Source: an uncultured Lachnospiraceae bacterium (GTDB lineage Bacteria > Bacillota > Clostridia > Lachnospirales > Lachnospiraceae). From it: a stretch of DNA of 64,000 nt. Shown one piece after another: positions 1 to 64,000 of this stretch. The position numbers and the translations under genes are program-made. The stretch is taken from positions 1 through 64,000 of the forward strand of contig CADBEN010000004.1 of NCBI GenBank assembly GCA_902793685.1, given 5' to 3'. The notes beneath the pieces are model-generated. The model saw only the letters and a list, made by a program, of their open reading frames with translations, had not been told where the DNA came from and searched no databases. Position 1 is the stretch's first letter. Each line of letters opens with the position of its first letter.

Positions 1-99
1 GGTCAAACGGGATAGTGGGCGCAGTGTACGTCCGGTGTCCGCGAAAGCGGCACGAAGCCCCCGCCTCTTAGCATACGCGAAGGCGGTGGGTTAATTCAC
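1..99 (+). mobile_element. Right end of an IS200/IS605-family (TnpB-type) element
   Basis: The first 99 bases resemble the conserved 3' end of TnpB-carrying IS200/IS605 elements. A tetraloop hairpin (arms 35-42 and 47-53, loop GAAA) is followed by GAAGCCCCCGCCT, a second stem (about 57-66 pairing with 81-90, one bulged T) and the terminal bases TTAATTCAC at 91-99. The body of the element with its transposase or TnpB gene lies outside the window to the left. These elements move as single strands, make no target duplication, and keep subterminal hairpins at their ends. The boundary at 99/100 is inferred from where aminotransferase coding sequence begins. The family call is from memory of similar right ends and was not searched. 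Confidence 0.72.
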
Positions 100-119
100 G
101 TGGTATCCCTGGGACAACG
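1..119 (+). ncRNA. 3' part of a TnpB omega RNA (reRNA) with its guide
   Basis: In TnpB systems the transcript of the element's right end is the guide RNA scaffold, and the first 16-20 bases beyond the element are the guide. Here the scaffold hairpins lie at 35-53 and about 57-90. The predicted guide begins at 100 with GTGGTATCCCTGGGACAACG, which is host aminotransferase sequence. The 5' part of the RNA is outside the window. The role is inferred from family knowledge. Expression cannot be judged from sequence. Confidence 0.55.
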
Positions 120-531
120 GAGCTTGGGGCAGGAAGCGTCAGCCCGCAGGACGTTTTTCGAAGCGGGGATGAAGCGGATCGCCGACCATGAGCGCGGGCT
201 TCTGCACATGATGCTTGAGGGAGTGAACGGCAGACCCGGCATGCGGCATATCAAGGGTGTGAAGGTGGATATGGACGGCAGGGATCTGTACACCCGCGAC
301 CTGATCCTGGGGGTCGAATTTGAAAACATTGACTGCATCCGTGCAGTTGAAGAGTATGAGAAGCGGGGCGTCATCACGTTTGAACGCAGTGCCGGCAGCA
401 TGTACTCCAAGCGCATGGTGGAAGCGTTCCATTCGAAGGGGATGATCCGTCTCTCCCCGCTGCACGTCAATACGCCGGACGACATCGACCGCTTCCTCGA
501 TGTGACACAGGAAATTGCGGCGCTGTATTGA
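100..531 (+). pseudogene. 3' fragment of a PLP-dependent class V aminotransferase / cysteine desulfurase-like gene, cut by the insertion element
   Basis: About 143 codons encode the C-terminal domain of a fold-type I, class V aminotransferase (cysteine desulfurase or selenocysteine lyase-like). The end, MIRLSPLHVNTPDDIDRFLD, matches the usual RxSPHxYNTxxDIDRFL ending of that family. The PLP-binding lysine and the whole N-terminal domain are missing. The coding frame becomes recognisable exactly at the inserted element's end, and the GTG at 100 has no ribosome site. It is therefore a gene disrupted by insertion and not a short gene. The frame stays open leftwards through the element to a TAG at 13-15. 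The substrate of the parent enzyme cannot be told. Confidence 0.75.
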
Positions 532-631
532 GTAAACTCTCTGCTTTTGTCTTCACTGCGCGAAGCAGAAAAAAGGGTGGAAGTGTGGCCGGGTGGAGTT
601 GCAAATCCCCATTTTCGAAAGAAAGGTGTTT

Positions 632-1546
632 ATGATGGCATTAACAGGAACAAAGATCTGCGCGGTTTGCGGCAATGAATTCAAGGGCTCAGGCAATCTC
701 TGCAAGGATGGGTATTACTGCAACGATTGCGAAAAGAAAATACGCCGTGTTTTTCAGGAAGATGAAGAAGATTATCTGTCTGCTGCGGATATCCGTAAAA
801 AACTGAACAAGTATGCCGATGCTATCGCTGCATATGACAGCATAATAAAGCCGGAGACCTGCCCGGTCTGCGGGAAGAAGCTGCCTAAACTTATGAATAT
901 GAGACTTCTGGATGCTTATATCTGTATGGGCTGCGCAGAAAAAGCGCGAGATATGCTGCATACGGGCTATGATGCGATAGGCTGCATGTGCCTTTCCGAG
1001 ATCCGGCCGCTTTTTGAGCAGGCAGCTGTCCGGGGCGGACGGGCGGATTCAAGCGGAGTCTTTCACAACGCGGATGCACTTCGAATCGTATACCCGTTGA
1101 TCCGTACCCTCCGGGAGGTGCCCGGTGAGGACGGATATGAAGTGGAATATATTGACCCGCTTGATTCCCTCAGTGATGAGGAACTGCGGGCGGCGCCGGC
1201 TCTTGCAGAGCAGCGCAGGGCGGAGCTCGAGGCAAAGTACGGCACCCATAAAGCGATTTTTGAAGTCGATAAGATCACGAAGCTTTACAACGAAAGCAAA
1301 GGGCGCCGGAATTACCGTAATGAATACCGCATCGGGGGGCGTGTCCTTATGGGCAATATCGTTCTTCGGGATCAGGCTGTGGTGAAAAGAGCTGAAGGTA
1401 CAAAGGAACTCCTGATCCGGAAGCTCGGGAACTGCCAGGAATATCGCAGCGATCTGAAAGAACTGAAAGAAGGCATGGAGGGCGGCCTGTTCGTGGAAGC
1501 TGTCTTGTCCTTTGTCTATCCCGGCGACATTCTCTGTATCGACTGA
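632..1546 (+). CDS. Zinc-ribbon protein (DUF4428-like), paralogue of the next gene
   Basis: This is a 304-residue protein of unknown function. It opens with a zinc-ribbon pattern CxxC at residues 10-13 and a CKDGYYCNDC block at 24-33, as in DUF4428-type domains. A second four-cysteine knuckle follows at about 78-110 (CPVCGKK ... CMGC). The C-terminal 100 residues, from ELEAKYGTHKAIFEV onward, match the C-terminal part of the next gene. I chose the ATG at 632 because GAAAGG sits 7 bases upstream; the longer frame back to 593 has no such site, and ATG 635 is equally possible. It stands 17 bases before its paralogue, so the two are probably co-transcribed. It is predicted to be cytoplasmic, since no signal peptide or membrane segment is seen. 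The C-terminal pattern recalls the beta-barrel domain II of translation GTPases, which is only an inference. Confidence 0.7.
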   Translation: MMALTGTKICAVCGNEFKGSGNLCKDGYYCNDCEKKIRRVFQEDEEDYLSAADIRKKLNKYADAIAAYDSIIKPETCPVCGKKLPKLMNMRLLDAYICMGCAEKARDMLHTGYDAIGCMCLSEIRPLFEQAAVRGGRADSSGVFHNADALRIVYPLIRTLREVPGEDGYEVEYIDPLDSLSDEELRAAPALAEQRRAELEAKYGTHKAIFEVDKITKLYNESKGRRNYRNEYRIGGRVLMGNIVLRDQAVVKRAEGTKELLIRKLGNCQEYRSDLKELKEGMEGGLFVEAVLSFVYPGDILCID

Positions 1547-1563
1547 CAAAAAGGAGCAATCAA

Positions 1564-2133
1564 ATGGCTAATGTAAAAACAATAGAGCGGGGCATCTGTT
1601 CCCTTTGCGGCAGAGCGCTTCTTCCGAATGAAGGATACTGTACTCTAAGGGATGGCAGTCATATCTGCAGCCTTTGTGTCAGTAAGATCCGGGTAATGCA
1701 CCCCCTGACTCTTACATGGGATAAAAAGGGGAATGAAGTAAAGCATGATCCCATAATAGAGCTTTCTCTGGAAGAAGCCGGAAAAGATCTGAAAAACGCG
1801 ATCGCTTATACAGAAGAATTACGCGCAAAGTATGATCACCATAATGCTGTTTTTATGGTCGAGAGTGTGACGACAGAAAAAGGGGGCTTTTTAAAACCGC
1901 CGGTCATCTATGCCTGCGGCAGGGTGATCTACGGCTGCTTCGATCCCGAAGATAAAGCCAGACTGCTGCATAATGGCAGCGCTTCCGACATTACACTGAC
2001 TGATATCCGTAAGCTTGCGTCTTATGGGGCCAGCGGTTTTGACTGTCAGGGTACCGGCGGTAAGCCGTGTGCGATCGTGTTCAGTGGAAAAAACCTGGCC
2101 TGCGAAGCCGGAGATCTGATCGTGAAAGACTGA
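1564..2133 (+). CDS. Zinc-ribbon protein (DUF4428-like), shorter paralogue
   Basis: This is a 189-residue relative of the preceding gene, with one N-terminal zinc ribbon (CSLCGRALLPNEGYC ... CSLC, residues 12-39) and the shared C-terminal region. The shared part starts LRAKYDHHNAVFMVESVT and runs through ACGRVIYGCF and ends EAGDLIVKD. The order of pieces (F.V..V, GRV..G, ..AG..GD.I) resembles an EF-Tu domain II barrel, but no GTPase domain is present. The start has a good ribosome site, AAAAAGGAG, 8 bases upstream. It has fewer high-GC codons than the housekeeping genes downstream, as does its neighbour, which suggests an accessory origin. Function unknown. Confidence 0.68.
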   Translation: MANVKTIERGICSLCGRALLPNEGYCTLRDGSHICSLCVSKIRVMHPLTLTWDKKGNEVKHDPIIELSLEEAGKDLKNAIAYTEELRAKYDHHNAVFMVESVTTEKGGFLKPPVIYACGRVIYGCFDPEDKARLLHNGSASDITLTDIRKLASYGASGFDCQGTGGKPCAIVFSGKNLACEAGDLIVKD

Positions 2134-2150
2134 TATTCGGAGAAGGATAT

Positions 2151-2309
2151 ATGGCTGTCGGCTGGAAATGGATCGCCGCTTCTGACGGGCTCAGGTGCTA
2201 TTATTTCAATCAGGAAGACGGGAAACTTTATGGTGCGCTAGTTATGAACGGCGCGACCCCGGACGGGTTTATGGTGGATGAGACCGGGGCATGGATGAAG
2301 GAAAAATGA
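2151..2309 (+). CDS. Tiny cell-wall-binding-repeat-like protein (52 aa)
   Basis: I take the ATG at 2151 because GAGAAGG precedes it by 5 bases; the frame upstream to 2067 overlaps the preceding gene and has no ribosome site. The 52-residue product reads VGWKWIAASDGLRCYYFN, later TPDGFMVDETGAW. This is the W..I...G..YYF...G......T.DGY.VD..G.W pattern of choline/glucan-binding repeats. It is essentially one and a half repeats with no signal peptide and no enzyme domain. It may be the tail of a lost wall protein or a free-standing module. It ends one base before the phosphatase start, so the two are translationally linked. Confidence 0.6.
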   Translation: MAVGWKWIAASDGLRCYYFNQEDGKLYGALVMNGATPDGFMVDETGAWMKEK

Positions 2310-2310
2310 T

Positions 2311-2865
2311 ATGATCCGTATACTTTTTATCTGCCACGGCAGCATCTGCCGTTCGCCCATGAGCATGTTCGCGATGCGGGACATCGTGCGGCGGGAAGGA
2401 ATGCAGAAGCAGTTTCAGATCAACTGCGCGGCCACTTCCCGGGAGGAGATCGGGAATCCGGTGTATCCGCCGGCGAAACGGAAGCTGAATCAGGAGGGGA
2501 TCCGGTGCGACGGCTATGCCGCGCGGAAGATGCTGAAGGAGGACTATGACCGGTACGATTACATCATCGGCATGGACCAGGAAAACCTCTATGATATGTA
2601 TTCGATCTGTGAAGGGAATGACCCGTACGCCGGCGGCTGGTGGAGAAGGGACGTGTCGGAAAAGACCCCGGAAAGAAACATCGGCCGCGTCTTTGACCCG
2701 GTCGGGCGGAAAGGGCAGAAGATCTCGCTGCTTCTGGATTATACGGACCGGCCGGGCGAGGTGGCGGACCCGTGGTACACAGGGAATTTCGACGCGACCT
2801 GGCGTGACGTGCAGGACGGGTGCCGCGGATTTCTGCAGTGGCTGAGAGCGCAGGGGAAGATCTGA
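2311..2865 (+). CDS. Low-molecular-weight protein tyrosine phosphatase with an internal insertion
   Basis: This 184-residue protein is a cytoplasmic LMW protein tyrosine phosphatase. The P-loop CHGSICRS carries the nucleophile Cys8 and Arg14, spaced CX5R. The general acid is Asp153 in ADPWYTGNF, and the YDYIIGMDQEN segment is also typical. Family members are usually about 150-160 residues. The extra length is an insertion of about 28 residues (about 104-132, GGWWRRDVSEKTPERNIGRV) just before the usual LLLDY...DPWYTG tail. It starts one base after the upstream stop codon. Such phosphatases often oppose tyrosine kinases of polysaccharide export or act in stress, but no capsule genes are seen here, so the substrate is unknown. 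Confidence 0.88.
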   Translation: MIRILFICHGSICRSPMSMFAMRDIVRREGMQKQFQINCAATSREEIGNPVYPPAKRKLNQEGIRCDGYAARKMLKEDYDRYDYIIGMDQENLYDMYSICEGNDPYAGGWWRRDVSEKTPERNIGRVFDPVGRKGQKISLLLDYTDRPGEVADPWYTGNFDATWRDVQDGCRGFLQWLRAQGKI

Positions 2866-2902
2866 GCCGAATCCGCTATTTCTGAAATATACAGTTATAT
2901 GG

Positions 2903-2908
2903 TATAGT
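2903..2908 (+). promoter_or_regulatory. Possible -10 element of the GntR regulator gene
   Basis: TATAGT at 2903-2908 lies 55 bases before the regulator's start, in a short AT-rich stretch (ATATACAGTTATATGG) that stands out from GC-rich surroundings. The -35 position (about 2880) is poor. Weak evidence. Confidence 0.3.
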
Positions 2909-2963
2909 GTGTTTCGGAGTCAGTGATCCGCCTTTTGGGGCGGCCGGTAAAAAAAGGTGCTAT

Positions 2964-3737
2964 ATGAACGAAAAATTGGAAAATGCAGTCCCGGCGCAGA
3001 AGCCGGAGAAAGGAACCCCGGAGCAAAGGCCGGAGACCGGAGCTTCAGAGCAGAAGTCTTATCAGAAGGTCGTGGAGTATGTGAACCAGGGGATCCAGGA
3101 CAGGAAGCTGAAGCCCGGCGACAGGCTGCCGGCGGAGCGGGAACTGGCGGAGGAGCTGGACATCAGCCGCAATTCAGTGCGCGAGGGTCTCAGGGTCATG
3201 GAAAACATCGGGATCCTGGACAGCCGCAGGGGTTCCGGAAACTATGTGTCCATGAATTTTGACAGCACGATGACGGATATGCTGGCTTCCATGTATGTGC
3301 TGAAGGGAATCACGGAGAGTCAGCTGACGGAGTACCGTTTTGCCATCGAATGGATGGCGATGCATCTGGCGGTGCAGCGCGCGGGGGAAGAGGAGAAGGA
3401 AGAACTGAGGGAAGCGATCCGGAATCTTCAGGAGGCGAAGACGGAGGACGAGCGGATCCAGTATGACCGGAAGATCCATCAGACGATGGTCGACGCGACT
3501 CATAACGAGTTCATGATCACCAGTTACCGGGCGCTCACCAATTTTATGGACAGTTACATCCGGTCGATGCGGCGCCGCATTATTAAAGGTATGCAGTCGA
3601 ACCATCAGCTGGAGGAAACGCACCGTCTGCTGGTTGAAGGGGTGATCAGCAGTGATCTCGAGATGGGGCTGAAAGGGATCCGCGGACACTTCGATTACAT
3701 TGATCAGTTCAAGAATATCGAAGAAATGCGGAAGTGA
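2964..3737 (+). CDS. GntR-family (FadR/LldR-like) transcriptional regulator of lactate use
   Basis: This 257-residue regulator has an N-terminal winged helix (about residues 28-92: KLKPGDRLPAERELAEELDI, then SRNSVREGLRVMENIGIL, then RRGSGNYV) and a C-terminal all-helical FCD ligand domain. That makes it a FadR-subfamily GntR protein, as are LldR and PdhR, which sense lactate and pyruvate. I start at ATG 2964 because AAAGGTG precedes it; the frame from 2907 adds 19 unlikely residues. It sits directly upstream of the lactate permease and dehydrogenase genes. The operator before the permease is of the TGGTnnnACCA type used by LldR/PdhR. It probably represses the operon until lactate binds. The ligand is inferred. 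Confidence 0.85.
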   Translation: MNEKLENAVPAQKPEKGTPEQRPETGASEQKSYQKVVEYVNQGIQDRKLKPGDRLPAERELAEELDISRNSVREGLRVMENIGILDSRRGSGNYVSMNFDSTMTDMLASMYVLKGITESQLTEYRFAIEWMAMHLAVQRAGEEEKEELREAIRNLQEAKTEDERIQYDRKIHQTMVDATHNEFMITSYRALTNFMDSYIRSMRRRIIKGMQSNHQLEETHRLLVEGVISSDLEMGLKGIRGHFDYIDQFKNIEEMRK

Positions 3738-3790
3738 CAGCTTTCCGCCGGGCAGAAGAATGTAACAGAAACAGCAAAATCAGTTTAAAA

Positions 3791-3820
3791 GGGACCGGTT
3801 CCGGCCGGCCTCTTTTTTTT
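3791..3820 (+). terminator. Terminator after the GntR regulator
   Basis: An imperfect GC-rich hairpin (GGGACCGG pairing with CCGGCCTC, one mismatch and one G-T pair) is followed by eight T residues and a second T run. It separates the regulator transcript from the permease operon. Confidence 0.75.
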
Positions 3821-4001
3821 GTGCTTTTTTCAGTAAAAGGGTGGAATATACTACGGATTATTTGTTAAAATAGTTAAAGCGATTCTGAATAATGACAGAA
3901 AACAGAAGGGGGTGGATTGTGAGATTTGGTTAAATGTTTGTCAAAGGTCAGTCTTTTGTTGGGAAAAATGTTGCATATATTGTGTTATGACTGCCTTTGA
4001 A

Positions 4002-4030
4002 TTGACTTCACCAAAATCGTAGAATAATAT
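4002..4030 (+). promoter_or_regulatory. Promoter of the lactate operon
   Basis: TTGACT at 4002-4007, a 17-base spacer and TAATAT at 4025-4030 fit a sigma-A promoter. Transcription would start near 4037, just before the operator. The 417-base gap between the regulator and the permease holds the terminator at 3791, this promoter, the operator and a leader of about 115 bases; I see nothing else in it. Confidence 0.7.
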
Positions 4031-4039
4031 CAGGTTGTG

Positions 4040-4058
4040 AAATTGGTAGTACCAATTT
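4040..4058 (+). promoter_or_regulatory. LldR/PdhR-type operator of the lactate operon
   Basis: A perfect 19-base palindrome, AAATTGGTAGTACCAATTT, has nine-base arms around one central base. FadR-subfamily regulators such as E. coli LldR and PdhR bind sites of the form AATTGGTnnnACCAATT, and this site matches. It lies 10 bases after the -10 box, over the expected transcription start, where a bound repressor would block transcription. The adjacent GntR protein is the natural candidate to bind it. Confidence 0.85.
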
Positions 4059-4154
4059 TTCCGGAGAGATTTGCACATCAATTTTGTCCTGAAAGCAGTT
4101 CTGAAAGCATCTGAAAATCCATTTAACAATTCAACAATCGAAGAGGTGGGAAAA

Positions 4155-5690
4155 ATGCTTGTGCTGAATTTTCTTTTAGCCATGCTACCGATCATATGGC
4201 TGATGTTCGCTCTGACAGCTCTCAAGATGCCGGGCTTCAAGGCCTGCGGAATTGCTGCGCTTATCGCGGCAATCCTCGCGCCGCTGTACTGGAAACAGCC
4301 GATTCCTTATACCGCGGCAGCTGCACTGGAAGGAATCCTGAATGCACTTTGGCCCATCTGCCTTGTCATTATCGCTGCTCTGTTTACTTACCAGCTGACG
4401 CTTGAGACCGGCGCCATGGAGGACATCAAGCAGATGCTTGCCGGCATCTCCAAGGACGGCCGCATCATGGTCCTGATCGTGGGCTGGGCTTTCGGCCACT
4501 TCATGGAAGGTATGGCCGGCTTCGGAACCGCGGTCGCTATCCCGGCGGGTATTCTCGTCGCCCTGGGATTTGACCCGTTCCGCACCATCGTCGCATGTCT
4601 TGTGGTCAACGCCATGCCGACTGCTTACGGATCCGTGGGTGTCCCGACGGTCACGCTCGGCACTGTGACCGGTATTGATCCGCTGGTCCTTTCCCCGAAC
4701 GTTGCACTGATCGAGTGCCTTCTGTTCCTGATCTCCCCGTTTGTCATGGTCATCATCTTCGGCGGAGGAGTGAAGGCCCTGAAGGGAATGGTCGGCATCA
4801 CGCTGGCGGCATCTCTTTCCTTTGTTATTCCGGAGTTCCTGACCGGTATGTTCATCGGTCCGCAGCTTCCGGACATCATCGGCGCAGTCATCTGCATGGG
4901 CTGCCTGATCTTCCTTGCGAGAGCCAGAAAGGATGCACCGGTGCCTGCGGAGTATGAGGCGACAACTTCCGGAAACCAGCGTGAGCTTTCCGGCGGAGAC
5001 GCGTTCCGCGCATGGTCGCCCTTCATTCTGATCCTGATCTTCCTGCTGGTCGCCACCCTGGTCCCGGCGGTGCATGATCCGCTGTCGGCCATCAAGACCA
5101 GCGTCCAGATCTACCCGGAGGAAGGCGCTTCGAAGCTGACCTTCGCCTGGGTCAACACGCCCGGTGTACTTATCTTCATCGCGGCGTTCATCGGCGGCCT
5201 GATCCAGAAGGCTTCCATCGGAACCATGGGCAAGGTCCTGAAGAGAACTCTGGTCTCCAACTGGAAGACGGTCTTCACGATCTGCTGTGTCGTGGCCTGC
5301 GCGAAGATCATGGACCACAGCGGTATGACTTCTGACATTTCCGCGCTCCTCGCCCAGACCGGAAGCTTCTTCCCGCTGGTCTCCCCGCTGATCGGCGTGC
5401 TCGGCGCATTTATCACCGGCAGCGGCACCAGTACCTGCGTCCTGTTCGGAGGAATGCAGGCGATGACGGCGACCCGCATCGGCGCGGATCCCGCATGGCT
5501 GGCAGCTGCGAACGTCATGGGCGCCGGTATCGGCAAGATGATCAGCCCGCAGTCCATTGCCATCGGCCTGGCGGCGGTCGGCATGCCCGGAAAGGAGAGC
5601 GAGATCCTTTCCAGAGTTATGAAGTACTGTGTTCTGTATACGGTGATCGCCGGCCTGGTCTGCTACTTTATGCCGGTGTTCCTGCACTAA
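4155..5690 (+). CDS. lctP: Lactate permease (LctP family)
   Basis: This 511-residue integral membrane protein has a dozen or more hydrophobic segments and belongs to the LctP/GlcA lactate permease family. Conserved blocks seen include the GHFMEGMAGFGTAVAIPAGI region at about 114-133, ACLVVNAMPTAYGSVGVP, FITGSGTSTCVLFGGMQ and ANVMGAGIGKMISPQSIAIG. It would import lactate (or glycolate) with protons. The ATG at 4155 follows GAGGTGGG by 4 bases; the longer frame to 4071 overlaps the leader and lacks a ribosome site. It is the first gene of the lactate operon. Codons are strongly biased to ATC, GTC, CTG and AAG, as in the ribosomal genes later in the window, which suggests high expression. Confidence 0.93.
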   Translation: MLVLNFLLAMLPIIWLMFALTALKMPGFKACGIAALIAAILAPLYWKQPIPYTAAAALEGILNALWPICLVIIAALFTYQLTLETGAMEDIKQMLAGISKDGRIMVLIVGWAFGHFMEGMAGFGTAVAIPAGILVALGFDPFRTIVACLVVNAMPTAYGSVGVPTVTLGTVTGIDPLVLSPNVALIECLLFLISPFVMVIIFGGGVKALKGMVGITLAASLSFVIPEFLTGMFIGPQLPDIIGAVICMGCLIFLARARKDAPVPAEYEATTSGNQRELSGGDAFRAWSPFILILIFLLVATLVPAVHDPLSAIKTSVQIYPEEGASKLTFAWVNTPGVLIFIAAFIGGLIQKASIGTMGKVLKRTLVSNWKTVFTICCVVACAKIMDHSGMTSDISALLAQTGSFFPLVSPLIGVLGAFITGSGTSTCVLFGGMQAMTATRIGADPAWLAAANVMGAGIGKMISPQSIAIGLAAVGMPGKESEILSRVMKYCVLYTVIAGLVCYFMPVFLH

Positions 5691-5692
5691 AC

Positions 5693-5770
5693 TGTTTTAC
5701 CTGCAGTAAACGCTGAATTGTTTTACCTGCAATAGACGCTGAATTGTTTTACCTGCAGTAAACGCTGAAT
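5693..5770 (+). repeat. Three tandem 26-bp repeats between permease and dehydrogenase genes
   Basis: Units at 5693-5718, 5719-5744 and 5745-5770 follow directly on one another and are near-identical; the middle one differs at three positions, and a four-base start of a fourth unit follows. Each unit contains TTTACCTGCAGTAAA, an inverted repeat (TTTAC...GTAAA) that the middle copy has lost. The array begins two bases after the permease stop codon. It could be an RNA processing or stability element that sets the ratio of permease to dehydrogenase. Confidence 0.9.
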
Positions 5771-5844
5771 TGTTCCAAAATGCATTAACGCTGTATCAAC
5801 CTTTTTTACACTGATTCGGAAACCAAATTACAGGAGGAAGGATT

Positions 5845-7266
5845 ATGGCGACTTACAACAAACTGACACCGGAACTGATCGAACAGCTGAAGGCAGCGGC
5901 ACCGGGTCATCTCTACACCGGGGAAGATGTCAACGAGGACTATTCCCACGACGAGATGCCGATCTACGGAAAGCAGATGCCTGACGCACTTCTGATGGCG
6001 ACTTCCACCGAGGAGATCGCTGCTGTCATGAAGATCTGCAATGACAACCTGATCCCGGTTACGCCCCGCGGCGCAGGCACCGGCCTCGCAGGCGGATGTG
6101 TCCCGGTCCTCGGCGGTGTCGTGATCGATACCACCAAGATGAAGAAGATCCTGAGCTATGACCTTGAGAACTTCACGGTCACCATTCAGCCGGGCGTCCT
6201 TCTTCAGGAGCTGGCGGACGACTGCTCCAGACAGGGCTACCTGTATCCGCCGGATCCGGGCGAGAAGCTTGCCACCGTCGGCGGCAACGTTTCCACCAAC
6301 GCAGGCGGCATGCGTGCCGTCAAGTACGGAACCACCAGAGACTATGTCCTCGCGATGACGGTCGTTCTTCCGACCGGCGAGATCACGAAGTTCGGCGCAG
6401 CGGTCTCCAAGACCAGCTCCGGCTACAGCCTTCTGAACCTGATGATCGGAAGTGAGGGAACACTGGGCATCATCACCGAGCTCACCCTGAAGATCATCCC
6501 GGCTCCGAAGAAGGTCATCAGCCTCGTGATCCCGTTCGAGGATCTTGAGAGCGCTATCTCCACCGTTCCGCTGATCAAGAAGGCGAACCTCGGACCGCAG
6601 GCTCTGGAGTTCATGGAGCGCGAGATCGTCCTGTCCAGTGAGCGCTATATCGGCCGCTCTGTGTTCCCGCAGGTCATCGAGGGAGTCACCGCAGGCGCTT
6701 ACCTGCTGGTCACCTTCGACGGCGAGGACGAGGATGAGCTTCTGGATCTGGTCGAGAAGACCAGCGACCTGGTCCTTGAGCAGGGTGCTCTGGATGTCCT
6801 GGTCGCGGATTCCCCGGCAAAGATCAAGGACGCATGGGCAGCACGTTCCAGCTTCCTGGAGGCAATCGAGGCAGAGACCAAGCTTCTGGACGAGTGCGAC
6901 GTCGTCGTCCCCTGCAACCAGATCGCTTCCTTCCTGACCTTCGCGAAGCAGTACGGCGAGGAGTGCGGACTGATCATCAAGAGCTTCGGCCACGCGGGCG
7001 ACGGAAACCTGCACATCTATCAGTGCAGCAACGACCTGCCGGAGGAGGAGTTCAAGGCAAGAGTCGACAAGTATTTCCACACGCTGTATGACCACGCTGT
7101 CCAGTGCGGCGGACAGGTCTCCGGCGAGCACGGAATCGGCCGCGGCAAGGTGAAGTACCTCATTGAGTCTGTAGGCGAGACCAACATGGCTCTTATGGAA
7201 GGCATCAAGAAGGTCTTTGACCCGAACATGATCCTGAACCCGGGCAAGGTCTGCTATACCCTGTAA
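5845..7266 (+). CDS. FAD-binding D-lactate dehydrogenase / glycolate oxidase subunit GlcD-like (LctD-type)
   Basis: This 473-residue flavoprotein is of the vanillyl-alcohol-oxidase fold. An N-terminal FAD-binding PCMH domain carries PRGAGTGLAGGCVP (about 73-87) and ATVGGNVSTNAGGMRAVKYG. The C-terminal FAD-oxidase domain has GHAGDGNLHIY (about 380) and SGEHGIGRGK (about 425), which hold the flavin and substrate residues. In anaerobes such as Acetobacterium woodii this enzyme (LctD) works with EtfA/EtfB: lactate becomes pyruvate, and the uphill transfer of electrons to NAD is driven by reduced ferredoxin. Genes for EtfB and EtfA follow here in order, which supports the same role. The ribosome site AGGAGGAAGG is strong. 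Substrate stereochemistry cannot be read from sequence; no lactate racemase gene is in the window. Confidence 0.88.
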   Translation: MATYNKLTPELIEQLKAAAPGHLYTGEDVNEDYSHDEMPIYGKQMPDALLMATSTEEIAAVMKICNDNLIPVTPRGAGTGLAGGCVPVLGGVVIDTTKMKKILSYDLENFTVTIQPGVLLQELADDCSRQGYLYPPDPGEKLATVGGNVSTNAGGMRAVKYGTTRDYVLAMTVVLPTGEITKFGAAVSKTSSGYSLLNLMIGSEGTLGIITELTLKIIPAPKKVISLVIPFEDLESAISTVPLIKKANLGPQALEFMEREIVLSSERYIGRSVFPQVIEGVTAGAYLLVTFDGEDEDELLDLVEKTSDLVLEQGALDVLVADSPAKIKDAWAARSSFLEAIEAETKLLDECDVVVPCNQIASFLTFAKQYGEECGLIIKSFGHAGDGNLHIYQCSNDLPEEEFKARVDKYFHTLYDHAVQCGGQVSGEHGIGRGKVKYLIESVGETNMALMEGIKKVFDPNMILNPGKVCYTL

Positions 7267-7297
7267 ACGTCAAGAGCATTCTGAAAGGAGAGAATCC

Positions 7298-8080
7298 ATG
7301 GAAATTCTGGTATGCATGAAGCAGGTCCCGGATGATTCTGTCGAGATCCGTCTCGGCAAGGACGGACAGCCGGATCTGTCCCAGGCGGAGTCCCAGGGCA
7401 ACGCATTCGACACCTACGCGCTGGAGATGGCAGTACGCTACATCGAGGCAAACGGCGGCGCTGTCACGGTTCTGACTGTCGGAACCGAGGATGACAAGGC
7501 CTGCCTCCGCAACTCTCTGTCTGTCGGTGCGGCCAAGGTCGTCCTGGTCGAGGGTTCCGGCACGGACGCAGCCGGCACCGCAGCTCTGCTTGCAGCCGGC
7601 ATCAAGAAGCTCGAGGCGGAGAACGGCGCGGCATTCGATATGGTCTTCTGCGGAAGAGAGTCTACTGACTACATCGGGGGCGAGGTCGGTGAGATCCTGG
7701 CTGAGACCCTGAAGCGGCCCTTCGTGACGGATGTCGTCGAGGTCGAGCCCGCGGACGCAAAGGTCGTCGTGAAGAAGGAGCTGGAGTCCGGATATCTGAA
7801 GGTCGAGAGCCCGATTCCGTCTGTGTTCACCATCGCAAAGCCGAACTATGATCCCCGCTATCCGTCCGTCAAGAGCAAGATCGCGGCGAGAAGAGCGAAG
7901 ATCCCGACGGTCGCGCAGAGTGAGCTGGCGCTGGAGGACGGCGCTCTGAATGCGAAGGTTTCCCATAAGGCGTTCCTTGAGCCGCCGAAGCGTGAAGCAG
8001 GCGTGCTGGTGAAGGAAGCGGATGCGGCGACGGCGGTTGCGAAGGCGCTGGAGATCCTGGCTGCCGACAAGGTTCTGTAA
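7298..8080 (+). CDS. etfB: Electron transfer flavoprotein beta subunit
   Basis: This 260-residue protein shows the EtfB pattern: MEILVCMKQVPD at the start, AFDTYALEMAVRYIE, and VFCGRESTDYIGGEVGEILA in the nucleotide-binding region. EtfB binds an AMP or, in electron-bifurcating types, a second FAD, and pairs with EtfA. It lies 31 bases after the lactate dehydrogenase and 13 bases before etfA, so the three probably form one complex (LctBCD-like). AAAGGAGA precedes the start by 6 bases. Codon use is of the highly expressed type. Confidence 0.93.
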   Translation: MEILVCMKQVPDDSVEIRLGKDGQPDLSQAESQGNAFDTYALEMAVRYIEANGGAVTVLTVGTEDDKACLRNSLSVGAAKVVLVEGSGTDAAGTAALLAAGIKKLEAENGAAFDMVFCGRESTDYIGGEVGEILAETLKRPFVTDVVEVEPADAKVVVKKELESGYLKVESPIPSVFTIAKPNYDPRYPSVKSKIAARRAKIPTVAQSELALEDGALNAKVSHKAFLEPPKREAGVLVKEADAATAVAKALEILAADKVL

Positions 8081-8093
8081 GAAGGAGGCTGCG

Positions 8094-8972
8094 ATGAAGG
8101 CTTTAATCTTTATTGAGACAAAAGAAGGCGCTCCGATCGGCGCTAGTCTGGAACTGGTCACCGCGGCTAAAGCGCTGGGCGCTGAAGCAGATCTTGTCAA
8201 GGTCGCGGAAAAAGAGGGTGTTCTGAAGGAAGATGCTGTCGTCGGCGCTGTCGCGAAGAAGGCAGCTGAGGGCTACGATGTGGTCCTTCTTGCAGCGACT
8301 CCGCTGGGCAAGCTGACCACGGCACGTATTGCCGCACGTCTCGGCGCAGGCTCCGTGAACGATGCGATCGCGGTGGCGTGCGAGGACGGAAAGCTGAAGG
8401 TTACCCGCCCGATCTACGGCGGCACCATCCGCGAGGAACTGTGCGTTGATGCCCCGGCTGCTGTCATCAGCATCCGCGGCGGCAGCTACGAGGCTCCGGA
8501 GAGTGTCCCGGAGATCGCCGAGCTGGCACCGGAAGCGGAAGAGGGACTTGTCGCAAGAGTCCTGGAGCTGCTTGCCGAGGCAGGCGAAGCTGTCAACCTT
8601 GAAGACGCAAAGGTCATTGTCACCGGCGGCCGCGGCATGGGTTCCGAGGAGAACTACAAGCTGTGCGAAGAGCTGGCTGACGTGCTCGGCGGCGTGGTCG
8701 GCGCGACCCGTCCCGTTATCGAGAACGGCTGGATCAGCCGTACTCACCAGGTCGGACAGTCCGGCAAGATCGTCGCCCCGGATCTGTACATTGCCTGCGG
8801 CGTCTCCGGCGCTACGCAGCATGTTTCCGGCATGAGCGGCAGTAAATACATCATCGCGATCAACAAGGATGAAGAGGCTCCGATCTTCTCCGTGGCTGAC
8901 CTTGGAATCGTCGGCGACGTGAAGCAGGTGCTCCCGATCCTGATCGAGGAATTCAAGAAGATAAAGGCTTGA
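8094..8972 (+). CDS. etfA: Electron transfer flavoprotein alpha subunit
   Basis: The ATG at 8094 follows GAAGGAGGCTGCG, so the product is 292 residues; the upstream extension of this frame lies in the etfB end and is not real. The C-terminal FAD domain is clear: [53 protein letters not shown], then [15 protein letters not shown]. The N-terminal half carries the Etf nucleotide-binding fold. It is shorter than the LctC of A. woodii, which has an N-terminal ferredoxin domain; no cysteine clusters are seen here. Together with EtfB it should pass electrons between the lactate dehydrogenase, NAD and the acyl-CoA dehydrogenase next door. Whether it bifurcates electrons cannot be decided from this reading. 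Confidence 0.92.
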
Positions 8973-8990
8973 TGGAAGGAGAATATATCT

Positions 8991-10133
8991 ATGGAATTCA
9001 AGACAGATGAGATGCATGCCGATCTGATCGCGATGTACAGAGATTTTGCGGAGAATTCCGTGAAGCCCATCGCTGCGGAGCTGGACAAGGAAGAGCGCTA
9101 TCCGGAAGAGAACGTGAAGCTGATGGCTGAGATGGGCCTGCTGGGCATCCCGTTCCCGGAGGAGTACGGCGGCACCGGCATGGACAACCTTTCCTATGCA
9201 CAGTGTGTCGAGGAGCTGTCCAAGGTCTGCGCTTCCACCGGCGTTATCGTTTCCGCGCATACCTCCCTCTGTTCCTGGCCGATCTATCACTTCGGCACGG
9301 AAGAGCAGAAGCAGAAGTATCTGGTTCCGCTGGCAACCGGTGAGAAGCTGGGCGCCTTCGGACTGACCGAGGCCAATGCCGGCACGGACGCAGCGGGTCA
9401 GAAGACCACGGCGGTCGATATGGGCGACTACTGGCTCATCAACGGCACGAAGATCTTCATCACCAACGCGGGCCCGGCAGATATCTATGTGATCTTTGCC
9501 ATGACCGACAAGGAGAAGGGAAACCGCGGCATTTCCGCCTTCATCCTTGAGAAGGGCACCCCGGGCTTCTCTATCGGAAAGCACGAGGAGAAGATGGGTA
9601 TCCGCGGCTCCGTCACTGCAGAGCTGGTCTTCGAGGATGTGAAGCTTCCGAAGGAGAACCTCCTGGGCGAGCTGAACAAGGGCTTCAAGGTCGCTATGAT
9701 GACCCTGGACGGCGGACGTATCGGAATCGCTTCCCAGGCTCTGGGCATTGCGGAAGGCGCGATCGAGGAGACCGTGCAGTACGTGAAGGAGAGAAAGCAG
9801 TTCGGCAAGACCCTGGCACAGTTCCAGAACACTCAGTTTGAGCTGGCCCAGATGCGCGCGAACACCGAGGCTGCGAAGCTTCTGGTCTACCAGGCAGCCT
9901 GCGCGAAGGATGCCGGAGAGCCCTACAGCCACCTGGCTGCTATGGCGAAGCTGGTCGCTGCCCGCAACGCGAGCGACGTTACCCGCCGCTGCCTGCAGCT
10001 GTACGGCGGCTACGGCTACACCAGAGATTATCCGATCGAGCGCATGATGCGTGACGCGAAGATCACCGAGATCTACGAGGGAACCTCCGAGGTCCAGATG
10101 ATGGTCATCTCCAACTGGATGGGCGTGAAGTGA
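8991..10133 (+). CDS. Acyl-CoA dehydrogenase, short-chain type (butyryl- or acryloyl-CoA reductase candidate)
   Basis: This 380-residue flavoenzyme has all acyl-CoA dehydrogenase blocks: [39 protein letters not shown], and the C-terminal [20 protein letters not shown], then [15 protein letters not shown]. The catalytic base is Glu363 in YEGTSE, as in short-chain enzymes. It is the last gene of the lactate operon, 18 bases after etfA, and a strong terminator follows. In lactate fermenters this partner of Etf reduces crotonyl-CoA to butyryl-CoA or acryloyl-CoA to propionyl-CoA. Which one cannot be told here, since no CoA-transferase, lactyl-CoA dehydratase or thiolase gene is in the window. Confidence 0.9.
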
Positions 10134-10172
10134 TCAACTTTTGGCGACTTGATCGTAATGGAAGATGAAATG

Positions 10173-10205
10173 CGGCGCGGCAGCGAAAGCTGCCGCGCCG
10201 TTGTG
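10173..10205 (+). terminator. Terminator of the lactate operon
   Basis: A 12-bp perfect stem (10173-10184 with 10189-10200), GAAA loop, then TTGTG. The 302-base gap from here to asd holds this hairpin and the asd promoter. I saw no riboswitch structure in it. Confidence 0.8.
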
Positions 10206-10367
10206 TTATGTTCAACCGCCGCGCCGCAGATCGAAGTATGGTCTGGAACAGTATTGTAAAATGTGCCATATAAAGTGATGATTTCCGGGAAACCTTTGGA
10301 AACTCCATACATATTTCTGGTGTGTGCGCAGCAGAAAGACAAATGTGCGCGGTACGCGAAAAAGTGC

Positions 10368-10396
10368 TTGCAATTCTTTCAAAGAAAATGTATGAT
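10368..10396 (+). promoter_or_regulatory. Promoter of asd
   Basis: TTGCAA (10368-10373), a 17-base spacer and TATGAT (10391-10396), 40 bases before the asd start. Confidence 0.65.
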
Positions 10397-10435
10397 GATG
10401 CGAGTTATTTAAAGTCTTTTACGGAAGGAAAGATT

Positions 10436-11542
10436 ATGATGGAGCTTAAGAGAAAACTGAAGGTCGCAGTACTTGGCGCAACGGGCATGGTGGGGCAGCG
10501 TTTCCTGACCATCCTTGAAAATCACCCGTGGTTTGACGTCGTGGTCCTGGCAGCAAGCCCCCGCAGCGCCGGGAAGACCTATGAAGAGGCCGTCGGCGCC
10601 CGCTGGAAGCTGGACATCCCGATGCCGGAGAAGTACAAGAAGATGATCGTCGTGAATGTCAACGAGGTCGATGCTGTCTCCGCGCAGGTTGATTTCTGCT
10701 TCTCCGCGGTGGATATGTCCAAGGATGAGATCCGCGCCATCGAGGAAGATTACGCGAAGCACGAGACCCCGGTGGTCTCCAACAACAGCGCGCACCGCTG
10801 GACCCCGGATGTCCCGATGGTCATCCCGGAGATCAATCCGGAGCACTATGAGATCATCAAGTCCCAGAAGCAGCGCCTTGGCACGACCCGCGGCTTCATC
10901 GCGGTCAAGCCGAACTGCTCCATCCAGAGCTATACGCCGGCACTGGCTGCATGGAAAGAGTTTGAGCCTTACGAGATGATCGTCACCACGTACCAGGCGA
11001 TCAGCGGCGCAGGCAAGAACTTCAAGGACTGGCCGGAGATGGTCGGAAACGTTATTCCGTATATCGGCGGCGAGGAAGAAAAGAGCGAGCTCGAGCCGCT
11101 GAAGGTCTTCGGACACATTGAGAACGGCGAGATCGTCAAGGCGTCCGAGCCGAAGATCAGCGCGCAGTGCATCCGCATCCCGGTGCTGAACGGCCATACG
11201 GCGGCGGCTTTCGTCAAGTTCCGCAAGCCGGCGACCAAGGAAGTTCTGATCGAGAAGCTGGAAGGCTTCTACGGAATTCCGCAGCAGCTGCGTCTGCCCA
11301 GCGCTCCGAAGCGCTTCATCCAGTATCTGCAGGAGGACAACCGTCCGCAGGTCACCCTGGATGTGGATTATGAGGGCGGCATGGGCGTGTCCATCGGCCG
11401 TCTGAGACAGGATTCCATCTATGACTGGAAGTTTGTCGGTCTGTCCCACAATACGCTGCGCGGCGCCGCAGGCGGCGCGGTGGAGAGCGCGGAGTGCCTG
11501 ACCGCTCTGGAGTACATTACTGCGAAGGAAGAGCTGAACTGA
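10436..11542 (+). CDS. asd: Aspartate-semialdehyde dehydrogenase (archaeal/fungal-like subtype)
   Basis: This 368-residue enzyme reduces aspartyl phosphate to aspartate semialdehyde with NADPH, the branch point to lysine/diaminopimelate, threonine and methionine. Seen are the dinucleotide-binding start AVLGATGMVGQRFLTILE, VVSNNSAHRW, the active-site cysteine Cys161 in KPNCSIQ, and HTAAAFVKF. The VVSNNSAHRW block and its length of about 365 place it in the subgroup first known from archaea and yeast rather than the E. coli type. The ATG at 10436 (or the next codon) follows GGAAGGAAAG; the longer frame to 10322 runs through the promoter. It is followed by its own terminator, so it is likely a single-gene unit that supplies dapB further on. 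Confidence 0.93.
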   Translation: MMELKRKLKVAVLGATGMVGQRFLTILENHPWFDVVVLAASPRSAGKTYEEAVGARWKLDIPMPEKYKKMIVVNVNEVDAVSAQVDFCFSAVDMSKDEIRAIEEDYAKHETPVVSNNSAHRWTPDVPMVIPEINPEHYEIIKSQKQRLGTTRGFIAVKPNCSIQSYTPALAAWKEFEPYEMIVTTYQAISGAGKNFKDWPEMVGNVIPYIGGEEEKSELEPLKVFGHIENGEIVKASEPKISAQCIRIPVLNGHTAAAFVKFRKPATKEVLIEKLEGFYGIPQQLRLPSAPKRFIQYLQEDNRPQVTLDVDYEGGMGVSIGRLRQDSIYDWKFVGLSHNTLRGAAGGAVESAECLTALEYITAKEELN

Positions 11543-11555
11543 GTTTGTATTGATG

Positions 11556-11590
11556 CCGGCCGGTAAGCGGTGCTTACCGGCCGGTTTTTC
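11556..11590 (+). terminator. Terminator of asd
   Basis: A 13-bp perfect stem (11556-11568 with 11572-11584), GGT loop, followed by TTTTT. Confidence 0.92.
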
Positions 11591-11640
11591 TGTCTGCGGA
11601 GGAAGCCGGCCGGAAAATTCTCCCTTGTCCGGGCCGGGCA

Positions 11641-11649
11641 TGGTATACT
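11641..11649 (+). promoter_or_regulatory. Extended -10 promoter of galM
   Basis: TGGTATACT is an extended -10 (TGn then TATACT). No good -35 stands at the right distance. It lies 117 bases before the galM start, after the asd terminator. Confidence 0.5.
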
Positions 11650-11765
11650 GAAACTGAACTAATGTACTGAGACAGGGCACATGTGTCGACCTGGACAGGC
11701 AGCGGAATGACAAGGCGGCAGGCCGGTAATCCGCGGCACAGGACAATTCCTCCGGAGGTAAAAGG

Positions 11766-12899
11766 ATGAGCACGGAAGTTAAGAAATTCGGGACTCTCAA
11801 AGACGGCAGAGACATCAGCCTCTATATTCTGAAGAATGAGAATGGAACGGAGGCGTCCTTTACGGATCTGGGCGCGGCCTGGGTCTCCATGATGGTGAAG
11901 GACCGGGAGGGGAATTTTGCGGACGTGGTCTTCGGGTACGATGATCCGGAGATCTACTTCAACAACCCCAACAGCTGCGGCGAGACGATAGGGCGCTGCG
12001 CGAACCGGACATCCAACGCGAAGTTCACGCTGGACGGCAAGGAGTATGAGCTGGGGAAGAACCAGAACGGGCTGCACAACCGGCACTCCGGGCCGGAAAA
12101 ATGGTGCAAGGTGCGGTTTACGGGGGAAGTCGAGGAGACGAAGCTCGGAAGCCGCGTGAGCTTCCATTACATCTTCCCGGACGGCTATCAGGGCTTCCCG
12201 GGGAACCTGGATTTCACGGTGTCCTATACGCTGGCGGAGGATGATTCCCTGACCATTGAGTACAACGCGGTGGCGGACAAGAAGACCATCATCAATCCCA
12301 CCAACCACGCGTATTTCAACCTGCGGGGGCACAACGCCGGGGATATCAGCGGCCACCTGGTCTGGATCAACGCGGACTATTACACGCCCACGGACGCGGA
12401 GAGTATTCCCACCGGGGAACTGGCGGACGTGGTCGGGACGCCCATGGATTTCACGCTTCAGAAACCGATCGGACAGGACATCGACGCGGATTTCGAACAG
12501 CTGAAGCTGGTGGGCGGATACGACCACAACTGGTGCATCAACCGCTGGGACGGCACGCTGCGGCTGGCGGCCAAGGCGAAGGATCCGGAGAGCGGCCGGA
12601 AGCTGAAGGTCTATACGACGCTGCCCGGCGTCCAGTTCTATACCGGGAACGGCCTGAAGGACGATGCGCCCAAGGGCAAGGGCGGCGCAGATTATTCCCG
12701 CCGCACGGGCTTCTGCTTTGAGGGGCAGTACTGGCCGGATGCCGTGAACAAGGGCGAGGACTGGCCGAAGCCGGTGTTCGAAGCCGGGGAGCCGTATCAT
12801 CACTATATCGTCTACAAGTTCGTCACCCGCATGGATGAGACGGATGAGGACGAAGATGAATCCCTGACCGCAGACCAGGCAAAGGAGAATGAGGCCTGA
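11766..12899 (+). CDS. galM: Aldose 1-epimerase (mutarotase)
   Basis: This 377-residue cytoplasmic enzyme interconverts alpha and beta anomers of galactose or glucose. Family signs are IGRCANRTSNAKFTLDGKEY, the proton-donor histidine in NPTNHAYFNLRGH, DHNWCIN, and the catalytic glutamate in GFCFEGQYWPDAVN. The body is of normal length; the C-terminal 25 residues are an acidic tail (DETDEDEDESLTAD) outside the usual fold. GGAGGTAAAAGG gives a clear start. No other galactose genes are nearby, so it is probably a free-standing housekeeping copy. Confidence 0.92.
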   Translation: MSTEVKKFGTLKDGRDISLYILKNENGTEASFTDLGAAWVSMMVKDREGNFADVVFGYDDPEIYFNNPNSCGETIGRCANRTSNAKFTLDGKEYELGKNQNGLHNRHSGPEKWCKVRFTGEVEETKLGSRVSFHYIFPDGYQGFPGNLDFTVSYTLAEDDSLTIEYNAVADKKTIINPTNHAYFNLRGHNAGDISGHLVWINADYYTPTDAESIPTGELADVVGTPMDFTLQKPIGQDIDADFEQLKLVGGYDHNWCINRWDGTLRLAAKAKDPESGRKLKVYTTLPGVQFYTGNGLKDDAPKGKGGADYSRRTGFCFEGQYWPDAVNKGEDWPKPVFEAGEPYHHYIVYKFVTRMDETDEDEDESLTADQAKENEA

Positions 12900-12969
12900 C
12901 GCCGCTGACCGGGCAGAGGTTAATAAAGAAGAAACATAACACGGCGGACAACGCCGGGGAGGATATGCA

Positions 12970-15165
12970 CTGAAGAAGCTGTTTATCGCCGAGAAGCCCA
13001 GCGTCGCGCAGGAATTTGCGCGGGTGCTGAAGGTGAACGGCAGACGTCAGAACGGATATCTCGAGAGTGACGACACGATCGTCACCTGGTGTGTGGGCCA
13101 TCTGGTCACCATGAGTTATCCGGAAAAATATGATTTGAAATACAAGCGCTGGGCGCTGGAGACACTTCCGTTCCTGCCGGACCGCTTCCTTTACGAGGTG
13201 ATCGGGGACGTGAAGACCCAGTTCGAAGTCGTGAGCGGGCTCCTGAACAGGGACGATGTCGACACGATCTACATCTGCACGGACTCCGGGCGGGAGGGCG
13301 AATACATCTACCGCCTGGTGGACCAGATGGCGGGCGTCCGGGGCAAGACAAGAAAACGGGTCTGGATCGACTCCCAGACCGAGGAGGAGATCCTCCGCGG
13401 GATCCGGGAGGCGAAGGACTGGAGCGCGTATGACGGTCTTGGTGCGGCGGCTTATCTCCGCGCCCAGGAAGACTACCTCATGGGAATCAACTTTTCCCGT
13501 GCCCTGACGCTCCGCTACGGGCAGACCATCTCCGCCTTCCTGAAGCAGGACCGCACCGTCCTCAGCGTCGGCCGCGTCATGACCTGCGTTCTGGGCATGG
13601 TGGTGCGGCGCGAGCGGGAGATCCGGGATTTCGTGAAGACACCATTTTACCGGGTCATCGGCAGCTTTTCCAAAGACGGCGTTCCGTTTGAAGCCGAGTG
13701 GAAGGCGGTCGAGGGCTCGGATCTTTTCGGTTCCCCGAAGCTCTACAAGGAAAACGGGTTCAAGAAGCGCGAGGACGCGGAGGCACTGATCCGGGCGCTG
13801 TCGGAGATCCGGCCGGCGGAGGCGAAGGTCCTGAAGTCCGAGAAGAAGAAGGAAGTCCGGAACGCACCGCTGCTCTACAATCTGGCGGAGATCCAGAACG
13901 ACTGCTCGAAACGCTTCCACATCAGTCCGGACGAGACCCTGAAGATCATTCAGGAGCTTTATGAAAAGAAGCTGGTGACCTATCCGCGAACCGACGCCCG
14001 CGTGCTTTCCAGCGCGGTGGCGAAGGAGATCGACCGCAATATCGGCGGACTGATGCGGCTTGCCGGGGAAGGTTCCCGGCCGGGAGACGGCGGTGCAGAA
14101 AACGGCGCAGAGAACGGTATGACGAACGGTGCGGCGAACGGCGCGGGCGGTCTCACGGAGGTGGGCGCGCTGGCGAAAGAGGTCCTGGCGGGCGATGCCT
14201 GGCGGAAGATCGGTAAGTCGCGCTACACGAACGACAGCCAGATCACGGACCACTACGCGATCATTCCCACCGGTCAGGGCCTGGGGGCGCTGCGTTCCCT
14301 GAAGGGTCTGCAGCAGCAGGTCTACGAGATGATCTGCCGGCGCTTCCTCAGCATTTTTTATCCGCCGGCGGTGTTTGAAAAGCGGGCGGTGGAGCTGCAG
14401 CTCGGGAAGGAGCATTTCTTCGCGAACTTCCGTTTCTGCGTCGAGGAAGGCTGGATGAAGGCCGCCGGGATCAGACCGGGCGGAAAGAAAGGCGCCGCAG
14501 GCGGTGCCGGCGAAACTTCAGGTCTCAGACAGGAGGCGGAAGGCGGTGCCGAGAGCGGAATCGGAGACGACCCGAACAAGACGGACGATGCTTCGCTGAT
14601 GGCGCTGGCAGCCGGGCTCCGGAAGGGGAGCACGGTGCAGGCGGACGGGTTTTCCGTAAAGGAAGGGGAGACCTCCCCGCCGAAGCGGTACACCTCCGGT
14701 TCGATGATCCTGGCCATGGAAAATGCGGGCCAGCTGATCGAGGACGAGGAGCTGCGGAGCCAGATCAAGGGCTCGGGCATAGGGACCAGCGCGACCAGGG
14801 CGGAGATCCTGAAAAAGCTGGTGAACATCCGCTATCTTGCGCTGAACGCGAAGACCCAGGTCATCACGCCGACGCTGCTGGGCGAGATGTGCTACGAGGC
14901 GGTGGAGCTTTCCATGAAACAGCTCCTGAACCCGGAGCTTACGGCCAGCTGGGAAAAGGGGCTGACCTACGTCTCTGAGGGGACCATCACATCCGACGAA
15001 TATATGCAGAAGCTCAGGACCTTTGTGACGCGGCGTACGGACCAGGTCAAGGCCGGCGGCGGAAACTATGCGCTGAAGGAAGCCTTTGAGCGGGTGCGGG
15101 GATTCTACCGGGAGCCGGTGCCTTCCGCGGGAAGAAGCCGGAGGAAGCGGACGGCCGGGAGATGA
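12970..15165 (+). CDS. topB: Type IA DNA topoisomerase (topoisomerase III)
   Basis: Translation most likely begins at the CTG at 12970. The reading frame then opens KKLFIAEKPSVAQEFARVL, the standard TOPRIM start of topoisomerase III. A GGGGAGGA site lies 6-7 bases upstream, an in-frame TAA sits at 12937, and no ATG, GTG or TTG occurs between them; the GTG at 13024 would remove the essential start. The product is 731 residues. The TOPRIM acidic motif TDSGREGEYI and the active-site Tyr338 in LVTYPRTDARV are present. Two low-complexity Gly/Asn/Glu-rich insertions (about 360-400 and 500-535) interrupt the body, and there is no C-terminal zinc finger. It decatenates or relaxes single-stranded DNA and usually supports recombination or fork merging. 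It follows galM by 70 bases. Confidence 0.88.
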   Translation: MKKLFIAEKPSVAQEFARVLKVNGRRQNGYLESDDTIVTWCVGHLVTMSYPEKYDLKYKRWALETLPFLPDRFLYEVIGDVKTQFEVVSGLLNRDDVDTIYICTDSGREGEYIYRLVDQMAGVRGKTRKRVWIDSQTEEEILRGIREAKDWSAYDGLGAAAYLRAQEDYLMGINFSRALTLRYGQTISAFLKQDRTVLSVGRVMTCVLGMVVRREREIRDFVKTPFYRVIGSFSKDGVPFEAEWKAVEGSDLFGSPKLYKENGFKKREDAEALIRALSEIRPAEAKVLKSEKKKEVRNAPLLYNLAEIQNDCSKRFHISPDETLKIIQELYEKKLVTYPRTDARVLSSAVAKEIDRNIGGLMRLAGEGSRPGDGGAENGAENGMTNGAANGAGGLTEVGALAKEVLAGDAWRKIGKSRYTNDSQITDHYAIIPTGQGLGALRSLKGLQQQVYEMICRRFLSIFYPPAVFEKRAVELQLGKEHFFANFRFCVEEGWMKAAGIRPGGKKGAAGGAGETSGLRQEAEGGAESGIGDDPNKTDDASLMALAAGLRKGSTVQADGFSVKEGETSPPKRYTSGSMILAMENAGQLIEDEELRSQIKGSGIGTSATRAEILKKLVNIRYLALNAKTQVITPTLLGEMCYEAVELSMKQLLNPELTASWEKGLTYVSEGTITSDEYMQKLRTFVTRRTDQVKAGGGNYALKEAFERVRGFYREPVPSAGRSRRKRTAGR

Positions 15166-15181
15166 CAGAAAACTCTCAGTT

Positions 15182-15210
15182 TTGACACGTGCCGCCTAAT
15201 GTGGTACGAT
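15182..15210 (+). promoter_or_regulatory. Promoter of the adenosyltransferase-dapB pair
   Basis: Consensus TTGACA at 15182-15187, a 17-base spacer and TACGAT at 15205-15210, 27 bases before the start codon. Confidence 0.8.
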
Positions 15211-15236
15211 ATGCGGACTGAAAGGGGGATTTCCTA

Positions 15237-15737
15237 ATGTTCGGAAAATATGGGGTCACAGTGGTCTGCGGCAACGGAATCGGCAAGACAAACGCTGCGA
15301 TCGGAAAAGGAATCAAAGCACTGGCAGATGGAAAGACTGTCACTCTGATCCAGTTCCTGAAGGGAAAGGCAAACGGTGATCTGATGCAGGTCCTGAAGAA
15401 GCTGGAACCGGAGATGAAGGCGTTCAGCTTTGAAAAGTACGAAGGCCTTTTTGAGAATCTTCCGGAGGAAGAAAAGAAGGAAGAGATCCTGAACATCCGG
15501 AACGGACTCAGCTTCGCGAGGAAGGTCATGGTGACCGGGGGCGCGGACGTGCTGATCCTGGACGAGGTGCTCGGGCTGGTGGATCTCGGGATCCTTCCGC
15601 AGGACGAGCTGCGGCAGCTTCTGGCGGTACGGCCGGAGGAGATGCAGCTCATCATCACGGGCAAGGTGTTCCCGGAGGAACTGAAGGACTGCGTGGACCT
15701 GGTTTCGCGGATCGAGACGATCTACCGCAAGAATTGA
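15237..15737 (+). CDS. Cob(I)alamin / corrinoid adenosyltransferase (CobA/BtuR family)
   Basis: This 166-residue P-loop protein begins GKYGVTVVCGNGIGKTNAAI. This is the unusual P-loop of CobA/BtuR, which moves the 5'-deoxyadenosyl group of ATP to cob(I)alamin; the common form is GNGKGKTTAA, so an isoleucine replaces the first lysine here. TLIQFLKG and the Walker B VLILDEVLGLVDLGI also match. The start ATG follows GAAAGGGGG. It is 20 bases before dapB and shares a promoter with it. It may serve B12 salvage for adenosylcobalamin enzymes; no other B12 genes are in the window. Confidence 0.83.
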   Translation: MFGKYGVTVVCGNGIGKTNAAIGKGIKALADGKTVTLIQFLKGKANGDLMQVLKKLEPEMKAFSFEKYEGLFENLPEEEKKEEILNIRNGLSFARKVMVTGGADVLILDEVLGLVDLGILPQDELRQLLAVRPEEMQLIITGKVFPEELKDCVDLVSRIETIYRKN

Positions 15738-15756
15738 ATTAGTAAAGGAGACAGAG

Positions 15757-16527
15757 ATGGTTCGGATACTTCTTCACGGATGCAACGGTCATATGGGGCG
15801 CGTGGTCAGCGACCTGGCGCGCGTTGAGCAGGATCTTAAGATCGTCTGCGGTGTGGACATCAACACGGAGCAGCACTACGATTTCCCGGTGTTCGGGACC
15901 ATGAAGGAAGCTGCCGGTACCGCGGTCGATGTGATCGTGGATTTCAGTACGGCGAAGGCCGTGGATCCGGTCATCGACTTCGCGGCGGAGCAGGGGATCC
16001 CGGCGATCATCTGCACCACGGCGCTGACGGAGTCCCAGCTTCAGCATCTGGAAGAGGCGTCGAAGAAGACCGCCATCCTCCGCAGCGCGAACATGGCGCT
16101 GGGCGTGAACCTGCTGATGAAGCTGGCGGCGGATGCGGCGAAGGTGCTGCGTCAGAACGGTTTCGACATCGAGATCGTCGAGGAGCATCACCGCAGAAAG
16201 ATCGACGCGCCGAGCGGCACGGCCCTGGCGATCGCGGACAAGATCAACGAGGCCTGCAGCGGGGAGTATTCCTATAATTACGGAAGAGCGGACCGGCACG
16301 AGGCGCGGCCGAAGGACGAGATCGGCATTTCCGCGGTGCGCGGCGGCACCATCCCGGGAAATCACGACGTGATCTTCGCGGGCGAGGACGAGGTCATCCG
16401 GATCCAGCACACCAGCTATTCCAGAAGCATCTGGGCGAAGGGAGCATTTTCCGCGGCCCGGTATCTGAACGGGAAGCCGGCGGGATACTACACGATGATG
16501 GACGTTATCGGCGACGCCATCGGATGA
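15757..16527 (+). CDS. dapB: 4-hydroxy-tetrahydrodipicolinate reductase
   Basis: This 256-residue reductase acts in diaminopimelate/lysine synthesis. It has the nucleotide-binding start LLHGCNGHMGRVV, STAKAVDPVIDFA, ALTESQ, NMALGVNL, and the signature EEHHRRKIDAPSGTA (about 141-155) with its catalytic His and Lys. The C-terminal half has HTSYSRSIWAKGAFSAARYL. It follows the adenosyltransferase by 19 bases with an AAAGGAGACAG ribosome site. Its product is needed for the meso-diaminopimelate that MurE probably adds to peptidoglycan. Confidence 0.95.
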   Translation: MVRILLHGCNGHMGRVVSDLARVEQDLKIVCGVDINTEQHYDFPVFGTMKEAAGTAVDVIVDFSTAKAVDPVIDFAAEQGIPAIICTTALTESQLQHLEEASKKTAILRSANMALGVNLLMKLAADAAKVLRQNGFDIEIVEEHHRRKIDAPSGTALAIADKINEACSGEYSYNYGRADRHEARPKDEIGISAVRGGTIPGNHDVIFAGEDEVIRIQHTSYSRSIWAKGAFSAARYLNGKPAGYYTMMDVIGDAIG

Positions 16528-16542
16528 TTTGATATTGTCCGC

Positions 16543-16577
16543 TTTACATCGGAGAAATGATTTTGTATAATTTCTCC
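16543..16577 (+). promoter_or_regulatory. purC promoter with an overlapping palindrome, followed by two leader hairpins
   Basis: TTTACA (16543-16548), 17 bases, TATAAT (16566-16571) is a near-consensus promoter. An inverted repeat GGAGAAAT (16551-16558) ... ATTTCTCC (16570-16577) covers the spacer and the -10 box, as expected for a repressor site. Downstream, the 70-base leader holds two small hairpins (16586-16602 and 16607-16618). No purine riboswitch core was recognised. Confidence 0.68.
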
Positions 16578-16642
16578 GTTGATTTCGCCGGCACTGCCGG
16601 CGGAGAGCAGAAATCTGCGACAGAAGTACACAGCAGGAAAGG

Positions 16643-17368
16643 ATGACCGGACTTATGGAAAAACGGGAGCTTTTGCAGAGCGGAAGCACCGCGGATGTCT
16701 ACCGGACCGATGACCCGGCAGTGGTTCTCGTATCCCGCAAGGATACGGTGGAGGACCGGGTGAGCGGCAGGTCGGAGGAGATCCCCGGCAAGGGCGCTGT
16801 CTGCAGCCGCATGACGAACCATCTGTACCGGCTGCTGGAGACTAAGAATGTGAGCGGCGCCTTTGTGGAGGAAGTGACGGATACGGACAGTCTGTTCCGG
16901 GAGACGAAACAGCTTCCCTTCGACGTCATCGTCCGCAACTACAGTGCAGGGAAATATCCGGAACGGACCGGGATCGCGGAAGGCACGGCGCTGGCTGTGC
17001 CGACGGTGGAGTTTATCCTGAAGGACCGGGAACTCGGCGACCCGATGATCAACGGGTACGACGTGCTGGCCATGCAGCTGGCGACAGAGGAGGAGATCGA
17101 GACTCTGGTGCGCACCGCGTTCCGCGTGAACGAGGTGCTGACTCCGTACTTCAAGTCTGTCAACACCGACCTGATCGATATGGAGCTGGTGTTCGGACGC
17201 GGGAAGGACGGCGTGGTGCTGACGGGCGAGCTTTCACCGGACACGATGCGTCTCTGGGACAGCCGCACCCATGAAAAACTGGATAAGGACCGCTTCCGTA
17301 AGGGCCTCGGGAACGTCGGGGATGCGTACCGGGAAATGTTCGGGCGCCTGAATATCGGACGGGTGTAG
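16643..17368 (+). CDS. purC: Phosphoribosylaminoimidazole-succinocarboxamide synthase
   Basis: SAICAR synthase joins CAIR and aspartate with ATP in purine synthesis. The 241 residues match the family: KRELLQSGSTADVY near the start, SRMTNHLYRLLE, DVIVRNYSAG, TPYFKSVNTDLIDMELVFGR, then the SPDTMRLWD block with the metal and nucleotide residues, and DKDRFRKGLG. The ATG at 16643 follows AGGAAAGG closely; ATG 16655, giving MEKRELL, is a likely alternative. It starts a run of AMP-branch genes, purC, purB, purA. Confidence 0.92.
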   Translation: MTGLMEKRELLQSGSTADVYRTDDPAVVLVSRKDTVEDRVSGRSEEIPGKGAVCSRMTNHLYRLLETKNVSGAFVEEVTDTDSLFRETKQLPFDVIVRNYSAGKYPERTGIAEGTALAVPTVEFILKDRELGDPMINGYDVLAMQLATEEEIETLVRTAFRVNEVLTPYFKSVNTDLIDMELVFGRGKDGVVLTGELSPDTMRLWDSRTHEKLDKDRFRKGLGNVGDAYREMFGRLNIGRV

Positions 17369-17378
17369 TCTATCATCG

Positions 17379-17405
17379 GGAAGGAAGTTTCGGCTTCCTT
17401 CCTTT
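17379..17405 (+). terminator. Weak terminator-like hairpin between purC and purB
   Basis: A 9-bp stem (GGAAGGAAG with CTTCCTTCC, loop TTTCGG) is followed by only TTTGCTG. It could attenuate read-through from purC to purB. Confidence 0.5.
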
Positions 17406-17415
17406 GCTGTAAATA

Positions 17416-17467
17416 AAGGAAACCGGCGCCCCGGAAGGGGGCAGTCAGAATAAGGAAACCGGCGCCC
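17416..17467 (+). repeat. Direct repeat upstream of purB
   Basis: AAGGAAACCGGCGCCC occurs at 17416-17431 and again at 17452-17467, 36 bases apart, in the 138-base gap before purB. Each contains the palindrome GGCGCC. Function unknown. Confidence 0.7.
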
Positions 17468-17506
17468 GGGCGGGCGCATGAAATCATAAAGATAAAGGAG
17501 TTTGCC

Positions 17507-18946
17507 ATGGCGAAGGATTATACGAGGTATTCCAGTCCGCTTTCCGAGCGGTACGCAAGCAAGGAAATGCAGTATCTGTTCTCCCAGGAGAAGAAGTTCC
17601 GCACCTGGAGAAAGCTTTGGATCGCCCTCGCGGAGACCGAGAAGGAGCTGGGACTTAACATCACCCAGGAGCAGATCGACGAGCTGAAGGCCCATGCGGA
17701 CGATGTGAACTACGCGGACGCTGAGGCGCGGGAGAAGATCGTGCGGCACGACGTCATGAGCCACGTTTATGCCTACGGCCTGCAGTGCCCGAAGGCGAAG
17801 GGCATCATCCACCTCGGCGCCACCAGCTGCTACGTGGGCGACAACACCGACATCATCCTCATGACCGAGGGCCTGAAGATGGTGCGGACGCGCCTGGTAA
17901 ACGTGATCGCGGAGCTGGCGAAGTTCGCGGACCAGTACAAGGATCTGCCGACGCTGGCGTTCACCCACTTCCAGCCGGCGCAGCCCACCACGGTGGGAAA
18001 GCGCGCCACCCTGTGGCTGAACGAGCTGCTGCTGGATCTGGAGGACCTGAATTATGTTCTGTCCACCATGAAGCTTCTGGGCTGCAAGGGAACCACCGGC
18101 ACCCAGGCAAGCTTTGTGGAGCTGTTCGAGGGCGATGAAGAGAAGATCCGGAAGATCGATCCGATGATCGCGGAAAAGATGGGCTTTTCCGCCTGCGTGC
18201 CGGTGTCCGGCCAGACCTACTCCAGAAAGGTCGACACCCGCGTCCTCAACGTGCTCGCCGGTATTGCCCAGAGTGCCCACAAGTTCTCCAACGACATCCG
18301 ACTTCTGCAGCATCTGAAGGAGATCGAGGAGCCCTTCGAGAAGAGCCAGATCGGTTCCTCCGCCATGGCGTACAAGCGGAACCCGATGCGCTGCGAGCGC
18401 ATGGCCTCCCTCGCGGACTATGTGATGAGCGACGTCTTCAATCCGATGATCGTGGCCAGCACCCAGTGGTTCGAGCGCACCCTGGACGACTCCGCCAACA
18501 AGCGTCTCTCCGTGCCGGAGGGCTTCCTGGCGGTGGACGGCATCCTGCAGCTCTACATGAACGTGGTGGACGGCCTGGTGGTCTATCCGAAGGTCATTGA
18601 AAAGCGGCTGATGTCGGAGCTCCCGTTCATGGCCACCGAGAACATCATGATGGACGCGGTCAAGGCCGGCGGCGACCGGCAGGAGCTGCATGAGCGGATC
18701 CGCGAGCTTTCCATGGAAGCAGGAAAGCACGTGAAGGCGGAAGGAAAGGACAACGACCTTCTGGAGCTCATCGCCGCGGACCCGGCGTTCAACCTGAAGC
18801 TCGAGGATCTTCAGAAGACCATGGACCCGCACCGCTATGTGGGCCGCAGCCCGCAGCAGGTCACGGATTTCCTGAAGGAGTGCGTGGCGCCGGTGCTGGA
18901 AGAGTACCGGGACGTGCTGGGAGAAAAGGCGGAGATCAACGTCTGA
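17507..18946 (+). CDS. purB: Adenylosuccinate lyase
   Basis: This 479-residue member of the fumarase/aspartase superfamily cleaves SAICAR and adenylosuccinate. The family signature is GSSAMAYKRNPMRCERM (from about residue 283), with the flexible catalytic loop serine. IIHLGATSCYVGDNTD and LPTLAFTHFQPAQPTTVGKR are the other two conserved regions. AAAGGAGTTTGCC precedes the start. It acts on the product of the purC enzyme and, in the AMP branch, on the product of PurA, both of which flank it. Confidence 0.95.
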   Translation: MAKDYTRYSSPLSERYASKEMQYLFSQEKKFRTWRKLWIALAETEKELGLNITQEQIDELKAHADDVNYADAEAREKIVRHDVMSHVYAYGLQCPKAKGIIHLGATSCYVGDNTDIILMTEGLKMVRTRLVNVIAELAKFADQYKDLPTLAFTHFQPAQPTTVGKRATLWLNELLLDLEDLNYVLSTMKLLGCKGTTGTQASFVELFEGDEEKIRKIDPMIAEKMGFSACVPVSGQTYSRKVDTRVLNVLAGIAQSAHKFSNDIRLLQHLKEIEEPFEKSQIGSSAMAYKRNPMRCERMASLADYVMSDVFNPMIVASTQWFERTLDDSANKRLSVPEGFLAVDGILQLYMNVVDGLVVYPKVIEKRLMSELPFMATENIMMDAVKAGGDRQELHERIRELSMEAGKHVKAEGKDNDLLELIAADPAFNLKLEDLQKTMDPHRYVGRSPQQVTDFLKECVAPVLEEYRDVLGEKAEINV

Positions 18947-19040
18947 GTGCTCTGAAACGGGGACAGGCTCAGGGATGGATATGAGCGGGAAAAGGTTTCG
19001 AAATATCTAAGTCAGTGCATTTGCTGCAAGGGAGGCATAT

Positions 19041-20321
19041 ATGTCAGTCAAGGCAATCGTAGGCGCAAACTGGGGAGATGAAGGAAAGGGCAAGATCACG
19101 GACATGCTCGCGGAGAACGCGGACATTGTGGTCCGCTTCCAGGGAGGCGCAAACGCGGGACACACCATCAACAATCAGTACGGTAGGTTTTCCCTGCATC
19201 TCCTGCCCTCCGGCGTGTTCTATCAGAACATTACGAACGTTATCGGAAACGGTGTGGCGTTCGATGTACAGAAGTTCGTGAACGAGCTGAAATATCTGGA
19301 GGAGTGCGGCGTCCCGAAGCCGAAGATCCTGGTCTCCGACCGGGTCCAGCTGCTGATGCCTTACCATATCCTGCAGGATACCTACGAGGAGGCAAGACTT
19401 GCGGGCCATGCCTACGGCTCCACCAAGTCCGGCATCGCCCCCTTTTACTCTGACAAGTTCTCGAAGACCGGCATCCAGGTGAACGAGCTGTTCGACGAGG
19501 AAGTGCTTCAGGAGAAGGTGAAGAACATCTGCGCCCTGAAGAACACCATGTTCAAATACCTCTATCATCAGCCGGAGCTGGTGCCGGAGGAGCTTCTGGA
19601 GCTTCTGCACAGCTACCGCGACATGATCGAGCCTTACCTTGCGGATACGGGCGCCTTCCTCACGAAGGCGCTGAAGGAAGGAAAGCGGGTGCTGGTGGAA
19701 GGACAGCTGGGCTCCCTGAAGGATCCGGACCAGGGAATCTACCCCATGGTCACCAGTTCTCCCACCATCGCGGCCTACAGCGCGGTGGGCGCAGGCTTCC
19801 CGCCCTATGAGATCAAGGACATCGTGACTGTGGTGAAGGCCTATTCCAGCGCAGTGGGCGGCGGCGAGTTCGTGAGCGAGATCTTCGGGGACGAGGCGGA
19901 AGAGCTCCGGAAGCGCGGCGGCGACAAGGGCGAGTACGGCGCCACCACGGGACGGCCGAGAAGAGTCGGCTGGTTCGACTGCGTGGCGAGCCGCTACGGC
20001 GTCCGGGTGCAGGGGACCACGGAGGTGGTGCTGACCATCGTGGACGCCCTGGGCTATCTCGACGAGATCCCGGTGTGCGTGGGCTACGAGATCAACGGCA
20101 AGGTGACGCGGGACTTCCCGACCACGCCTTCCCTCGCGAAGGCAAAGCCGGTGTGGAAGGTGCTTCCGGGCTGGAAGTGCGATATCCGCGGGATCCGGAA
20201 GTACGAGGATCTGCCGGAGAACTGCCGGAAGTATATTGAGTTCATCGAAAAGGAGATCGAGGCGCCCATCACAATGGTGTCCAACGGACCGGGAAGAGAC
20301 GAGATCATCTTCAGGAAGTGA
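19041..20321 (+). CDS. purA: Adenylosuccinate synthetase
   Basis: This 426-residue GTP-dependent enzyme makes adenylosuccinate from IMP and aspartate. It opens with GANWGDEGKGKITDMLAE, the P-loop with the catalytic aspartate, and GGANAGHTI with the catalytic histidine. Later come GSTKSGIAPFYSDK, TSSPTIAAYSAVGAGFP, GATTGRPRRVGWFD and ISNGP-like VSNGPGRDEII. The length is normal. CAAGGGAGGCATAT marks the start. A 23-bp terminator follows directly. Confidence 0.96.
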   Translation: MSVKAIVGANWGDEGKGKITDMLAENADIVVRFQGGANAGHTINNQYGRFSLHLLPSGVFYQNITNVIGNGVAFDVQKFVNELKYLEECGVPKPKILVSDRVQLLMPYHILQDTYEEARLAGHAYGSTKSGIAPFYSDKFSKTGIQVNELFDEEVLQEKVKNICALKNTMFKYLYHQPELVPEELLELLHSYRDMIEPYLADTGAFLTKALKEGKRVLVEGQLGSLKDPDQGIYPMVTSSPTIAAYSAVGAGFPPYEIKDIVTVVKAYSSAVGGGEFVSEIFGDEAEELRKRGGDKGEYGATTGRPRRVGWFDCVASRYGVRVQGTTEVVLTIVDALGYLDEIPVCVGYEINGKVTRDFPTTPSLAKAKPVWKVLPGWKCDIRGIRKYEDLPENCRKYIEFIEKEIEAPITMVSNGPGRDEIIFRK

Positions 20322-20325
20322 TACG

Positions 20326-20383
20326 GTACAACAGGCAGGGGCTTTCGCGATGCGAAAGCCCCTGCCTGTTGTACGATATTTTT
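20326..20383 (+). terminator. Strong terminator of purA
   Basis: A perfect 23-bp stem (20326-20348 with 20352-20374), three-base loop GAT, then GATATTTTTC. It begins five bases after the purA stop and lies between convergent genes. Confidence 0.95.
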
Positions 20384-20385
20384 CT

Positions 20386-20652
20386 TCAGCTGTTTTCTTT
20401 CGTTTGCTCTTCAGTCTCTTTCTTCAGTTCCTTCCGCTTCATCTGTTTGATGAACAGGAGATAGGCGTAGATCAGGACGGGAAGGACTACGTCGGCAAAG
20501 ATCAGGGCCTTGAGCAGGGAGGCCTGCCCGGGGCCGCCGAAGACACCGACGATCAGGGTGGCGGCGATGAGCGCGAGAAGCAGAATTACAAGAAACAGCG
20601 CCGCGCCGCGGGCCAGAGGAGAATGCTTCGGTGCGGGAGATTTAGGATCCAT
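20386..20652 (-). CDS. Small two-helix membrane protein
   Basis: This is an 88-residue protein with two hydrophobic segments (ALFLVILLLALIAATLIVG, about 17-36, and ALIFADVVLPVLIYAYLLFI, about 49-68) and a charged C-terminal tail of Lys and Glu. The start at 20652 is set by AAAGGAG nine bases upstream; the longer frame runs back into the ABC-F gene. It follows that gene by 13 bases, so the two are probably co-transcribed. Unknown function; no family recognised. Confidence 0.7.
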   Translation of the reverse strand: MDPKSPAPKHSPLARGAALFLVILLLALIAATLIVGVFGGPGQASLLKALIFADVVLPVLIYAYLLFIKQMKRKELKKETEEQTKENS

Positions 20653-20665
20653 TTGCGGTCTCCTT

Positions 20666-22726
20666 TCAGACATCATCTTCGGAGGCCAGGGCCTCCCATT
20701 CTTCATATAAGGTTTCCAGTTCCGCCTCGGCGGCTTCTTTCTGCCGCTGGAGGGTAAGAAGCTTGGCGGCATCGCGCTGGTTTTCGGGAAGAGAGAAGGC
20801 GTCTTCCACTTCGCTGACTATGGTCTCCAGTTCGTGGATGCGGTTTTCGCATTTTTCCAGCTGCTGCTTCCGTTTTTTTTCGGCTGCTTTCTGTGCCTTG
20901 GCAAGCTCCCAGTCGGCGCGGGAGGAATTGACCGCACCATCGGCTGTGTCTGAACTGCCGCCCGGGAAACCGGAACAGCCTGAGGAAGGACCGGCACCAT
21001 TCCCTGCGGCACCGGTATTCCGGCTGCCGCCTAAGCCCCCGGCTCCGCCCGGAAGACTGGCGCTGCTGGCATCGCCCGCGAGGTTCCCTGCGCCGGACAT
21101 GATCCCCGCGGCGCGCTCCACGTCGGCTTTTTTCTCGAGATAGTAGTCGTAGTTGCCGATGTAGTTCAGGAGCTTTTTGCCGGTGAGATCAAGGATGCGG
21201 GTGGCGGTGCGGTTGATGAAATAGCGGTCGTGGGAGACGTAGAGCACGGTGCCGGGAAAGCGGCGGATGGCGTCCTCCAGGATCTCCTTTGAGACGATGT
21301 CCAGATGGTTTGTCGGCTCGTCCAGGATCAGAAGGTTGGCCTGGGAGAGCATGAGCTTTGCCAGCGAGACGCGGCCGCGCTCGCCGCCGGAGAGATCCGC
21401 GATGCGCTTGAAGACATCGTCCCCGGTGAAGAGGAAGGCAGCCAGCATGCTGCGGACCTCGGTGTTGTTCATGTCGGGCCAGGTGTCCTGGAGTTCCTCG
21501 AAGAGGGTCTTTTCGGGGTGCAGGACGGCGTGCTCCTGGTCGTAGTAGGCGATCAGGACCCGGGCGCCCAGGGTCACGCTGCCGGCATCCGGGGCCAGAA
21601 GGCCGTTGATGATCTTCAGGATGGTGGTCTTGCCGGTGCCGTTGTCGCCGATGATGGCGACGTGCTCGCCGCGCTTCAGTTCAAAGCTTACGTCCCGGAA
21701 GAGCTCCTGGGAGCCGAAGGACTTGGCGAGGCCTTCCGCCTGGAGGACATCGTTCCCGCTTTCCTCCAGCATGGAGAAGGAGAGGGCCATGTCGGCCTTT
21801 TCTTCCGCGGGGCGGTCCAGGCGCTCGACCCGGTTCAGCATCTTTTCGCGGCTCTCGGCGCGCTTGATGGACTTCTCCCGGTTGAAGGATTTGAGCTTCC
21901 GGATGACCTCTTCCTGGTGGCGGATCTCCGCCTGCTGGTTCAGATAGGCCCGGAGCTGCGATGCGCGGACCTCGGCTTTTTTCTCCGCGTAGCGGGTGTA
22001 GTTGCCTTCGTAGCCGTTCACGATGCCGTTCTCGATGTCGAAGACCCGGTTCACGATGCGGTCCAGGAAATAGCGGTCGTGGGAGACGATGACCACGGCG
22101 CCGCTGAAGTTCATGAGCCAGGTCTCCAGCCACTCGATGCTGCGGAGGTCCAGGTGGTTCGTGGGCTCGTCCAGGAGGATGATGTCGGGCTGCTCCAGAA
22201 GAAGCTTGCCCAGGAAGACACGGGTCTTCTGGCCGCCGGAGAGGTCGTGCATGCGCTTGCCGGCCTCCTCCTCGGTGAATCCCAGGCCGTTCAGGACCCC
22301 GTTCACCCGGGAGCGGGCCTGATAGCCGTCGGCAGTCTCGTAGGCGTGCTCGGTCCGCTCATATTCGCGGTAGAGGGCGTCGAGATCTTCGCCGGAGGCG
22401 TGCTTCATGGCTTCCTGCAGCTCCGCGAGGCGGGCCTCCATGTCGAGGATGGGCTGGATGACCTGGGTCAGCTCCTCCCGGACGGTGAGGGCGGAGTCGA
22501 TGTTGTTGTTCTGGTGCAGGTAGCCGACGCGGCAGTCTTTTTTGAAGGTGACGATGCCGGAGTCCGCCGGGAGTTCCCCGGTGATGAGGTTCAAAAGCGT
22601 CGACTTGCCGGTGCCGTTCAGGCCGACGATGGCGGCCTTGTCATGTTCGTTCAGAAAAAACGAGGCGTCCCGGATGACCGGACTCCCCGCAAATGCTTTG
22701 GCAAGATGTGATACATTCAGGATCAT
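20666..22726 (-). CDS. ABC-F family ATPase with Uup-type C-terminal domain
   Basis: This 686-residue soluble protein has two ABC domains (P-loops GLNGTGKSTLLNLI and GDNGTGKTTILKII; signatures LSGGQKTRVFLGKLLL and LSGGERGRVSLAKLML) joined by a charged helical linker. It has no membrane domain, which defines ABC-F translation factors that act at the ribosomal E site. The last 80 residues form a Lys/Glu-rich coiled coil like the Uup C-terminal domain. A Gly/Ser/Ala-rich stretch of about 60 residues separates the second ABC from the coiled coil, which is unusual. The start at 22726 is chosen for the AAGGAAGA site; an upstream ATG at 22789 lies inside the promoter. Antibiotic protection is possible, but housekeeping (Uup/YdiF-like) is more likely. 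Confidence 0.88.
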   Translation of the reverse strand: MILNVSHLAKAFAGSPVIRDASFFLNEHDKAAIVGLNGTGKSTLLNLITGELPADSGIVTFKKDCRVGYLHQNNNIDSALTVREELTQVIQPILDMEARLAELQEAMKHASGEDLDALYREYERTEHAYETADGYQARSRVNGVLNGLGFTEEEAGKRMHDLSGGQKTRVFLGKLLLEQPDIILLDEPTNHLDLRSIEWLETWLMNFSGAVVIVSHDRYFLDRIVNRVFDIENGIVNGYEGNYTRYAEKKAEVRASQLRAYLNQQAEIRHQEEVIRKLKSFNREKSIKRAESREKMLNRVERLDRPAEEKADMALSFSMLEESGNDVLQAEGLAKSFGSQELFRDVSFELKRGEHVAIIGDNGTGKTTILKIINGLLAPDAGSVTLGARVLIAYYDQEHAVLHPEKTLFEELQDTWPDMNNTEVRSMLAAFLFTGDDVFKRIADLSGGERGRVSLAKLMLSQANLLILDEPTNHLDIVSKEILEDAIRRFPGTVLYVSHDRYFINRTATRILDLTGKKLLNYIGNYDYYLEKKADVERAAGIMSGAGNLAGDASSASLPGGAGGLGGSRNTGAAGNGAGPSSGCSGFPGGSSDTADGAVNSSRADWELAKAQKAAEKKRKQQLEKCENRIHELETIVSEVEDAFSLPENQRDAAKLLTLQRQKEAAEAELETLYEEWEALASEDDV

Positions 22727-22759
22727 GGATCTTCTTCCTTTTACGTTCGTTTCCCGTTC

Positions 22760-22789
22760 AGTATACTCTGAATGTGGGACGATTGACAA
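22760..22789 (-). promoter_or_regulatory. Promoter of the ABC-F gene
   Basis: Reading leftward, TTGTCA (22789-22784), 18 bases, TATACT (22765-22760). Its -35 box overlaps that of the rex promoter on the other strand. Confidence 0.65.
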
Positions 22790-22811
22790 GAAGATGAAAG
22801 TTATCTATACT
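22783..22811 (+). promoter_or_regulatory. Promoter of rex
   Basis: TTGACA (22783-22788), 17 bases, TATACT (22806-22811), a near-consensus site 37 bases before the rex start. Confidence 0.8.
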
Positions 22812-22848
22812 TTATTATTAAGTTTACAGAAAATGGGGTAAATGAAGG

Positions 22849-23487
22849 TTGAAGAAGAAGATCTCAAAGGCAGTCATCGCCCGCCTGCCGCGGTACTACC
22901 GTTATCTTTCAGATCTTATGGAAGAGGGCATCGACCGCATCTCCTCCAATGACCTGGCCCGAAGAATGAATGTCACAGCCTCCCAGATCCGTCAGGATCT
23001 CAACAATTTCGGCGGCTTTGGACAGCAGGGCTACGGATATAACGTTCAGTACCTCCGCGGTGAGATCGGAAAGCTTCTGGGGCTTGACCGGCAGAAGCAT
23101 GTCATTATTATCGGCGCGGGGCATCTTGGTCAGGCGCTGGCAAATTACGCGAACTTTTCCCGGCGCGGCTTTGAGGTGAAGGCGCTTTTTGACGTGGATC
23201 CGGCCATCATCGGAAAGACCATCCGGTCGGCGCAGGTCTACAGTCTGGATTATCTGGAGACTTATCTCGCGGAGAATGAAGTCGACATCGCAACGCTGAC
23301 CCTTCCCAGGGCACACGCGCTGGAAGTCATCAACCGCCTCTGCAGCGGCGGCGTCAAGGCGATCTGGAATTTTGCGCACACGGATCTGCCTGTCCCGGAG
23401 AATGTCCTGGTGGAGAACGTCCATCTGTCCGAAAGCCTGATGGAGCTTTCCTACCGGATGATCGCTGAGACGGAAGACGAGGAATAA
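22849..23487 (+). CDS. rex: Redox-sensing transcriptional repressor Rex
   Basis: This 212-residue regulator has an N-terminal winged helix (ISKAVIARLPRYYRYLSDL, LARRMNVTASQIRQDLNNFG) and a Rossmann domain (IIGAGHLGQALANYANFSRR, about 87-106). Rex senses the NADH/NAD ratio and represses fermentation and butyrate genes when NADH is low. The start is a TTG at 22849: an in-frame TGA stands two codons upstream and the product then aligns with known Rex ends. In this clostridial setting it could control the lactate or acyl-CoA genes, though I saw no TTGTTAA-type Rex site near the permease promoter. Confidence 0.95.
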   Translation: MKKKISKAVIARLPRYYRYLSDLMEEGIDRISSNDLARRMNVTASQIRQDLNNFGGFGQQGYGYNVQYLRGEIGKLLGLDRQKHVIIIGAGHLGQALANYANFSRRGFEVKALFDVDPAIIGKTIRSAQVYSLDYLETYLAENEVDIATLTLPRAHALEVINRLCSGGVKAIWNFAHTDLPVPENVLVENVHLSESLMELSYRMIAETEDEE

Positions 23488-23568
23488 CGGAAGCACTGGG
23501 GCTGTCGCACGGAAGCACTGCGGCAGCCTTTACTTTTGAAGCAGGCAAGTCCTGAAAGGAGGCATCCC

Positions 23569-24465
23569 ATGACCGTGCAGGACGGCATCAGAAGCTTCGG
23601 GCCGGAGGATCTTTCCCTGATCCCGCCGCGGAAGGCGGACGCGAACAAGGGGACCTACGGACACGTTCTTGTGATCGCGGGTTCGGAGGGCATGTGCGGC
23701 GCGGCGTATCTGTCCGCGCTGGCGGCTTACCGCACCGGGGCGGGGCTGGTGAGGATCTTTACGCCGGAACCGAACCGGCAGATCCTGCAGATCCAGCTGC
23801 CGGAGGCCATTGTCACCTCCTACGATACGGATACGGTGAACGCGGACCGGGAAGTCTGGAAGGCCCGCATAGCGGAGCTTATGGAGTGGGCTTCCGCAGT
23901 GGTCCTGGGCCCGGGCCTCGGGAAGGCGGACTATGTGAAGGACCTGGTGGAGGACGTCCTGGAGGCGTCTTATGTCCCGCTGATCATCGACGCGGACGCG
24001 CTGAATGCCATCGCGGAGTACCCGTATCTCACAGGCTTCTATACCGAAAACATGATCCTGACGCCCCATGTGGGGGAGATGGCCCGGCTGACGGGCAGGA
24101 CCATCGCGGAGCTCCTCAATGATCCGGCGGCTGCGGCGGCGGAGTACCGGGACACCTACGGTGTGAACTGTGTGCTGAAGTGCCATCAGACGGTGACGGC
24201 GGCTACGGACGGACAGCTTTACCGGACGCTCTCCGGAACGCCGGCCCTGGCGAAGGCCGGGACCGGGGACGTACTGACGGGGATCATCGCCGGCTGCCTC
24301 TGTCTCGGCATGGAAGAGGGACAGGCGGCGGCCTTCGGCTCCTTCCTGCACGGGATGGCTGGCCTGAAGGCGGCGGAACGTTCGTCGGTCCACGGCGTGC
24401 TGGCGCGGGAGGTGGCGGAGGCTGTGCCCTTCGTCATGCGCGCTGTGCCGGGCGTAACTTTCTGA
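23569..24465 (+). CDS. nnrD: ADP/ATP-dependent NAD(P)H-hydrate dehydratase
   Basis: This 298-residue protein of the ribokinase-like YjeF C-terminal family repairs hydrated NAD(P)H. Seen are KGTYGHVLVIAGSEGMCGAAYL, VLGPGLGK, LIIDADALNAI, LTPHVGEMARLTG and the nucleotide-site KAGTGDVLTGIIAGC. The epimerase (YjeF N-terminal) domain that is often fused is absent. AAAGGAGG sits before ATG 23569; the TTG at 23536 that extends the frame is not needed. It lies between rex and alr; a cofactor-repair gene beside a redox sensor fits, but need not be functional linkage. Confidence 0.9.
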   Translation: MTVQDGIRSFGPEDLSLIPPRKADANKGTYGHVLVIAGSEGMCGAAYLSALAAYRTGAGLVRIFTPEPNRQILQIQLPEAIVTSYDTDTVNADREVWKARIAELMEWASAVVLGPGLGKADYVKDLVEDVLEASYVPLIIDADALNAIAEYPYLTGFYTENMILTPHVGEMARLTGRTIAELLNDPAAAAAEYRDTYGVNCVLKCHQTVTAATDGQLYRTLSGTPALAKAGTGDVLTGIIAGCLCLGMEEGQAAAFGSFLHGMAGLKAAERSSVHGVLAREVAEAVPFVMRAVPGVTF

Positions 24466-24546
24466 ATGCCAGGCGCACAAGCCTGACCGTAAAACAAAAG
24501 ATCTCTGTGTCCTGCGGGACGCGGTGAAGTAAGAAAGGCAGTTGCC

Positions 24547-25725
24547 ATGGAAAATCCTTATTCCAGAGTGTGGGCGCCGATCGATCTCGACGCGATGGAA
24601 TTCAATATGCAGTCCATGCGGGACAGGATCCCGGAGAAGACAAAGATGGCAGGCGTCATCAAGACGGACGCCTACGGACACGGGGCAGTGCCCGCGGCGA
24701 GGACCATCGACCGCTTCGCCTCCTTTTTCTGCGTGGCATCCGGCGAGGAGGCGCTGAACCTCCGGCTTCACGGCATCACGAAGCCCATCCTGATCCTGGG
24801 ACCCTATCCGGGGAAGGACTACGGCCCGCTGGTGGAAAAGGAGATCCGGCCGACGGTCTTCACGATGGAGCAGGCCCTCGGCGTGAGCGATGCAGCCGTG
24901 CGTCTGGGAATCACTGCGCCGGTCCACATCGCCCTCGATACAGGTATGCACCGCATCGGCATGGCGCCGACGGAGGAGAACGCGGACCTGGTGAAGCAGA
25001 TTTCGGAGCTGCCGGGGATCAGGATCGAAGGACTGTTCACCCACCTGTACCGGGCGGATGAGAAGGACCTGACGACGGCCCGGGAGCAGGTGAAAAAGTA
25101 CCATGCCTTTGTGAAATATCTCGCGGACCGGGGGATCTTCCCGGAGGTACGGCATGTGTCCAATTCCGCCGGGATCATGGAACTTCTGGGCACGGACTAT
25201 GACATGGTGCGCTGCGGCATCACCCTTTACGGCATCTATCCGTCGGACGAGGTGGACCGGGAAAAGCTGGCCATCCGGCCGGTCATGTCCCTGAAGGCGA
25301 CGGTCACCTATGTGAAAGAGATCCGTCCCGGGGACGAGGTCAGCTACGGCGGCACCTTCAAGGCGGAGCGGACGATGCGGGTCGCCACGATTCCTGTGGG
25401 CTACGGCGACGGTTATCCGCGGCTTCTGAGCGGCAAGGGATATGTGCTGATCAACGGAAAAAAGGCTCCGATCCTTGGGCGTGTCTGCATGGACCAGTTC
25501 ATGGCGGACGTGACGGGGATCCCGGAGGCGAAGGCGGGAAGCATCGCGACGCTGCTCGGGAAGGACGGCGGATCGGAGATCACGGTGGAGGAGCTTTCGG
25601 CGCTCTGCGGCCGTTTCCCCTACGAGTTTGTGTGCGATATCGGGCGTCGCGTCCCGAGAGTGTATTACAGGAACGGGGAGATCATCGGGACCAAGGACTG
25701 GTTCGGCGATCTCTATGACATGTGA
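24547..25725 (+). CDS. alr: Alanine racemase
   Basis: This 392-residue PLP enzyme supplies D-alanine for peptidoglycan. Lys39 in AGVIKTDAYGHGAVP binds PLP (the usual motif is VVKANAYGHG). DTGMHRIGM, HVSNSAGIME, and DEVSYGGTF with the second catalytic tyrosine follow, then GYGDGYPRLLSGKG and LGRVCMDQFMADVT. Length and architecture are normal. It is 81 bases downstream of the hydrate dehydratase and 23 bases upstream of the CBS protein, so it may be part of one transcript. Confidence 0.95.
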   Translation: MENPYSRVWAPIDLDAMEFNMQSMRDRIPEKTKMAGVIKTDAYGHGAVPAARTIDRFASFFCVASGEEALNLRLHGITKPILILGPYPGKDYGPLVEKEIRPTVFTMEQALGVSDAAVRLGITAPVHIALDTGMHRIGMAPTEENADLVKQISELPGIRIEGLFTHLYRADEKDLTTAREQVKKYHAFVKYLADRGIFPEVRHVSNSAGIMELLGTDYDMVRCGITLYGIYPSDEVDREKLAIRPVMSLKATVTYVKEIRPGDEVSYGGTFKAERTMRVATIPVGYGDGYPRLLSGKGYVLINGKKAPILGRVCMDQFMADVTGIPEAKAGSIATLLGKDGGSEITVEELSALCGRFPYEFVCDIGRRVPRVYYRNGEIIGTKDWFGDLYDM

Positions 25726-25748
25726 GAAAGGAGTTTTGAAGTTTCTTT

Positions 25749-27140
25749 ATGGACAGTCTGTTGCCCAGTATATTTTTCCTGGTCCTGATGGTGATCATCG
25801 ACGCGGTGTTTTTCGGCTTCGGTGCGGCGACGCAGTCGGTCAATGTGACAGAGCTTGAGCAGAGGATGGAGGACGGCGACAGGAAGGCCGGCCGCATCCT
25901 GCGGATCGTGAACCGCCCGGGCGGTTTCGTGAATTCCATCCAGATCCTGTCGCTGCTGATCGGCGTGATCACGGGCAGCGGGATCCTGATGCTGGTCCGG
26001 AAACAGGCGGATTTCGCGGATTCCCGGGTGTACCGGCTCGCGGAATACTGCGGGAGCCGCCCTCTGGCCGTGTTCCTCATGACGGTGCTGCTCTGGATCC
26101 TTGCCGCGGTCATCATCATTTCCTTCGGTGTGGCGGTGCCGAAGCGGCTCGCCCAGAGGAAGCCCGAAAAATGGGCCTACGCCTGTATCGGCACCGTGAA
26201 TCTTTTCATGGCGCTGCTCATGCCGCTGCGGCTGCCCATCCGCTGGATCTCGCACATCGCGCTGCGGCTCTGCGGCATCGACCCCTCAAAACACGAGGAG
26301 AACGTGACCGAGGAAGACATTATGTCCATGGTCAACGAGGGTCACGAGCAGGGTGTCGTGGAGGCGGACGAGGCGGAGATGATCACCAACATCTTCAAGC
26401 TGAACGACAAGCACGCCGGGGACATCATGACCCACCGGCGCCATATCCGCGGACTGGACGGGGAAATGACCCTCGGCGAGGCGGTGGACTTCCTTCTGGA
26501 GGAGGGGCGGAATTCCCGCTATCCGGTCTATAAAGAGGACATCGACAACATCATCGGCATCCTGAACATGAAGGACGCCATGGTGGCGGCCCACAACGGT
26601 GAAAATCAGTCCCGGGCCATCAGCGAGATCCCGGGGCTTTTGAGAAAGGCACATTTCATCCCGGAGACTCGGGCCCTGGACACGCTCTTTGAGGAGATGC
26701 AGTCCGGGAAGATCCACATGATGGTCGTGGTGGACGAGTACGGCCAGACCGCCGGCATCGTCACCATGGAGGACATCCTGGAGGAGATCGTCGGGAATAT
26801 CGTCGACGAGTACGACAGCGAGGAAGAGATGATCACGCCGCTGCCCGACGGCAGCTGGCTCATGCGGGGCATGACGCCTCTGGAGGACGCGGACGAGGCT
26901 GCCGGCATAGGCTTCGACGAGGAGGAGAAGGACGAGTTCGACACGCTGAACGGGTTCCTGATCGCCCAGCTGGACCGGATCCCCTCGGAGAGCGAGGTCT
27001 TCACCATCAAGGCCCACGGCTTTGAATTCCGGGTCCTCTACGTGCAGAACAAGATGGCAAGGACCGTGAAGGTGGTGAAATGTCCTGAGCCGGAGACGTC
27101 AGAGGAAGAAAAGAAAGTTGACGCGTCTGTGGACGGGTGA
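25749..27140 (+). CDS. CNNM/HlyC-CorC family membrane protein with CBS domains
   Basis: This 463-residue membrane protein has an N-terminal DUF21 region with about three hydrophobic helices ([60 protein letters not shown]). Two CBS repeats follow (about 215-340: [52 protein letters not shown]), then a CorC/HlyC C-terminal domain. Such proteins are magnesium or cobalt transporters or regulators rather than haemolysins, despite the old name. The ATG at 25749 is 8-14 bases after AAAGGAG, a wide spacing. The last bases overlap the promoter of yebC. Confidence 0.88.
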
Positions 27141-27146
27141 TAAAAT
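27118..27146 (+). promoter_or_regulatory. Promoter of yebC
   Basis: TTGACG (27118-27123), 17 bases, TAAAAT (27141-27146). The -35 and spacer lie inside the end of the preceding gene. Confidence 0.7.
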
Positions 27147-27181
27147 ATTGGAGTCTTTTTTCAGAGAAGGGAGTTTATACT

Positions 27182-27913
27182 ATGTCCGGACATTCCAAAT
27201 TTGCGAATATCAAACACAAAAAAGAGAAGAACGACGCCGCGAAGGGTAAGATCTTTACCGTGATCGGACGTGAGATCGCAGTCGCGGTCAAGGAGGGCGG
27301 CGCGGATCCGGCGAACAATTCCCGGCTGCGCGATGTTATTGCCAAGGCGAAGGCCAACAACGTCCCGAACGATACGATCGAGCGCGGCATCAAGAAGGCA
27401 TCCGGCGAGCTTGGCAGCGTCAACTATGAGCAGAATACCTACGAGGGCTACGGCCCGGCTGGCGTCGCGATCATCGTCGAGACCCTGACTGACAACAAGA
27501 ACCGTACCGCGGCGAACGTCCGCGCGGCATTCTCCAAGGGCGGCGGAAACGTCGGCGCCCAGGGCTGCGTGTCCTATATGTTCGACCGCAAGGGCCAGAT
27601 CATCATCGACAAGGAAGAGTGCGATATGGATCCGGACGAGCTGATGATGTTTGCCCTGGATGCAGGGGCGGAGGACTTCAGCGATGAGGAGGACAGCTAC
27701 GAGGTCCTGACGGATCCGGATTCCTTCTCCCAGGTCCGCGAGGCGTTTGAGAAGGAGAAGATCCCGATGCTGGACGCGGATGTCCGCATGATCCCGCAGA
27801 ACTGGGTCACCCTGAAGGATGAGGAGGATGTGAAGAAGATGCAGCGCATCCTGGACCTTCTGGACGATGACGACGACGTCCAGGCTGTGTACCACAGCTG
27901 GGACGAAGAATAA
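27182..27913 (+). CDS. YebC/PmpR family protein
   Basis: This 243-residue protein begins [19 protein letters not shown], with [31 protein letters not shown] and [19 protein letters not shown], all standard for the YebC/TACO1 family. Long called transcription regulators, these proteins are now linked to easing ribosome stalling at proline stretches. ATG 27182 follows AGGGAGTTTATACT; the frame from 27137 contains the promoter. An acidic C-terminal part ([16 protein letters not shown]) is normal. No ruvC-ruvA-ruvB neighbours here. Confidence 0.94.
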
Positions 27914-28000
27914 ATCATATTTTTGCGGCGGCTGTCCTTACGGGCGGCCGCCTCTGTGATAAAATAGAATCAGGAAGCTGGCTTCGGAAGGGAGGACACG

Positions 28001-28630
28001 ATGGAGAAAAAGCTTGTGATCACGATCGAACGGGAATACGGCAGCGGCGGAAGAGTGCTGGGACAGCAGCTTTCCCAGCTGCTTGGCATCGAATACTATG
28101 ACGACGATATCATCAAGACGGCCTCGGAGACCTCTGCGGTCGGCGAACAGTATTTCCGGCTGTATGACGAAAAGCCGGCGAAGAATCCGCTGATCTTCGG
28201 AAGCGCGAAGAACATCAACGAAAAGCCGGATACCGGCGCCAGGATCACGAAGCCGGAGAACCTGTTCAAGTTTGAGGCGGAAGCTATCCGGCAGATCGCG
28301 AACCGCGAGTCCTGCATCCTGATCGGGCGCTGCGCGGATTTCATCCTGGATTCCTGCGAGTTCGGTGATTTTATCAGTCTGTTTGTCTACTGCAACATGG
28401 CGGACAAGGTGCGCCGCGTCATCAAGGTGGACGGCGTGGACACCGAGGAAGCGCTCCGCAGGATCCAGAAGATCAACCGGCAGCGCAGGGACTACTACCG
28501 CTACTATACAGGCAACACCTGGGGGGATCCGAATCTCTACGATTTTGTGGTCAACACATCCAATATCACCATTCCGCAGACGGCGGAGCTGGTGATGCAT
28601 TACCTCAGGCTCAGGGGATACGACGTCTGA
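28001..28630 (+). CDS. Cytidylate kinase-like protein
   Basis: This 209-residue protein of the cytidylate-kinase-2 family starts VITIEREYGSGGRVLGQQLS; the P-loop is GSGGR rather than GxxGxGKS, as usual for this group. YYDDDIIKTASETS, SCILIGRCADFIL, RRVIKVDGVDTEEALRRIQK and RQRRDYYRYYTGNTWG follow. True CMP kinase activity is not assured for this family. It has an extended -10 (TGATAAAAT at 27957-27965) and the ribosome site GGGAGGACACG. A set of hairpins follows its end. Confidence 0.85.
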   Translation: MEKKLVITIEREYGSGGRVLGQQLSQLLGIEYYDDDIIKTASETSAVGEQYFRLYDEKPAKNPLIFGSAKNINEKPDTGARITKPENLFKFEAEAIRQIANRESCILIGRCADFILDSCEFGDFISLFVYCNMADKVRRVIKVDGVDTEEALRRIQKINRQRRDYYRYYTGNTWGDPNLYDFVVNTSNITIPQTAELVMHYLRLRGYDV

Positions 28631-28659
28631 TCCCCGGGCGGACTTCCATTTTTTCACGA

Positions 28660-28851
28660 ACAGAAAGATGAGTCCTCAAAGGAGGGCTCATCTTTCTGTC
28701 TGTGAACAGCGCCGTCACCCACATCTGGATGCCGCTCTGCGGCATCCAGATGTGGGCGGCCGGGGACGCTTCGCGTCCTGGCCGCCCCGGAGAAGCACAT
28801 ATGCCTGACGGTGAATAAATTCCCCGTCGTGGCATATGTGTTTCTCCGGGG
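28660..28851. repeat. Array of four adjacent long hairpins
   Basis: Between two + strand genes, 192 bases fold almost entirely into four hairpins. The first (28660-28672 with 28687-28699, 13 bp) has an inner CCTC/GAGG stem. The second (28718-28735 with 28739-28756) is 18 bp perfect with a three-base loop. The third spans about 28756-28786 (GCGGCC and GGACGC arms). The fourth (28785-28805 with 28831-28851) is 21 bp with one G-T pair and an inner GACGG/CCGTC stem. None has a T run directly after it on the + strand, so only the first is a plausible partial terminator. The rest of this 347-base gap holds the -10 box of the next gene. Could be palindromic elements or a structured RNA. Confidence 0.85.
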
Positions 28852-28900
28852 TGACGGCAATTTACATAAATTGTTAATTCCTTGAATCGGGGATATGCGG

Positions 28901-28906
28901 TATAAT
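28901..28906 (+). promoter_or_regulatory. -10 element of the SH3-NlpC/P60 gene
   Basis: A perfect TATAAT, 72 bases before the start codon and 50 bases after the hairpin array. The -35 region is not clear (TTGAAT and TTGTTA are at wrong distances). Confidence 0.5.
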
Positions 28907-28977
28907 GGTAAGATGACGGCTCTGATTTACATAATCTGACAACCGGCTGCCGGAGGGCAGCCGTGACAGGAGTATAG

Positions 28978-30561
28978 ATGTACGAAGATAAGAATAATAA
29001 TGATATCGAGAGGATTCTCAGGAGATCAGGAAGAAAAAGAAGATCGGCCAGGGTACCGGCGGCTGTTTACGCGGGAATCGCGGCGCTGGTGCTGATCGCC
29101 GCGGGAGTGATCGGAAGGGGCGGAAAGAAGCCGGGAGATCCTGCGCAGGCACCCCAGACCGGCGCGGTGCAGGCGGGAAGTCAGGAAGAGACGACATTGT
29201 CCCCGGAAGAGCAGGCGAGAGCTGAGCATGAGGCGATGATCGAGGACGTGATCGCCAGTTATGACAATCTCGGGATCGTGACAGTGGAAGGGTCCCTGAA
29301 CATCCATGAGGCTGGCGCCCAGGAATCCGACATCATCGGAAAGCTGACGAACGGAAGCGCTTGTGACATTCTGGACACGACACCGGAGGGATGGCTTCAT
29401 ATTTCGTCCGGCGGTCTGGAGGGCTACGTCCACCCGGACTACGTGAAGACCGGGGAGGAAGCCCGGGCACTGGCGAAGGAAGAGATCGCGCTGAGAGCTA
29501 TTGTCCTGGCGGACAGGCTCATCATCCGCAAGGAACCCACCACGGAAGCCGATGCGCTGGGCGTCGCCATCCAGAATGAGCGCTACCTGGTGCGGGAGGA
29601 GCAGGACGGCTGGGTCCGGACGAAGGACGGATGGCTCAGCAAGGACTATCTTTCCGTGGAATACGCCCTGAATGAGGCGCGGCCCCAGGATCTCCGCTCC
29701 ATGGTCCTCAACATGTACAACAATCTCGGCGTGTCCATGGTCACGAGCTACCTGAACATCCGGGAGACTCCGGAAGAGGACGGCGTCAGCAACATCATCG
29801 GAAAGCTGACGGCGAAGGCCGGCTGCGACGTGCTGGGGGTCGAGGGAGACTGGCTGAAGATCCACTCGGGCGACATTACAGGCTACGTCAAAGCGGAGTA
29901 TATCGCCACGGGCCTGCAGGCCCAGGACGAGGCGGTACAGAACGCGCAGCTCATGGCAGTCGTCAACACGGACATTCTGAATGCCCGGACAGAGCCTTCC
30001 CAGGATGCTGTGATCTGGACCCAGATCACCAACAGTGAGCGGTATCCGGTGCTGGAGCAGCTGGACGGCTGGGTGAAGATCGAGCTGGAGGAAGAGGAGT
30101 CCGCCTACGTCAATACGGACTTTGTCGACGTGCGCTACGCACTGAACGAAGCGATCCGCTTCAGTCCGATGGAAGAGGCGGCCATGAAGTCCGCTTCCCT
30201 GCGGCAGCAGATCGTGAACTACGCGATCCAGTTCTGCGGAAATCCCTATGTCTGGGGCGGCACGAGCCTGACCTACGGCTGCGACTGCTCCGGCTTCACC
30301 ATGAAGGTCATGGAGAATTTCGGCGTTTCCCTGCCGCATTACTCCGGATCCCAGGCGACGATGGGAACAAAGGTCACTTCCGAGACCATGCGGCCGGGTG
30401 ACCTGGTCTTCTACGGGAATTCTTCGGGCCGGATCAACCACGTGGGTATTTACATTGGCAATGGGCAGATCGTCAACGCGCAGAGCCGCCGTTCCGGAAT
30501 CCGTATCACGAACTGGGACTACCGGCGGCCGAAGGCGATCCGCAACGTGCTGGGAGACTGA
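28978..30561 (+). CDS. Membrane-anchored SH3-domain NlpC/P60 peptidoglycan endopeptidase
   Basis: This 527-residue protein is predicted to lie outside the cell. A basic N-terminus (RRSGRKRRSAR) leads to one hydrophobic helix (AAVYAGIAALVLIAAGVIG, about 29-47) that looks like an uncleaved anchor. Four bacterial SH3 modules follow (about 95-160, 170-230, 250-315, 325-390; for example TSYLNIRETPEED). The C-terminal NlpC/P60 domain has nucleophile Cys437 in YGCDCSGFT and His488 in NHVGIYIGNG. It would cut stem peptides (gamma-D-Glu to diamino acid) in wall remodelling. ACAGGAGTATAG marks the start. It stands just before the divisome/wall genes ftsK, murE and murF. Confidence 0.92.
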   Translation: MYEDKNNNDIERILRRSGRKRRSARVPAAVYAGIAALVLIAAGVIGRGGKKPGDPAQAPQTGAVQAGSQEETTLSPEEQARAEHEAMIEDVIASYDNLGIVTVEGSLNIHEAGAQESDIIGKLTNGSACDILDTTPEGWLHISSGGLEGYVHPDYVKTGEEARALAKEEIALRAIVLADRLIIRKEPTTEADALGVAIQNERYLVREEQDGWVRTKDGWLSKDYLSVEYALNEARPQDLRSMVLNMYNNLGVSMVTSYLNIRETPEEDGVSNIIGKLTAKAGCDVLGVEGDWLKIHSGDITGYVKAEYIATGLQAQDEAVQNAQLMAVVNTDILNARTEPSQDAVIWTQITNSERYPVLEQLDGWVKIELEEEESAYVNTDFVDVRYALNEAIRFSPMEEAAMKSASLRQQIVNYAIQFCGNPYVWGGTSLTYGCDCSGFTMKVMENFGVSLPHYSGSQATMGTKVTSETMRPGDLVFYGNSSGRINHVGIYIGNGQIVNAQSRRSGIRITNWDYRRPKAIRNVLGD

Positions 30562-30626
30562 TCTCAGCAGGAAAAGATCTCCGCTTCTTATGCGGAGGGC
30601 AATAACAAACTACCGGGGGAATAGAG

Positions 30627-33600
30627 TTGGCTAATAATACTACGAAAAGAAAAACAGGGGGTTCCGGAACGGGAAGAACATCTTCCCGGAGCGGTTCCGG
30701 GAAAGGAAAAACCAACCGGAGCGGTTCCGGGCGCTCATCCGCCGGAAAGAGGCAGGAACAGAACGCGTTCTTCCGCAAGGAAGCCGCTATCGTCGGTCTT
30801 TTTGCACTGGCACTTCTCCTGTTTCTGAGCAATTTCGGCCTCTGCGGCGCAGTGGGAAGCTTTTTCTGCGGCCTGCAGACGGGACTTTTCGGGGTGCTGG
30901 GATATGTCTTTCCGCTCTTCCTTGCGGGAGTGCTGATCTATGCGCTCTGGTCCCAGGGAAGCGGAACGGCTGTCGTCAAGATTCCGGCCGCATTCCTGGT
31001 CTACCTCACGCTGGCAGCGTTCATTCACCTGTTTAAGGGGGGAGAACCGACCCGCACTGCGAAGGAACTGTATGCGGACGGAGCCGGCGGCGGACTGATC
31101 GGCGGCTCTCTCTGCAGTCTTCTGCGGTCGGGCCTCGGAACTATCGGCGCCGCCCTGGTGCTGATCGTCCTGCTGATCCTTCTGCTGGTGCTCATCACGG
31201 AGCGGTCCTTTGTGGGCGCCGTGCGGAGCGGCAGCGGAAAGGCGTACCGTCATGCAAGGGAAGACCTCGGACATTACCGCGAGGAGCGGAGCAGACGGCT
31301 TGAGGAACGGCGGCAGCGGGAAGAGGAACGGAGAAGATACGAGGAAGAGGAACGGGACCGGAATTTCAATCTCGCGGCGACGGATCTCTCGAAGATCCCG
31401 AAGCAGCCTGTGAGAACGGAAATGCCGGAAGAAGAGATCGCAGGAACCGGATCCGCGGCGCAGCCTGCGGAAGCGGCTGCGGCACAGCCGGCGGCAGCTG
31501 CGGTACAGCCGGCGGCGATGGCATCACAGCTGCCTGAAGATGCAGTTTCCCCTCAGCCTGCGGATACATTTGTACCTCGGCCTGCGGATACGTATGCGCC
31601 GCGGCCCGCGGATACGTATGCCCCGCGGCCCGCAGGGAGCCCGGAAATGCCCCCGGCGGAATATGACAGAGATCCGCTTCCGGAAGGGGATGAATATGAC
31701 GATATCCCTCTCGGGGAAGAATATATGGAAGAACTTCCGGACCCGCTGGCGGCAAGACCGCCGGAGAAGCCGGCAGTTGAGCCTTCCGGCAGCCGGATCC
31801 CCGTGATCGAGGAGAACAGCTTTATTTCCGCGATCCGGACGGAGATCCCGGTGGGAAGAGACGCGGCGTCGCCGTCTTCCGTGGCGGAAGATCCTTATAT
31901 TGCCGATGCATTTGCGAAAATCGGGGCCATCATGGACGAATCAGGCATGGAAGCGAATGCTTCCGGCGAGCCGGTGCGTCCCGCGGCGGTGATCCCGAAG
32001 ACGGATCCGACGGTGCTGAAGCCGCTGCCGCCGGTGGTTCCCGTGGAACCCGCGGAGCCGTTTTCCTATGATGAGCCGGCATATTCAGAGCCTGCGGTCC
32101 GTCCCGCAGATCCGGCCGTGACTGCCTGGTCTTCAGAGCCGGCACAGAAGCCTGCGGCTTCCGTCCCGGACTACAGTCTTTCGGACGAGGCGGAGGACGA
32201 GATCAGCATCTCCCTTCCCGGACCGGCGGCGCCGGAAGAGGGGGTCTACGAACCCTACGGATTCGAGAATGCCCCGGAAGAGGAAGCTCCGGAGATCGAT
32301 CTTGAAAAGGTGGAGCAGGGATTCCCTGCATCTGCCGGACAGAATCATGCGGCGCAGGAGGCAGAGGACCCGGATGCCCGCGTGATCGTGACTTCCACCG
32401 GGAAGGTCCTCTACGGAGAGACTCAGAGAGTCGAACAGCTGGTGGAGAAGAAGCGCCGGGAGTCCGATGCCGGAGAGTTCCGCGCAGCCATGCAGAAGGC
32501 CCGGCCCGGCTCACAGACACTGCGCCCGGCTCAGTCCCAGACGCGGCCGGCACAGTCCGGCGTCCCGGCAAGACCGGCTCAGTCCGGCGTCCAGACAAGA
32601 CCGGTTCAGCAGGTGCAGCAGCATCAGCCGCAGCAGGCCGCTGTGGATCTGAACGCCCCGCCGGTGAAGGAATATCATTTCCCGCCGCTCACGCTGCTTG
32701 AGAAGGGCGCTCCGGTCTTTGACTCGGCAGGGGAGAGCGAGTCCGCATCCACTGCTGAAAAGCTTGAGAGCACCTGCCGCAGCTTCGGCGTCGACGTGAC
32801 GGTCACCAGCATCAGCCACGGGCCGACGGTCACGCGCTACGAGCTGCTGCCGGCACCCGGCGTGAAGGTGGCCCGGATCGTCGCGCTGTCGGACGACATC
32901 AAGCTGAGTCTCGCGGCTTCGGATATCCGCATCGAGGCGCCGATCCCCGGCAAGTCCGCGGTGGGCATCGAGGTGCCGAACCGGGAGAACAATACAGTCT
33001 ATCTGAGAGATCTGTTCGAGAGTGAACAGTTCAGTCAGAGCAGGGCGAAGATCGCCTTCGCCGTGGGCAAGGATATCGGCGGCCAGGTGGTGGTCACCGA
33101 CATCTCAAAGATGCCCCATATGCTGATCGCCGGCGCCACCGGCTCCGGAAAATCGGTCTGCATCAACACGCTGATCATGAGCATCCTGTTCCGCTACAAG
33201 CCGCAGGATGTGAAGCTGATCATGGTGGACCCGAAGGTGGTGGAGCTGTCGGTCTACAACGGCATTCCGCACCTTCTGATCCCGGTGGTCACGGATCCGA
33301 AGAAGGCCGCCGGAGCCCTGAACTGGGCAGTGGCGGAGATGACGGACCGGTACAAGAAGTTCGCTTCCACCGGCGTCCGGGATCTGAAGGGCTACAACGA
33401 TCGGATCCGGAAGGCAAAGCAGAGCGGCACCGTGGATCCGGCGGAACTCCCGGAGGAGCTTCCGCAGATCGTCATTATCATCGACGAGCTGGCGGACCTG
33501 ATGATGGTCGCGCAGCATGAGGTGGAGGAGTCCATCTGCCGTCTGGCGCAGCTGGCCCGTGCCGCGGGTCTGCATCTGGTCATCGCGACCCAGCGGCCCA

Positions 33601-34136
33601 GCGTCAATGTCATCACCGGCCTGATTAAAGCCAATATCCCGTCCAGGATCGCCTTCGCGGTCTCTTCGGGCGTCGACTCCAGGACTATTCTGGACGGCGT
33701 GGGCGCGGAGAAGCTTCTCGGAAAGGGCGATATGCTGTTCGCACCCCAGGGGGCGCCGCGGCCGGTCCGCATCCAGGGCGCCTTTGTCTCGGACAGCGAG
33801 GTCCAGGCTGTGGTGGATTTCATCAAGGAAGAGGATCTTCCTCTGTCCTACAACAAGGAGACCGTCGCGAAGATCGAGCGAAGCTCTGACAGCGGCGGCG
33901 GAGGAGCTTCGGGCAGGGACGAACTCTTTGCCCAGGCGGGCCGCTTCCTGATCGACAAGAAAAAGGCCACCATCGGGAACCTGCAGCGGATGTTCAAGAT
34001 CGGATTCAACCGCGCGGCCAGGATCATGGACCAGCTCTATGAAGCCGGCGTAGTCGGGGAAGAGCAGGGAACCAAGCCCAGAGAGATCATCATGACGGCG
34101 GAGCAGTTCGAGGAACTGCTCAGGAACGAGGAATAA
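30627..34136 (+). CDS. ftsK: DNA translocase FtsK/SpoIIIE with a very long linker
   Basis: This 1169-residue protein has four or so N-terminal membrane helices (about 50-195), a linker of almost 500 residues, and the motor. The linker starts with an [20 protein letters not shown] coiled coil and is rich in Pro, Ala and Glu, with PRPADTYA repeats near 320-335 and QTRPAQSG repeats near 635-655. The motor has Walker [15 protein letters not shown] (about 836), Walker [14 protein letters not shown] (about 948) and the C-terminal gamma winged helix (about 1097-1165, [20 protein letters not shown]). Clostridial SpoIIIE proteins are usually 750-850 residues. The TTG start follows GGGGGAAT. It pumps chromosome DNA through the septum in division and, if this organism sporulates, into the forespore. 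Confidence 0.93.
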
Positions 34137-34155
34137 CAGAAAGGCGGAACATGTA

Positions 34156-35667
34156 ATGGAACTGATCCGTAAGGCGGAACAAAAGGGCTTCCGCTATACA
34201 TTGGTGCAGGGAAGCGCTGACACGGACGTCACGGCGCTCTGCTATGACTCCAGAAAGGCGTCCCCGGGATGCCTCTTCGTGTGCATGAAGGGCGCGAATT
34301 TTGATTCCCACGAGAAGCTCGGAGAGGTGGCGGCGGCAGGCGCCGCTGCGGCTGTTATTGATCACGACTGCCCGGTCCCGGAAGGGATCACGGTCCTGAA
34401 GGTGGCGGATTCCAGGCTCGCGCTGGCGGAGCTTTCCGCCGTGTGGTTTGATTTCCCGGCGGAAAAGATGCTGACCATCGGCATCACCGGAACCAAGGGA
34501 AAGACCACCACGGCCCACATGGTCCGGGCGATCCTGGAGGAGTCCGGGATGAAGACGGGCCTGATCGGCACCAACGGAATCACCATCGGGGAGAAGCACA
34601 CCGACACCAAAAACACTACGCCGGAGTCCTGGCAGGTCCAGGAGGCCTTCGCGGAGATGGTGGAGGCGGACTGCAAGGCGGTGGTCATGGAGGTCTCCAG
34701 CCAGGGACTCATGCTGAACCGCACCGGCGGCATCCGCTTTGACATCGGCGTGTTCACCAACATCTCCCCCGACCATATCGGCCCCAACGAGCACAAGAGC
34801 TTCGAGGAATATCTGATGTGGAAGTCGAAGCTGTTCACCCAGTGCCGTGTCGGCATCGTCAACATCGACGATCCCCACGCGCAGGACATCATGGCAAACG
34901 CGGAATGTGAGCAGATCCTGACCTTCAGCACGCAGAAAAAGGCGGATTTCATGATGGAAAACCTCCGCTATGTCTCCGAGCACGGTTTCGTGGGACTGGA
35001 GTTCACCTGCGTGAGCCTGCCGGGCACCTTTGAGACCAGAGTCGGCCTGCCGGGACGCTTCAACGCGGACAATGCCCTGGCGGCCCTGGCGGCCTGCACG
35101 GTGGCCAAGGCGGATCCCTACGCTCTGGAGCACGGTATGGAACACATGCGGGTCAACGGCCGCATGGAGATCGTGTGGTCCAAAGGATTTACGGTACTGG
35201 TGGACTATGCCCACAACGCGGTCAGCATGGAAAGCCTGCTCACCACCCTCAGGGAATACGAGCCGAAACGGCTGATCGTGGTGTTCGGCTGCGGCGGAAA
35301 CCGGGCGAAGGACCGGAGATATTCCATGGGTGAGATCGGCGGCAAGATGGCTGATCTTTCCGTGGTCACCGCGGACAATTCCCGTTTTGAGAAGGTGGAG
35401 GACATCATCGCGGATATCCGGAGCGCCATCGCGCCCACCGGAGGAAAATATATCGAGATCCCGGACCGCCGGGAGGCGATCTTCGAGGTGATCCGCAAGG
35501 CGGAGCCCGGCGATATGATCGCGGTCATCGGAAAGGGACATGAGGATTATCAGGAGATCAACGGCGTGCGCCACCATTTCCTGGACCGTGAAGTGATCGA
35601 GGAAGCGCTGGCGGAGAGGTTCCCGGAGGAAGCGGCTGCGCAGAAGAAAAAGGCGGAGAAGGTATGA
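34156..35667 (+). CDS. murE: UDP-N-acetylmuramyl-tripeptide synthetase
   Basis: This 503-residue Mur ligase adds the third amino acid to UDP-MurNAc-L-Ala-D-Glu. ATP site: TIGITGTKGKTTTAHMVRAI (about 108-127). TNISPDHIGPNEHKSFEEYL and MRVNGRMEIV (R-ligand for substrate), then VDYAHNAVSMESLL follow. The specificity loop reads TADNSRFEKVEDI (about 404-416). Diaminopimelate-adding enzymes usually have DNPR; here it is DNSR, still with the arginine, so meso-diaminopimelate is the best guess. It overlaps murF by four bases (ATGA), showing translational coupling. Confidence 0.93.
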   Translation: MELIRKAEQKGFRYTLVQGSADTDVTALCYDSRKASPGCLFVCMKGANFDSHEKLGEVAAAGAAAAVIDHDCPVPEGITVLKVADSRLALAELSAVWFDFPAEKMLTIGITGTKGKTTTAHMVRAILEESGMKTGLIGTNGITIGEKHTDTKNTTPESWQVQEAFAEMVEADCKAVVMEVSSQGLMLNRTGGIRFDIGVFTNISPDHIGPNEHKSFEEYLMWKSKLFTQCRVGIVNIDDPHAQDIMANAECEQILTFSTQKKADFMMENLRYVSEHGFVGLEFTCVSLPGTFETRVGLPGRFNADNALAALAACTVAKADPYALEHGMEHMRVNGRMEIVWSKGFTVLVDYAHNAVSMESLLTTLREYEPKRLIVVFGCGGNRAKDRRYSMGEIGGKMADLSVVTADNSRFEKVEDIIADIRSAIAPTGGKYIEIPDRREAIFEVIRKAEPGDMIAVIGKGHEDYQEINGVRHHFLDREVIEEALAERFPEEAAAQKKKAEKV

Positions 35668-37088
35668 AGGGACTGACAGTCAGAGACATTGCGGAGATCT
35701 GCGGCGGCAGGATCCTTCGGGGGGACCCGGAGGGAATGCCCTGCAGGATCAGCACGGATTCCCGGGAGGAGCTTGAAAACGCGCTGTTCGTCCCGGTCAT
35801 CGGCGAGCGGACGGACGGCCACAAATATCTGTGCCAGGTGGCGGAGAAGGGCGCCGCGGCAGCCTTCACTTCGGAGGGAGACCCCTTCGCGGACGATGCT
35901 GCCGGGATTCCGGAGAGCTTCGCCCTGATCGCTGTGGATGACACGGTGAAGGCGCTGCAGGATCTGGGCGCCGGATGCCGGAAGCTGCACCCCATTCCGC
36001 TGGTGGGCGTGACGGGAAGTGTAGGAAAGACCTCGACCCGGGAGATCATCGCCGCGGCCCTGTCCGCAGGGAAGAAGGTCTTCCGGACCAAAGGAAACCA
36101 CAACAGCCAGATCGGCGTCCCCATCACCCTCTCGGAGCTTTCCGGCGAGGATGAGATCGGCGTCATCGAGATGGGCATGAGCAATTTCGGGGAGATGTCA
36201 CGGCTCAGCCGGATGGTGCGTCCGGACGCGGCAGTCTTCACGAATGTCGGGGAAGCCCATCTCGAGATCCTCGGCTCCAAAGAGAATATCCGCAGCGAAA
36301 AGCTGCACATCCAGGACTGCATGCCGGAACAGGCGGTGCTGTTCGTGAACGGGGACGACCCCCTGCTACGGGACTGCCCGCTGCGGGAGGGCGTGCGCCG
36401 CGTGCGCTACGGCACCTCCGAAGGATGCGATGTCCGGGCCGTCAACATCGACCTCAGTCACGGAAGACCGAAGTTTGAGGTGCTGGCGGGAGAGGAGCGG
36501 ATCCCGGTGTCCCTGAATGTCTACGGAATGCACCATGTGCTGAATGCGTCTGCCGCGCTGGCGGTCGCGAAGGAGTACGGGGTGGATCTCCGGAAGGCGG
36601 CGGAGGCTGTGGCAGAGTTCCGCGGGTACCGCCACCGTCAGCAGATGACGGAGCGGGACGGGATCCTGGTCTTTGACGACGCATACAACGCGAGCCCGCT
36701 TTCCATGAAGGCTTCGCTGGATATTCTGGAAAACCTGAACAGCGGCGGGCGCCGGATCGCGGTGCTCGGCGACATGAAGGAACTCGGCGCGGAGGAGGCG
36801 GAGATGCACTTCGGCGTCGGAAAACAGCTTGGCGGAAAACGCCAGGCGGATATTCTCTTTACGCTGGGAGACCTGTCCCGCGAGATCGCGGCCGGGGTCC
36901 TTGCGGCGGAGAAGGAAATGAATATCCCGGAGGCGGACCGGATCCCGGTCCGGAGCTTTGACGACCGGGAGACTCTGTACGCAGCGCTTCTTTCTGAGGT
37001 GAAGGCCGGTGATACCGTGCTTTTCAAGAGCTCCAACAGCCTGAAGCTTTACGAACTCGCAGACAGATTAGGTGGAAATGCAGAATAA
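35664..37088 (+). CDS. murF: UDP-N-acetylmuramoyl-tripeptide--D-alanyl-D-alanine ligase
   Basis: This 474-residue enzyme adds D-Ala-D-Ala to the UDP-MurNAc tripeptide. ATP site VGVTGSVGKTSTREIIAAAL (about 114-133), TKGNHNSQIGVPITL, VIEMGMSNFGEMSRL, FTNVGEAHLE and VFDDAYNASPLSMKASLDIL are all typical. It is the partner of murE upstream, and its end overlaps the priA start. Confidence 0.95.
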   Translation: MKGLTVRDIAEICGGRILRGDPEGMPCRISTDSREELENALFVPVIGERTDGHKYLCQVAEKGAAAAFTSEGDPFADDAAGIPESFALIAVDDTVKALQDLGAGCRKLHPIPLVGVTGSVGKTSTREIIAAALSAGKKVFRTKGNHNSQIGVPITLSELSGEDEIGVIEMGMSNFGEMSRLSRMVRPDAAVFTNVGEAHLEILGSKENIRSEKLHIQDCMPEQAVLFVNGDDPLLRDCPLREGVRRVRYGTSEGCDVRAVNIDLSHGRPKFEVLAGEERIPVSLNVYGMHHVLNASAALAVAKEYGVDLRKAAEAVAEFRGYRHRQQMTERDGILVFDDAYNASPLSMKASLDILENLNSGGRRIAVLGDMKELGAEEAEMHFGVGKQLGGKRQADILFTLGDLSREIAAGVLAAEKEMNIPEADRIPVRSFDDRETLYAALLSEVKAGDTVLFKSSNSLKLYELADRLGGNAE

Positions 37089-39294
37089 TAAGTACGCAGA
37101 TGTCGTTATCGACATTACGAACGAAAACGTGGACCGGCCATTTACCTATGCGGTGCCGGAATCTCTCAGGGATTCCGCGCGCCCGGGGATGCCGGTCCTG
37201 GTGCCTTTCGGGAACGGCGGGCGGACAAAGACCGGCTATATCATTGCCCTGAAGGAAGAGACGGAGCTGGATCCGGCCCGGGTAAAGGAGATCCTGGGGC
37301 CGGCCGGCGGCGCCGTGACCGCGGAGACCACTCTGATCGAGCTGGCGGTCTGGATGCATGAGCATTACGGCTGCATGCTGAACCAGGCCCTGCGGACGGT
37401 CATGCCGGTGCGGAACCGGGTGGCGGTGCGGAAGAGCCGGCTGATCCGGAGCTGTCTTCCGGAGCAGGAGCTCAGGGAATTTGCCGCGGAAATGCGGCGG
37501 AAGCACCGGGCGGCCATGGCGCGCCTCGCGGAGGCGCTGGCGGAAAGCGGAGGCAGCCTTTCTTATGAAGAGGCGGGCAGAAGGCTTTCCGTGGGGATCA
37601 CCACGCTCCGCTCTCTGGAGAAGCAGGGTGTGATCACGGTGGCGGAAGGAGCCGGGGAGACGGCGCCGCTGCCTGCACGGCCGGGTATTGTCCTCACGGA
37701 GGAGCAGGCCGCCGCGGCAGAGATCTTCCGGGCGGACCTGGCGGTCGGAAAACAGGGGAAATACCTGCTTTTCGGGATCACCGGCAGCGGGAAGACCGAG
37801 GTCTATGCCGAGATGATCCGGGAAGTCCTTTCCCGGGGCCGGCAGGTGATCCTTCTGATCCCGGAGATCTCCCTCACCTTCCAGACGGTGGAGCGGATGC
37901 GGGGCTTCTTCGGCGACCGGGTGGCGATCCTGCATTCCCGTCTCTCCGACGGAGAGCGTTTTGAACAGTTCCGCCGGGCGGCGGACGGAAGCGCCGACAT
38001 CATGATCGGCCCGCGCTCCGCCCTGTTCGCGCCGTTTTCCGATCTGGGGCTTATCATTATCGACGAAGAACATGACGGGGCCTACCGCAGCGATACGGTC
38101 CCCTGTTATGAAGCCCGGGACGTGGCGGAAAAGCGGGCGGAGATCTGCGGCGCGTCCCTGGTGCTCGGCAGCGCCACTCCCAGTACGGCTTCCTTCCGGA
38201 AGGCGGCCCGGGGAGAGTTCCGGCTCCTGACGCTCACAAAGCGGGCGGTGCAGGGCGCCGTTCCTGCGGAGGTCCATGTGGCGGACCTCCGGGAAGAACT
38301 GAAGTCCGGGAACCGCTCCGTCTTCAGCCGGATCCTTCAGGAGAAGATCCGGGACCGGCTGGCGAGAAAGGAACAGGTGATCCTGTTCATGAACCGGCGG
38401 GGCTATTCCAGTTTTGTGTCCTGCCGTTCCTGCGGAAACGCGATCCGCTGCCCTCACTGCGACGTGACCCTGAAGCTTCACACCGGCGGGCGGCTCATGT
38501 GCCATTACTGCGGCCACACGGAGGCCATGCCCGACAAGTGTCCCTCCTGCGGATCCCCCTACATCGCCGGTTTCGGCACCGGGACCCAGAAGCTGGAAGA
38601 ACTGACGCGGAAGATGTTCCCGGAGGCGAAGGTGGTCCGGATGGACGCGGATGCCGCGGCGGGAAAGAACGCGGCGCGGGACATCCTGGCGGAGTTTGCG
38701 GCGGGTAAGGCGGATATCCTGATCGGGACCCAGATGGTGGTGAAGGGACATGATTTCCCGAATGTAACGCTGGTGGGCATCATGGCTGCGGATACGGAAC
38801 TCTATGTGAGCCGCTATGACAGCGCGGAGCGGACCTTCCAGCTGCTGACCCAGGCCGCGGGCCGGGCGGGGCGCGGAAAAAGGCCCGGGGACGTGGTGAT
38901 CCAGACCTACCGGCCGGAGCACTACGCGGTGCAGTGCGCCGCGGCGCAGGATTACCGGGAGTTTTTCCGGAACGAGATCGCCTACCGGGAGACCGGCAGC
39001 TATCCGCCGGTCATGCACCTTCTGGCGATCCAGCTGTCTTCCATGGACGAGGAGCTCCTGACCCGGGCGGCCGCAGGGTACGCGGACCTTCTGGACCGGG
39101 AAGGGCAGAAGCTCGGCACCATGCAGATCGGGCCGGTCAACGCGCCGGTGTACAAAGTTCACGATTACTTCAGAAAGTGGATATATATTAAACATCTGTC
39201 CTATGATATACTTGTAACCGTTAAAAACGGAACGGAGACGGCTTTCCGGGAAGCATTTCCCAGGGGGGTTTCCGCTCTTTATGATTTCAGCTGA
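37078..39294 (+). CDS. priA: Primosomal protein N' (replication restart helicase PriA)
   Basis: The product is 738 residues from ATG 37078 (a GTG six bases earlier is possible); it overlaps murF by 11 bases. An N-terminal DNA-binding domain (RPFTYAVPE, PGMPVLVPFGN) leads into a superfamily 2 helicase with Walker A LFGITGSGKTEVYAEMI and the DEEH box IIIDEEHDGAYRSD. The zinc-binding insert has eight cysteines in four pairs (CRSCG, CPHCD, CHYCG, CPSCG). The TQMVVKGHDFPNVTLV and QAAGRAGRGKRPG motifs close the helicase. It reloads the replicative helicase at stalled forks. Confidence 0.94.
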   Translation: MQNNKYADVVIDITNENVDRPFTYAVPESLRDSARPGMPVLVPFGNGGRTKTGYIIALKEETELDPARVKEILGPAGGAVTAETTLIELAVWMHEHYGCMLNQALRTVMPVRNRVAVRKSRLIRSCLPEQELREFAAEMRRKHRAAMARLAEALAESGGSLSYEEAGRRLSVGITTLRSLEKQGVITVAEGAGETAPLPARPGIVLTEEQAAAAEIFRADLAVGKQGKYLLFGITGSGKTEVYAEMIREVLSRGRQVILLIPEISLTFQTVERMRGFFGDRVAILHSRLSDGERFEQFRRAADGSADIMIGPRSALFAPFSDLGLIIIDEEHDGAYRSDTVPCYEARDVAEKRAEICGASLVLGSATPSTASFRKAARGEFRLLTLTKRAVQGAVPAEVHVADLREELKSGNRSVFSRILQEKIRDRLARKEQVILFMNRRGYSSFVSCRSCGNAIRCPHCDVTLKLHTGGRLMCHYCGHTEAMPDKCPSCGSPYIAGFGTGTQKLEELTRKMFPEAKVVRMDADAAAGKNAARDILAEFAAGKADILIGTQMVVKGHDFPNVTLVGIMAADTELYVSRYDSAERTFQLLTQAAGRAGRGKRPGDVVIQTYRPEHYAVQCAAAQDYREFFRNEIAYRETGSYPPVMHLLAIQLSSMDEELLTRAAAGYADLLDREGQKLGTMQIGPVNAPVYKVHDYFRKWIYIKHLSYDILVTVKNGTETAFREAFPRGVSALYDFS

Positions 39295-39306
39295 AAGGAT
39301 ACAGAT

Positions 39307-39834
39307 ATGGCACTGAGGAACGTCCGGGAGATCGGAGACCCGATCCTTGAAAAGATTTGCAGACCTGTAAAGGAGATGAACGACAGGACGCGGGAGCTGA
39401 TCGCCGACATGTTCGACACCATGCACGAGTCGAACGGCGTCGGTCTGGCGGCGCCCCAGGTCGGGATCCTGAAGCGGATCGTCGTGATCGAGGTGGAGGA
39501 AGGTGAGTCCTACGTGCTCATCAATCCCGAGATCACCGCGCAGGACGGGGAACAGACCGGCTATGAGGGCTGCCTCAGCGTTCCAGGGAAGACCGGGGTC
39601 GTGACCCGTCCGGAGCACGTGGTCTGCAATGCGATGAACGAGGAGATGGAGCCTTACACCATCGAGGCGGAGGGCCTGCTGGCCCGGTGCATCTGCCATG
39701 AACTCGACCATCTGGACGGCCATCTCTACGTGGAGCTTGCCGGCGACCAGCTCTATGACAATGAGGAGCTGGAGCAGATGGAAGCAGAGGCCGAGGCGGA
39801 AGAAGCAGGTGCGGACGAGGCAGAGGAGAACTAA
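39307..39834 (+). CDS. def: Peptide deformylase
   Basis: This 175-residue metalloenzyme removes the formyl group from new proteins. The three motifs are GVGLAAPQVG, EGCLSVPG (metal Cys) and CHELDHLDGHLYVE (HExxH). The last 25 residues are an acidic tail (EQMEAEAEAEEAGADEAEEN) beyond the usual fold. It is followed after six bases by fmt, whose product adds that formyl group. Confidence 0.96.
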   Translation: MALRNVREIGDPILEKICRPVKEMNDRTRELIADMFDTMHESNGVGLAAPQVGILKRIVVIEVEEGESYVLINPEITAQDGEQTGYEGCLSVPGKTGVVTRPEHVVCNAMNEEMEPYTIEAEGLLARCICHELDHLDGHLYVELAGDQLYDNEELEQMEAEAEAEEAGADEAEEN

Positions 39835-39840
39835 GATACA

Positions 39841-40779
39841 ATGAAGATCATCTATATGGGAACACCGGATTTTGCGGTGGGCCCCCTGAAGGCGCTGATC
39901 GGTGCGGGCCATGACGTGGTCTGTGTCCTGACCCGGGCGGACAAGCCCAAGGGCAGGGGCCATGCAGTGCAGTTTTCCCCGGTGAAGGAGGCGGCGCTGG
40001 AGGCCGGGATCCCGGTGCTTCAGCCGGTGCGGATGAAGGATCCGGAGCTCTGGAAAACGCTGGAGGACTACGGCGCGGACCTGTTCGTGGTGGCGGCCTA
40101 CGGAAGGATCCTCCCGAAGGAGATCCTCTCGATCCCGAAATACGGGTGCGTGAACATTCACGCGTCGCTGCTTCCGGACTACCGGGGCGCAGCGCCCATC
40201 CAGTGGGCGGTGATCGACGGCCGGAAGGAGTCCGGCGTCACCACCATGCTGATGAACGAAGGACTGGATACCGGAGACATTCTCCGCCAGTACCGGATCA
40301 CTCTGGCAGATGACGAGACCGGCGGCTCCCTGTTTGACAAGCTGGCGGCGCTGGGGTCGGAGGCGATCCTGGACACCGTGAAGGGCCTGGAGGACGGCAG
40401 CATCGTCCCCGTGAAGCAGGAGGAGACGACGACGCCCTACGCGGCCATGCTGACCAAGGAAATGGGGCTTGCGGACTGGTCGAAGGACGCGGAGACGCTG
40501 GAACGGCTGATCCGCGGACTGGATCCCTGGCCGGGCGTCTACAGCTATCTCGACGGGAAAATGCTGAAGCTCTGGAAGGCGGAGGTCCTTCCGGAGGGCG
40601 GAAGTGATGCGGCGCCGGGAACCATTCTTTCCGTGAAAAACGGACTTGCGGTGCAGACCGGAAAGGGCGCGCTCTTGGTCACGGAGCTCCAGCCCGAGGG
40701 AAAAAAGCGCATGGCGGCCGATGCATGGCTCCGCGGCGCCCGTGTTTCCCCGGGAGACTGCTTCCACAGTGAACGTTGA
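39841..40779 (+). CDS. fmt: Methionyl-tRNA formyltransferase
   Basis: This 312-residue enzyme formylates initiator methionyl-tRNA with 10-formyl-tetrahydrofolate. MGTPDFAVGPLKALI, NIHASLLPDYRGAAPIQWA (from about 106, with the catalytic Asn-His-Asp set) and GLDTGDI match the family; the C-terminal OB-like tRNA-binding domain follows. It lies directly after def, the classical pair. Confidence 0.95.
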   Translation: MKIIYMGTPDFAVGPLKALIGAGHDVVCVLTRADKPKGRGHAVQFSPVKEAALEAGIPVLQPVRMKDPELWKTLEDYGADLFVVAAYGRILPKEILSIPKYGCVNIHASLLPDYRGAAPIQWAVIDGRKESGVTTMLMNEGLDTGDILRQYRITLADDETGGSLFDKLAALGSEAILDTVKGLEDGSIVPVKQEETTTPYAAMLTKEMGLADWSKDAETLERLIRGLDPWPGVYSYLDGKMLKLWKAEVLPEGGSDAAPGTILSVKNGLAVQTGKGALLVTELQPEGKKRMAADAWLRGARVSPGDCFHSER

Positions 40780-40799
40780 GCAATTGAAAGGAGGCAAAC

Positions 40800-41507
40800 A
40801 TGTTCTTTTATGACTGGACATATTTTCTTGTTCTGCTCGGCGCCGTCCTCTGCATGATGGCGTCCGCAAAGATGAGATCGACCTACGCCAGATATTCGCA
40901 GGTCCGCAGCATGTCCGGGCTGACCGGGCGGGAGACTGCGCAGCGGATCCTCGCGGCGAACGGGATCTACGACGTCACGGTCAACCGGGTGCCGGGAGAC
41001 CTGACGGATCACTATGATCCGAATAAAAAAGTAGTGAATCTTTCGGAAAGCATCTATGATTCACCCAGTATTGCCGCGGTCAGCGTCGCAGCCCACGAGT
41101 GCGGCCACGCGATCCAGGACAACACGGATTATCTGCCGCTGCGGATCCGCGCGGCTCTGGTCCCGGTGGCGAACATCGGCGCGCAGGCCAGCTGGCCGCT
41201 GATCCTGATCGGCGTCCTTCTGGCGAATTTCGGTTCCGTCTTCGGAATCCAGCTTCTGAATATCGGCATCATGGCATTCAGCCTGGCTGTCCTGTTCCAG
41301 ATCATTACGCTGCCGGTGGAGTTCAACGCAAGCAACCGTGCCCTGGTGCAGCTGGATTCGATGAACCTGGTCCCGGATCAGGAGCTTCCCTACGCGCGGA
41401 AGGTCCTGGGCGCGGCGGCCCTGACGTACGTGGCATCGGCATCGGCTTCGCTTCTGCAGCTGCTCCGGCTGTATCTCCTCTTCGGCGGAAGGAGAAGACG
41501 TGACTAA
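40800..41507 (+). CDS. Membrane zinc metallopeptidase (YugP family)
   Basis: This 235-residue membrane protein has an N-terminal helix, the zinc motif AAHECGHAIQD (HExxH, about residues 98-108) and three further hydrophobic segments. It matches the Zn_peptidase_2 family, of which B. subtilis YugP is a member; substrates are not known. The gene is regularly found between fmt and rsmB in clostridia, as here. AAAGGAGGCAAAC gives the start. Confidence 0.88.
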   Translation: MFFYDWTYFLVLLGAVLCMMASAKMRSTYARYSQVRSMSGLTGRETAQRILAANGIYDVTVNRVPGDLTDHYDPNKKVVNLSESIYDSPSIAAVSVAAHECGHAIQDNTDYLPLRIRAALVPVANIGAQASWPLILIGVLLANFGSVFGIQLLNIGIMAFSLAVLFQIITLPVEFNASNRALVQLDSMNLVPDQELPYARKVLGAAALTYVASASASLLQLLRLYLLFGGRRRRD

Positions 41508-42921
41508 GGAAAATGCAAGATCTGTCGCCCTCGACTGTCTCATGCTGACAGTCGAGGAGGGACAGTTTTCTCATGCGGTCCTGAACGGCGCCCGGGCGAA
41601 ATACGCCTGGATGACGCCGGAAGACCGCTCTTTTTTTACAAGGCTGGTCCACGGGACCCTGGAGTACCTGATCCAGGCGGACAGGATCCTGGACGCCCGC
41701 AGTTCCGTGAAGGTGCGGAAGATGAAGCCGGCGGTCCGGAACATTCTCCGGATGTCGGTGTACCAGCTTCTGTATCTTGACCGGATCCCGGCGCGGGCCG
41801 TGATCAACGAGGCGGTGAATCTGACGGCCGCCCGGGGACTGCACGGTCTGAAGGGCTTTGTGAACGCAGTCCTGCGCAGGATCTCCTCCGAGCGGGAGAT
41901 GATCCTGAAAGATATTGCGGAAAGCAAAGATCTGACGTATAAATATTCCTGCCCCGGGTGGATCGTATCGCTGCTCGTGAAGCAGTACGGCCGGGAGCGG
42001 GCAGAGGGAGCGCTGGCCGCCTTCCTCGAACCGCAGCCCCTCTGGTTCCGGAGGAACCGGACCGCGGAGCGGCTGTCGGAGGAAGCTTCGGCAGTCCCGG
42101 GGCCGGCAGGAAGTTCAGAAAACGCCGGCAGTTCATCGGCGGATGGCAGCGCAGAGACAGGCGCCCGTTCAGACAATGCCTGTCCCTGGGATCCGGACAT
42201 TTTCGAACTCCGGGACGGCGGAAAGCTGAAGGATCCTGAGCTTCTCACCGGCGGTGCCGGCTGGATCCAGGACCTGAGCTCCGCCATTGCCGTGCGGGCG
42301 GCAGCGCCTGCGCCGGGAATGACGGTGATCGATCTCTGCGCGGCGCCGGGCGGAAAGTCCATGGCGGCGGCAGACCTTATGGGGAATACCGGCCTGATCC
42401 GCGCCTTTGACCTGACGGAGGCAAAGGTGGAGCTGATCCGGGAGAATGCATCCCGGAACGGGTTTTCCTGTATTCAGACGGCTGAGAACGATGCCCGGAT
42501 CTTCCGGGAAGACCTTGAAGGTACGGCGGACCTGGTGATCGCGGACCTGCCCTGCTCGGGTCTCGGCGTCATCGGCAGAAAGCCTGACATCCGCAGAAAT
42601 GCTTCCCCGGAGGGAATCGCGTCCCTGGCGGCGCTGCAGAGGGAGATCCTGTCTGCGGCGGTGCGGTATGTAAAGCCCGGCGGGAAGCTTCTTTTCAGCA
42701 CCTGTACCATGACCTTCGCGGAGAATGACGAGAACCGCGCGTGGATCCTTGCGTCCTTTCCGGATTTCACGCCTGTGGATCTCAGCGAGGGGCTTCCGCT
42801 TCCTGCAGAGGTCCCGGGGGCGGAGACCCTTAAAGAGGGGTATTTCCAGATCCTTCCCGGCGCGCTTCCCTGCGACGGCTTCTTTTTCTCCCTGTTCCGA
42901 AAGACTGGAGGCGGGGTATGA
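41500..42921 (+). CDS. rsmB: 16S rRNA (cytosine-967-C5)-methyltransferase
   Basis: This 473-residue enzyme has an N-terminal NusB-like helical domain (about 1-140) and a C-terminal SAM methyltransferase. The SAM site is VIDLCAAPGGKSMAAADLM. The two cysteines of the RNA m5C mechanism are in DLPCSGLGVIGRKPDI (Cys352, the release cysteine) and FSTCTM (nucleophile). A Ser/Gly/Ala-rich insertion (about 195-230) is unusual. The GTG start at 41500 follows GGAAGGAG and overlaps the peptidase gene by eight bases. It overlaps rlmN by four. Confidence 0.94.
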   Translation: MTKENARSVALDCLMLTVEEGQFSHAVLNGARAKYAWMTPEDRSFFTRLVHGTLEYLIQADRILDARSSVKVRKMKPAVRNILRMSVYQLLYLDRIPARAVINEAVNLTAARGLHGLKGFVNAVLRRISSEREMILKDIAESKDLTYKYSCPGWIVSLLVKQYGRERAEGALAAFLEPQPLWFRRNRTAERLSEEASAVPGPAGSSENAGSSSADGSAETGARSDNACPWDPDIFELRDGGKLKDPELLTGGAGWIQDLSSAIAVRAAAPAPGMTVIDLCAAPGGKSMAAADLMGNTGLIRAFDLTEAKVELIRENASRNGFSCIQTAENDARIFREDLEGTADLVIADLPCSGLGVIGRKPDIRRNASPEGIASLAALQREILSAAVRYVKPGGKLLFSTCTMTFAENDENRAWILASFPDFTPVDLSEGLPLPAEVPGAETLKEGYFQILPGALPCDGFFFSLFRKTGGGV

Positions 42922-43982
42922 CAGATATCAAATCCATGTTCCCGGCGGAGCTGGAGGTCTTTGTGAAGGAACTCGGGGAACCGAAATTCCGGGCGAAGCA
43001 GCTCTACGAGTGGATCCATCGGAGACATGCGGCGTCCTTTGACGAGATGACGAATCTCCCTAAGCAGCTCAGGGAAAAGCTGTCCGAAAATGCTTCTCTC
43101 TGCGTGCTGCAGCCGGTGACCGTGCAGGTCTCCCGGCTTGACGGGACCCGGAAATACCTCTTCCGGCTTCCGGACGGAAACTGTATTGAGAGCGTATTCA
43201 TGCGTTATCACCACGGGAACAGCGTATGCATCAGTTCCCAGGCGGGCTGCCGCATGGGCTGCCGCTTCTGCGCCTCCACCATCGGCGGGCTCTCCCGGAG
43301 TCTGACGGCGGGGGAGATGCTGGGCCAGATCTACCGGATCACAGAGGAGACAGGAGAGCGCGTCTCCAACGTGGTGATCATGGGCTCCGGCGAACCCATG
43401 GACAACTACGACAACATCGTCCGCTTTATCCGGATGATCAGCGGCGAAGAGGGGATGAACCTGAGTCAGCGGAACATCACGGTGTCCACCTGCGGTATCG
43501 TCCCGAAGATGCGCGAGTTCGCGGAGGAGGGACTGCAGGTCACCCTGGCCCTGTCCCTGCACGCTGCGGATGACGAGACCCGGAAGGAGCTGATGCCCAT
43601 CGCGAACCGCTACACGATCAAAGAAGCCCTGGATGCCTGCGCATATTACTTTGAGAAGACCGGCCGGCGGGTGAGCTATGAGTACAGCCTGGTGGCAGGC
43701 GTCAACGATACGCCGGAGGAAGCGGACAGGCTGATCCGGCTGCTGCGGCACCGGAACGGTCACGTTAATCTGATCCCGGTGAACCCCGTGACCGAGCGGA
43801 ATTACCGGGAGTCGGCCCCGGCGGCGGTGCAGCGCTTCAAGAATCAGCTTGAAAAGAACGGGATAAATGTTACTATTAGAAGGGAAATGGGCCGGGATAT
43901 CGATGGCGCCTGCGGGCAGCTCCGGCGGCGTTACGCCGAGGATCCGCAGAGTGTATCTCCCGGTGAAACTGTAGAGAAATGA
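42918..43982 (+). CDS. rlmN: 23S rRNA (adenine-2503-C2)-methyltransferase / tRNA A37 methyltransferase
   Basis: This 354-residue radical-SAM enzyme holds the iron-sulfur cluster with CRMGCRFCAS (CxxxCxxC). VVIMGSGEPMDNYDN, RNITVSTCGIVPKM, LALSLHAADDETR and YEYSLVAGVNDTPEEADRL are typical RlmN blocks. The partner methyl-carrying cysteines are at STCGI and near the C-terminus (GACGQLRRRY). It is coupled to rsmB by an ATGA overlap. Confidence 0.95.
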   Translation: MTDIKSMFPAELEVFVKELGEPKFRAKQLYEWIHRRHAASFDEMTNLPKQLREKLSENASLCVLQPVTVQVSRLDGTRKYLFRLPDGNCIESVFMRYHHGNSVCISSQAGCRMGCRFCASTIGGLSRSLTAGEMLGQIYRITEETGERVSNVVIMGSGEPMDNYDNIVRFIRMISGEEGMNLSQRNITVSTCGIVPKMREFAEEGLQVTLALSLHAADDETRKELMPIANRYTIKEALDACAYYFEKTGRRVSYEYSLVAGVNDTPEEADRLIRLLRHRNGHVNLIPVNPVTERNYRESAPAAVQRFKNQLEKNGINVTIRREMGRDIDGACGQLRRRYAEDPQSVSPGETVEK

Positions 43983-44022
43983 TGGAACGGGTGCCGAAAG
44001 ACGCCCGATTTGGAGTATCTGA

Positions 44023-44772
44023 ATGATAGCAGCAGCACTGACGGACAGAGGACTTGTCCGGAATCAGAACCAGGACACTGTATTCTGCAGTGTCGAACCG
44101 GTCGGGGTACTGCCCGATCTTTATATGGTGGCCGACGGAATGGGCGGCCACAAAGCAGGAGACTACTGTTCCAGAATGCTGGTGGAACGGATCCTTGCGG
44201 AAGTGCGCGGCGCGAAGAGCGGCGCGCCGCTTCGCGTACTGAGGAGAGCCATTCTGGAAGCGAACCGTTCCCTTTATGAGGAATCCCTGCGGAACGACGA
44301 TCTTTCCGGCATGGGGTCCACACTGACGGCGGCGGTCTCCGACGGAGAAAGCCTGACCGTATTCAACGTCGGCGACAGCCGGCTCTACGTCCTGGACGCG
44401 GAGGAAATGATCCCGCGCCAGGTGACCCGCGACCACTCCTATGTGGAGGAGATGGTGCTGGCGGGCCGGATGAAGCGGGGAAGCGAGATCTACAACCGCA
44501 ATAAGAACATCATCACCCGCGCCATCGGGATCGGCGAGCACGTGGACATCGATGCCTTTGAGGTGGACCTCCTGCCGGAGACCATCATCCTCCTCTGCAC
44601 GGACGGTCTTTCCAACATGCTCTCCGACGCGGAGATCGGACGGATCCTCAGGGCCCACACTGATCCCGACGAGACGGTGGAAGCGCTTATCGACGCGGCG
44701 AATGCCCGCGGCGGATCGGACAATATTTCCGCTGTCGTGCTGATGTCCTCCGGAAAGGAGGCGGCAGTATGA
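44023..44772 (+). CDS. stp: PP2C-type serine/threonine phosphatase
   Basis: This 249-residue phosphatase has the PP2C metal motifs: TDRGLVRNQNQDTVF, MVADGMGGHKAGDYCS, GMGSTLTAAV, VGDSRLYVLD, and the late CTDGLSNMLSDAEI and GGSDNISAVVL. It reverses phosphorylation by the kinase encoded next; the genes overlap by four bases. Such pairs control cell-wall synthesis and the activity of RsgA and EF-Tu in Bacillus. Confidence 0.94.
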   Translation: MIAAALTDRGLVRNQNQDTVFCSVEPVGVLPDLYMVADGMGGHKAGDYCSRMLVERILAEVRGAKSGAPLRVLRRAILEANRSLYEESLRNDDLSGMGSTLTAAVSDGESLTVFNVGDSRLYVLDAEEMIPRQVTRDHSYVEEMVLAGRMKRGSEIYNRNKNIITRAIGIGEHVDIDAFEVDLLPETIILLCTDGLSNMLSDAEIGRILRAHTDPDETVEALIDAANARGGSDNISAVVLMSSGKEAAV

Positions 44773-46880
44773 TCTTAAGACCGGGAGTATTCCTCCAGAA
44801 CCGCTATGAGATCCTTGACCTGATCGGGAGCGGCGGCATGTCCGAAGTTTACCGGGCACGCTGTCATAAACTGAACCGCTATGTAGCGATCAAGGTCCTG
44901 AAAAAGGAATTTATCTCGGACGATGCTTTCGTCCGGAAGTTCAAGATGGAGGCGCAGGCAGCCGGCGCGCTGATCCATCCGAATATCGTGAATTATTATG
45001 ACGTGGTCGATGAAGACGACCTCCACTATATCGTCATGGAGCTGGTTGAGGGCATCACCCTGAAGAACTATATCGACCAGAAGGGCCGGCTGGAGACCGA
45101 TGAAGCAGTGGACTTCGCGATCAAGATCGCGGAAGGCCTGAAGGCAGCCCACTCTCGCGGCATCATCCACCGCGACGTCAAGCCGCAGAACGTGATCCTG
45201 GCGGAAGACCACAACCTGAAGGTGGCGGATTTCGGCATTGCCCGCGCGGTGACTGCCCAGACCGCCAGCACTTCCCAGGCCATGGGCAGTGTCCACTATA
45301 TTTCCCCGGAACAGGCGAAGGGGGAATTCACGGATGAGCGGAGCGACATCTATTCCCTCGGCATCACCATGTACGAGATGCTGACCGGAAAGCTTCCCTT
45401 CACCGGCGATACCGCGGTGTCGGTGGCGCTGGCTCACGTGAACGACGACGTCACGCCGCCCAGCGTCTACAACCCGACGATCCCTGTCGGGCTGGAGCAG
45501 GTCATCCTGAAGTGTATGGAGAAGGATGCGGACCGCCGGTACCAGGACGCGGATTCGCTGATCAGCGACCTGCAGTATGTGCTTGCCCATCCGGGCGAGA
45601 CGCCTCCGGGCGTTGCAGGAGAGGATCCGGGCAAGGGCACCAAGGTCATTTCAAGAAAGGATCTGACCAGCATCCGGAACAGCGAGAAATCCCGCCAGAA
45701 CAGCAGGAAAAAACAGGATAAGAAGGAAGCGGACGAGAATGACGACAGCGGCCTGAACCATCTTCTTCTCGGCGCGGCGGCAGTCCTTGTCATAGCGGTC
45801 CTGGCCGCCGGATTCTTCCTGCTTTCCCAGCTCGGGCTGATCGGATCGAGACCGGAGCCTGAGACCACCGCGGCGGTGGAGACGACACTGCCGGCGGGCG
45901 CCATTTCCGAGAAGGAATGCTACATGCCGTACATCATCGGCCTGTCCCAGGAAGATGCGGAGGCGAAGCTTTCCGAGAACGGTCTGACGCTGTCCATCTC
46001 GGACCGTCAGTATTCCGAGCGGTTCGCGGAGAATCTGATCATGGACCAGAAACCTGCGGCAGGCGACGTGGTCGCGAAGTATTCCCGCGTGAACGTGGTC
46101 CTGAGTCTCGGAAGCCAGCAGATCGACGTCTCGAACCTCGGCCTGAACGGCCTGCCTCTGGAAGAGGCGCAGGAGACTCTGACGGAAAAAGGCCTGAACA
46201 GCATGGTCGTGGAAGAGTACAGCGACACGGTGGAAAAGGGCCGGATCACGTCCTATTCGCCGGCGCAGGCCAAGAAGGGTGAGACTGTCACTCTGGCGGT
46301 CAGCATCGGCCCCGAGATCAAAGAAGTCTCTGTCCCGAACCTGACGGGAAGCTCGGAGGCAGCCGCGGCGGAAGCGCTTTCCAAGCTCGGACTCCGCGTG
46401 GGGAAAGTCGGACGGGTCAACAGCGATACCGTGGCCGAGGGACTGGTCATCTCCCAGGGCAAGAACGTGGGCGATGTGGTGAAGCAGGGCAGCTCCGTGG
46501 ATCTTGTGGTCAGCGCCGGACCCAGCGAGACCGTCGCGGAGACGGAGACTGCTTTTATCGTGGAGCCCATCGAAGGGGATCCGAATTCCCGCTATGTGGC
46601 TTCCATCAACAATACATATGAACTCAAGAATCTGATCGGACCCGGCTCTGCATCGGCCAGCGTGACGGTCATGATCCGGCTCCGCCAGGAGACGGGCGGA
46701 AACGTCGTCTACAAGACGCTGATGGAGCCGCGCACCGTGACTGCGGACGCGATCCTTCCGGTCCGCTTTAAGGCGATCGAGGGTGTCTACGGGGTGGATA
46801 CCGGTCAGGTCGAGGTCGTGGACGTGGAGAACGACCAGGTGCTGATGAGCTATGATGTCCAGTTCTTCAAGGTGCAGTAG
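44769..46880 (+). CDS. prkC: Serine/threonine kinase with PASTA domains (PrkC/Stk type)
   Basis: This 703-residue membrane kinase has a cytoplasmic kinase domain (GSGGMSEVYRA, AIKVLKKE, HRDVKPQNVIL, DFGIARA, SVHYISPEQAKGE), a basic juxtamembrane region (SRQNSRKKQDKKEADEN) and one helix at about 334-357. Three PASTA repeats lie outside the cell (about 385-450, 451-518, 521-588). A further C-terminal region of about 110 residues (FIVEPIEGDPNSRY onward) looks like an all-beta domain. PASTA repeats sense muropeptides or lipid II. The gene is coupled to stp, and rsgA follows after four bases. Confidence 0.95.
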   Translation: MILRPGVFLQNRYEILDLIGSGGMSEVYRARCHKLNRYVAIKVLKKEFISDDAFVRKFKMEAQAAGALIHPNIVNYYDVVDEDDLHYIVMELVEGITLKNYIDQKGRLETDEAVDFAIKIAEGLKAAHSRGIIHRDVKPQNVILAEDHNLKVADFGIARAVTAQTASTSQAMGSVHYISPEQAKGEFTDERSDIYSLGITMYEMLTGKLPFTGDTAVSVALAHVNDDVTPPSVYNPTIPVGLEQVILKCMEKDADRRYQDADSLISDLQYVLAHPGETPPGVAGEDPGKGTKVISRKDLTSIRNSEKSRQNSRKKQDKKEADENDDSGLNHLLLGAAAVLVIAVLAAGFFLLSQLGLIGSRPEPETTAAVETTLPAGAISEKECYMPYIIGLSQEDAEAKLSENGLTLSISDRQYSERFAENLIMDQKPAAGDVVAKYSRVNVVLSLGSQQIDVSNLGLNGLPLEEAQETLTEKGLNSMVVEEYSDTVEKGRITSYSPAQAKKGETVTLAVSIGPEIKEVSVPNLTGSSEAAAAEALSKLGLRVGKVGRVNSDTVAEGLVISQGKNVGDVVKQGSSVDLVVSAGPSETVAETETAFIVEPIEGDPNSRYVASINNTYELKNLIGPGSASASVTVMIRLRQETGGNVVYKTLMEPRTVTADAILPVRFKAIEGVYGVDTGQVEVVDVENDQVLMSYDVQFFKVQ

Positions 46881-46883
46881 TTC

Positions 46884-47801
46884 ATGACCGGAAAGATCAT
46901 CAAAGGAATCGCCGGATTCTACGTGGTGGAATCCGGCGGGCATACTTATATGTGCAAAGCCAGAGGTATCTTCCGCAAGGACGGGAGAAAGCCCCTGGTG
47001 GGCGACCTGGTGCGGTTCTCGGAAGCGGAGACCGCGGACAGCGAGGCGAACATCGAGGAACTTCTGCCGCGGACCAGCGAGCTGATCCGGCCGGCGGTGT
47101 GCAATGTGGACCAGACACTGGTGGTGCTGGCGGTCCGGACGCCGGATCCCCAGTTCCTTCTGCTGGACGAATATCTGGTGACGATGGAACGGCAGAACGT
47201 TCCCGCGGCGATCCTTTTCAACAAAGCGGATCTTGACAGGGACGGAATGCTGGACCGCTACCGCAGGATCTACGGAGCAGCCGGATTCCAGGTGCTGACC
47301 TCGAGCGCAGTCACCGGAGAAGGCATCCCGGAACTCCGGGAATTCCTGAAGGGGAAGACGACGGTGCTGGCCGGTCCTTCGGGTGTCGGGAAATCCTCTC
47401 TGACAAACCTCATCTGCCCCCAGGCAGGGATGGAGACCGGAGAGATCAGCAGAAAGATCGCGCGGGGGAAGCAGACCACGCGCCACACGGAACTTTTCCC
47501 GCTGGGGGAGAATACTTATCTTCTGGATACGCCCGGATTCACGTCGGTGTATGTGGACGCGGAACCGGATGATCTGAGACTTCTGTTCCCGGAGATCGGA
47601 GCTCTGGAAGGGATGTGCCGTTTTACCGGCTGCCGCCACCTGGCGGAGCCGGACTGTGCCGTGAAGGCGGCTGTCAGGCCGCCGGATCAGCTGCCGGAAT
47701 ACAGCGGACTCCGCGCCCCCTGCGGGCTGATTCCGGAAAGCCGGTATGACAGCTACAGGAGACTTATGAAGGGACTATCTGAAAGGAGAAAATACGGATG
47801 A
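46884..47801 (+). CDS. rsgA: Ribosome small-subunit-dependent GTPase A
   Basis: This 305-residue circularly permuted GTPase has an N-terminal OB fold (GKIIKGIAGFYVVESGGHTY). Its G motifs are in the order G4 (FNKADLD), G5 (TSSAVTGEG), G1 (LAGPSGVGKSSLTNLI, about 161) and G3 (DTPGFTS). A C-terminal zinc knuckle follows (CRFTGCRHLAEPDC). It matures the 30S subunit. Its place after stp-prkC is typical of Firmicutes, where RsgA is a kinase substrate. It overlaps rpe by four bases. Confidence 0.95.
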   Translation: MTGKIIKGIAGFYVVESGGHTYMCKARGIFRKDGRKPLVGDLVRFSEAETADSEANIEELLPRTSELIRPAVCNVDQTLVVLAVRTPDPQFLLLDEYLVTMERQNVPAAILFNKADLDRDGMLDRYRRIYGAAGFQVLTSSAVTGEGIPELREFLKGKTTVLAGPSGVGKSSLTNLICPQAGMETGEISRKIARGKQTTRHTELFPLGENTYLLDTPGFTSVYVDAEPDDLRLLFPEIGALEGMCRFTGCRHLAEPDCAVKAAVRPPDQLPEYSGLRAPCGLIPESRYDSYRRLMKGLSERRKYG

Positions 47802-48460
47802 AACGGATTCTTTCCCCCTCTGTGCTTTCTGCGGACTTCGCGATCCTGGGAGAGCAGCTGGCGCTCCTGAAGAAATGCGGCGTTACCAACATTCACTACG
47901 ATGTCATGGACGGCATGTACGTCCCCAGCATTTCCTTCGGCATGCCGGTGCTGAAGAGCATCCGGCAGTGCACGGACCTTGTGCTTGACGTTCACATGAT
48001 GGTGGTCGATCCGGACCGCTATGTCGAGGATTTCCGGAAGTCCGGCGCGGATATCATCACGGTCCACGCGGAAGCCTGCACCCATCTTGACCGGGTCGTG
48101 AACCACATCAAAGAGACCGGCGCAAAGGCCGCCGTCGCTCTGAATCCGGCGACTCCGCTTTCTGCGCTGGAGTATGTCCTTCCGGAGCTTGACATGGTCC
48201 TCCTGATGACGGTGAACCCGGGCTTCGGCGGACAGAAATATATTCCTTACTGCACGGACAAGATCCGCACGCTCCGGAAAATCGCCGACCAGGTGAATCC
48301 GGGCCTGTCGATCCAGGTGGACGGCGGGATCAATCCTGCCACGGTGCGGACGGTGCTGGAAGCCGGCGCCGACAATCTCGTGGCCGGCTCCGCCGTGTTC
48401 AACGGGGATCTCGCGGCCAATGCCGAAGCCCTGATGAATGTCATGAAGGAGTATCACTGA
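47798..48460 (+). CDS. rpe: Ribulose-phosphate 3-epimerase
   Basis: This 220-residue TIM-barrel enzyme belongs to the pentose phosphate pathway. LSADFAILGEQLALLKKCGV, HYDVMDGMYVPSISFGMPV (metal His and Asp), LDVHMMVVDP, MTVNPGFGGQKYIP and QVDGGINPATV are the usual catalytic and metal motifs. AAAGGAGAAAATACGG precedes the start, which overlaps the rsgA stop. Confidence 0.96.
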   Translation: MKRILSPSVLSADFAILGEQLALLKKCGVTNIHYDVMDGMYVPSISFGMPVLKSIRQCTDLVLDVHMMVVDPDRYVEDFRKSGADIITVHAEACTHLDRVVNHIKETGAKAAVALNPATPLSALEYVLPELDMVLLMTVNPGFGGQKYIPYCTDKIRTLRKIADQVNPGLSIQVDGGINPATVRTVLEAGADNLVAGSAVFNGDLAANAEALMNVMKEYH

Positions 48461-48479
48461 GCAAGGAACCGAAACAGGC

Positions 48480-49223
48480 ATGGAAAAGACCGGGATCATC
48501 ATAGGAGGCGGCGATCTGACGCCCGCCTTCGCGGAAAAGATCATACGGGAATCAGGCAGCCGCGGCAGTCTCTGTATTGCCGCGGCTGATGCCGGTCTGG
48601 AGATCCTGGACCGGATCGGCGTGGCGCCGGACATCCTTCTGGGAGATTTCGACACCGTGAAGCAGGACGTGCTGGGCGTCTACACGGACCGGAAGGATGT
48701 GGAGATCATCCGGCATGATCCGGTGAAGGACGCGTCCGATATGGAGCTCACGGCGGACGTCCTTCTGGAACGCGGGATCCGCCGCGTGCTGGTGCTTGGC
48801 GCCCTGGGCGGGAGAGCGGACCACACGATGGCGAACCTGCTCCTGATCTACAGGATGCGGCGGAAGGGGGCAGAGTTCCTGATCCTGGATCCCCGCAACC
48901 GGATCCGCTGTCTGATGGTTCCGGAGGAAACGGAGACGACGGGCGCGGAAAATGTCTGCGGAACGGAAACAGTGTTCTCTCTGCGGCGGGACGCCCAGTG
49001 GGGCAGATATGTCGGTCTCTTTGCAGTGGGCGGAACCATACGGCATCTTACGCTGGAGGGCTTCAAATATCCGCTGACGGATCATACACTGAATGCCCGG
49101 GGGATCCCGTCCCTTACCATCAGCAACGAGATCCTTGCGGAGACCGGAGTGATCCGCTTCGGCGGAGACCCGGGGACCGGACTTCTCGTCATGGAGACCG
49201 CGGACCGGGGCGGACAGTCCTGA
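48480..49223 (+). CDS. thiN: Thiamine pyrophosphokinase
   Basis: This 247-residue enzyme turns thiamine into thiamine pyrophosphate. Motifs: AADAGLEILDRIGVAPDILL, GDFDTVKQD, DASDMELTADVLLERG and LGALGGRADHTMANLLLIYR in the catalytic domain, and the C-terminal thiamine-binding beta domain (TLEGFKYPLTDHTL, then SNEIL). Usual length is about 210-220; a small insertion (ETETTGAENVCGTETV) explains the rest. It ends the wall-signalling/translation run and is 19 bases after rpe. Confidence 0.93.
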   Translation: MEKTGIIIGGGDLTPAFAEKIIRESGSRGSLCIAAADAGLEILDRIGVAPDILLGDFDTVKQDVLGVYTDRKDVEIIRHDPVKDASDMELTADVLLERGIRRVLVLGALGGRADHTMANLLLIYRMRRKGAEFLILDPRNRIRCLMVPEETETTGAENVCGTETVFSLRRDAQWGRYVGLFAVGGTIRHLTLEGFKYPLTDHTLNARGIPSLTISNEILAETGVIRFGGDPGTGLLVMETADRGGQS

Positions 49224-49287
49224 GACTGCGGGCGCAGGCCGGGAACAGCCGGCGGAAATAATTAAAGAAAAGGAATTTGCAGCATTT

Positions 49288-49788
49288 ATGGAAGTGATCG
49301 TACAGTGGTTCGCCGACAATCTCGGCGGCGTAATATCTCCGGAGGCGGTGGTGTTCATTGTCTCCCTTTTCCCGATCCTGGAGTGCAGGGGCGGCCTTCT
49401 GGTGGCGTCCCTTCTGAATGTGGATCTGTGGACAGCCATCCCGATCTGCATCGTCGGAAATTTCCTTCCGATCCCCTTTATTCTTCTGTTCATCAAAAAG
49501 ATCTTTGCGTTCCTGAAGCGCTTTGACCTGACCCGCCCGCTGGTGGAAGCACTGGAGCGGCGCGGCATGAACAAGACCGAGGCCCTCGCGAACGGAGAGT
49601 TCCTGGGACTGCTCCTGTTTGTCGGCATTCCGCTGCCGGGCACCGGCGGCTGGACCGGATCCCTGATCGCAAGCCTGATGGGGATGGATTTCAAAAAGGC
49701 GATCGTCGCGATCTTCCTCGGGATCCTGCTGGCGACTTTGATCATGTCCATCGTGTCCTACGGACTGCTGGGGATGATCATCCGTTAA
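49288..49788 (+). CDS. Small multidrug-export family membrane protein
   Basis: This 166-residue membrane protein has about four hydrophobic segments. The paired motifs PILECRGGLLVASLLN and GIPLPGTGGWTGSLIASLMGM are the two inverted half-signatures of the Sm_multidrug_ex (DedA-related) family. The substrate is unknown; the family name rests on thin evidence. AAAGGAATTTGCAGCATTT precedes the start with wide spacing. Confidence 0.85.
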   Translation: MEVIVQWFADNLGGVISPEAVVFIVSLFPILECRGGLLVASLLNVDLWTAIPICIVGNFLPIPFILLFIKKIFAFLKRFDLTRPLVEALERRGMNKTEALANGEFLGLLLFVGIPLPGTGGWTGSLIASLMGMDFKKAIVAIFLGILLATLIMSIVSYGLLGMIIR

Positions 49789-49854
49789 AGAAGGCGCTTC
49801 CTGCCGGGACGAATCCTGCCGGAAAGAGGTCTTCCGCACAGGAGCAAAAGAGAG

Positions 49855-49860
49855 TATAAT
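49855..49860 (+). promoter_or_regulatory. -10 element of serS
   Basis: TATAAT, 59 bases before serS, with no good -35. The short leader has only a small GCGC hairpin and no T-box. Confidence 0.45.
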
Positions 49861-49918
49861 ATTTGTCTGTGTTAACCACTGCGCAGAAAAGCGCGGAATT
49901 ATTTTTTGGAGGGTCATC

Positions 49919-51202
49919 ATGATCGATATCAGATTTCTCAGGGAGAACCCGGATGCAGTCAAGGAGAATATCCGGAAGAAGTTCCAGGACGCGAAGCTTC
50001 CGCTGGTAGATGAAGTCATCGCGCTGGACGAGGAGAGCAGAAAGACGCAGGCAGAGGCAGATGACCTCCGCTCAAAGAGAAACAAGGTCTCCAAGCAGAT
50101 CGGCGCCCTGATGGGTCAGGGAAAGAAGGAAGAGGCAGAGAAGGTCAAGGCAGAGGTCGCCGCTATCAACGCAAGGATCGCGGAGCTTGAGCCGAAGGAG
50201 GCAAAGATCGCGGACCGGATCCGTGAGATCATGCTGGTGATCCCGAACATGATCGATCCCTCTGTCCCGATCGGCCCCGACGATTCCTGCAACGTCGAGA
50301 TCGAAAAGTTCGGCGAGCCGGTGGTCCCGGATTTCGAGATCCCGTACCACACCGAGATCATGGAGCGCTTCAACGGCATCGATATGGACGCTGCCGGAAA
50401 GGTCGCAGGCAACGGCTTCTACTATCTGCTGGGGGATATCGCACGCCTGCACTCCGCAGTGCTGTCCTATGCCCGCGACTTCATGATCGACCGCGGCTTC
50501 ACCTATGTGATCCCGCCCTTCATGATCCATTCCAACGTCGTCACCGGCGTCATGAGTTTCCCGGAGATGGAAGCAATGATGTACAAGATCGAGGGCGAGG
50601 ATCTGTACCTGATCGGTACTTCCGAGCATTCCATGATCGGCCGCTTCATCGATACTCTGAACGACGAGGAGAAGCTTCCCTACACGCTGACCTCCTATTC
50701 TCCCTGCTTCCGCAAGGAGAAGGGCGCTCACGGCATCGAGGAGCGCGGCGTCTACCGCATCCATCAGTTCGAGAAGCAGGAGATGATCGTCATCTGCCGT
50801 CCGGAAGATTCCATGACCTGGTACAACAAGCTGTGGAAGAACACCGTAGACCTGTTCCGCTCCCTGGACATCCCGGTCCGCACCCTGGAGTGCTGCTCCG
50901 GCGACCTGGCGGACCTGAAGGTCAAGTCCTGTGACGTGGAGGCGTGGAGCCCGCGCCAGAAGAAGTATTTCGAGGTCGGCAGCTGCTCGAACCTGGGCGA
51001 TGCGCAGGCGCGCCGTCTCCGCATCCGCGTGAAGGGCGCAGACGGAAAGAAGTATCTTGCCCACACCCTGAACAACACGGTGGTGGCTCCGCCGCGTATG
51101 CTGATCGCGTTCCTGGAGAACAACCTGCAGGCGGACGGCAGTGTCCGCATTCCGGAGGTCCTGCGTCCGTACATGGGCGGAAAGGACAAGCTGGAAGCCT
51201 GA
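49919..51202 (+). CDS. serS: Seryl-tRNA synthetase
   Basis: This 427-residue class II synthetase has an N-terminal tRNA-binding coiled coil (about 30-105, rich in Lys and Glu) and the catalytic core. Motif 2 is SPCFRKEKGAHGIEERGVYR and motif 3 lies around GSCSNLGDAQARRLRIRVK. TSEHSMIGRF, and HTLNNTVVAPPRMLIAFLEN near the end, are typical; many family members have TLNGSGLAVGR there, and this NTVVAPPR form marks a clostridial subgroup. TGGAGGG precedes the start. Two large palindromic elements follow. Confidence 0.95.
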   Translation: MIDIRFLRENPDAVKENIRKKFQDAKLPLVDEVIALDEESRKTQAEADDLRSKRNKVSKQIGALMGQGKKEEAEKVKAEVAAINARIAELEPKEAKIADRIREIMLVIPNMIDPSVPIGPDDSCNVEIEKFGEPVVPDFEIPYHTEIMERFNGIDMDAAGKVAGNGFYYLLGDIARLHSAVLSYARDFMIDRGFTYVIPPFMIHSNVVTGVMSFPEMEAMMYKIEGEDLYLIGTSEHSMIGRFIDTLNDEEKLPYTLTSYSPCFRKEKGAHGIEERGVYRIHQFEKQEMIVICRPEDSMTWYNKLWKNTVDLFRSLDIPVRTLECCSGDLADLKVKSCDVEAWSPRQKKYFEVGSCSNLGDAQARRLRIRVKGADGKKYLAHTLNNTVVAPPRMLIAFLENNLQADGSVRIPEVLRPYMGGKDKLEA

Positions 51203-51224
51203 TCTCCCGCACAACATATCTTCG

Positions 51225-51399
51225 AATGACGGAGTAAGCCGCTCCGAAACCCTTGATCTACCTTCGTGATCCGTTCGGAGGCATCTGTCATTTTCGCTCG
51301 GTCGACTTTGCATGATGTGCAGTCTCGGTCGCGAAAATGACAGCCTCCGCGGATCACTCAGTCGATCTGCGACGGTTTCGGCAGCGGCTTACTGTCATT
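51225..51399 (+). repeat. Large palindromic repeat, copy A
   Basis: Copy A is a 175-base imperfect palindrome just after serS. Nested stems, from outside in: GTAAGCCGC (51234-51242 with 51384-51392), CCGAAACC (51244-51251 with 51374-51381), TGATCCG (51267-51273 with 51350-51356), CGGAGGC (51276-51282 with 51343-51349), CTGTCATTTTCGC (51285-51297 with 51331-51343) and an apical GACT/AGTC stem (from 51304 and to 51323). The core from ACCCTTGATCTACC to CAGTCGATCTGCGA is shared with copies B and C, but the stem bases differ in both arms together. Together with copy B it fills the 412-base gap between convergent genes serS and rqcH; I see no ORF there. Confidence 0.9.
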
Positions 51400-51423
51400 C
51401 TCTCTCTATGATTTTCCCTGCAG

Positions 51424-51601
51424 AAAAGCCCTGGGACCTCTGACAAAACCATCGAAGATCGACCGAACATTCCGCGGATATTGCAGTTTCCGCGACCGAG
51501 AGTATGCCGCAAGGCCACTCGACCGAGCGGAAACTGCAGATATATCCGAGCGGAATGTGAGGGTAGATCAAGGGTTTTGGAAGAGGTCTTCCAGGGCTTT
51601 T
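51424..51601 (-). repeat. Large palindromic repeat, copy B (inverted)
   Basis: The same family as copy A, in the opposite orientation and 24 bases away. Outer stems: AAAAGCCCTGG (51424-51434 with 51591-51601), ACCTCT (51436-51441 with 51582-51587), AAAACC (51445-51450 with 51573-51578). The middle stem is TGCAGTTTCCGC (51482-51493 with 51527-51538), different in sequence from copy A but paired at the same place. The apical stem encloses GAGTGGCCTTGCGGCATACTC read on the - strand. The A-rich left and T-rich right ends suit a two-way terminator; it ends 14 bases from the rqcH stop. Confidence 0.9.
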
Positions 51602-51614
51602 ATTGATAGGAAAA

Positions 51615-53360
51615 TCAGGTTTTCGGGATGTCGGGGCGGGGGTGGGCCATCATCGACCAGTTCGTGTGGTAGATGACGAATCCCGGCGGTCCTCCCGTTG
51701 TCTTTTTTACATGGCGGCGCTGGATGTAGTCCACCTCGACCTTGTCGCCGTCCCGGCCCTTCGAGTACCAGGCCGCCAGGGCAGCCGCTTCCTCAAAGGT
51801 GCGGTCCGGGAGCTCCTGCTGGCCGCACTTGACGATCACGTGGGAACCGGGGATCCCCTTCGCGTGGAACCACCAGTCGCTGCCGGAGGCGATCCTGAAG
51901 GTGATCTCTTCATTCTGGTAATTGTTTTTCCCGACGTAGATGTCGAAGCCGTCGCTGGAGACAAAGTGAAGCGGCTTTGAGACGATCTTCTGTTTTTTGC
52001 CTTTCACGACGTGGCGGCGGATAAACTTGTAGTCCGCCAGTTCTTCCCGGATCTGGTTCAGGTCGCTTTCCTCCGTCGCAAGGTCCAGGGAGGTCAGGAT
52101 GCTGGCAAGGTGGGCGTTCTCGCTGCGCGTCTTTTCCAGCTCCTCGGTGACCGCTTCCTCGGTCCGTTTCAGCTTCGCGTAGCGGTCGTAGTATTTCTTC
52201 GCGTTTTTGGACGCGGTGAGCTGCTCGTCCAGCGGGATCCGGATCTCCTTGCCGCCGTCATAATAGTTCTCGCAGACCAGCTCTTTCTCACCGCCGGAGA
52301 GCATGTAGCCGTAGGTGCTGATCAGGTCGCCCCAGACCCGGAACTTGTCCTTTTTCTCCGTGTCCTTCAGCTGCTTCTCCTGAAGGATGAGCTTCCTTGA
52401 ACTCCGCTCCAGAGCGGTGGTCACCAGCTTCCGGAGATCCGTGCTTTTCTGGCGGATGCGGCTTGCGCTGTCCCGGAGAGAATAGAAGTCGTAGAGCAGT
52501 CTGCTGACGGACTCATAGGGCTTCACAGTGTATCCGCCGCCGGAAAAAGCGGACAGGGGAAGGGAGGAGAATTCCTCCGGACGGTCGTTCTTTAAATACA
52601 TGGTGGGCGAAAAATGCCCGGACCGGATCTCTTCCATATATAAAGTGAAGGAGCGGTACAGACGGGCCAGTTCTTCCTCCGTGAGAGACGCGCTGTCCTG
52701 CCGCGGATCCAGTCCCGCCGCGGAAAGGATCTCCGACGCCACCACAGGGGAGATGCCTGAGAAGGAGGTGTAGACGGCCTTGTCCAGGGGAACATTTCCC
52801 GCGCCCCGGAGCGCGGCGGCGAAGACATCAGGATCTGCGGAAAGGGGATCTGCCTTCTTCAGCTGTTCGGGAAGGAACCAGGTGCGTCCCGGCAGGACCT
52901 CCCGCAGGGAACTCACGGTGGCGGGGACATGCCGCATGCTGTCGATGATCAGGTCATCCTCGTCCGTGAAGATGATGTTTGAGTGCTTTCCCATCAGCTC
53001 GATGTAGAGCCGCTTTTTTGTCAGGTCGCCCAGTTCGTTCAGCTGCTCGGTGGTGATGCGGATGATGCGTTCGAGCCCGGGCTGGCTGATCTCAGTGATC
53101 CGCCCGGAACCGATGTGTTTCCGGAGCAGCATGCAGAAGCCGGGCGCTGCCGGCGGAGAGGGCTTATTTTCTTCGCTCAGGTAGATGAGCGGGAGAGATG
53201 CGTCGCAGGAGATCAGGAGACGGTGGTTCTGCGCGTGGTTTTTGATGGTCAGGAACAGCTCGTTTTTTTCCGGCATGGCGATCTTCGAGATGTGCCCGCC
53301 CTCGACCGCGTCTTTCAGCTCCCGGACCAGGTTTGCAATGACGATTCCGTCAAGAGCCAT
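51615..53360 (-). CDS. rqcH: NFACT / RqcH protein (Rqc2 homologue, ribosome quality control)
   Basis: This 581-residue protein begins MALDGIVIANLVRELKDAVE, the NFACT-N start (older name fibronectin-binding protein A). It has central coiled-coil helices (about 300-440) and the NFACT-R/DUF814 domain near the C-terminus (GSDWWFHAKGIPGSHVIVKC, then AAWYSKGRDGDKVEVDYIQR). In Bacillus RqcH binds stalled 50S-peptidyl-tRNA and recruits alanyl-tRNA to add Ala tails. The DR pair needed there (residues 97-98) reads Glu97-Arg98 here. The start at 53360 follows AAAGGA; the frame continues upstream without a ribosome site. It is divergent from topA. Confidence 0.92.
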   Translation of the reverse strand: MALDGIVIANLVRELKDAVEGGHISKIAMPEKNELFLTIKNHAQNHRLLISCDASLPLIYLSEENKPSPPAAPGFCMLLRKHIGSGRITEISQPGLERIIRITTEQLNELGDLTKKRLYIELMGKHSNIIFTDEDDLIIDSMRHVPATVSSLREVLPGRTWFLPEQLKKADPLSADPDVFAAALRGAGNVPLDKAVYTSFSGISPVVASEILSAAGLDPRQDSASLTEEELARLYRSFTLYMEEIRSGHFSPTMYLKNDRPEEFSSLPLSAFSGGGYTVKPYESVSRLLYDFYSLRDSASRIRQKSTDLRKLVTTALERSSRKLILQEKQLKDTEKKDKFRVWGDLISTYGYMLSGGEKELVCENYYDGGKEIRIPLDEQLTASKNAKKYYDRYAKLKRTEEAVTEELEKTRSENAHLASILTSLDLATEESDLNQIREELADYKFIRRHVVKGKKQKIVSKPLHFVSSDGFDIYVGKNNYQNEEITFRIASGSDWWFHAKGIPGSHVIVKCGQQELPDRTFEEAAALAAWYSKGRDGDKVEVDYIQRRHVKKTTGGPPGFVIYHTNWSMMAHPRPDIPKT

Positions 53361-53448
53361 GACTGCTTTTTCCTTTCTTTGGGATTTCCCGAACATCATA
53401 TCATAGCTCGGTTTTCGTGTCACTTCCGGAGCAATGCAAAAACGACTC

Positions 53449-53477
53449 TTGTCAACCGGAAAAAAATGTTGTATGTT
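53449..53477 (+). promoter_or_regulatory. Promoter of topA
   Basis: TTGTCA (53449-53454), 17 bases including an A tract, TATGTT (53472-53477), about 80 bases before the start. Confidence 0.55.
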
Positions 53478-53559
53478 AACTACCGTTTTAACCTGCATTA
53501 CTCAGACACCCGGGCGAGGTGTGTCTGATCATCTTAAAAAAAGAGAGAATAAAACGTAT

Positions 53560-55644
53560 ATGGCATCAAACAATCTTGTCATCGTCGAGTCTCCGGCGAA
53601 GGTAAAGACCATCAAAAAATTCCTCGGCAGCAACTACACTGTGGACGCAAGCCAGGGCCATGTGCGGGATCTTCCGAAGTCCCAGATGGGGATCGACGTG
53701 GATCACGACTATGAGCCGAAATACATCACGATCCGCGGCAAGGGAGAGATCCTCGCGAAGCTCCGCAAGGAAGTGAAAAAGGCGGACCGCATTTATCTTG
53801 CAACGGACCCTGACCGCGAGGGAGAGGCAATCAGCTGGCATCTTTCCAAGGCACTGAAGCTGGACGAGTCCGGGAAAAAGGTGAGCAGGATCACCTTCAA
53901 CGAGATCTCGAAGAACGCAGTGCGGGAAGCGCTGAAGAATCCCAGGGACATCGACATGGCCCTGGTGGACGCCCAGCAGACACGGCGCATCCTGGACCGC
54001 ATGGTGGGATATAAGATCAGTCCGCTGCTCTGGGAGAAGGTGAAGCGGGGCCTGTCCGCGGGACGCGTGCAGTCTGTGGCGCTTCGCATGATCTGCGACC
54101 GCGAGGCGGAGATCGAGGCCTTTATTCCGGAGGAGTACTGGACGCTGGAGGCGGATCTTCAGTCCTCCGGCTCCGGAAAGCCCCTGACCGCAAGGTACAG
54201 CGGAAAAGGAAAGTCCAAGAGTGAGCTGAAGAATGCGGCCGAGTGCGACGCGGTGATCCGCGGGTGCAGAGACGGGGAGTTCCGGGTCAAAGAAGTGAAG
54301 ACCAGCGACCGGATCCGCAAAGCACCCCTTCCCTTCACGACCTCCACGCTGCAGCAGGAAGCCAGCAAACAGCTGAACTTCCCGACCCAGAAGACGATGC
54401 GCATCGCGCAGCAGCTCTATGAGGGGGTCGAGGTCGAGGGCCGCGGCACCATCGCCCTGATCACTTATCTACGTACCGACAGCACCCGTGTCTCCGACGA
54501 GGCGGATCTGGCGGCCCGGAACTATATCGCAGAGCATTACGGAAAGGAATATGCCGCGGACGCGCCTGCGGCGGGAAAGGCCGGACAGAAGATCCAGGAT
54601 GCCCACGAGGCGATCCGTCCCATCGACATTTCCCTGTCACCGGCAGAGGTGAAGTCCTCCCTGCAGCGGGATCAGTTCCGTCTGTATCAGCTGATCTGGA
54701 AGCGTTTTACCGCAAGCCGGATGCGCCCGGCCGTCTATTCCGCCACCAACGTCCGCACTGAGTGCGGCGCAAACGTTTTCCAGCTTTCCGGTTCTTCCCT
54801 GAAGTTTGCGGGATTCATGAACGTCTACACGGACGATGAGGAAGAGAAGGAGCCCGGAAATTCCGCACTGCTGAAGCTGACGGAGGGCCAGGTGCTTTCA
54901 CTGAAGGAGTTCCGGAAGGAACAGCACTTCACCCAGCCGCCGGCGCATTACACCGAGGCCAGCCTCGTCCGCGCGCTGGAGGAGCAGGGCATCGGACGCC
55001 CCAGCACCTACGCGCCCACCATCTCGACGATCCTTGCCCGCAGGTACATCACCCGCGAGCAGAAGAATCTGTACGTGACGGAGATCGGCCAGGTAGTCAA
55101 CAAGATCATGGTCGAAAACTTCCCGGCGATCGTGGACCGGAAGTTTACCGCGAATCTGGAGACGCTCCTGGACTCTGTCGGGGAAGGCAGCGTCGACTGG
55201 AAGACCGTCGTCAGGAACTTCTATCCGGACCTTGCCGCAGCGGTGGAGACGGCGGAAAAAAATCTGGAAAGCGTGAAGATCGCGGACGAGGAGAGCGACG
55301 AGATCTGCGACGTCTGCGGACGCCGCATGGTCATAAAGTACGGCCCCCATGGAAAGTTCCTTGCATGTCCCGGATTCCCGGAGTGCCGGAACACCAAGCC
55401 CTATCTTGAAAAGATCGGCGTGAACTGCCCGAAGTGCGGGAAGGCGCTGGTCCTGCGGCATTCGAAGAAAGGCCGCGTTTATTACGGCTGCGAGGGCAGC
55501 CCGGAATGCGATTTTATGAGCTGGGCGAGACCGGCGGAGAAGCCATGCCCCCGCTGCGGCGGCTATATGGTGGTCCGCGGGAAGAAGCTTGTCTGCGCCG
55601 ACCGGGAGTGCGGATATTCGGAAAAAGCGCCGGAAGAGGAATAA
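53560..55644 (+). CDS. topA: DNA topoisomerase I
   Basis: This 694-residue type IA topoisomerase relaxes negative supercoils. TOPRIM: LVIVESPAKVKTIKKFLG and TDPDREGEAISWHL. Active-site Tyr303 in ITYLRTDSTRVS. Three C-terminal zinc ribbons follow (CDVCGRRM...CPGFPEC, CPKCGKAL...CEGSPEC, CPRCGGYM...CADREC). ATG 53560 gives MASNNLVIVESPAK; the frame reaching 53434 includes the promoter and is not translated. The ribosome site AAAGAGAG is weak. It is separate from topB at 13 kb, so the window carries two type IA enzymes. Confidence 0.96.
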   Translation: MASNNLVIVESPAKVKTIKKFLGSNYTVDASQGHVRDLPKSQMGIDVDHDYEPKYITIRGKGEILAKLRKEVKKADRIYLATDPDREGEAISWHLSKALKLDESGKKVSRITFNEISKNAVREALKNPRDIDMALVDAQQTRRILDRMVGYKISPLLWEKVKRGLSAGRVQSVALRMICDREAEIEAFIPEEYWTLEADLQSSGSGKPLTARYSGKGKSKSELKNAAECDAVIRGCRDGEFRVKEVKTSDRIRKAPLPFTTSTLQQEASKQLNFPTQKTMRIAQQLYEGVEVEGRGTIALITYLRTDSTRVSDEADLAARNYIAEHYGKEYAADAPAAGKAGQKIQDAHEAIRPIDISLSPAEVKSSLQRDQFRLYQLIWKRFTASRMRPAVYSATNVRTECGANVFQLSGSSLKFAGFMNVYTDDEEEKEPGNSALLKLTEGQVLSLKEFRKEQHFTQPPAHYTEASLVRALEEQGIGRPSTYAPTISTILARRYITREQKNLYVTEIGQVVNKIMVENFPAIVDRKFTANLETLLDSVGEGSVDWKTVVRNFYPDLAAAVETAEKNLESVKIADEESDEICDVCGRRMVIKYGPHGKFLACPGFPECRNTKPYLEKIGVNCPKCGKALVLRHSKKGRVYYGCEGSPECDFMSWARPAEKPCPRCGGYMVVRGKKLVCADRECGYSEKAPEEE

Positions 55645-55833
55645 TACGCTATTATTATTACATTATAGAAAAACTGAATGACAGAAATCTTGAGTTTCGT
55701 TTGCTAAAGTGTTAAACTTGTAAATTAAGGTAAAAGTCTTAATTTTCAGGCAGCGAAACTGCCGATCGATGGTTCAGTCGGATTTACCTTGAACTAGAAC
55801 AACCGGGATGTAGACAGCCTGCGGAGGGTAAAA

Positions 55834-56622
55834 ATGAGTGTCCAATTGCTCGACAAAACAAGAAAGATCAATCAGTTATTGCAGAACAGTGATGCGAATA
55901 AGGTGATTTTCAGCGACATCTGCGCGGAGCTTGCGAAGATCTTCGGCGGACATACGCTGGTCATCAGCAGCAAGGGAAAAGTCCTCGGAGCCGGGGTGTC
56001 CGGAAGGAAGGAGGATACCAGCAGACTGCTCCCGGAACGGGTCGGCAGTTTTGTGGATTCGCTCCTGAACGAACGTCTTCTTTCTATCCTCTCGACTAAG
56101 GAGAATGTGAATCTGGAGACGCTGGGATTCAACAAGGACGAGGAGGACACCTATCAGGCAATCGTCTCCCCGATCTGCATTTCGGGAGACCGCCTCGGAA
56201 CACTGTTCAGCTATAAAAAGGGCGCCGGCTTCGGCCTGGACGACATCATCATCAGCGAGTATGCCGCGACGGTGATCGGCATGGCCATGCGCCAGAGCGT
56301 GAACGAGGAGTACGCGGAGGAAGCGCGGAAGATCCAGATCGTCCGCAGCGCCATCTCCACGCTGAGCTTTTCCGAGATGGAAGCGATCCTTCACATCTTC
56401 GACGAGCTGAAGGGAAGCGAGGGCATTCTTGTGGCGAGCAAGATCGCGGACCGTGTCGGCATCACCCGCTCGGTGATCGTCAACGCACTGCGGAAGTTCG
56501 AGAGCGCAGGCGTGATCGAGAGCCGCTCCAGCGGAATGCGGGGGACTTACATCAAGGTCCTGAACGACGCTGTCTTCGATGGGATCAAGAAAATCCGCGA
56601 GGAGGATGAGAATCTTCAGTAG
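55834..56622 (+). CDS. codY: GTP-sensing transcriptional repressor CodY
   Basis: This 262-residue global regulator senses GTP and branched-chain amino acids. The N-terminal GAF domain (MSVQLLDKTRKINQLLQ, then KVIFSDICAELAKIFGGHTL and GDRLGTLFSYKKGAGFGLDD) and the C-terminal winged helix (ILVASKIADRVGITRSVIVN, ALRKFESAGVIESRSSGMRG) are complete. In clostridia and bacilli it represses amino-acid uptake and carbon-overflow genes in rich conditions. GGAGGGTAAAA precedes the start. In many Bacillota codY stands near topA, as here. Confidence 0.96.
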   Translation: MSVQLLDKTRKINQLLQNSDANKVIFSDICAELAKIFGGHTLVISSKGKVLGAGVSGRKEDTSRLLPERVGSFVDSLLNERLLSILSTKENVNLETLGFNKDEEDTYQAIVSPICISGDRLGTLFSYKKGAGFGLDDIIISEYAATVIGMAMRQSVNEEYAEEARKIQIVRSAISTLSFSEMEAILHIFDELKGSEGILVASKIADRVGITRSVIVNALRKFESAGVIESRSSGMRGTYIKVLNDAVFDGIKKIREEDENLQ

Positions 56623-56663
56623 GTTAACGGTTTATGCCGGAAAGAAAATTCCTGAAATCTGTG

Positions 56664-56694
56664 AATGACGGGGCTTGTCCCCGTCATTTATTTA
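56664..56694 (+). terminator. Terminator of codY
   Basis: A 10-bp perfect stem AATGACGGGG/CCCCGTCATT (56664-56673 with 56679-56688), five-base loop, then TTATTTAT. The -35 box of the rpsB promoter lies inside it. Confidence 0.75.
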
Positions 56695-56703
56695 TGCTAT
56701 ATT
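56675..56703 (+). promoter_or_regulatory. Promoter of rpsB-tsf
   Basis: TTGTCC (56675-56680), 17 bases, TATATT (56698-56703), with TGC just before the -10 (extended -10). It overlaps the codY terminator hairpin. Confidence 0.68.
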
Positions 56704-56829
56704 GTTACAGTTGCAGGCCTCTCGGGGCCAGAATACACGTCCGCGGTCCGGAAACCGGGTGCTGCCCAGTCCTGGCAGTGGATTCCAGGGAAAACGGACG
56801 GAAGATCAAACCATACGGAGGTAAATAAA
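56704..56829 (+). promoter_or_regulatory. Structured leader of rpsB
   Basis: About 120 untranslated bases contain several short hairpins: GGCC...GGCC near 56715-56733, CCGG-AAA-CCGG near 56747-56757 and CTGCC...GGCAG near 56762-56778. Ribosomal protein S2 often controls its own mRNA through such leaders. This assignment is inference; no known leader motif was identified. Confidence 0.4.
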
Positions 56830-57594
56830 ATGGGCGTAGTTTCTATGAAGCAGTTACTTGAAGCAGGTGTGCATTTCGGTCATCAGACCAGAAGATGGAA
56901 CCCCAAGATGGCGCCGTACATCTACACCGAGCGCAACGGGATCCACATCATCGACCTTCAGAAGACGGTCGGCATGGTCGACGACGCGTACAAGGCAGTC
57001 GAAGAGATCGTCGCCAACGGCGGCACCATCCTCTTTGTCGGCACCAAGAAGCAGGCTCAGGACGCGATCCGTGAGGAAGCGACCCGCTGCGGTATGTTCT
57101 ATGTCAATGAGAGATGGCTCGGCGGCATGCTCACCAACTTCAAGACCATCCAGTCCCGCATCAAGAGACTTCAGAAGATCGAAGAGATGAGCCAGGACGG
57201 CACCTTCGACGTTCTTCCGAAGAAGGAAGTCATCGCTCTGAAGAAGGAGTGGGAGAAGCTGGAGAAGAACCTGGGCGGCATCAAGGAGATGAAGAAGGTC
57301 CCGGATGCGATCGTCATCATCGACCCGAAGAAGGAGCGCATCTGCGTTTCCGAGGCTCACGCTCTGAACATCCCGCTGATCGGCATCGCTGACACCAACT
57401 GTGATCCGGAAGAGCTGTCCTGGATCATCCCGGGCAACGACGACGCGATCCGTGCCGTCAGACTGATCGTCTCCAAGATGGCTGACGCTGTCATCGAGGC
57501 AAACCAGGGCAACGAGCAGCAGGCGCAGGTCGAGGCTGAGGGTGAGGACACCGCAGCAGCAGCGATCGCAGAAGCTATCCAGAACGCGCAGTAA
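56830..57594 (+). CDS. rpsB: 30S ribosomal protein S2
   Basis: This 254-residue protein starts [80 protein letters not shown], and [20 protein letters not shown] with [10 protein letters not shown] are all standard S2 sequence. An acidic, Gln-rich tail closes it. ATG 56830 follows GGAGGTAAATAAA; the longer frame to 56665 overlaps the codY terminator. It is followed by tsf, the usual pair. Codon use is strongly biased as expected. Confidence 0.97.
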
Positions 57595-57616
57595 TTTTCC
57601 CAAGGAGGAACGAACA

Positions 57617-58558
57617 ATGGCAGCAGTTACAGCAGCACTCGTAAAAGAACTCAGAGAGATGACCGGCGCCGGCATGATGGACTGCAAGAAGGCCCTGACC
57701 GCAACCGACGGCGATATGGACAAGGCAGTTGATTTCCTTCGTGAGAAGGGCCTGGCAGGCGCACAGAAGAAGGCCGGCCGCATCGCGGCAGAGGGCATTG
57801 TCGACACCATGGTCAGCGAGGACGGCAAGAGCGCAGTCATCGTCGAGGTCAATGCAGAGACCGACTTCGTCGCAAAGAACGAGAAGTTCCGCAACTATGT
57901 CGCAGAGGTCGCAAAGCAGGCTCTGACCACCACCGCAGCTGACATGGACGCATTCTTCGCTGAGCCGTGGGCAGGCGATCCGGCCCTGACCGTGAAGGAA
58001 GAGCTTTCCAGCATGATCTCCGTCATCGGTGAGAACATGAACATCCGCCGCTTCCAGCAGGTCAAGGAAGACAACGGCGTTATCGTCTCCTACATCCACG
58101 CAGGCGGCAAGATCGGCGTCCTGGTCGATGTCGAGACCAACGTTGTCAACGACGCTGTCAAGGAGATGGCTAAGAACGTCGCGATGCAGGTCGCAGCTCT
58201 GAAGCCGCTGTACACCAACAGCAAGGAAGTCAGCGCTGACTATATTGCACGCGAGAAGGAGATCCTCCTTGCACAGATCATGAATGATCCGAAGGAAGCT
58301 TCCAAGCCGGAGAAGGTCATCCAGGGCATGATCCAGGGCCGTATCAACAAGGAATTGAAGGAGATCGTCCTTCTGGACCAGGTCTACGTCAAGGCTGAGG
58401 ACGGCAAGCAGAGTGTTGCGAAGTACGTCGAGCAGGTCGCCAAGGAGCAGGGCGCGAAGATCGCTGTCAAGGGATTTGTCCGCTACGAGACCGGCGAGGG
58501 CATGGAGCACAAGTCTGAGAACTTCGCAGAGGAAGTTGCGAAGCAGATGGCGAAGTAA
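57617..58558 (+). CDS. tsf: Elongation factor Ts
   Basis: This 313-residue nucleotide exchange factor for EF-Tu starts MAAVTAALVKELREMTGAGM, MDCKKALTATDGDMDKAVDF, LREKGLAGAQKKAGRIAAEG, the classical EF-Ts N-terminal UBA-like domain. VEVNAETDFVAKNEKF is the EF-Tu-contact region with its TDFV core. AGGAGGAACGAACA sets the start at 57617. A terminator follows 21 bases after the stop. Confidence 0.97.
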   Translation: MAAVTAALVKELREMTGAGMMDCKKALTATDGDMDKAVDFLREKGLAGAQKKAGRIAAEGIVDTMVSEDGKSAVIVEVNAETDFVAKNEKFRNYVAEVAKQALTTTAADMDAFFAEPWAGDPALTVKEELSSMISVIGENMNIRRFQQVKEDNGVIVSYIHAGGKIGVLVDVETNVVNDAVKEMAKNVAMQVAALKPLYTNSKEVSADYIAREKEILLAQIMNDPKEASKPEKVIQGMIQGRINKELKEIVLLDQVYVKAEDGKQSVAKYVEQVAKEQGAKIAVKGFVRYETGEGMEHKSENFAEEVAKQMAK

Positions 58559-58579
58559 TCTGCCTCACTGAAGAAACAA

Positions 58580-58624
58580 AAGACCGGGAAATCTGGAAAG
58601 CCGGATTTCCCGGTCTTCTTTTTT
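58580..58624 (+). terminator. Terminator of rpsB-tsf
   Basis: A 14-bp perfect stem (58580-58593 with 58604-58617), ten-base loop, then CTTTTTT. Confidence 0.93.
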
Positions 58625-58655
58625 CCGGCCGCCGGTCCATATTCACGCGCACTTC

Positions 58656-58684
58656 TTGCAGAACGCACCGAGATGCAGTAGAAT
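58656..58684 (+). promoter_or_regulatory. Promoter of a 36-codon gene
   Basis: TTGCAG (58656-58661), 17 bases, TAGAAT (58679-58684), 39 bases before the small ORF. Confidence 0.65.
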
Positions 58685-58723
58685 AGTTAAGGACTTGCAC
58701 TATATATGGCGGAGGGGCGCGAT

Positions 58724-58834
58724 ATGCAGGAATCAGAGAACGACAAATGGATCGAGGAACATCCGTGGCTGAACGAACAGGTAGAGATCGACGATGTCCT
58801 GCGTTACAGCCTGGATGAGATCCGGGTGTCGTGA
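58724..58834 (+). CDS. Small acidic protein (36 aa)
   Basis: A 36-codon reading frame starts MQESENDKWIEEHPWLNEQV and ends DEIRVS, with 11 acidic against 3 basic residues and two Trp in WIEEHPW. Support for it being real: a promoter at 58656-58684, the ribosome site GGAGGGG seven bases before ATG, and a 17-bp terminator just ten bases after the stop. No family recognised; it has no signal peptide or membrane segment. It could bind a basic partner or be part of a larger regulatory set with the next acidic protein. Confidence 0.62.
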   Translation: MQESENDKWIEEHPWLNEQVEIDDVLRYSLDEIRVS

Positions 58835-58843
58835 GAGGAATCG

Positions 58844-58883
58844 CATCAAAAAGACCGCCGGGAAAACGGCGGTCTTTTTGATG
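58844..58883. terminator. Two-way terminator after the 36-codon gene
   Basis: A perfect 17-bp stem (58844-58860 with 58867-58883), loop GGAAAA, with AAAAA in the left arm and TTTTT in the right arm, so it can act in both directions. Confidence 0.88.
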
Positions 58884-59101
58884 TGCAGCGTCTGTTTTGC
58901 CGCCTCTGAGGCAGAAGGAGCGCGGAGAAGCAAGGCGACCCGGTCTTCGGAGCGGGGACCCGGAAGGAAATATAAAGCTGTTTTCAGTGCCGGGAAGAGA
59001 ACGGCAGGAGACGGGGGACTGAGCAGGAGCGCTTTCCCGGCACACAGATCTGTGGTATCATGGAGAAACCGCAAAACGATCATTCAGGAGGAGAATACCC
59101 T

Positions 59102-59413
59102 ATGGATTTTAAAAAGTATCTTGGAAAGCACGTGCTGGACAATGTTGAGGATGTTATCGTCCCCGACGTGGATCTGGTGGACGATCTCGGCAACATGCTG
59201 AATGTATATTTCCCTCTGGAGCAGTTCGAGGACGCGCCGGAGAAGCTTCTCCGCACGGGACTGCTGGTGTTTTACGACGTCGACCGCAGCGTCACGGACA
59301 TCCTGACCACGGCGATGGTCCTGGAAGAAGGAAAGAAGCCGGCGGAGATGGATCCGGTGATGTGCGAGGACGAGGAACTTATCGCGGCAGTTCTGGACCG
59401 TATCCTGGACTGA
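59102..59413 (+). CDS. Conserved-looking acidic protein of unknown function (103 aa)
   Basis: The ATG at 59102 follows AGGAGGAGAATACCCT, so the product is 103 residues: MDFKKYLGKHVLDNVEDVIV, then YFPLEQFEDAPEKLLRTGLL and DPVMCEDEELIAAVLDRILD. It is rich in Asp, Glu and Leu, has a predicted mix of beta and helix, and no membrane part. A TGGTATCAT extended -10 stands at 59057-59065. I do not recognise the family. It is flanked by the 36-residue acidic protein and the aldolase gene, with separate signals on both sides. The 267-base gap before it holds only the terminator and that promoter. Confidence 0.7.
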   Translation: MDFKKYLGKHVLDNVEDVIVPDVDLVDDLGNMLNVYFPLEQFEDAPEKLLRTGLLVFYDVDRSVTDILTTAMVLEEGKKPAEMDPVMCEDEELIAAVLDRILD

Positions 59414-59543
59414 ATGCTTCCCGGCCGGGACTTTTCGTTTTCGGCAAAACGAAAATGTATACAGGGCAGATCCCGCCGGAACATGTTATGATATTTACGT
59501 CAGATAATTTTGGGTTCCGTCGCCGCGACGGGGAAAGGAAGAC

Positions 59544-60200
59544 ATGAAGTTTTTTATTGATACCGCGAATGTAGAAGAAATCAGAGAAGCAGCAGCCATG
59601 GGCATCATCGCAGGCGTCACCACCAATCCGTCGCTGATCGCGAAGGAAGGCAGAGACTACATGGAGACCCTGAAGGAGATCACCACCATCGTCGACGGAC
59701 CGATCTCCGGCGAGGTCAAGGCCAGCACCACGAAGGCAGAGGACATGATCGTCGAGGGACGCGCCATCGCGGCGATGCACCCGAACATGGTCGTAAAGAT
59801 CCCGATGACCACCGAAGGTCTGAAGGCTGTCAAGGTTCTTGCTTCCGAGGGCATCAAGACCAACGTCACCCTGATCTTCTCCGCAGGCCAGGCCCTTCTT
59901 GCGGCACGCGCAGGCGCAACCTATGTTTCTCCCTTCCTCGGAAGACTGGACGACATCTCCACCGACGGCATCGCCCTGATCGAGGATATCATGGATATCT
60001 TCAGCGTCTACGCTGACATTGACACCCAGGTCATCTGCGCTTCCGTCCGCCATCCGATCCACATCCTTCAGTGCGCGAAGACCGGCGCGGACATCGCGAC
60101 CGTCCCGTACAAGGTCCTGATGCAGATGGTGAAGCACCCGCTGACCGACATCGGCATCGACAAGTTCAAGAAGGACTACGAGGCAGTTTTCGGAAAGTAA
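59544..60200 (+). CDS. Fructose-6-phosphate aldolase / transaldolase-like protein
   Basis: This 218-residue TIM-barrel protein is of the small transaldolase (TalC/FSA) group: [33 protein letters not shown], the Schiff-base lysine in [37 protein letters not shown] and [20 protein letters not shown]. Members act as transaldolase or cleave fructose 6-phosphate; sequence alone does not decide. GGGGAAAGGAAGAC precedes the start, and an extended -10 (TGTTATGAT, 59485-59493) stands upstream. rpe, another pentose-phosphate gene, is 11 kb away. Confidence 0.93.
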
Positions 60201-60236
60201 AGAACCGGGACCGGCTTCCTTTTTAAGAAAAAACCG

Positions 60237-60305
60237 GAAGGAGCCTTCACATAAAGAACACAGACAGTCTGTATTCTTTTTGTGAGGGCTCCTTCTCTGT
60301 TTTTG
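60237..60305 (+). terminator. Terminator of the aldolase gene
   Basis: A long interrupted stem (GAAGGAGCC 60237-60245 with GGCTCCTTC 60287-60295, and inner TCACA, AAAGAA and ACAGAC arms paired across the loop), then TCTGTTTTT. Confidence 0.88.
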
Positions 60306-60317
60306 CGCGAGCCATTC

Positions 60318-60326
60318 TGATATGAT
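60318..60326 (+). promoter_or_regulatory. Extended -10 promoter of the two-GTPase operon
   Basis: TGATATGAT (TGn then TATGAT). No clear -35. Transcription would begin near 60333. Confidence 0.5.
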
Positions 60327-60337
60327 AGATATAAATA

Positions 60338-60358
60338 ACTCATGACTTAGTCACGAGT
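60338..60358 (+). promoter_or_regulatory. Operator-like palindrome of the two-GTPase operon
   Basis: A 21-base palindrome with half site ACTCATGACT, central T (60348) and matching half AGTCACGAGT; nine of ten positions pair. It lies just after the -10 box, where a repressor would block transcription, 37 bases before the first start codon. Confidence 0.6.
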
Positions 60359-60394
60359 ATCCATACGCCAGACACTGTGAAAGGAGGGCGGACG

Positions 60395-61744
60395 ATGCCG
60401 GAGAACGGAAACGGAACGATCGATTATGCAGCCATCGATTACGAGCATTTCGATCTTGAACAGTATCTTGAAGAAGTGCGCGATGACATCCCGCGGCCCA
60501 ACATCATGATCTGCGGCGGGACCGGCGTGGGAAAAAGCAGCCTCGTCAACAGCATCTTCCGCATGGAGCTTGCGGAGGTCGGTTCCGGCGGAGTCCGCGG
60601 GACTGAGGGGATCCGCCGTTATACCACGAAGGACGCGCTGGTGACGCTCTACGATTCCGAGGGATATGAGATCGGCGGCCCCGCGCAGGAGCATTATTAT
60701 GCGGATATTCTCGGCGTCATCGGCGAGAAGCGCAGGAAAGCGGCGGGGCAGATCTCCGAGCAGATCCACGAGGTCTGGTACTGTGTCTCGGCCGGAGGCA
60801 AGCGCTTTCTGGATGCGGACAGAGACGTGATCGAGGCGGTCCGCCTGGCGGGGGTCCCGGTGTGCGTGATCCTGACGAAGGTGGACACGGTCGATGAAGA
60901 AGAACTGGAGCAGCTGAAGCGGGAGGTGCGGAGATCTCTGCACAGAGGAAGGCTCGGCAGGATCCAGGCTGCCGCCGGGAAAAACGAACCGCGGAGACAG
61001 CCGGAGGAGATCGAGATCTTCACCTGGTCTGCGATGCTGGACGACGCGCCGCCGGAGATCCGGGACGCCTACGTGCAGCGGGAACCGCTGCTTTCCTGGG
61101 CTTCTGAACACCTGGACGAATCCCTGCGCTACGCGCTTCTTTCCGCTGTGAAGGGCGGGATCCGGGAAAAGCGGGAGCTTCTGGTAAAGGAAGTGATCCC
61201 GAAGTATATGCTTCGGGCCGGCGGCATCGTCACGGCCACTTCCTTTGTGACGGTCCCCTTCACCGATTCGGTGGCATTGACGGGACTGCAGACGCTGATG
61301 GCGGGAGAGATCATCCGCTTTTTCGGCATCGACTCCGACGTGAAGGACGTGGCGAAGGGACTGGCCGGGGCTTCACTGGTCTCTTACTGCGGGAGAACGC
61401 TTTCCACTCAGCTGATCTCCCTGATCCCGGTGGTGAACGGCGCCGTGAAGACAGCGGTGAACCTTTCCGTGGCGGTCTCCCTGACGGGGACTCTGGGCGC
61501 GGCGATGGCGTATCTCTGCGAACAGTACCTCACCTTCTGCGTGGATCTGAACGGGAAGGCAAACCTGCCGTTCTCCGATTTTCTGACGGAGGAACGGATC
61601 CTGGCCGCCATGAAGCTGGTGCAGGGAAGCCTCGGAAAGGACGGAGAGCGCGTCAGCGGGAAAACGACCGCGAAAGAGCTGGCGCAGTATTTTGTGAAAC
61701 AGATGCTGAATGATCTGATGAAGGGGAGCGGATGGAAATCCTGA
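60395..61744 (+). CDS. GTPase with C-terminal DUF697-like membrane domain
   Basis: This 449-residue GTPase has P-loop CGGTGVGKSSLVNSIF (G1, about 41-49), a Thr in the switch region (RGTEGIRRYTT), G3 DSEGYE (the usual DxxG) and G4 LTKVDTV. The second half (AGGIVTATSFVTVPFTDSVA, LTGLQTLMAGEIIRFFGIDS, GAVKTAVNLSVAVSLTGTLG) is like DUF697/YcjF domains, which associate with membranes. I start at ATG 60395 because AAAGGAGGGCGG precedes it. The next gene overlaps by 13 bases and encodes a second GTPase, so the two are translated together. Possible roles include dynamin-like membrane work or envelope stress. Function not known. Confidence 0.85.
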   Translation: MPENGNGTIDYAAIDYEHFDLEQYLEEVRDDIPRPNIMICGGTGVGKSSLVNSIFRMELAEVGSGGVRGTEGIRRYTTKDALVTLYDSEGYEIGGPAQEHYYADILGVIGEKRRKAAGQISEQIHEVWYCVSAGGKRFLDADRDVIEAVRLAGVPVCVILTKVDTVDEEELEQLKREVRRSLHRGRLGRIQAAAGKNEPRRQPEEIEIFTWSAMLDDAPPEIRDAYVQREPLLSWASEHLDESLRYALLSAVKGGIREKRELLVKEVIPKYMLRAGGIVTATSFVTVPFTDSVALTGLQTLMAGEIIRFFGIDSDVKDVAKGLAGASLVSYCGRTLSTQLISLIPVVNGAVKTAVNLSVAVSLTGTLGAAMAYLCEQYLTFCVDLNGKANLPFSDFLTEERILAAMKLVQGSLGKDGERVSGKTTAKELAQYFVKQMLNDLMKGSGWKS

Positions 61745-62835
61745 CGGCAAATGTTCTTCTGATCGGCCGCTCTGCGGCCGGAAAAAGCTCGCTCTTAAAC
61801 TATCTGTTCGGGCAGGAGATCGAGCGTACCGGCGCGGGCGGCGCCTGCACCGGGCGGGGGATCTTTGAGCACAGCTTTATGGTGCATGAGAGATTCCGGC
61901 TCCGGGTTTCCGACACCTGGGGGCTGGAACCGGACAAGGCAGAGGAGTGGGAGGAGCTGATCCTTCAGGATATCCGGCGCCATGACGCGGGCCGGATCGC
62001 GGACTGGTATCACACCATTCTCTACTGCATCAACCTGAATACGGCAAGGATCGAAGAGTTCGAGCGCGGTATCCTGCGGCGCCTGACGGCGGAGGGGAAC
62101 CATATCCTCGTGGTGCTGACCCATGCCGACTGCGCCGGTGCGGCAGAGACCACAGCGGCATTCCGCACCCTGCTGCTTCAGGACGGCATTCCGGCGGACA
62201 GCATCGTCCCCGTCTGCAGTGTCGTGAGGAAGACCATCGGCGGCACCGGGGGGAATCAGTTCGGAAGGGAGCTCCTTCTGGACCGGATCCGGGAAGGACT
62301 GTGGGAGCGCATCGTGGAGCGGGCGCCGGGAAGCGCCCGGGCAGAAGCGGAGGCGCTGATCGACCGGGCGGAAGCAGCCTGCGCTGCCTACGCGGAGAAG
62401 TACATTACGCTTTTCAACATGCACTCGGACAGGAACTACCAAAAGCTTAACCGGATCTGCGGCGAGGTCCTCGGGAGATGCCTTTCCGACGTGCAGCGCT
62501 GCTACGAGGACCGGGTGACGGAATCGGTGCGCTTTTACCTGCAGCTCGTGAACCGCGGGGATCCGGATGGATTTTCCGCAAACACGAAGGAGCGGATAGA
62601 GCACGCAATCCCTCTGAACTTCCGGAAGAACTGGGAGGAAAAGATTTCGGAGAACGTGCGGGGGATCCTGTTCAGCTTCGTGCCGGGCGTAAACATTCTG
62701 TTCCCGCGGCGGCTCCTGCAGAAAAACCGCGCCCGGTACGTAAACCGTGTCCGCGCAGTGACCCGGAAGATGCGGGCATCCCTGCCGGAAGCCGAATCCC
62801 GCCTCCGCACATCCCTCGAACATCTTTCGGTATGA
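61732..62835 (+). CDS. Second GTPase of the pair, with helical C-terminal region
   Basis: This 367-residue P-loop GTPase has ANVLLIGRSAAGKSSLLNYL (G1, 12-20), CTGRGIF switch, G3 SDTWGLE and a G4-like LTHADCA where NKxD or TKxD is usual; the histidine there is odd and may loosen guanine specificity. After the G domain (about 1-195) come long helices and a hydrophobic patch (RGILFSFVPGVNILFPRRLL, about 312-331). It resembles its partner only in the G domain. It begins 13 bases inside the upstream gene, with GGGGAGCGG as ribosome site. Its stop codon touches a palindromic terminator. Confidence 0.82.
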   Translation: MEILTANVLLIGRSAAGKSSLLNYLFGQEIERTGAGGACTGRGIFEHSFMVHERFRLRVSDTWGLEPDKAEEWEELILQDIRRHDAGRIADWYHTILYCINLNTARIEEFERGILRRLTAEGNHILVVLTHADCAGAAETTAAFRTLLLQDGIPADSIVPVCSVVRKTIGGTGGNQFGRELLLDRIREGLWERIVERAPGSARAEAEALIDRAEAACAAYAEKYITLFNMHSDRNYQKLNRICGEVLGRCLSDVQRCYEDRVTESVRFYLQLVNRGDPDGFSANTKERIEHAIPLNFRKNWEEKISENVRGILFSFVPGVNILFPRRLLQKNRARYVNRVRAVTRKMRASLPEAESRLRTSLEHLSV

Positions 62836-63001
62836 AAAAAAGACCGTCCTCAAAACCCTTGATCTACCTTCGTGATCCGCTCGGATGTATCTGAGCTTTT
62901 CGTTCGGTCGAGTGGCCTTCGGCATACTCTCCGTCACGAAAAGCTCAACATCCGCGGATCACTCAGTCGATCTGCGATGGTTTTGAGAGACGGTTTTTTT
63001 T
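62836..63001 (+). repeat. Large palindromic repeat, copy C, acting as terminator
   Basis: The third copy of the family at 51.2-51.6 kb. Its outermost arms are A7 (62835-62841) with T8 (62994-63001), ACCGTC (62843-62848 with 62989-62994) and TCAAAACC (62850-62857 with 62979-62986), a classical two-way terminator. The loop holds the shared core: ACCCTTGATCTACCTTCGTG, ATCCGCTCGG, a TGAGCTTTTCGT/ACGAAAAGCTCA stem (62892-62903 with 62935-62946), the apical GAGTGGCCTTCGGCATACTC, and CGCGGATCACTCAGTCGATC. It begins at the GTPase stop and ends 26 bases before the convergent esterase stop. Confidence 0.9.
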
Positions 63002-63026
63002 CTTGCAAGGTGTCTTGCGTTTCCTG

Positions 63027-63767
63027 TTACAGGATATGGTCAAGGAAATAGCGGATTTGCTTCCGCCACCACGGCCAGTCGTGGTTCACGTCGAAGCCCC
63101 AGTAATCCACCCAGGCCTTGATGCCCTTGGAGCGGAGGATAGGATCCAGACGGCGGGTGCCGGCAAGCAGCGGGCCTTCCCATGCGCCCTGACCGACACA
63201 GATGCAGATATCGCTGTTGTTGTACATCTCAATGTACGGGTGATCCTTGGGCATCATGGAGAGGCTTGCGCAGGGATCGTTGCGGTAGACCACATCGTCC
63301 ATGTAGCCGTTGTACATGTCGTAGGTGTCATAGATGCCGGAGCAGGATATGCATCCGCGGAACAGGTCCGGACGGCGGAAGAAGAAGTTCGCCGCATGGT
63401 AAGCGCCCATGGAGAATCCCGTGGTCAGGATGCGGTCGTTGTTTCCCATGAGGTAATGGATCTTCGGGACCAGCTCATTGCAGATATAGTTGTACCACTG
63501 CTCGTAGCGGCGGATGCGCCAGTAGGGATCGCCGTTCACGTCGGAGACTGTCTCCGCGTCGATAGTGTCCAGGGTAAAGACACGGATCCGGCCGTCATTC
63601 AGGTAATCCGCCAGGGTGTCGTCGAACATGTGGAAGCCTTCCCACTCGAAAAAACGGCCGTTCTGGCAGGGGAATGCGAGGACCGGGACACCGGCCCAGC
63701 CGTAGACCTTGATCTCCATATCGCGGCCAAGTTCATTGCTGTAATCTTTATAGTATTCTGTCTGCAT
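63027..63767 (-). CDS. Alpha/beta-hydrolase esterase (esterase D-like, PF00756 type)
   Basis: This 246-residue hydrolase begins MQTEYYKDYSNELGRDMEIK. The nucleophile serine is in TGFSMGAYHAANFFFR, and the catalytic histidine is near the end in GFDVNHDWPWWRKQI; an acid residue probably lies between them. VLAFPCQNGRFFEWEGFHM replaces the usual oxyanion segment. No signal peptide, so cytoplasmic. The start at 63767 follows AGAGG; the frame continues to 63956 through low-complexity repeat DNA and is not translated there. It has its own promoter and a 160-base leader. The substrate is unknown; similar proteins are annotated as esterases. Confidence 0.85.
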   Translation of the reverse strand: MQTEYYKDYSNELGRDMEIKVYGWAGVPVLAFPCQNGRFFEWEGFHMFDDTLADYLNDGRIRVFTLDTIDAETVSDVNGDPYWRIRRYEQWYNYICNELVPKIHYLMGNNDRILTTGFSMGAYHAANFFFRRPDLFRGCISCSGIYDTYDMYNGYMDDVVYRNDPCASLSMMPKDHPYIEMYNNSDICICVGQGAWEGPLLAGTRRLDPILRSKGIKAWVDYWGFDVNHDWPWWRKQIRYFLDHIL

Positions 63768-63825
63768 GTTTTTTCCTCTTTGTGTTATTGGTTGCTGCAG
63801 AGCTTTCTGCGGTGCAGGTCCGGCG

Positions 63826-63905
63826 CTGCCTTCTGTCGGCGCTGCCTTCTGTCGGCGCTGCCTTCTGTCGGCGCTGCCTTCTGTCGGCACTGCCTTCTGT
63901 CCGGG
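63826..63905. repeat. Five tandem 16-bp repeats in the esterase leader
   Basis: CTGCCTTCTGTCGGCG is repeated head to tail at 63826, 63842, 63858, 63874 and 63890 (the last two slightly changed). On the esterase strand each unit is a small GCC...GGC hairpin. The period is not a multiple of three, so it is unlikely to be coding. The 233 bases from 63768 to the end hold only these repeats and the promoter. Confidence 0.93.
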
Positions 63906-63927
63906 CTGCCGCCGCCTGTACGGGTTC

Positions 63928-63956
63928 AGTTTACCACATCCCTGTTTGGCTTGCAA
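63928..63956 (-). promoter_or_regulatory. Promoter of the esterase gene
   Basis: Reading leftward, TTGCAA (63956-63951), 17 bases, TAAACT (63933-63928). The transcript would include the five repeats in its leader. Confidence 0.65.
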
Positions 63957-64000
63957 ATATGCCGGTTCGGCGTTATTCTCGTATCAAAGAAACCATTATG

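Follow-up and report, generated by a model that had tools for sequence, protein, structure and literature searches.

The SPRITE, BOX and RUP repeats of Streptococcus pneumoniae are described as interspersed, foldable and MITE-like elements, mostly under 200 bp and seldom found beyond one species and a near relative; among them, SPRITE is terminator-like, consists of a single 18-bp duplex with a U-rich tract, and is enriched near gene 3′ ends (PMC3049150). The repeats bcr1-bcr18 of the Bacillus cereus group are reported to include MITE-like members (bcr1-3) and members with conserved secondary structure (bcr10 and bcr18) (PMC3446304). REPs are characterized as palindromes of 20-40 bp that carry a tag, GTAG or CGTC, at one end and have alternative complementary stem letters and often G-T pairs, and their mobiliser is thought to be a single-strand (Y1) RAYT transposase (PMC3733652). 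Integron attC sites are described as folded palindromes read via extrahelical bases on one side, the other contacts being essentially non-specific (PMC3053210).

The family analysed here looks like an undescribed set of inserted repeats of this known general kind. The reading favoured, with modest confidence, is that its members are palindromic insertion elements, short and non-autonomous, scattered through the genome of one species and MITE-like in behaviour; a palindromic mobile element had been the third option of the initial annotation, and the evidence below supports it. Three copies lie in the window, the 64,000-nt stretch of a Lachnospiraceae contig that was analysed. They were recovered where they had originally been placed, with A and C on the forward strand and B inverted, and the arm pairs quoted for each are present; of the four core segments said to be shared, ATCCGYTCGG and CAGTCGATCTGCGA are inexact in B, a small slip in an otherwise accurate description. 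The copies and their flanking genes are as follows:

49919..51202, forward strand: seryl-tRNA synthetase gene (Pfam), left flank of A and B, convergent, outside the element
51225..51399, forward strand: copy A (L009), full hairpin, model match 51241-51384, apical type 2
51424..51601, reverse strand: copy B (L008), full hairpin, model match 51440-51583, apical type 1, A-rich/T-rich outer arms
51615..53498, reverse strand: gene for an NFACT-type protein (Pfam), right flank of A and B, convergent
61732..62835, forward strand: gene without a Pfam match, left flank of C
62836..63001, forward strand: copy C (L001), full hairpin, model match 62847-62989, apical type 1, A-rich/T-rich outer arms
63027..63956, reverse strand: putative esterase gene (Pfam), right flank of C, convergent

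Copy C starts immediately after the stop of its upstream gene. Compared with dinucleotide shuffles, copies A and C fold with z-scores of -10.3 and -12.0, respectively, and none of 200 shuffles reached either value.

A covariance-model search of the 2.54-Mb genome, which had been proposed as a check, revealed further copies, and the family now comprises 12 full-length copies (all at E <= 7.1e-25), two collapsed copies (E 0.003 and 0.007) and one remnant. Beyond the 14 places occupied by full and short forms, no match was found at E <= 5 among the 150 of 1113 first-look candidates scored. That these 14 form a clean family by E value favours insertion elements, as do the presence of both orientations (7 forward, 5 reverse among full copies) and the crowding of several copies in one spacer (A with B; L011 and L006 with the remnant L012). 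The full copies are spread over 9 contigs and adjoin ordinary genes. The conserved unit in the model spans 136-144 nt, and the whole element is a rod ~165-190 nt long, interrupted by several fixed internal loops, with a G+C content of 0.50-0.63. Several bulges sit on the 5′ arm.

Among the relatives searched (sets of 98, 195, 397 and 391 genomes, which overlap and include the family's own genome), copies were found in the own genome only, a result that the initial annotation had named as counting against its proposal. The six congeners, five of them at least 95% complete, yielded no copy; all six were in the 98- and 195-genome sets, and two (G004 and G005) in the 397-genome set. The covariance-model searches scored 16 first-look candidates per genome in the 195-genome set and 8 in the 391-genome set, a depth at which the own genome gave 8 of its 12 copies. 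Nothing was found in plasmid and phage searches, and the 4227 Rfam models gave no match in the window at gathering scores and none at E <= 1 over 51180-51640; no match to a described element was found. Pattern matches considered as relatives (32 genome-contig loci and 2 viral loci) were rejected, since the model finds none of them at E <= 1, its single hit being the control L041, and 3 more viral pattern loci gave none at E <= 10; the genome-contig pattern would miss 4 of the family's own 12 copies and its search may omit near records, so relatives may exist there. At syntenic loci, the element is absent between secD/F and tgt in all six congeners, between dnaA and rpmH (oriC) in five, and at the L002 locus in the five fetched. 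Both the absence of copies from the relatives searched and the three syntenic loci without an insertion speak for insertion elements. Against this reading, the congeners, at roughly 65-86% DNA identity, are too diverged to supply an exact empty site, and their gene order at the A, B and C loci differs.

Covariation usually counts as the strongest indication of a functional RNA, and the strongly covarying stems claimed for the family were borne out. Of 521 stem cells in the alignment, 512 are Watson-Crick, 2 are G-U and 7 are mismatched; no tRNA was found in the window to act as a G-U control. Across the 12 full copies, pairing holds in 97.2% of 641 cells and falls to 37-43% when the partner is slid by 1-3 columns. 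Changes on both sides occupy 112 cells, compared with a single one-sided change and with a shuffled mean of 30.7, and none of 500 shuffles reached 112, so the chance-level covariation that would have told against the initial proposal was not seen. In this 12-copy alignment, which was fitted to the structure, 35 of 54 pairs change on both sides, compared with 29 of 54 in an earlier MAFFT alignment of 11 copies. In addition, of the 24 unpaired positions, 18 are each conserved in 11 or all 12 copies, and every copy except L041 (19 and 66 nt) has spacings of 20 and 72-73 nt. Fixed unpaired letters and spacings, the near-exclusive double changes and the scarcity of G-U pairs together argue for insertion elements.

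It had been concluded that covariation means selection on the folded form. This conclusion is not warranted, since perfect inverted repeats are reported to be created and repaired by template switching during replication (PMC8794818), which can thereby produce matched arms; covariation alone is no proof of selection, for which the conserved unpaired positions speak more strongly. Adjacent stem changes are clustered (mean run 1.86, compared with 1.57 when permuted; 0 of 500), which fits template switching, although common descent could also cause clustering. Copies differ from one another at 9-43% of stem pairs, which exceeds the divergence to be expected of a recent burst and counts against insertion elements; its upper end would suit an old, vertically inherited family, lost in relatives, whose stems diverged by ordinary slow compensatory evolution. 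Such a history is very improbable, given that no copy was found in the six congeners or the other genomes of the bacterial family searched. Furthermore, even in the closest pair, L003 and L005, each of the 4 stem pairs (of 44) that differ has changed on both sides, two of them being A-T/T-A swaps, and half-changed intermediates must therefore be short-lived.

All three window copies lie between convergent genes, as originally noted, but this placement is no general rule: genome-wide, 6 of the 12 full copies are convergent, 5 tandem and 1 divergent, and thus the family is not simply a terminator module. The description "nested inside terminator hairpins" is likewise fair for B and C, with their A-rich and T-rich outer arms, but does not extend to the family. 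By eye, a G+C-rich stem with a T run at the gene 3′ end on both strands is present in B, C, L010, L041 and the short form L216, and the two-way terminator pattern is absent at L002, L004, L005 and L007. A terminator pattern scan of 51150-51700, which allows loops of 3-8 only and is blind to full hairpins, gave one weak site, in the 3′ arm of A, compared with 0.5 expected.

These observations bear on a structured RNA or two-way terminator family, transcribed from either side, with selection on both transcripts and fixed loops that bind a protein or RNase. In its favour, half of the full copies are convergent and, of the others, all except L005 lie 3′ of a gene; several copies have A-rich/T-rich outer arms; few G-U pairs are expected if both strands must fold; and transition-type changes make up 24 of the 38 new pair types, which resembles the 61.0% found in rRNA among compensatory changes that were instantaneous (PMC8794818), but this share does not separate a DNA from an RNA origin. 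Such a family is nevertheless fairly unlikely. Against it, and at odds with the original picture of a terminator whose loop carries the module, L005 lies at oriC between the divergent dnaA and rpmH, and L002 and L004 each have a separate hairpin adjoining the upstream gene's end (by eye). Orientation relative to neighbouring genes is mixed, Rfam offers no match, and the inner module is dispensable at the short-form sites, where the outer hairpin alone remains.

The whole element is an inverted repeat, yet its outer ends are copy-specific. Sequence conservation gives out near -9, the unit ending about 9 nt outside AAAACC/GGTTTT; farther out, 12 of 14 copies have complementary flanks (p < 0.05) that lack clear sequence conservation, which a simple MITE would leave unexplained. 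One explanation is that the element enters the apex of pre-existing hairpins, including terminators, the copy-specific distal stem being the target; the terminator-like outer arms of B, C and both short forms would agree with this. Entry of this type is judged distinctly unlikely. In congener oriC regions, only DnaA-box inverted repeats, a 9-bp AT-rich hairpin (G002) and an 8-bp one (G005) were found, none like the distal stem of L005, and an unpaired 5′-arm extra recurs near the same distance in 8 of 14 copies, whatever the gene orientation (by eye), as if the distal stem belonged to the element.

The two collapsed copies keep only the outer hairpin and are best read as deletions between GATCT repeats of the basal stem. 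Insertion of the inner module with a GATCTRC target duplication was considered and rejected, as what look like direct repeats are the arms of a 4-bp stem that covaries, with GATC/GATC replaced by GCCC/GGGC in L002 and L041 and by GTTC/GAAC in L003. Only copies of the GATC type could undergo the short-form deletion. No target-site duplication was recognisable by eye across the copies.

The lack of a defined target duplication and of an identified mobiliser weighs against insertion elements. Six Y1 (PF01797) matches were found in the own genome, one intact and several at contig ends. Five lie on contigs (C38, C44, C2, C8 and C49) that hold none of the 14 model places; on C11, one Y1 fragment lies about 4 kb and more from two model places. 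No Y1 match adjoins a copy among the model places, but contig ends cut some matches off.

For insertion elements, the folded hairpin is probably the form recognised for mobilisation. An enzyme acting in trans would read it via internal loops and bulges, which would explain why these are conserved and the stem letters free. A change in one arm might pass to the other by template switching, or mispaired copies might be filtered out, or both. Copies would persist at the least harmful sites, mostly 3′ of genes, where some may then act as two-way terminators. A sharper version is more doubtful and rather unlikely: the fixed loop ladder in single-stranded DNA would be read by a transposase or recombinase belonging to neither the REP nor the attC class, with all stem letters free and the arms matched by template switching. 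If true, template switching in bacteria would have left a natural record in this family, and the mobiliser would be a hairpin-reading enzyme not yet described, one that the fixed loops offer a handle for finding. A multi-copy family in one genome, with one-sided changes and G-U pairs both nearly absent and the conserved information residing in unpaired letters, is in any case a good one in which to weigh selection against a DNA-copying process as the source of matched arm changes.

Compared with known systems, the family has the size and repeat character of MITEs (under about 200 bp, non-coding, interspersed and multi-copy). It shares with SPRITE, BOX and RUP the interspersed, foldable form, a length mostly under 200 bp, a narrow host range and MITE-like behaviour; in contrast to the single duplex of SPRITE, it forms a long rod in which stems covary freely between several fixed internal loops. 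Like the bcr repeats, described as group-specific and intergenic (PMC3446304), it is restricted and intergenic, but its host group differs and the likeness is one of description. With REP/RAYT systems it shares palindromic repeats with alternative complementary stem letters and Y1 matches in the genome; unlike REPs, it is far longer, has scarcely any G-U pairs and lacks a conserved foot tag. By eye, GTAG is seen only on the opposite strand, inside a basal internal loop, and in 8 of the 12 copies. The correction of quasipalindromes by template switching likewise gives one-step matched arm changes and several neighbouring changes at once (PMC8794818), but it is a mutation process, not a family, and alone would not maintain asymmetric internal loops. 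Finally, attC sites resemble the family in its 5′-arm bulges and free stem letters; unlike them, its copies are dispersed in both orientations, with no cassette array seen.

All three copies of the long palindromic element that the initial annotation had reported in the window are present there, and BLASTN with copy C, combined with a pattern search, located more in the same genome. A covariance model built from 11 copies recovered a twelfth, divergent copy (L041). Under a second model, built from all 12 full copies, the full copies scored at E <= 7.1e-25 and two short forms at E 0.003 and 0.007; beyond these, none of the 150 candidates scored (of 1113) reached E <= 5. Model searching of this genome, as originally proposed, thus produced further copies, 12 full ones in total, distributed over 9 of 63 contigs (10 when short copies are counted with full ones). 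Copies and remnants that can be placed by coordinate are as follows.

51225..51399, + strand: full copy A in the window (L009)
51424..51601, - strand: full copy B in the window (L008)
62836..63001, + strand: full copy C in the window (L001)
Contig C25:9711-9854: full copy L005, in the replication-origin region between dnaA and rpmH
Contig C19:29637-29671: collapsed copy L215, outer hairpin only
Contig C11:4190-4224: collapsed copy L216, outer hairpin only
Contig C13:38203: remnant L012, the 3' end of the element

The junctions in L215 and L216 are of one kind, at GATCT, with the outer hairpin alone retained. A single intergenic region, C13:38018-38438, holds full copies L011 and L006 in opposite orientation together with remnant L012, a crowding that parallels A and B in the window; insertion near existing copies is perhaps preferred.

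Location between convergent genes, as initially described, applies to A, B and C but not genome-wide. When genes were called from codon usage, with the window as training sequence, six of the 12 full copies lie in convergent-gene spacers (A, B, C, L003, L010 and L041), five in tandem-gene spacers (L002, L004, L006, L007 and L011) and one, L005, in a divergent-gene spacer; by the same call, short form L013 lies between convergent genes and short form L015 is ambiguous on its left side. The neighbours, by Pfam, are ordinary genes: seryl-tRNA synthetase, NFACT and a putative esterase; a LacI-family regulator and PfkB kinase; SecD/F and Tgt; an HU-type protein and a TRCF-domain (Mfd-like) protein; PTS enzyme I; a phosphoribosyltransferase and laccase-type protein; PAP2 and a TPP enzyme; a permease; and DnaA and ribosomal protein L34. 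Pfam returned no hit for three flanking proteins. Elsewhere in the window, a perfect hairpin of ~23 bp with a short loop (20325-20375) lies between convergent genes (19041-20321 + and 20666-22789 -), its stem greatly exceeding the usual terminator stem length.

Read from the outside in, with loop limits that vary with the folding model, the element begins with a copy-specific distal stem, the 5' arm of which, as judged by eye, carries 1-2 unpaired extra nt in 8 of 14 copies. This is followed by CCNYCTYC, where conservation reaches about -9, by AAAACC/GGTTTT in most copies, and by a basal internal loop with CTT opposite TGCGA. Inward of that loop lies a 4-bp stem that covaries, GATC/GATC in most copies, and past a small loop a stem of ~11 pairs; a TC bulge divides this from a 6-bp stem, and an ATC bulge divides the 6-bp stem from one of 12 bp. 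The apical hairpin, beyond the loop TCGGTCGA/TCGGTC, comes in two types: nine copies have type 1, A and L010 have type 2, and L041 has a replacement. Eleven of the 12 copies space their basal motifs by 20 and 72-73 nt; L041 has 19 and 66. At 18 of the 24 unpaired columns, at least 11 of the 12 copies agree.

In the model-fitted alignment of the 12 copies, which is biased toward its structure, pairing is seen in 97.2% of 641 cells and a double change in 35 of 54 pairs, and double-change cells number 112, against one one-sided change and a shuffled mean of 30.7 (112 was reached by 0/500 shuffles). Further standard pair types did not exceed shuffles (51 vs 49.1; 149/500 reached 51). An earlier MAFFT alignment of 11 copies showed double changes in 29 of 54 pairs. 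When the 10 pairs that we assigned to conserved loops are excluded, 512 of 521 stem cells are Watson-Crick, two G-U and seven mismatched. Across 55 copy pairs (without L041), copies differ on average at 29.6% of stem pairs and 10.3% of other counted columns; L003 and L005, the two most similar copies, differ at 4 of 44 stem pairs, each on both sides, two being A-T/T-A swaps.

This covariation was originally taken to mean that the folded form is under selection. That is not implied: during replication, template switching can generate perfect stems and transfer changes between arms (as described in part of PMC8794818), so matched arms alone are no proof of selection on folded RNA. What does speak for selection, on some feature or other, is the conservation of the unpaired letters: if one arm were copied from the other, internal loops would tend to be lost. 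So few G-U pairs are consistent with a DNA-level process, or with selection acting on both strands. Of 38 new pair types, 24 are of the transition type, a share near the 61.0% given for rRNA in the same source, which decides nothing.

The distal stem either belongs to the element or marks hairpin apexes at which the element inserts. Insertion at apexes is favored by where sequence conservation ends: among 14 copies, identity is 0.487 at -1 to -9 (0.263 shuffled; 0/2000) and 0.292 at -10 to -20 (0.263 shuffled; 78/2000), and in 12 copies complementarity between the flanks past this end reaches p < 0.05 (0.052 and 0.067 in the other two). A distal stem forming part of the element is favored by the oriC locus, where L005 sits between rpmH and dnaA with its DnaA-box-like TTATCCACA repeats. 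Five congeners have this region without the element, three with DnaA-box inverted repeats; G002 has a 9-bp AT-rich hairpin and G005 an 8-bp hairpin there, and distal-stem-like sequence was not found in the region in any of the five. At the L004 locus, secD/F and tgt are adjacent and lack the element in 6/6 congeners, with a separate hairpin immediately past the secD/F stop in the element-bearing genome. The L002 locus lacks it in all five congeners fetched, and a separate hairpin lies between L002 and the right-hand gene. Gene order at the A, B and C loci differs in congeners, so the comparison with element-free loci covers L005, L004 and L002.

Searches of relatives for further copies, over overlapping genome sets, returned matches in this genome only: by BLASTN (98 genomes), by the 11-copy model (195, six congeners among those without a match) and by the 12-copy model across the class (391, with 8 candidates scored per genome). 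The basal pattern occurs 12 times in this genome (backward control, 0) and in 0/396 other family genomes. Copy B had no blastn match among plasmids and phages.

The best-supported reading is a non-autonomous insertion, spread in trans. The fixed loops and free stems suggest that its recogniser would read folded single-stranded DNA, much as integrases recognise attC sites by their extrahelical bases, with the other contacts described as essentially non-specific (in a passage of PMC3053210). Six Y1 transposase matches occur in the genome, of which one is intact and none is tied to the element. Separately, a ~45-bp repeat at window 60334-60382, with further copies on contigs C5, C55, C19 and C43, contains a palindrome resembling the ATGACT...AGTCA(T/C)GAG hairpin by Y1 transposase fragments L026-L029; it is perhaps an IS200-like end remnant. 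Some copies of the element may act as two-way terminators, analogous to the use suggested for SPRITE in pneumococcus (in part of PMC3049150).

No Rfam model matched the element, and searches of Rfam and of open-licence PMC papers turned up no description of the family. Interspersed foldable repeats limited to one species or group are already known, including SPRITE, BOX and RUP (PMC3049150, in part) and the group-confined bcr1-18 (sections of PMC3446304), as are the stem-loop families covered in part of PMC2267715. In REPs, G-T pairing is often observed (according to an excerpt of PMC3733652), in contrast to the scarce G-U here. Relative to known foldable repeats, we rate this element as a variation on a familiar type that is longer and has free, covarying stems and fixed loops.
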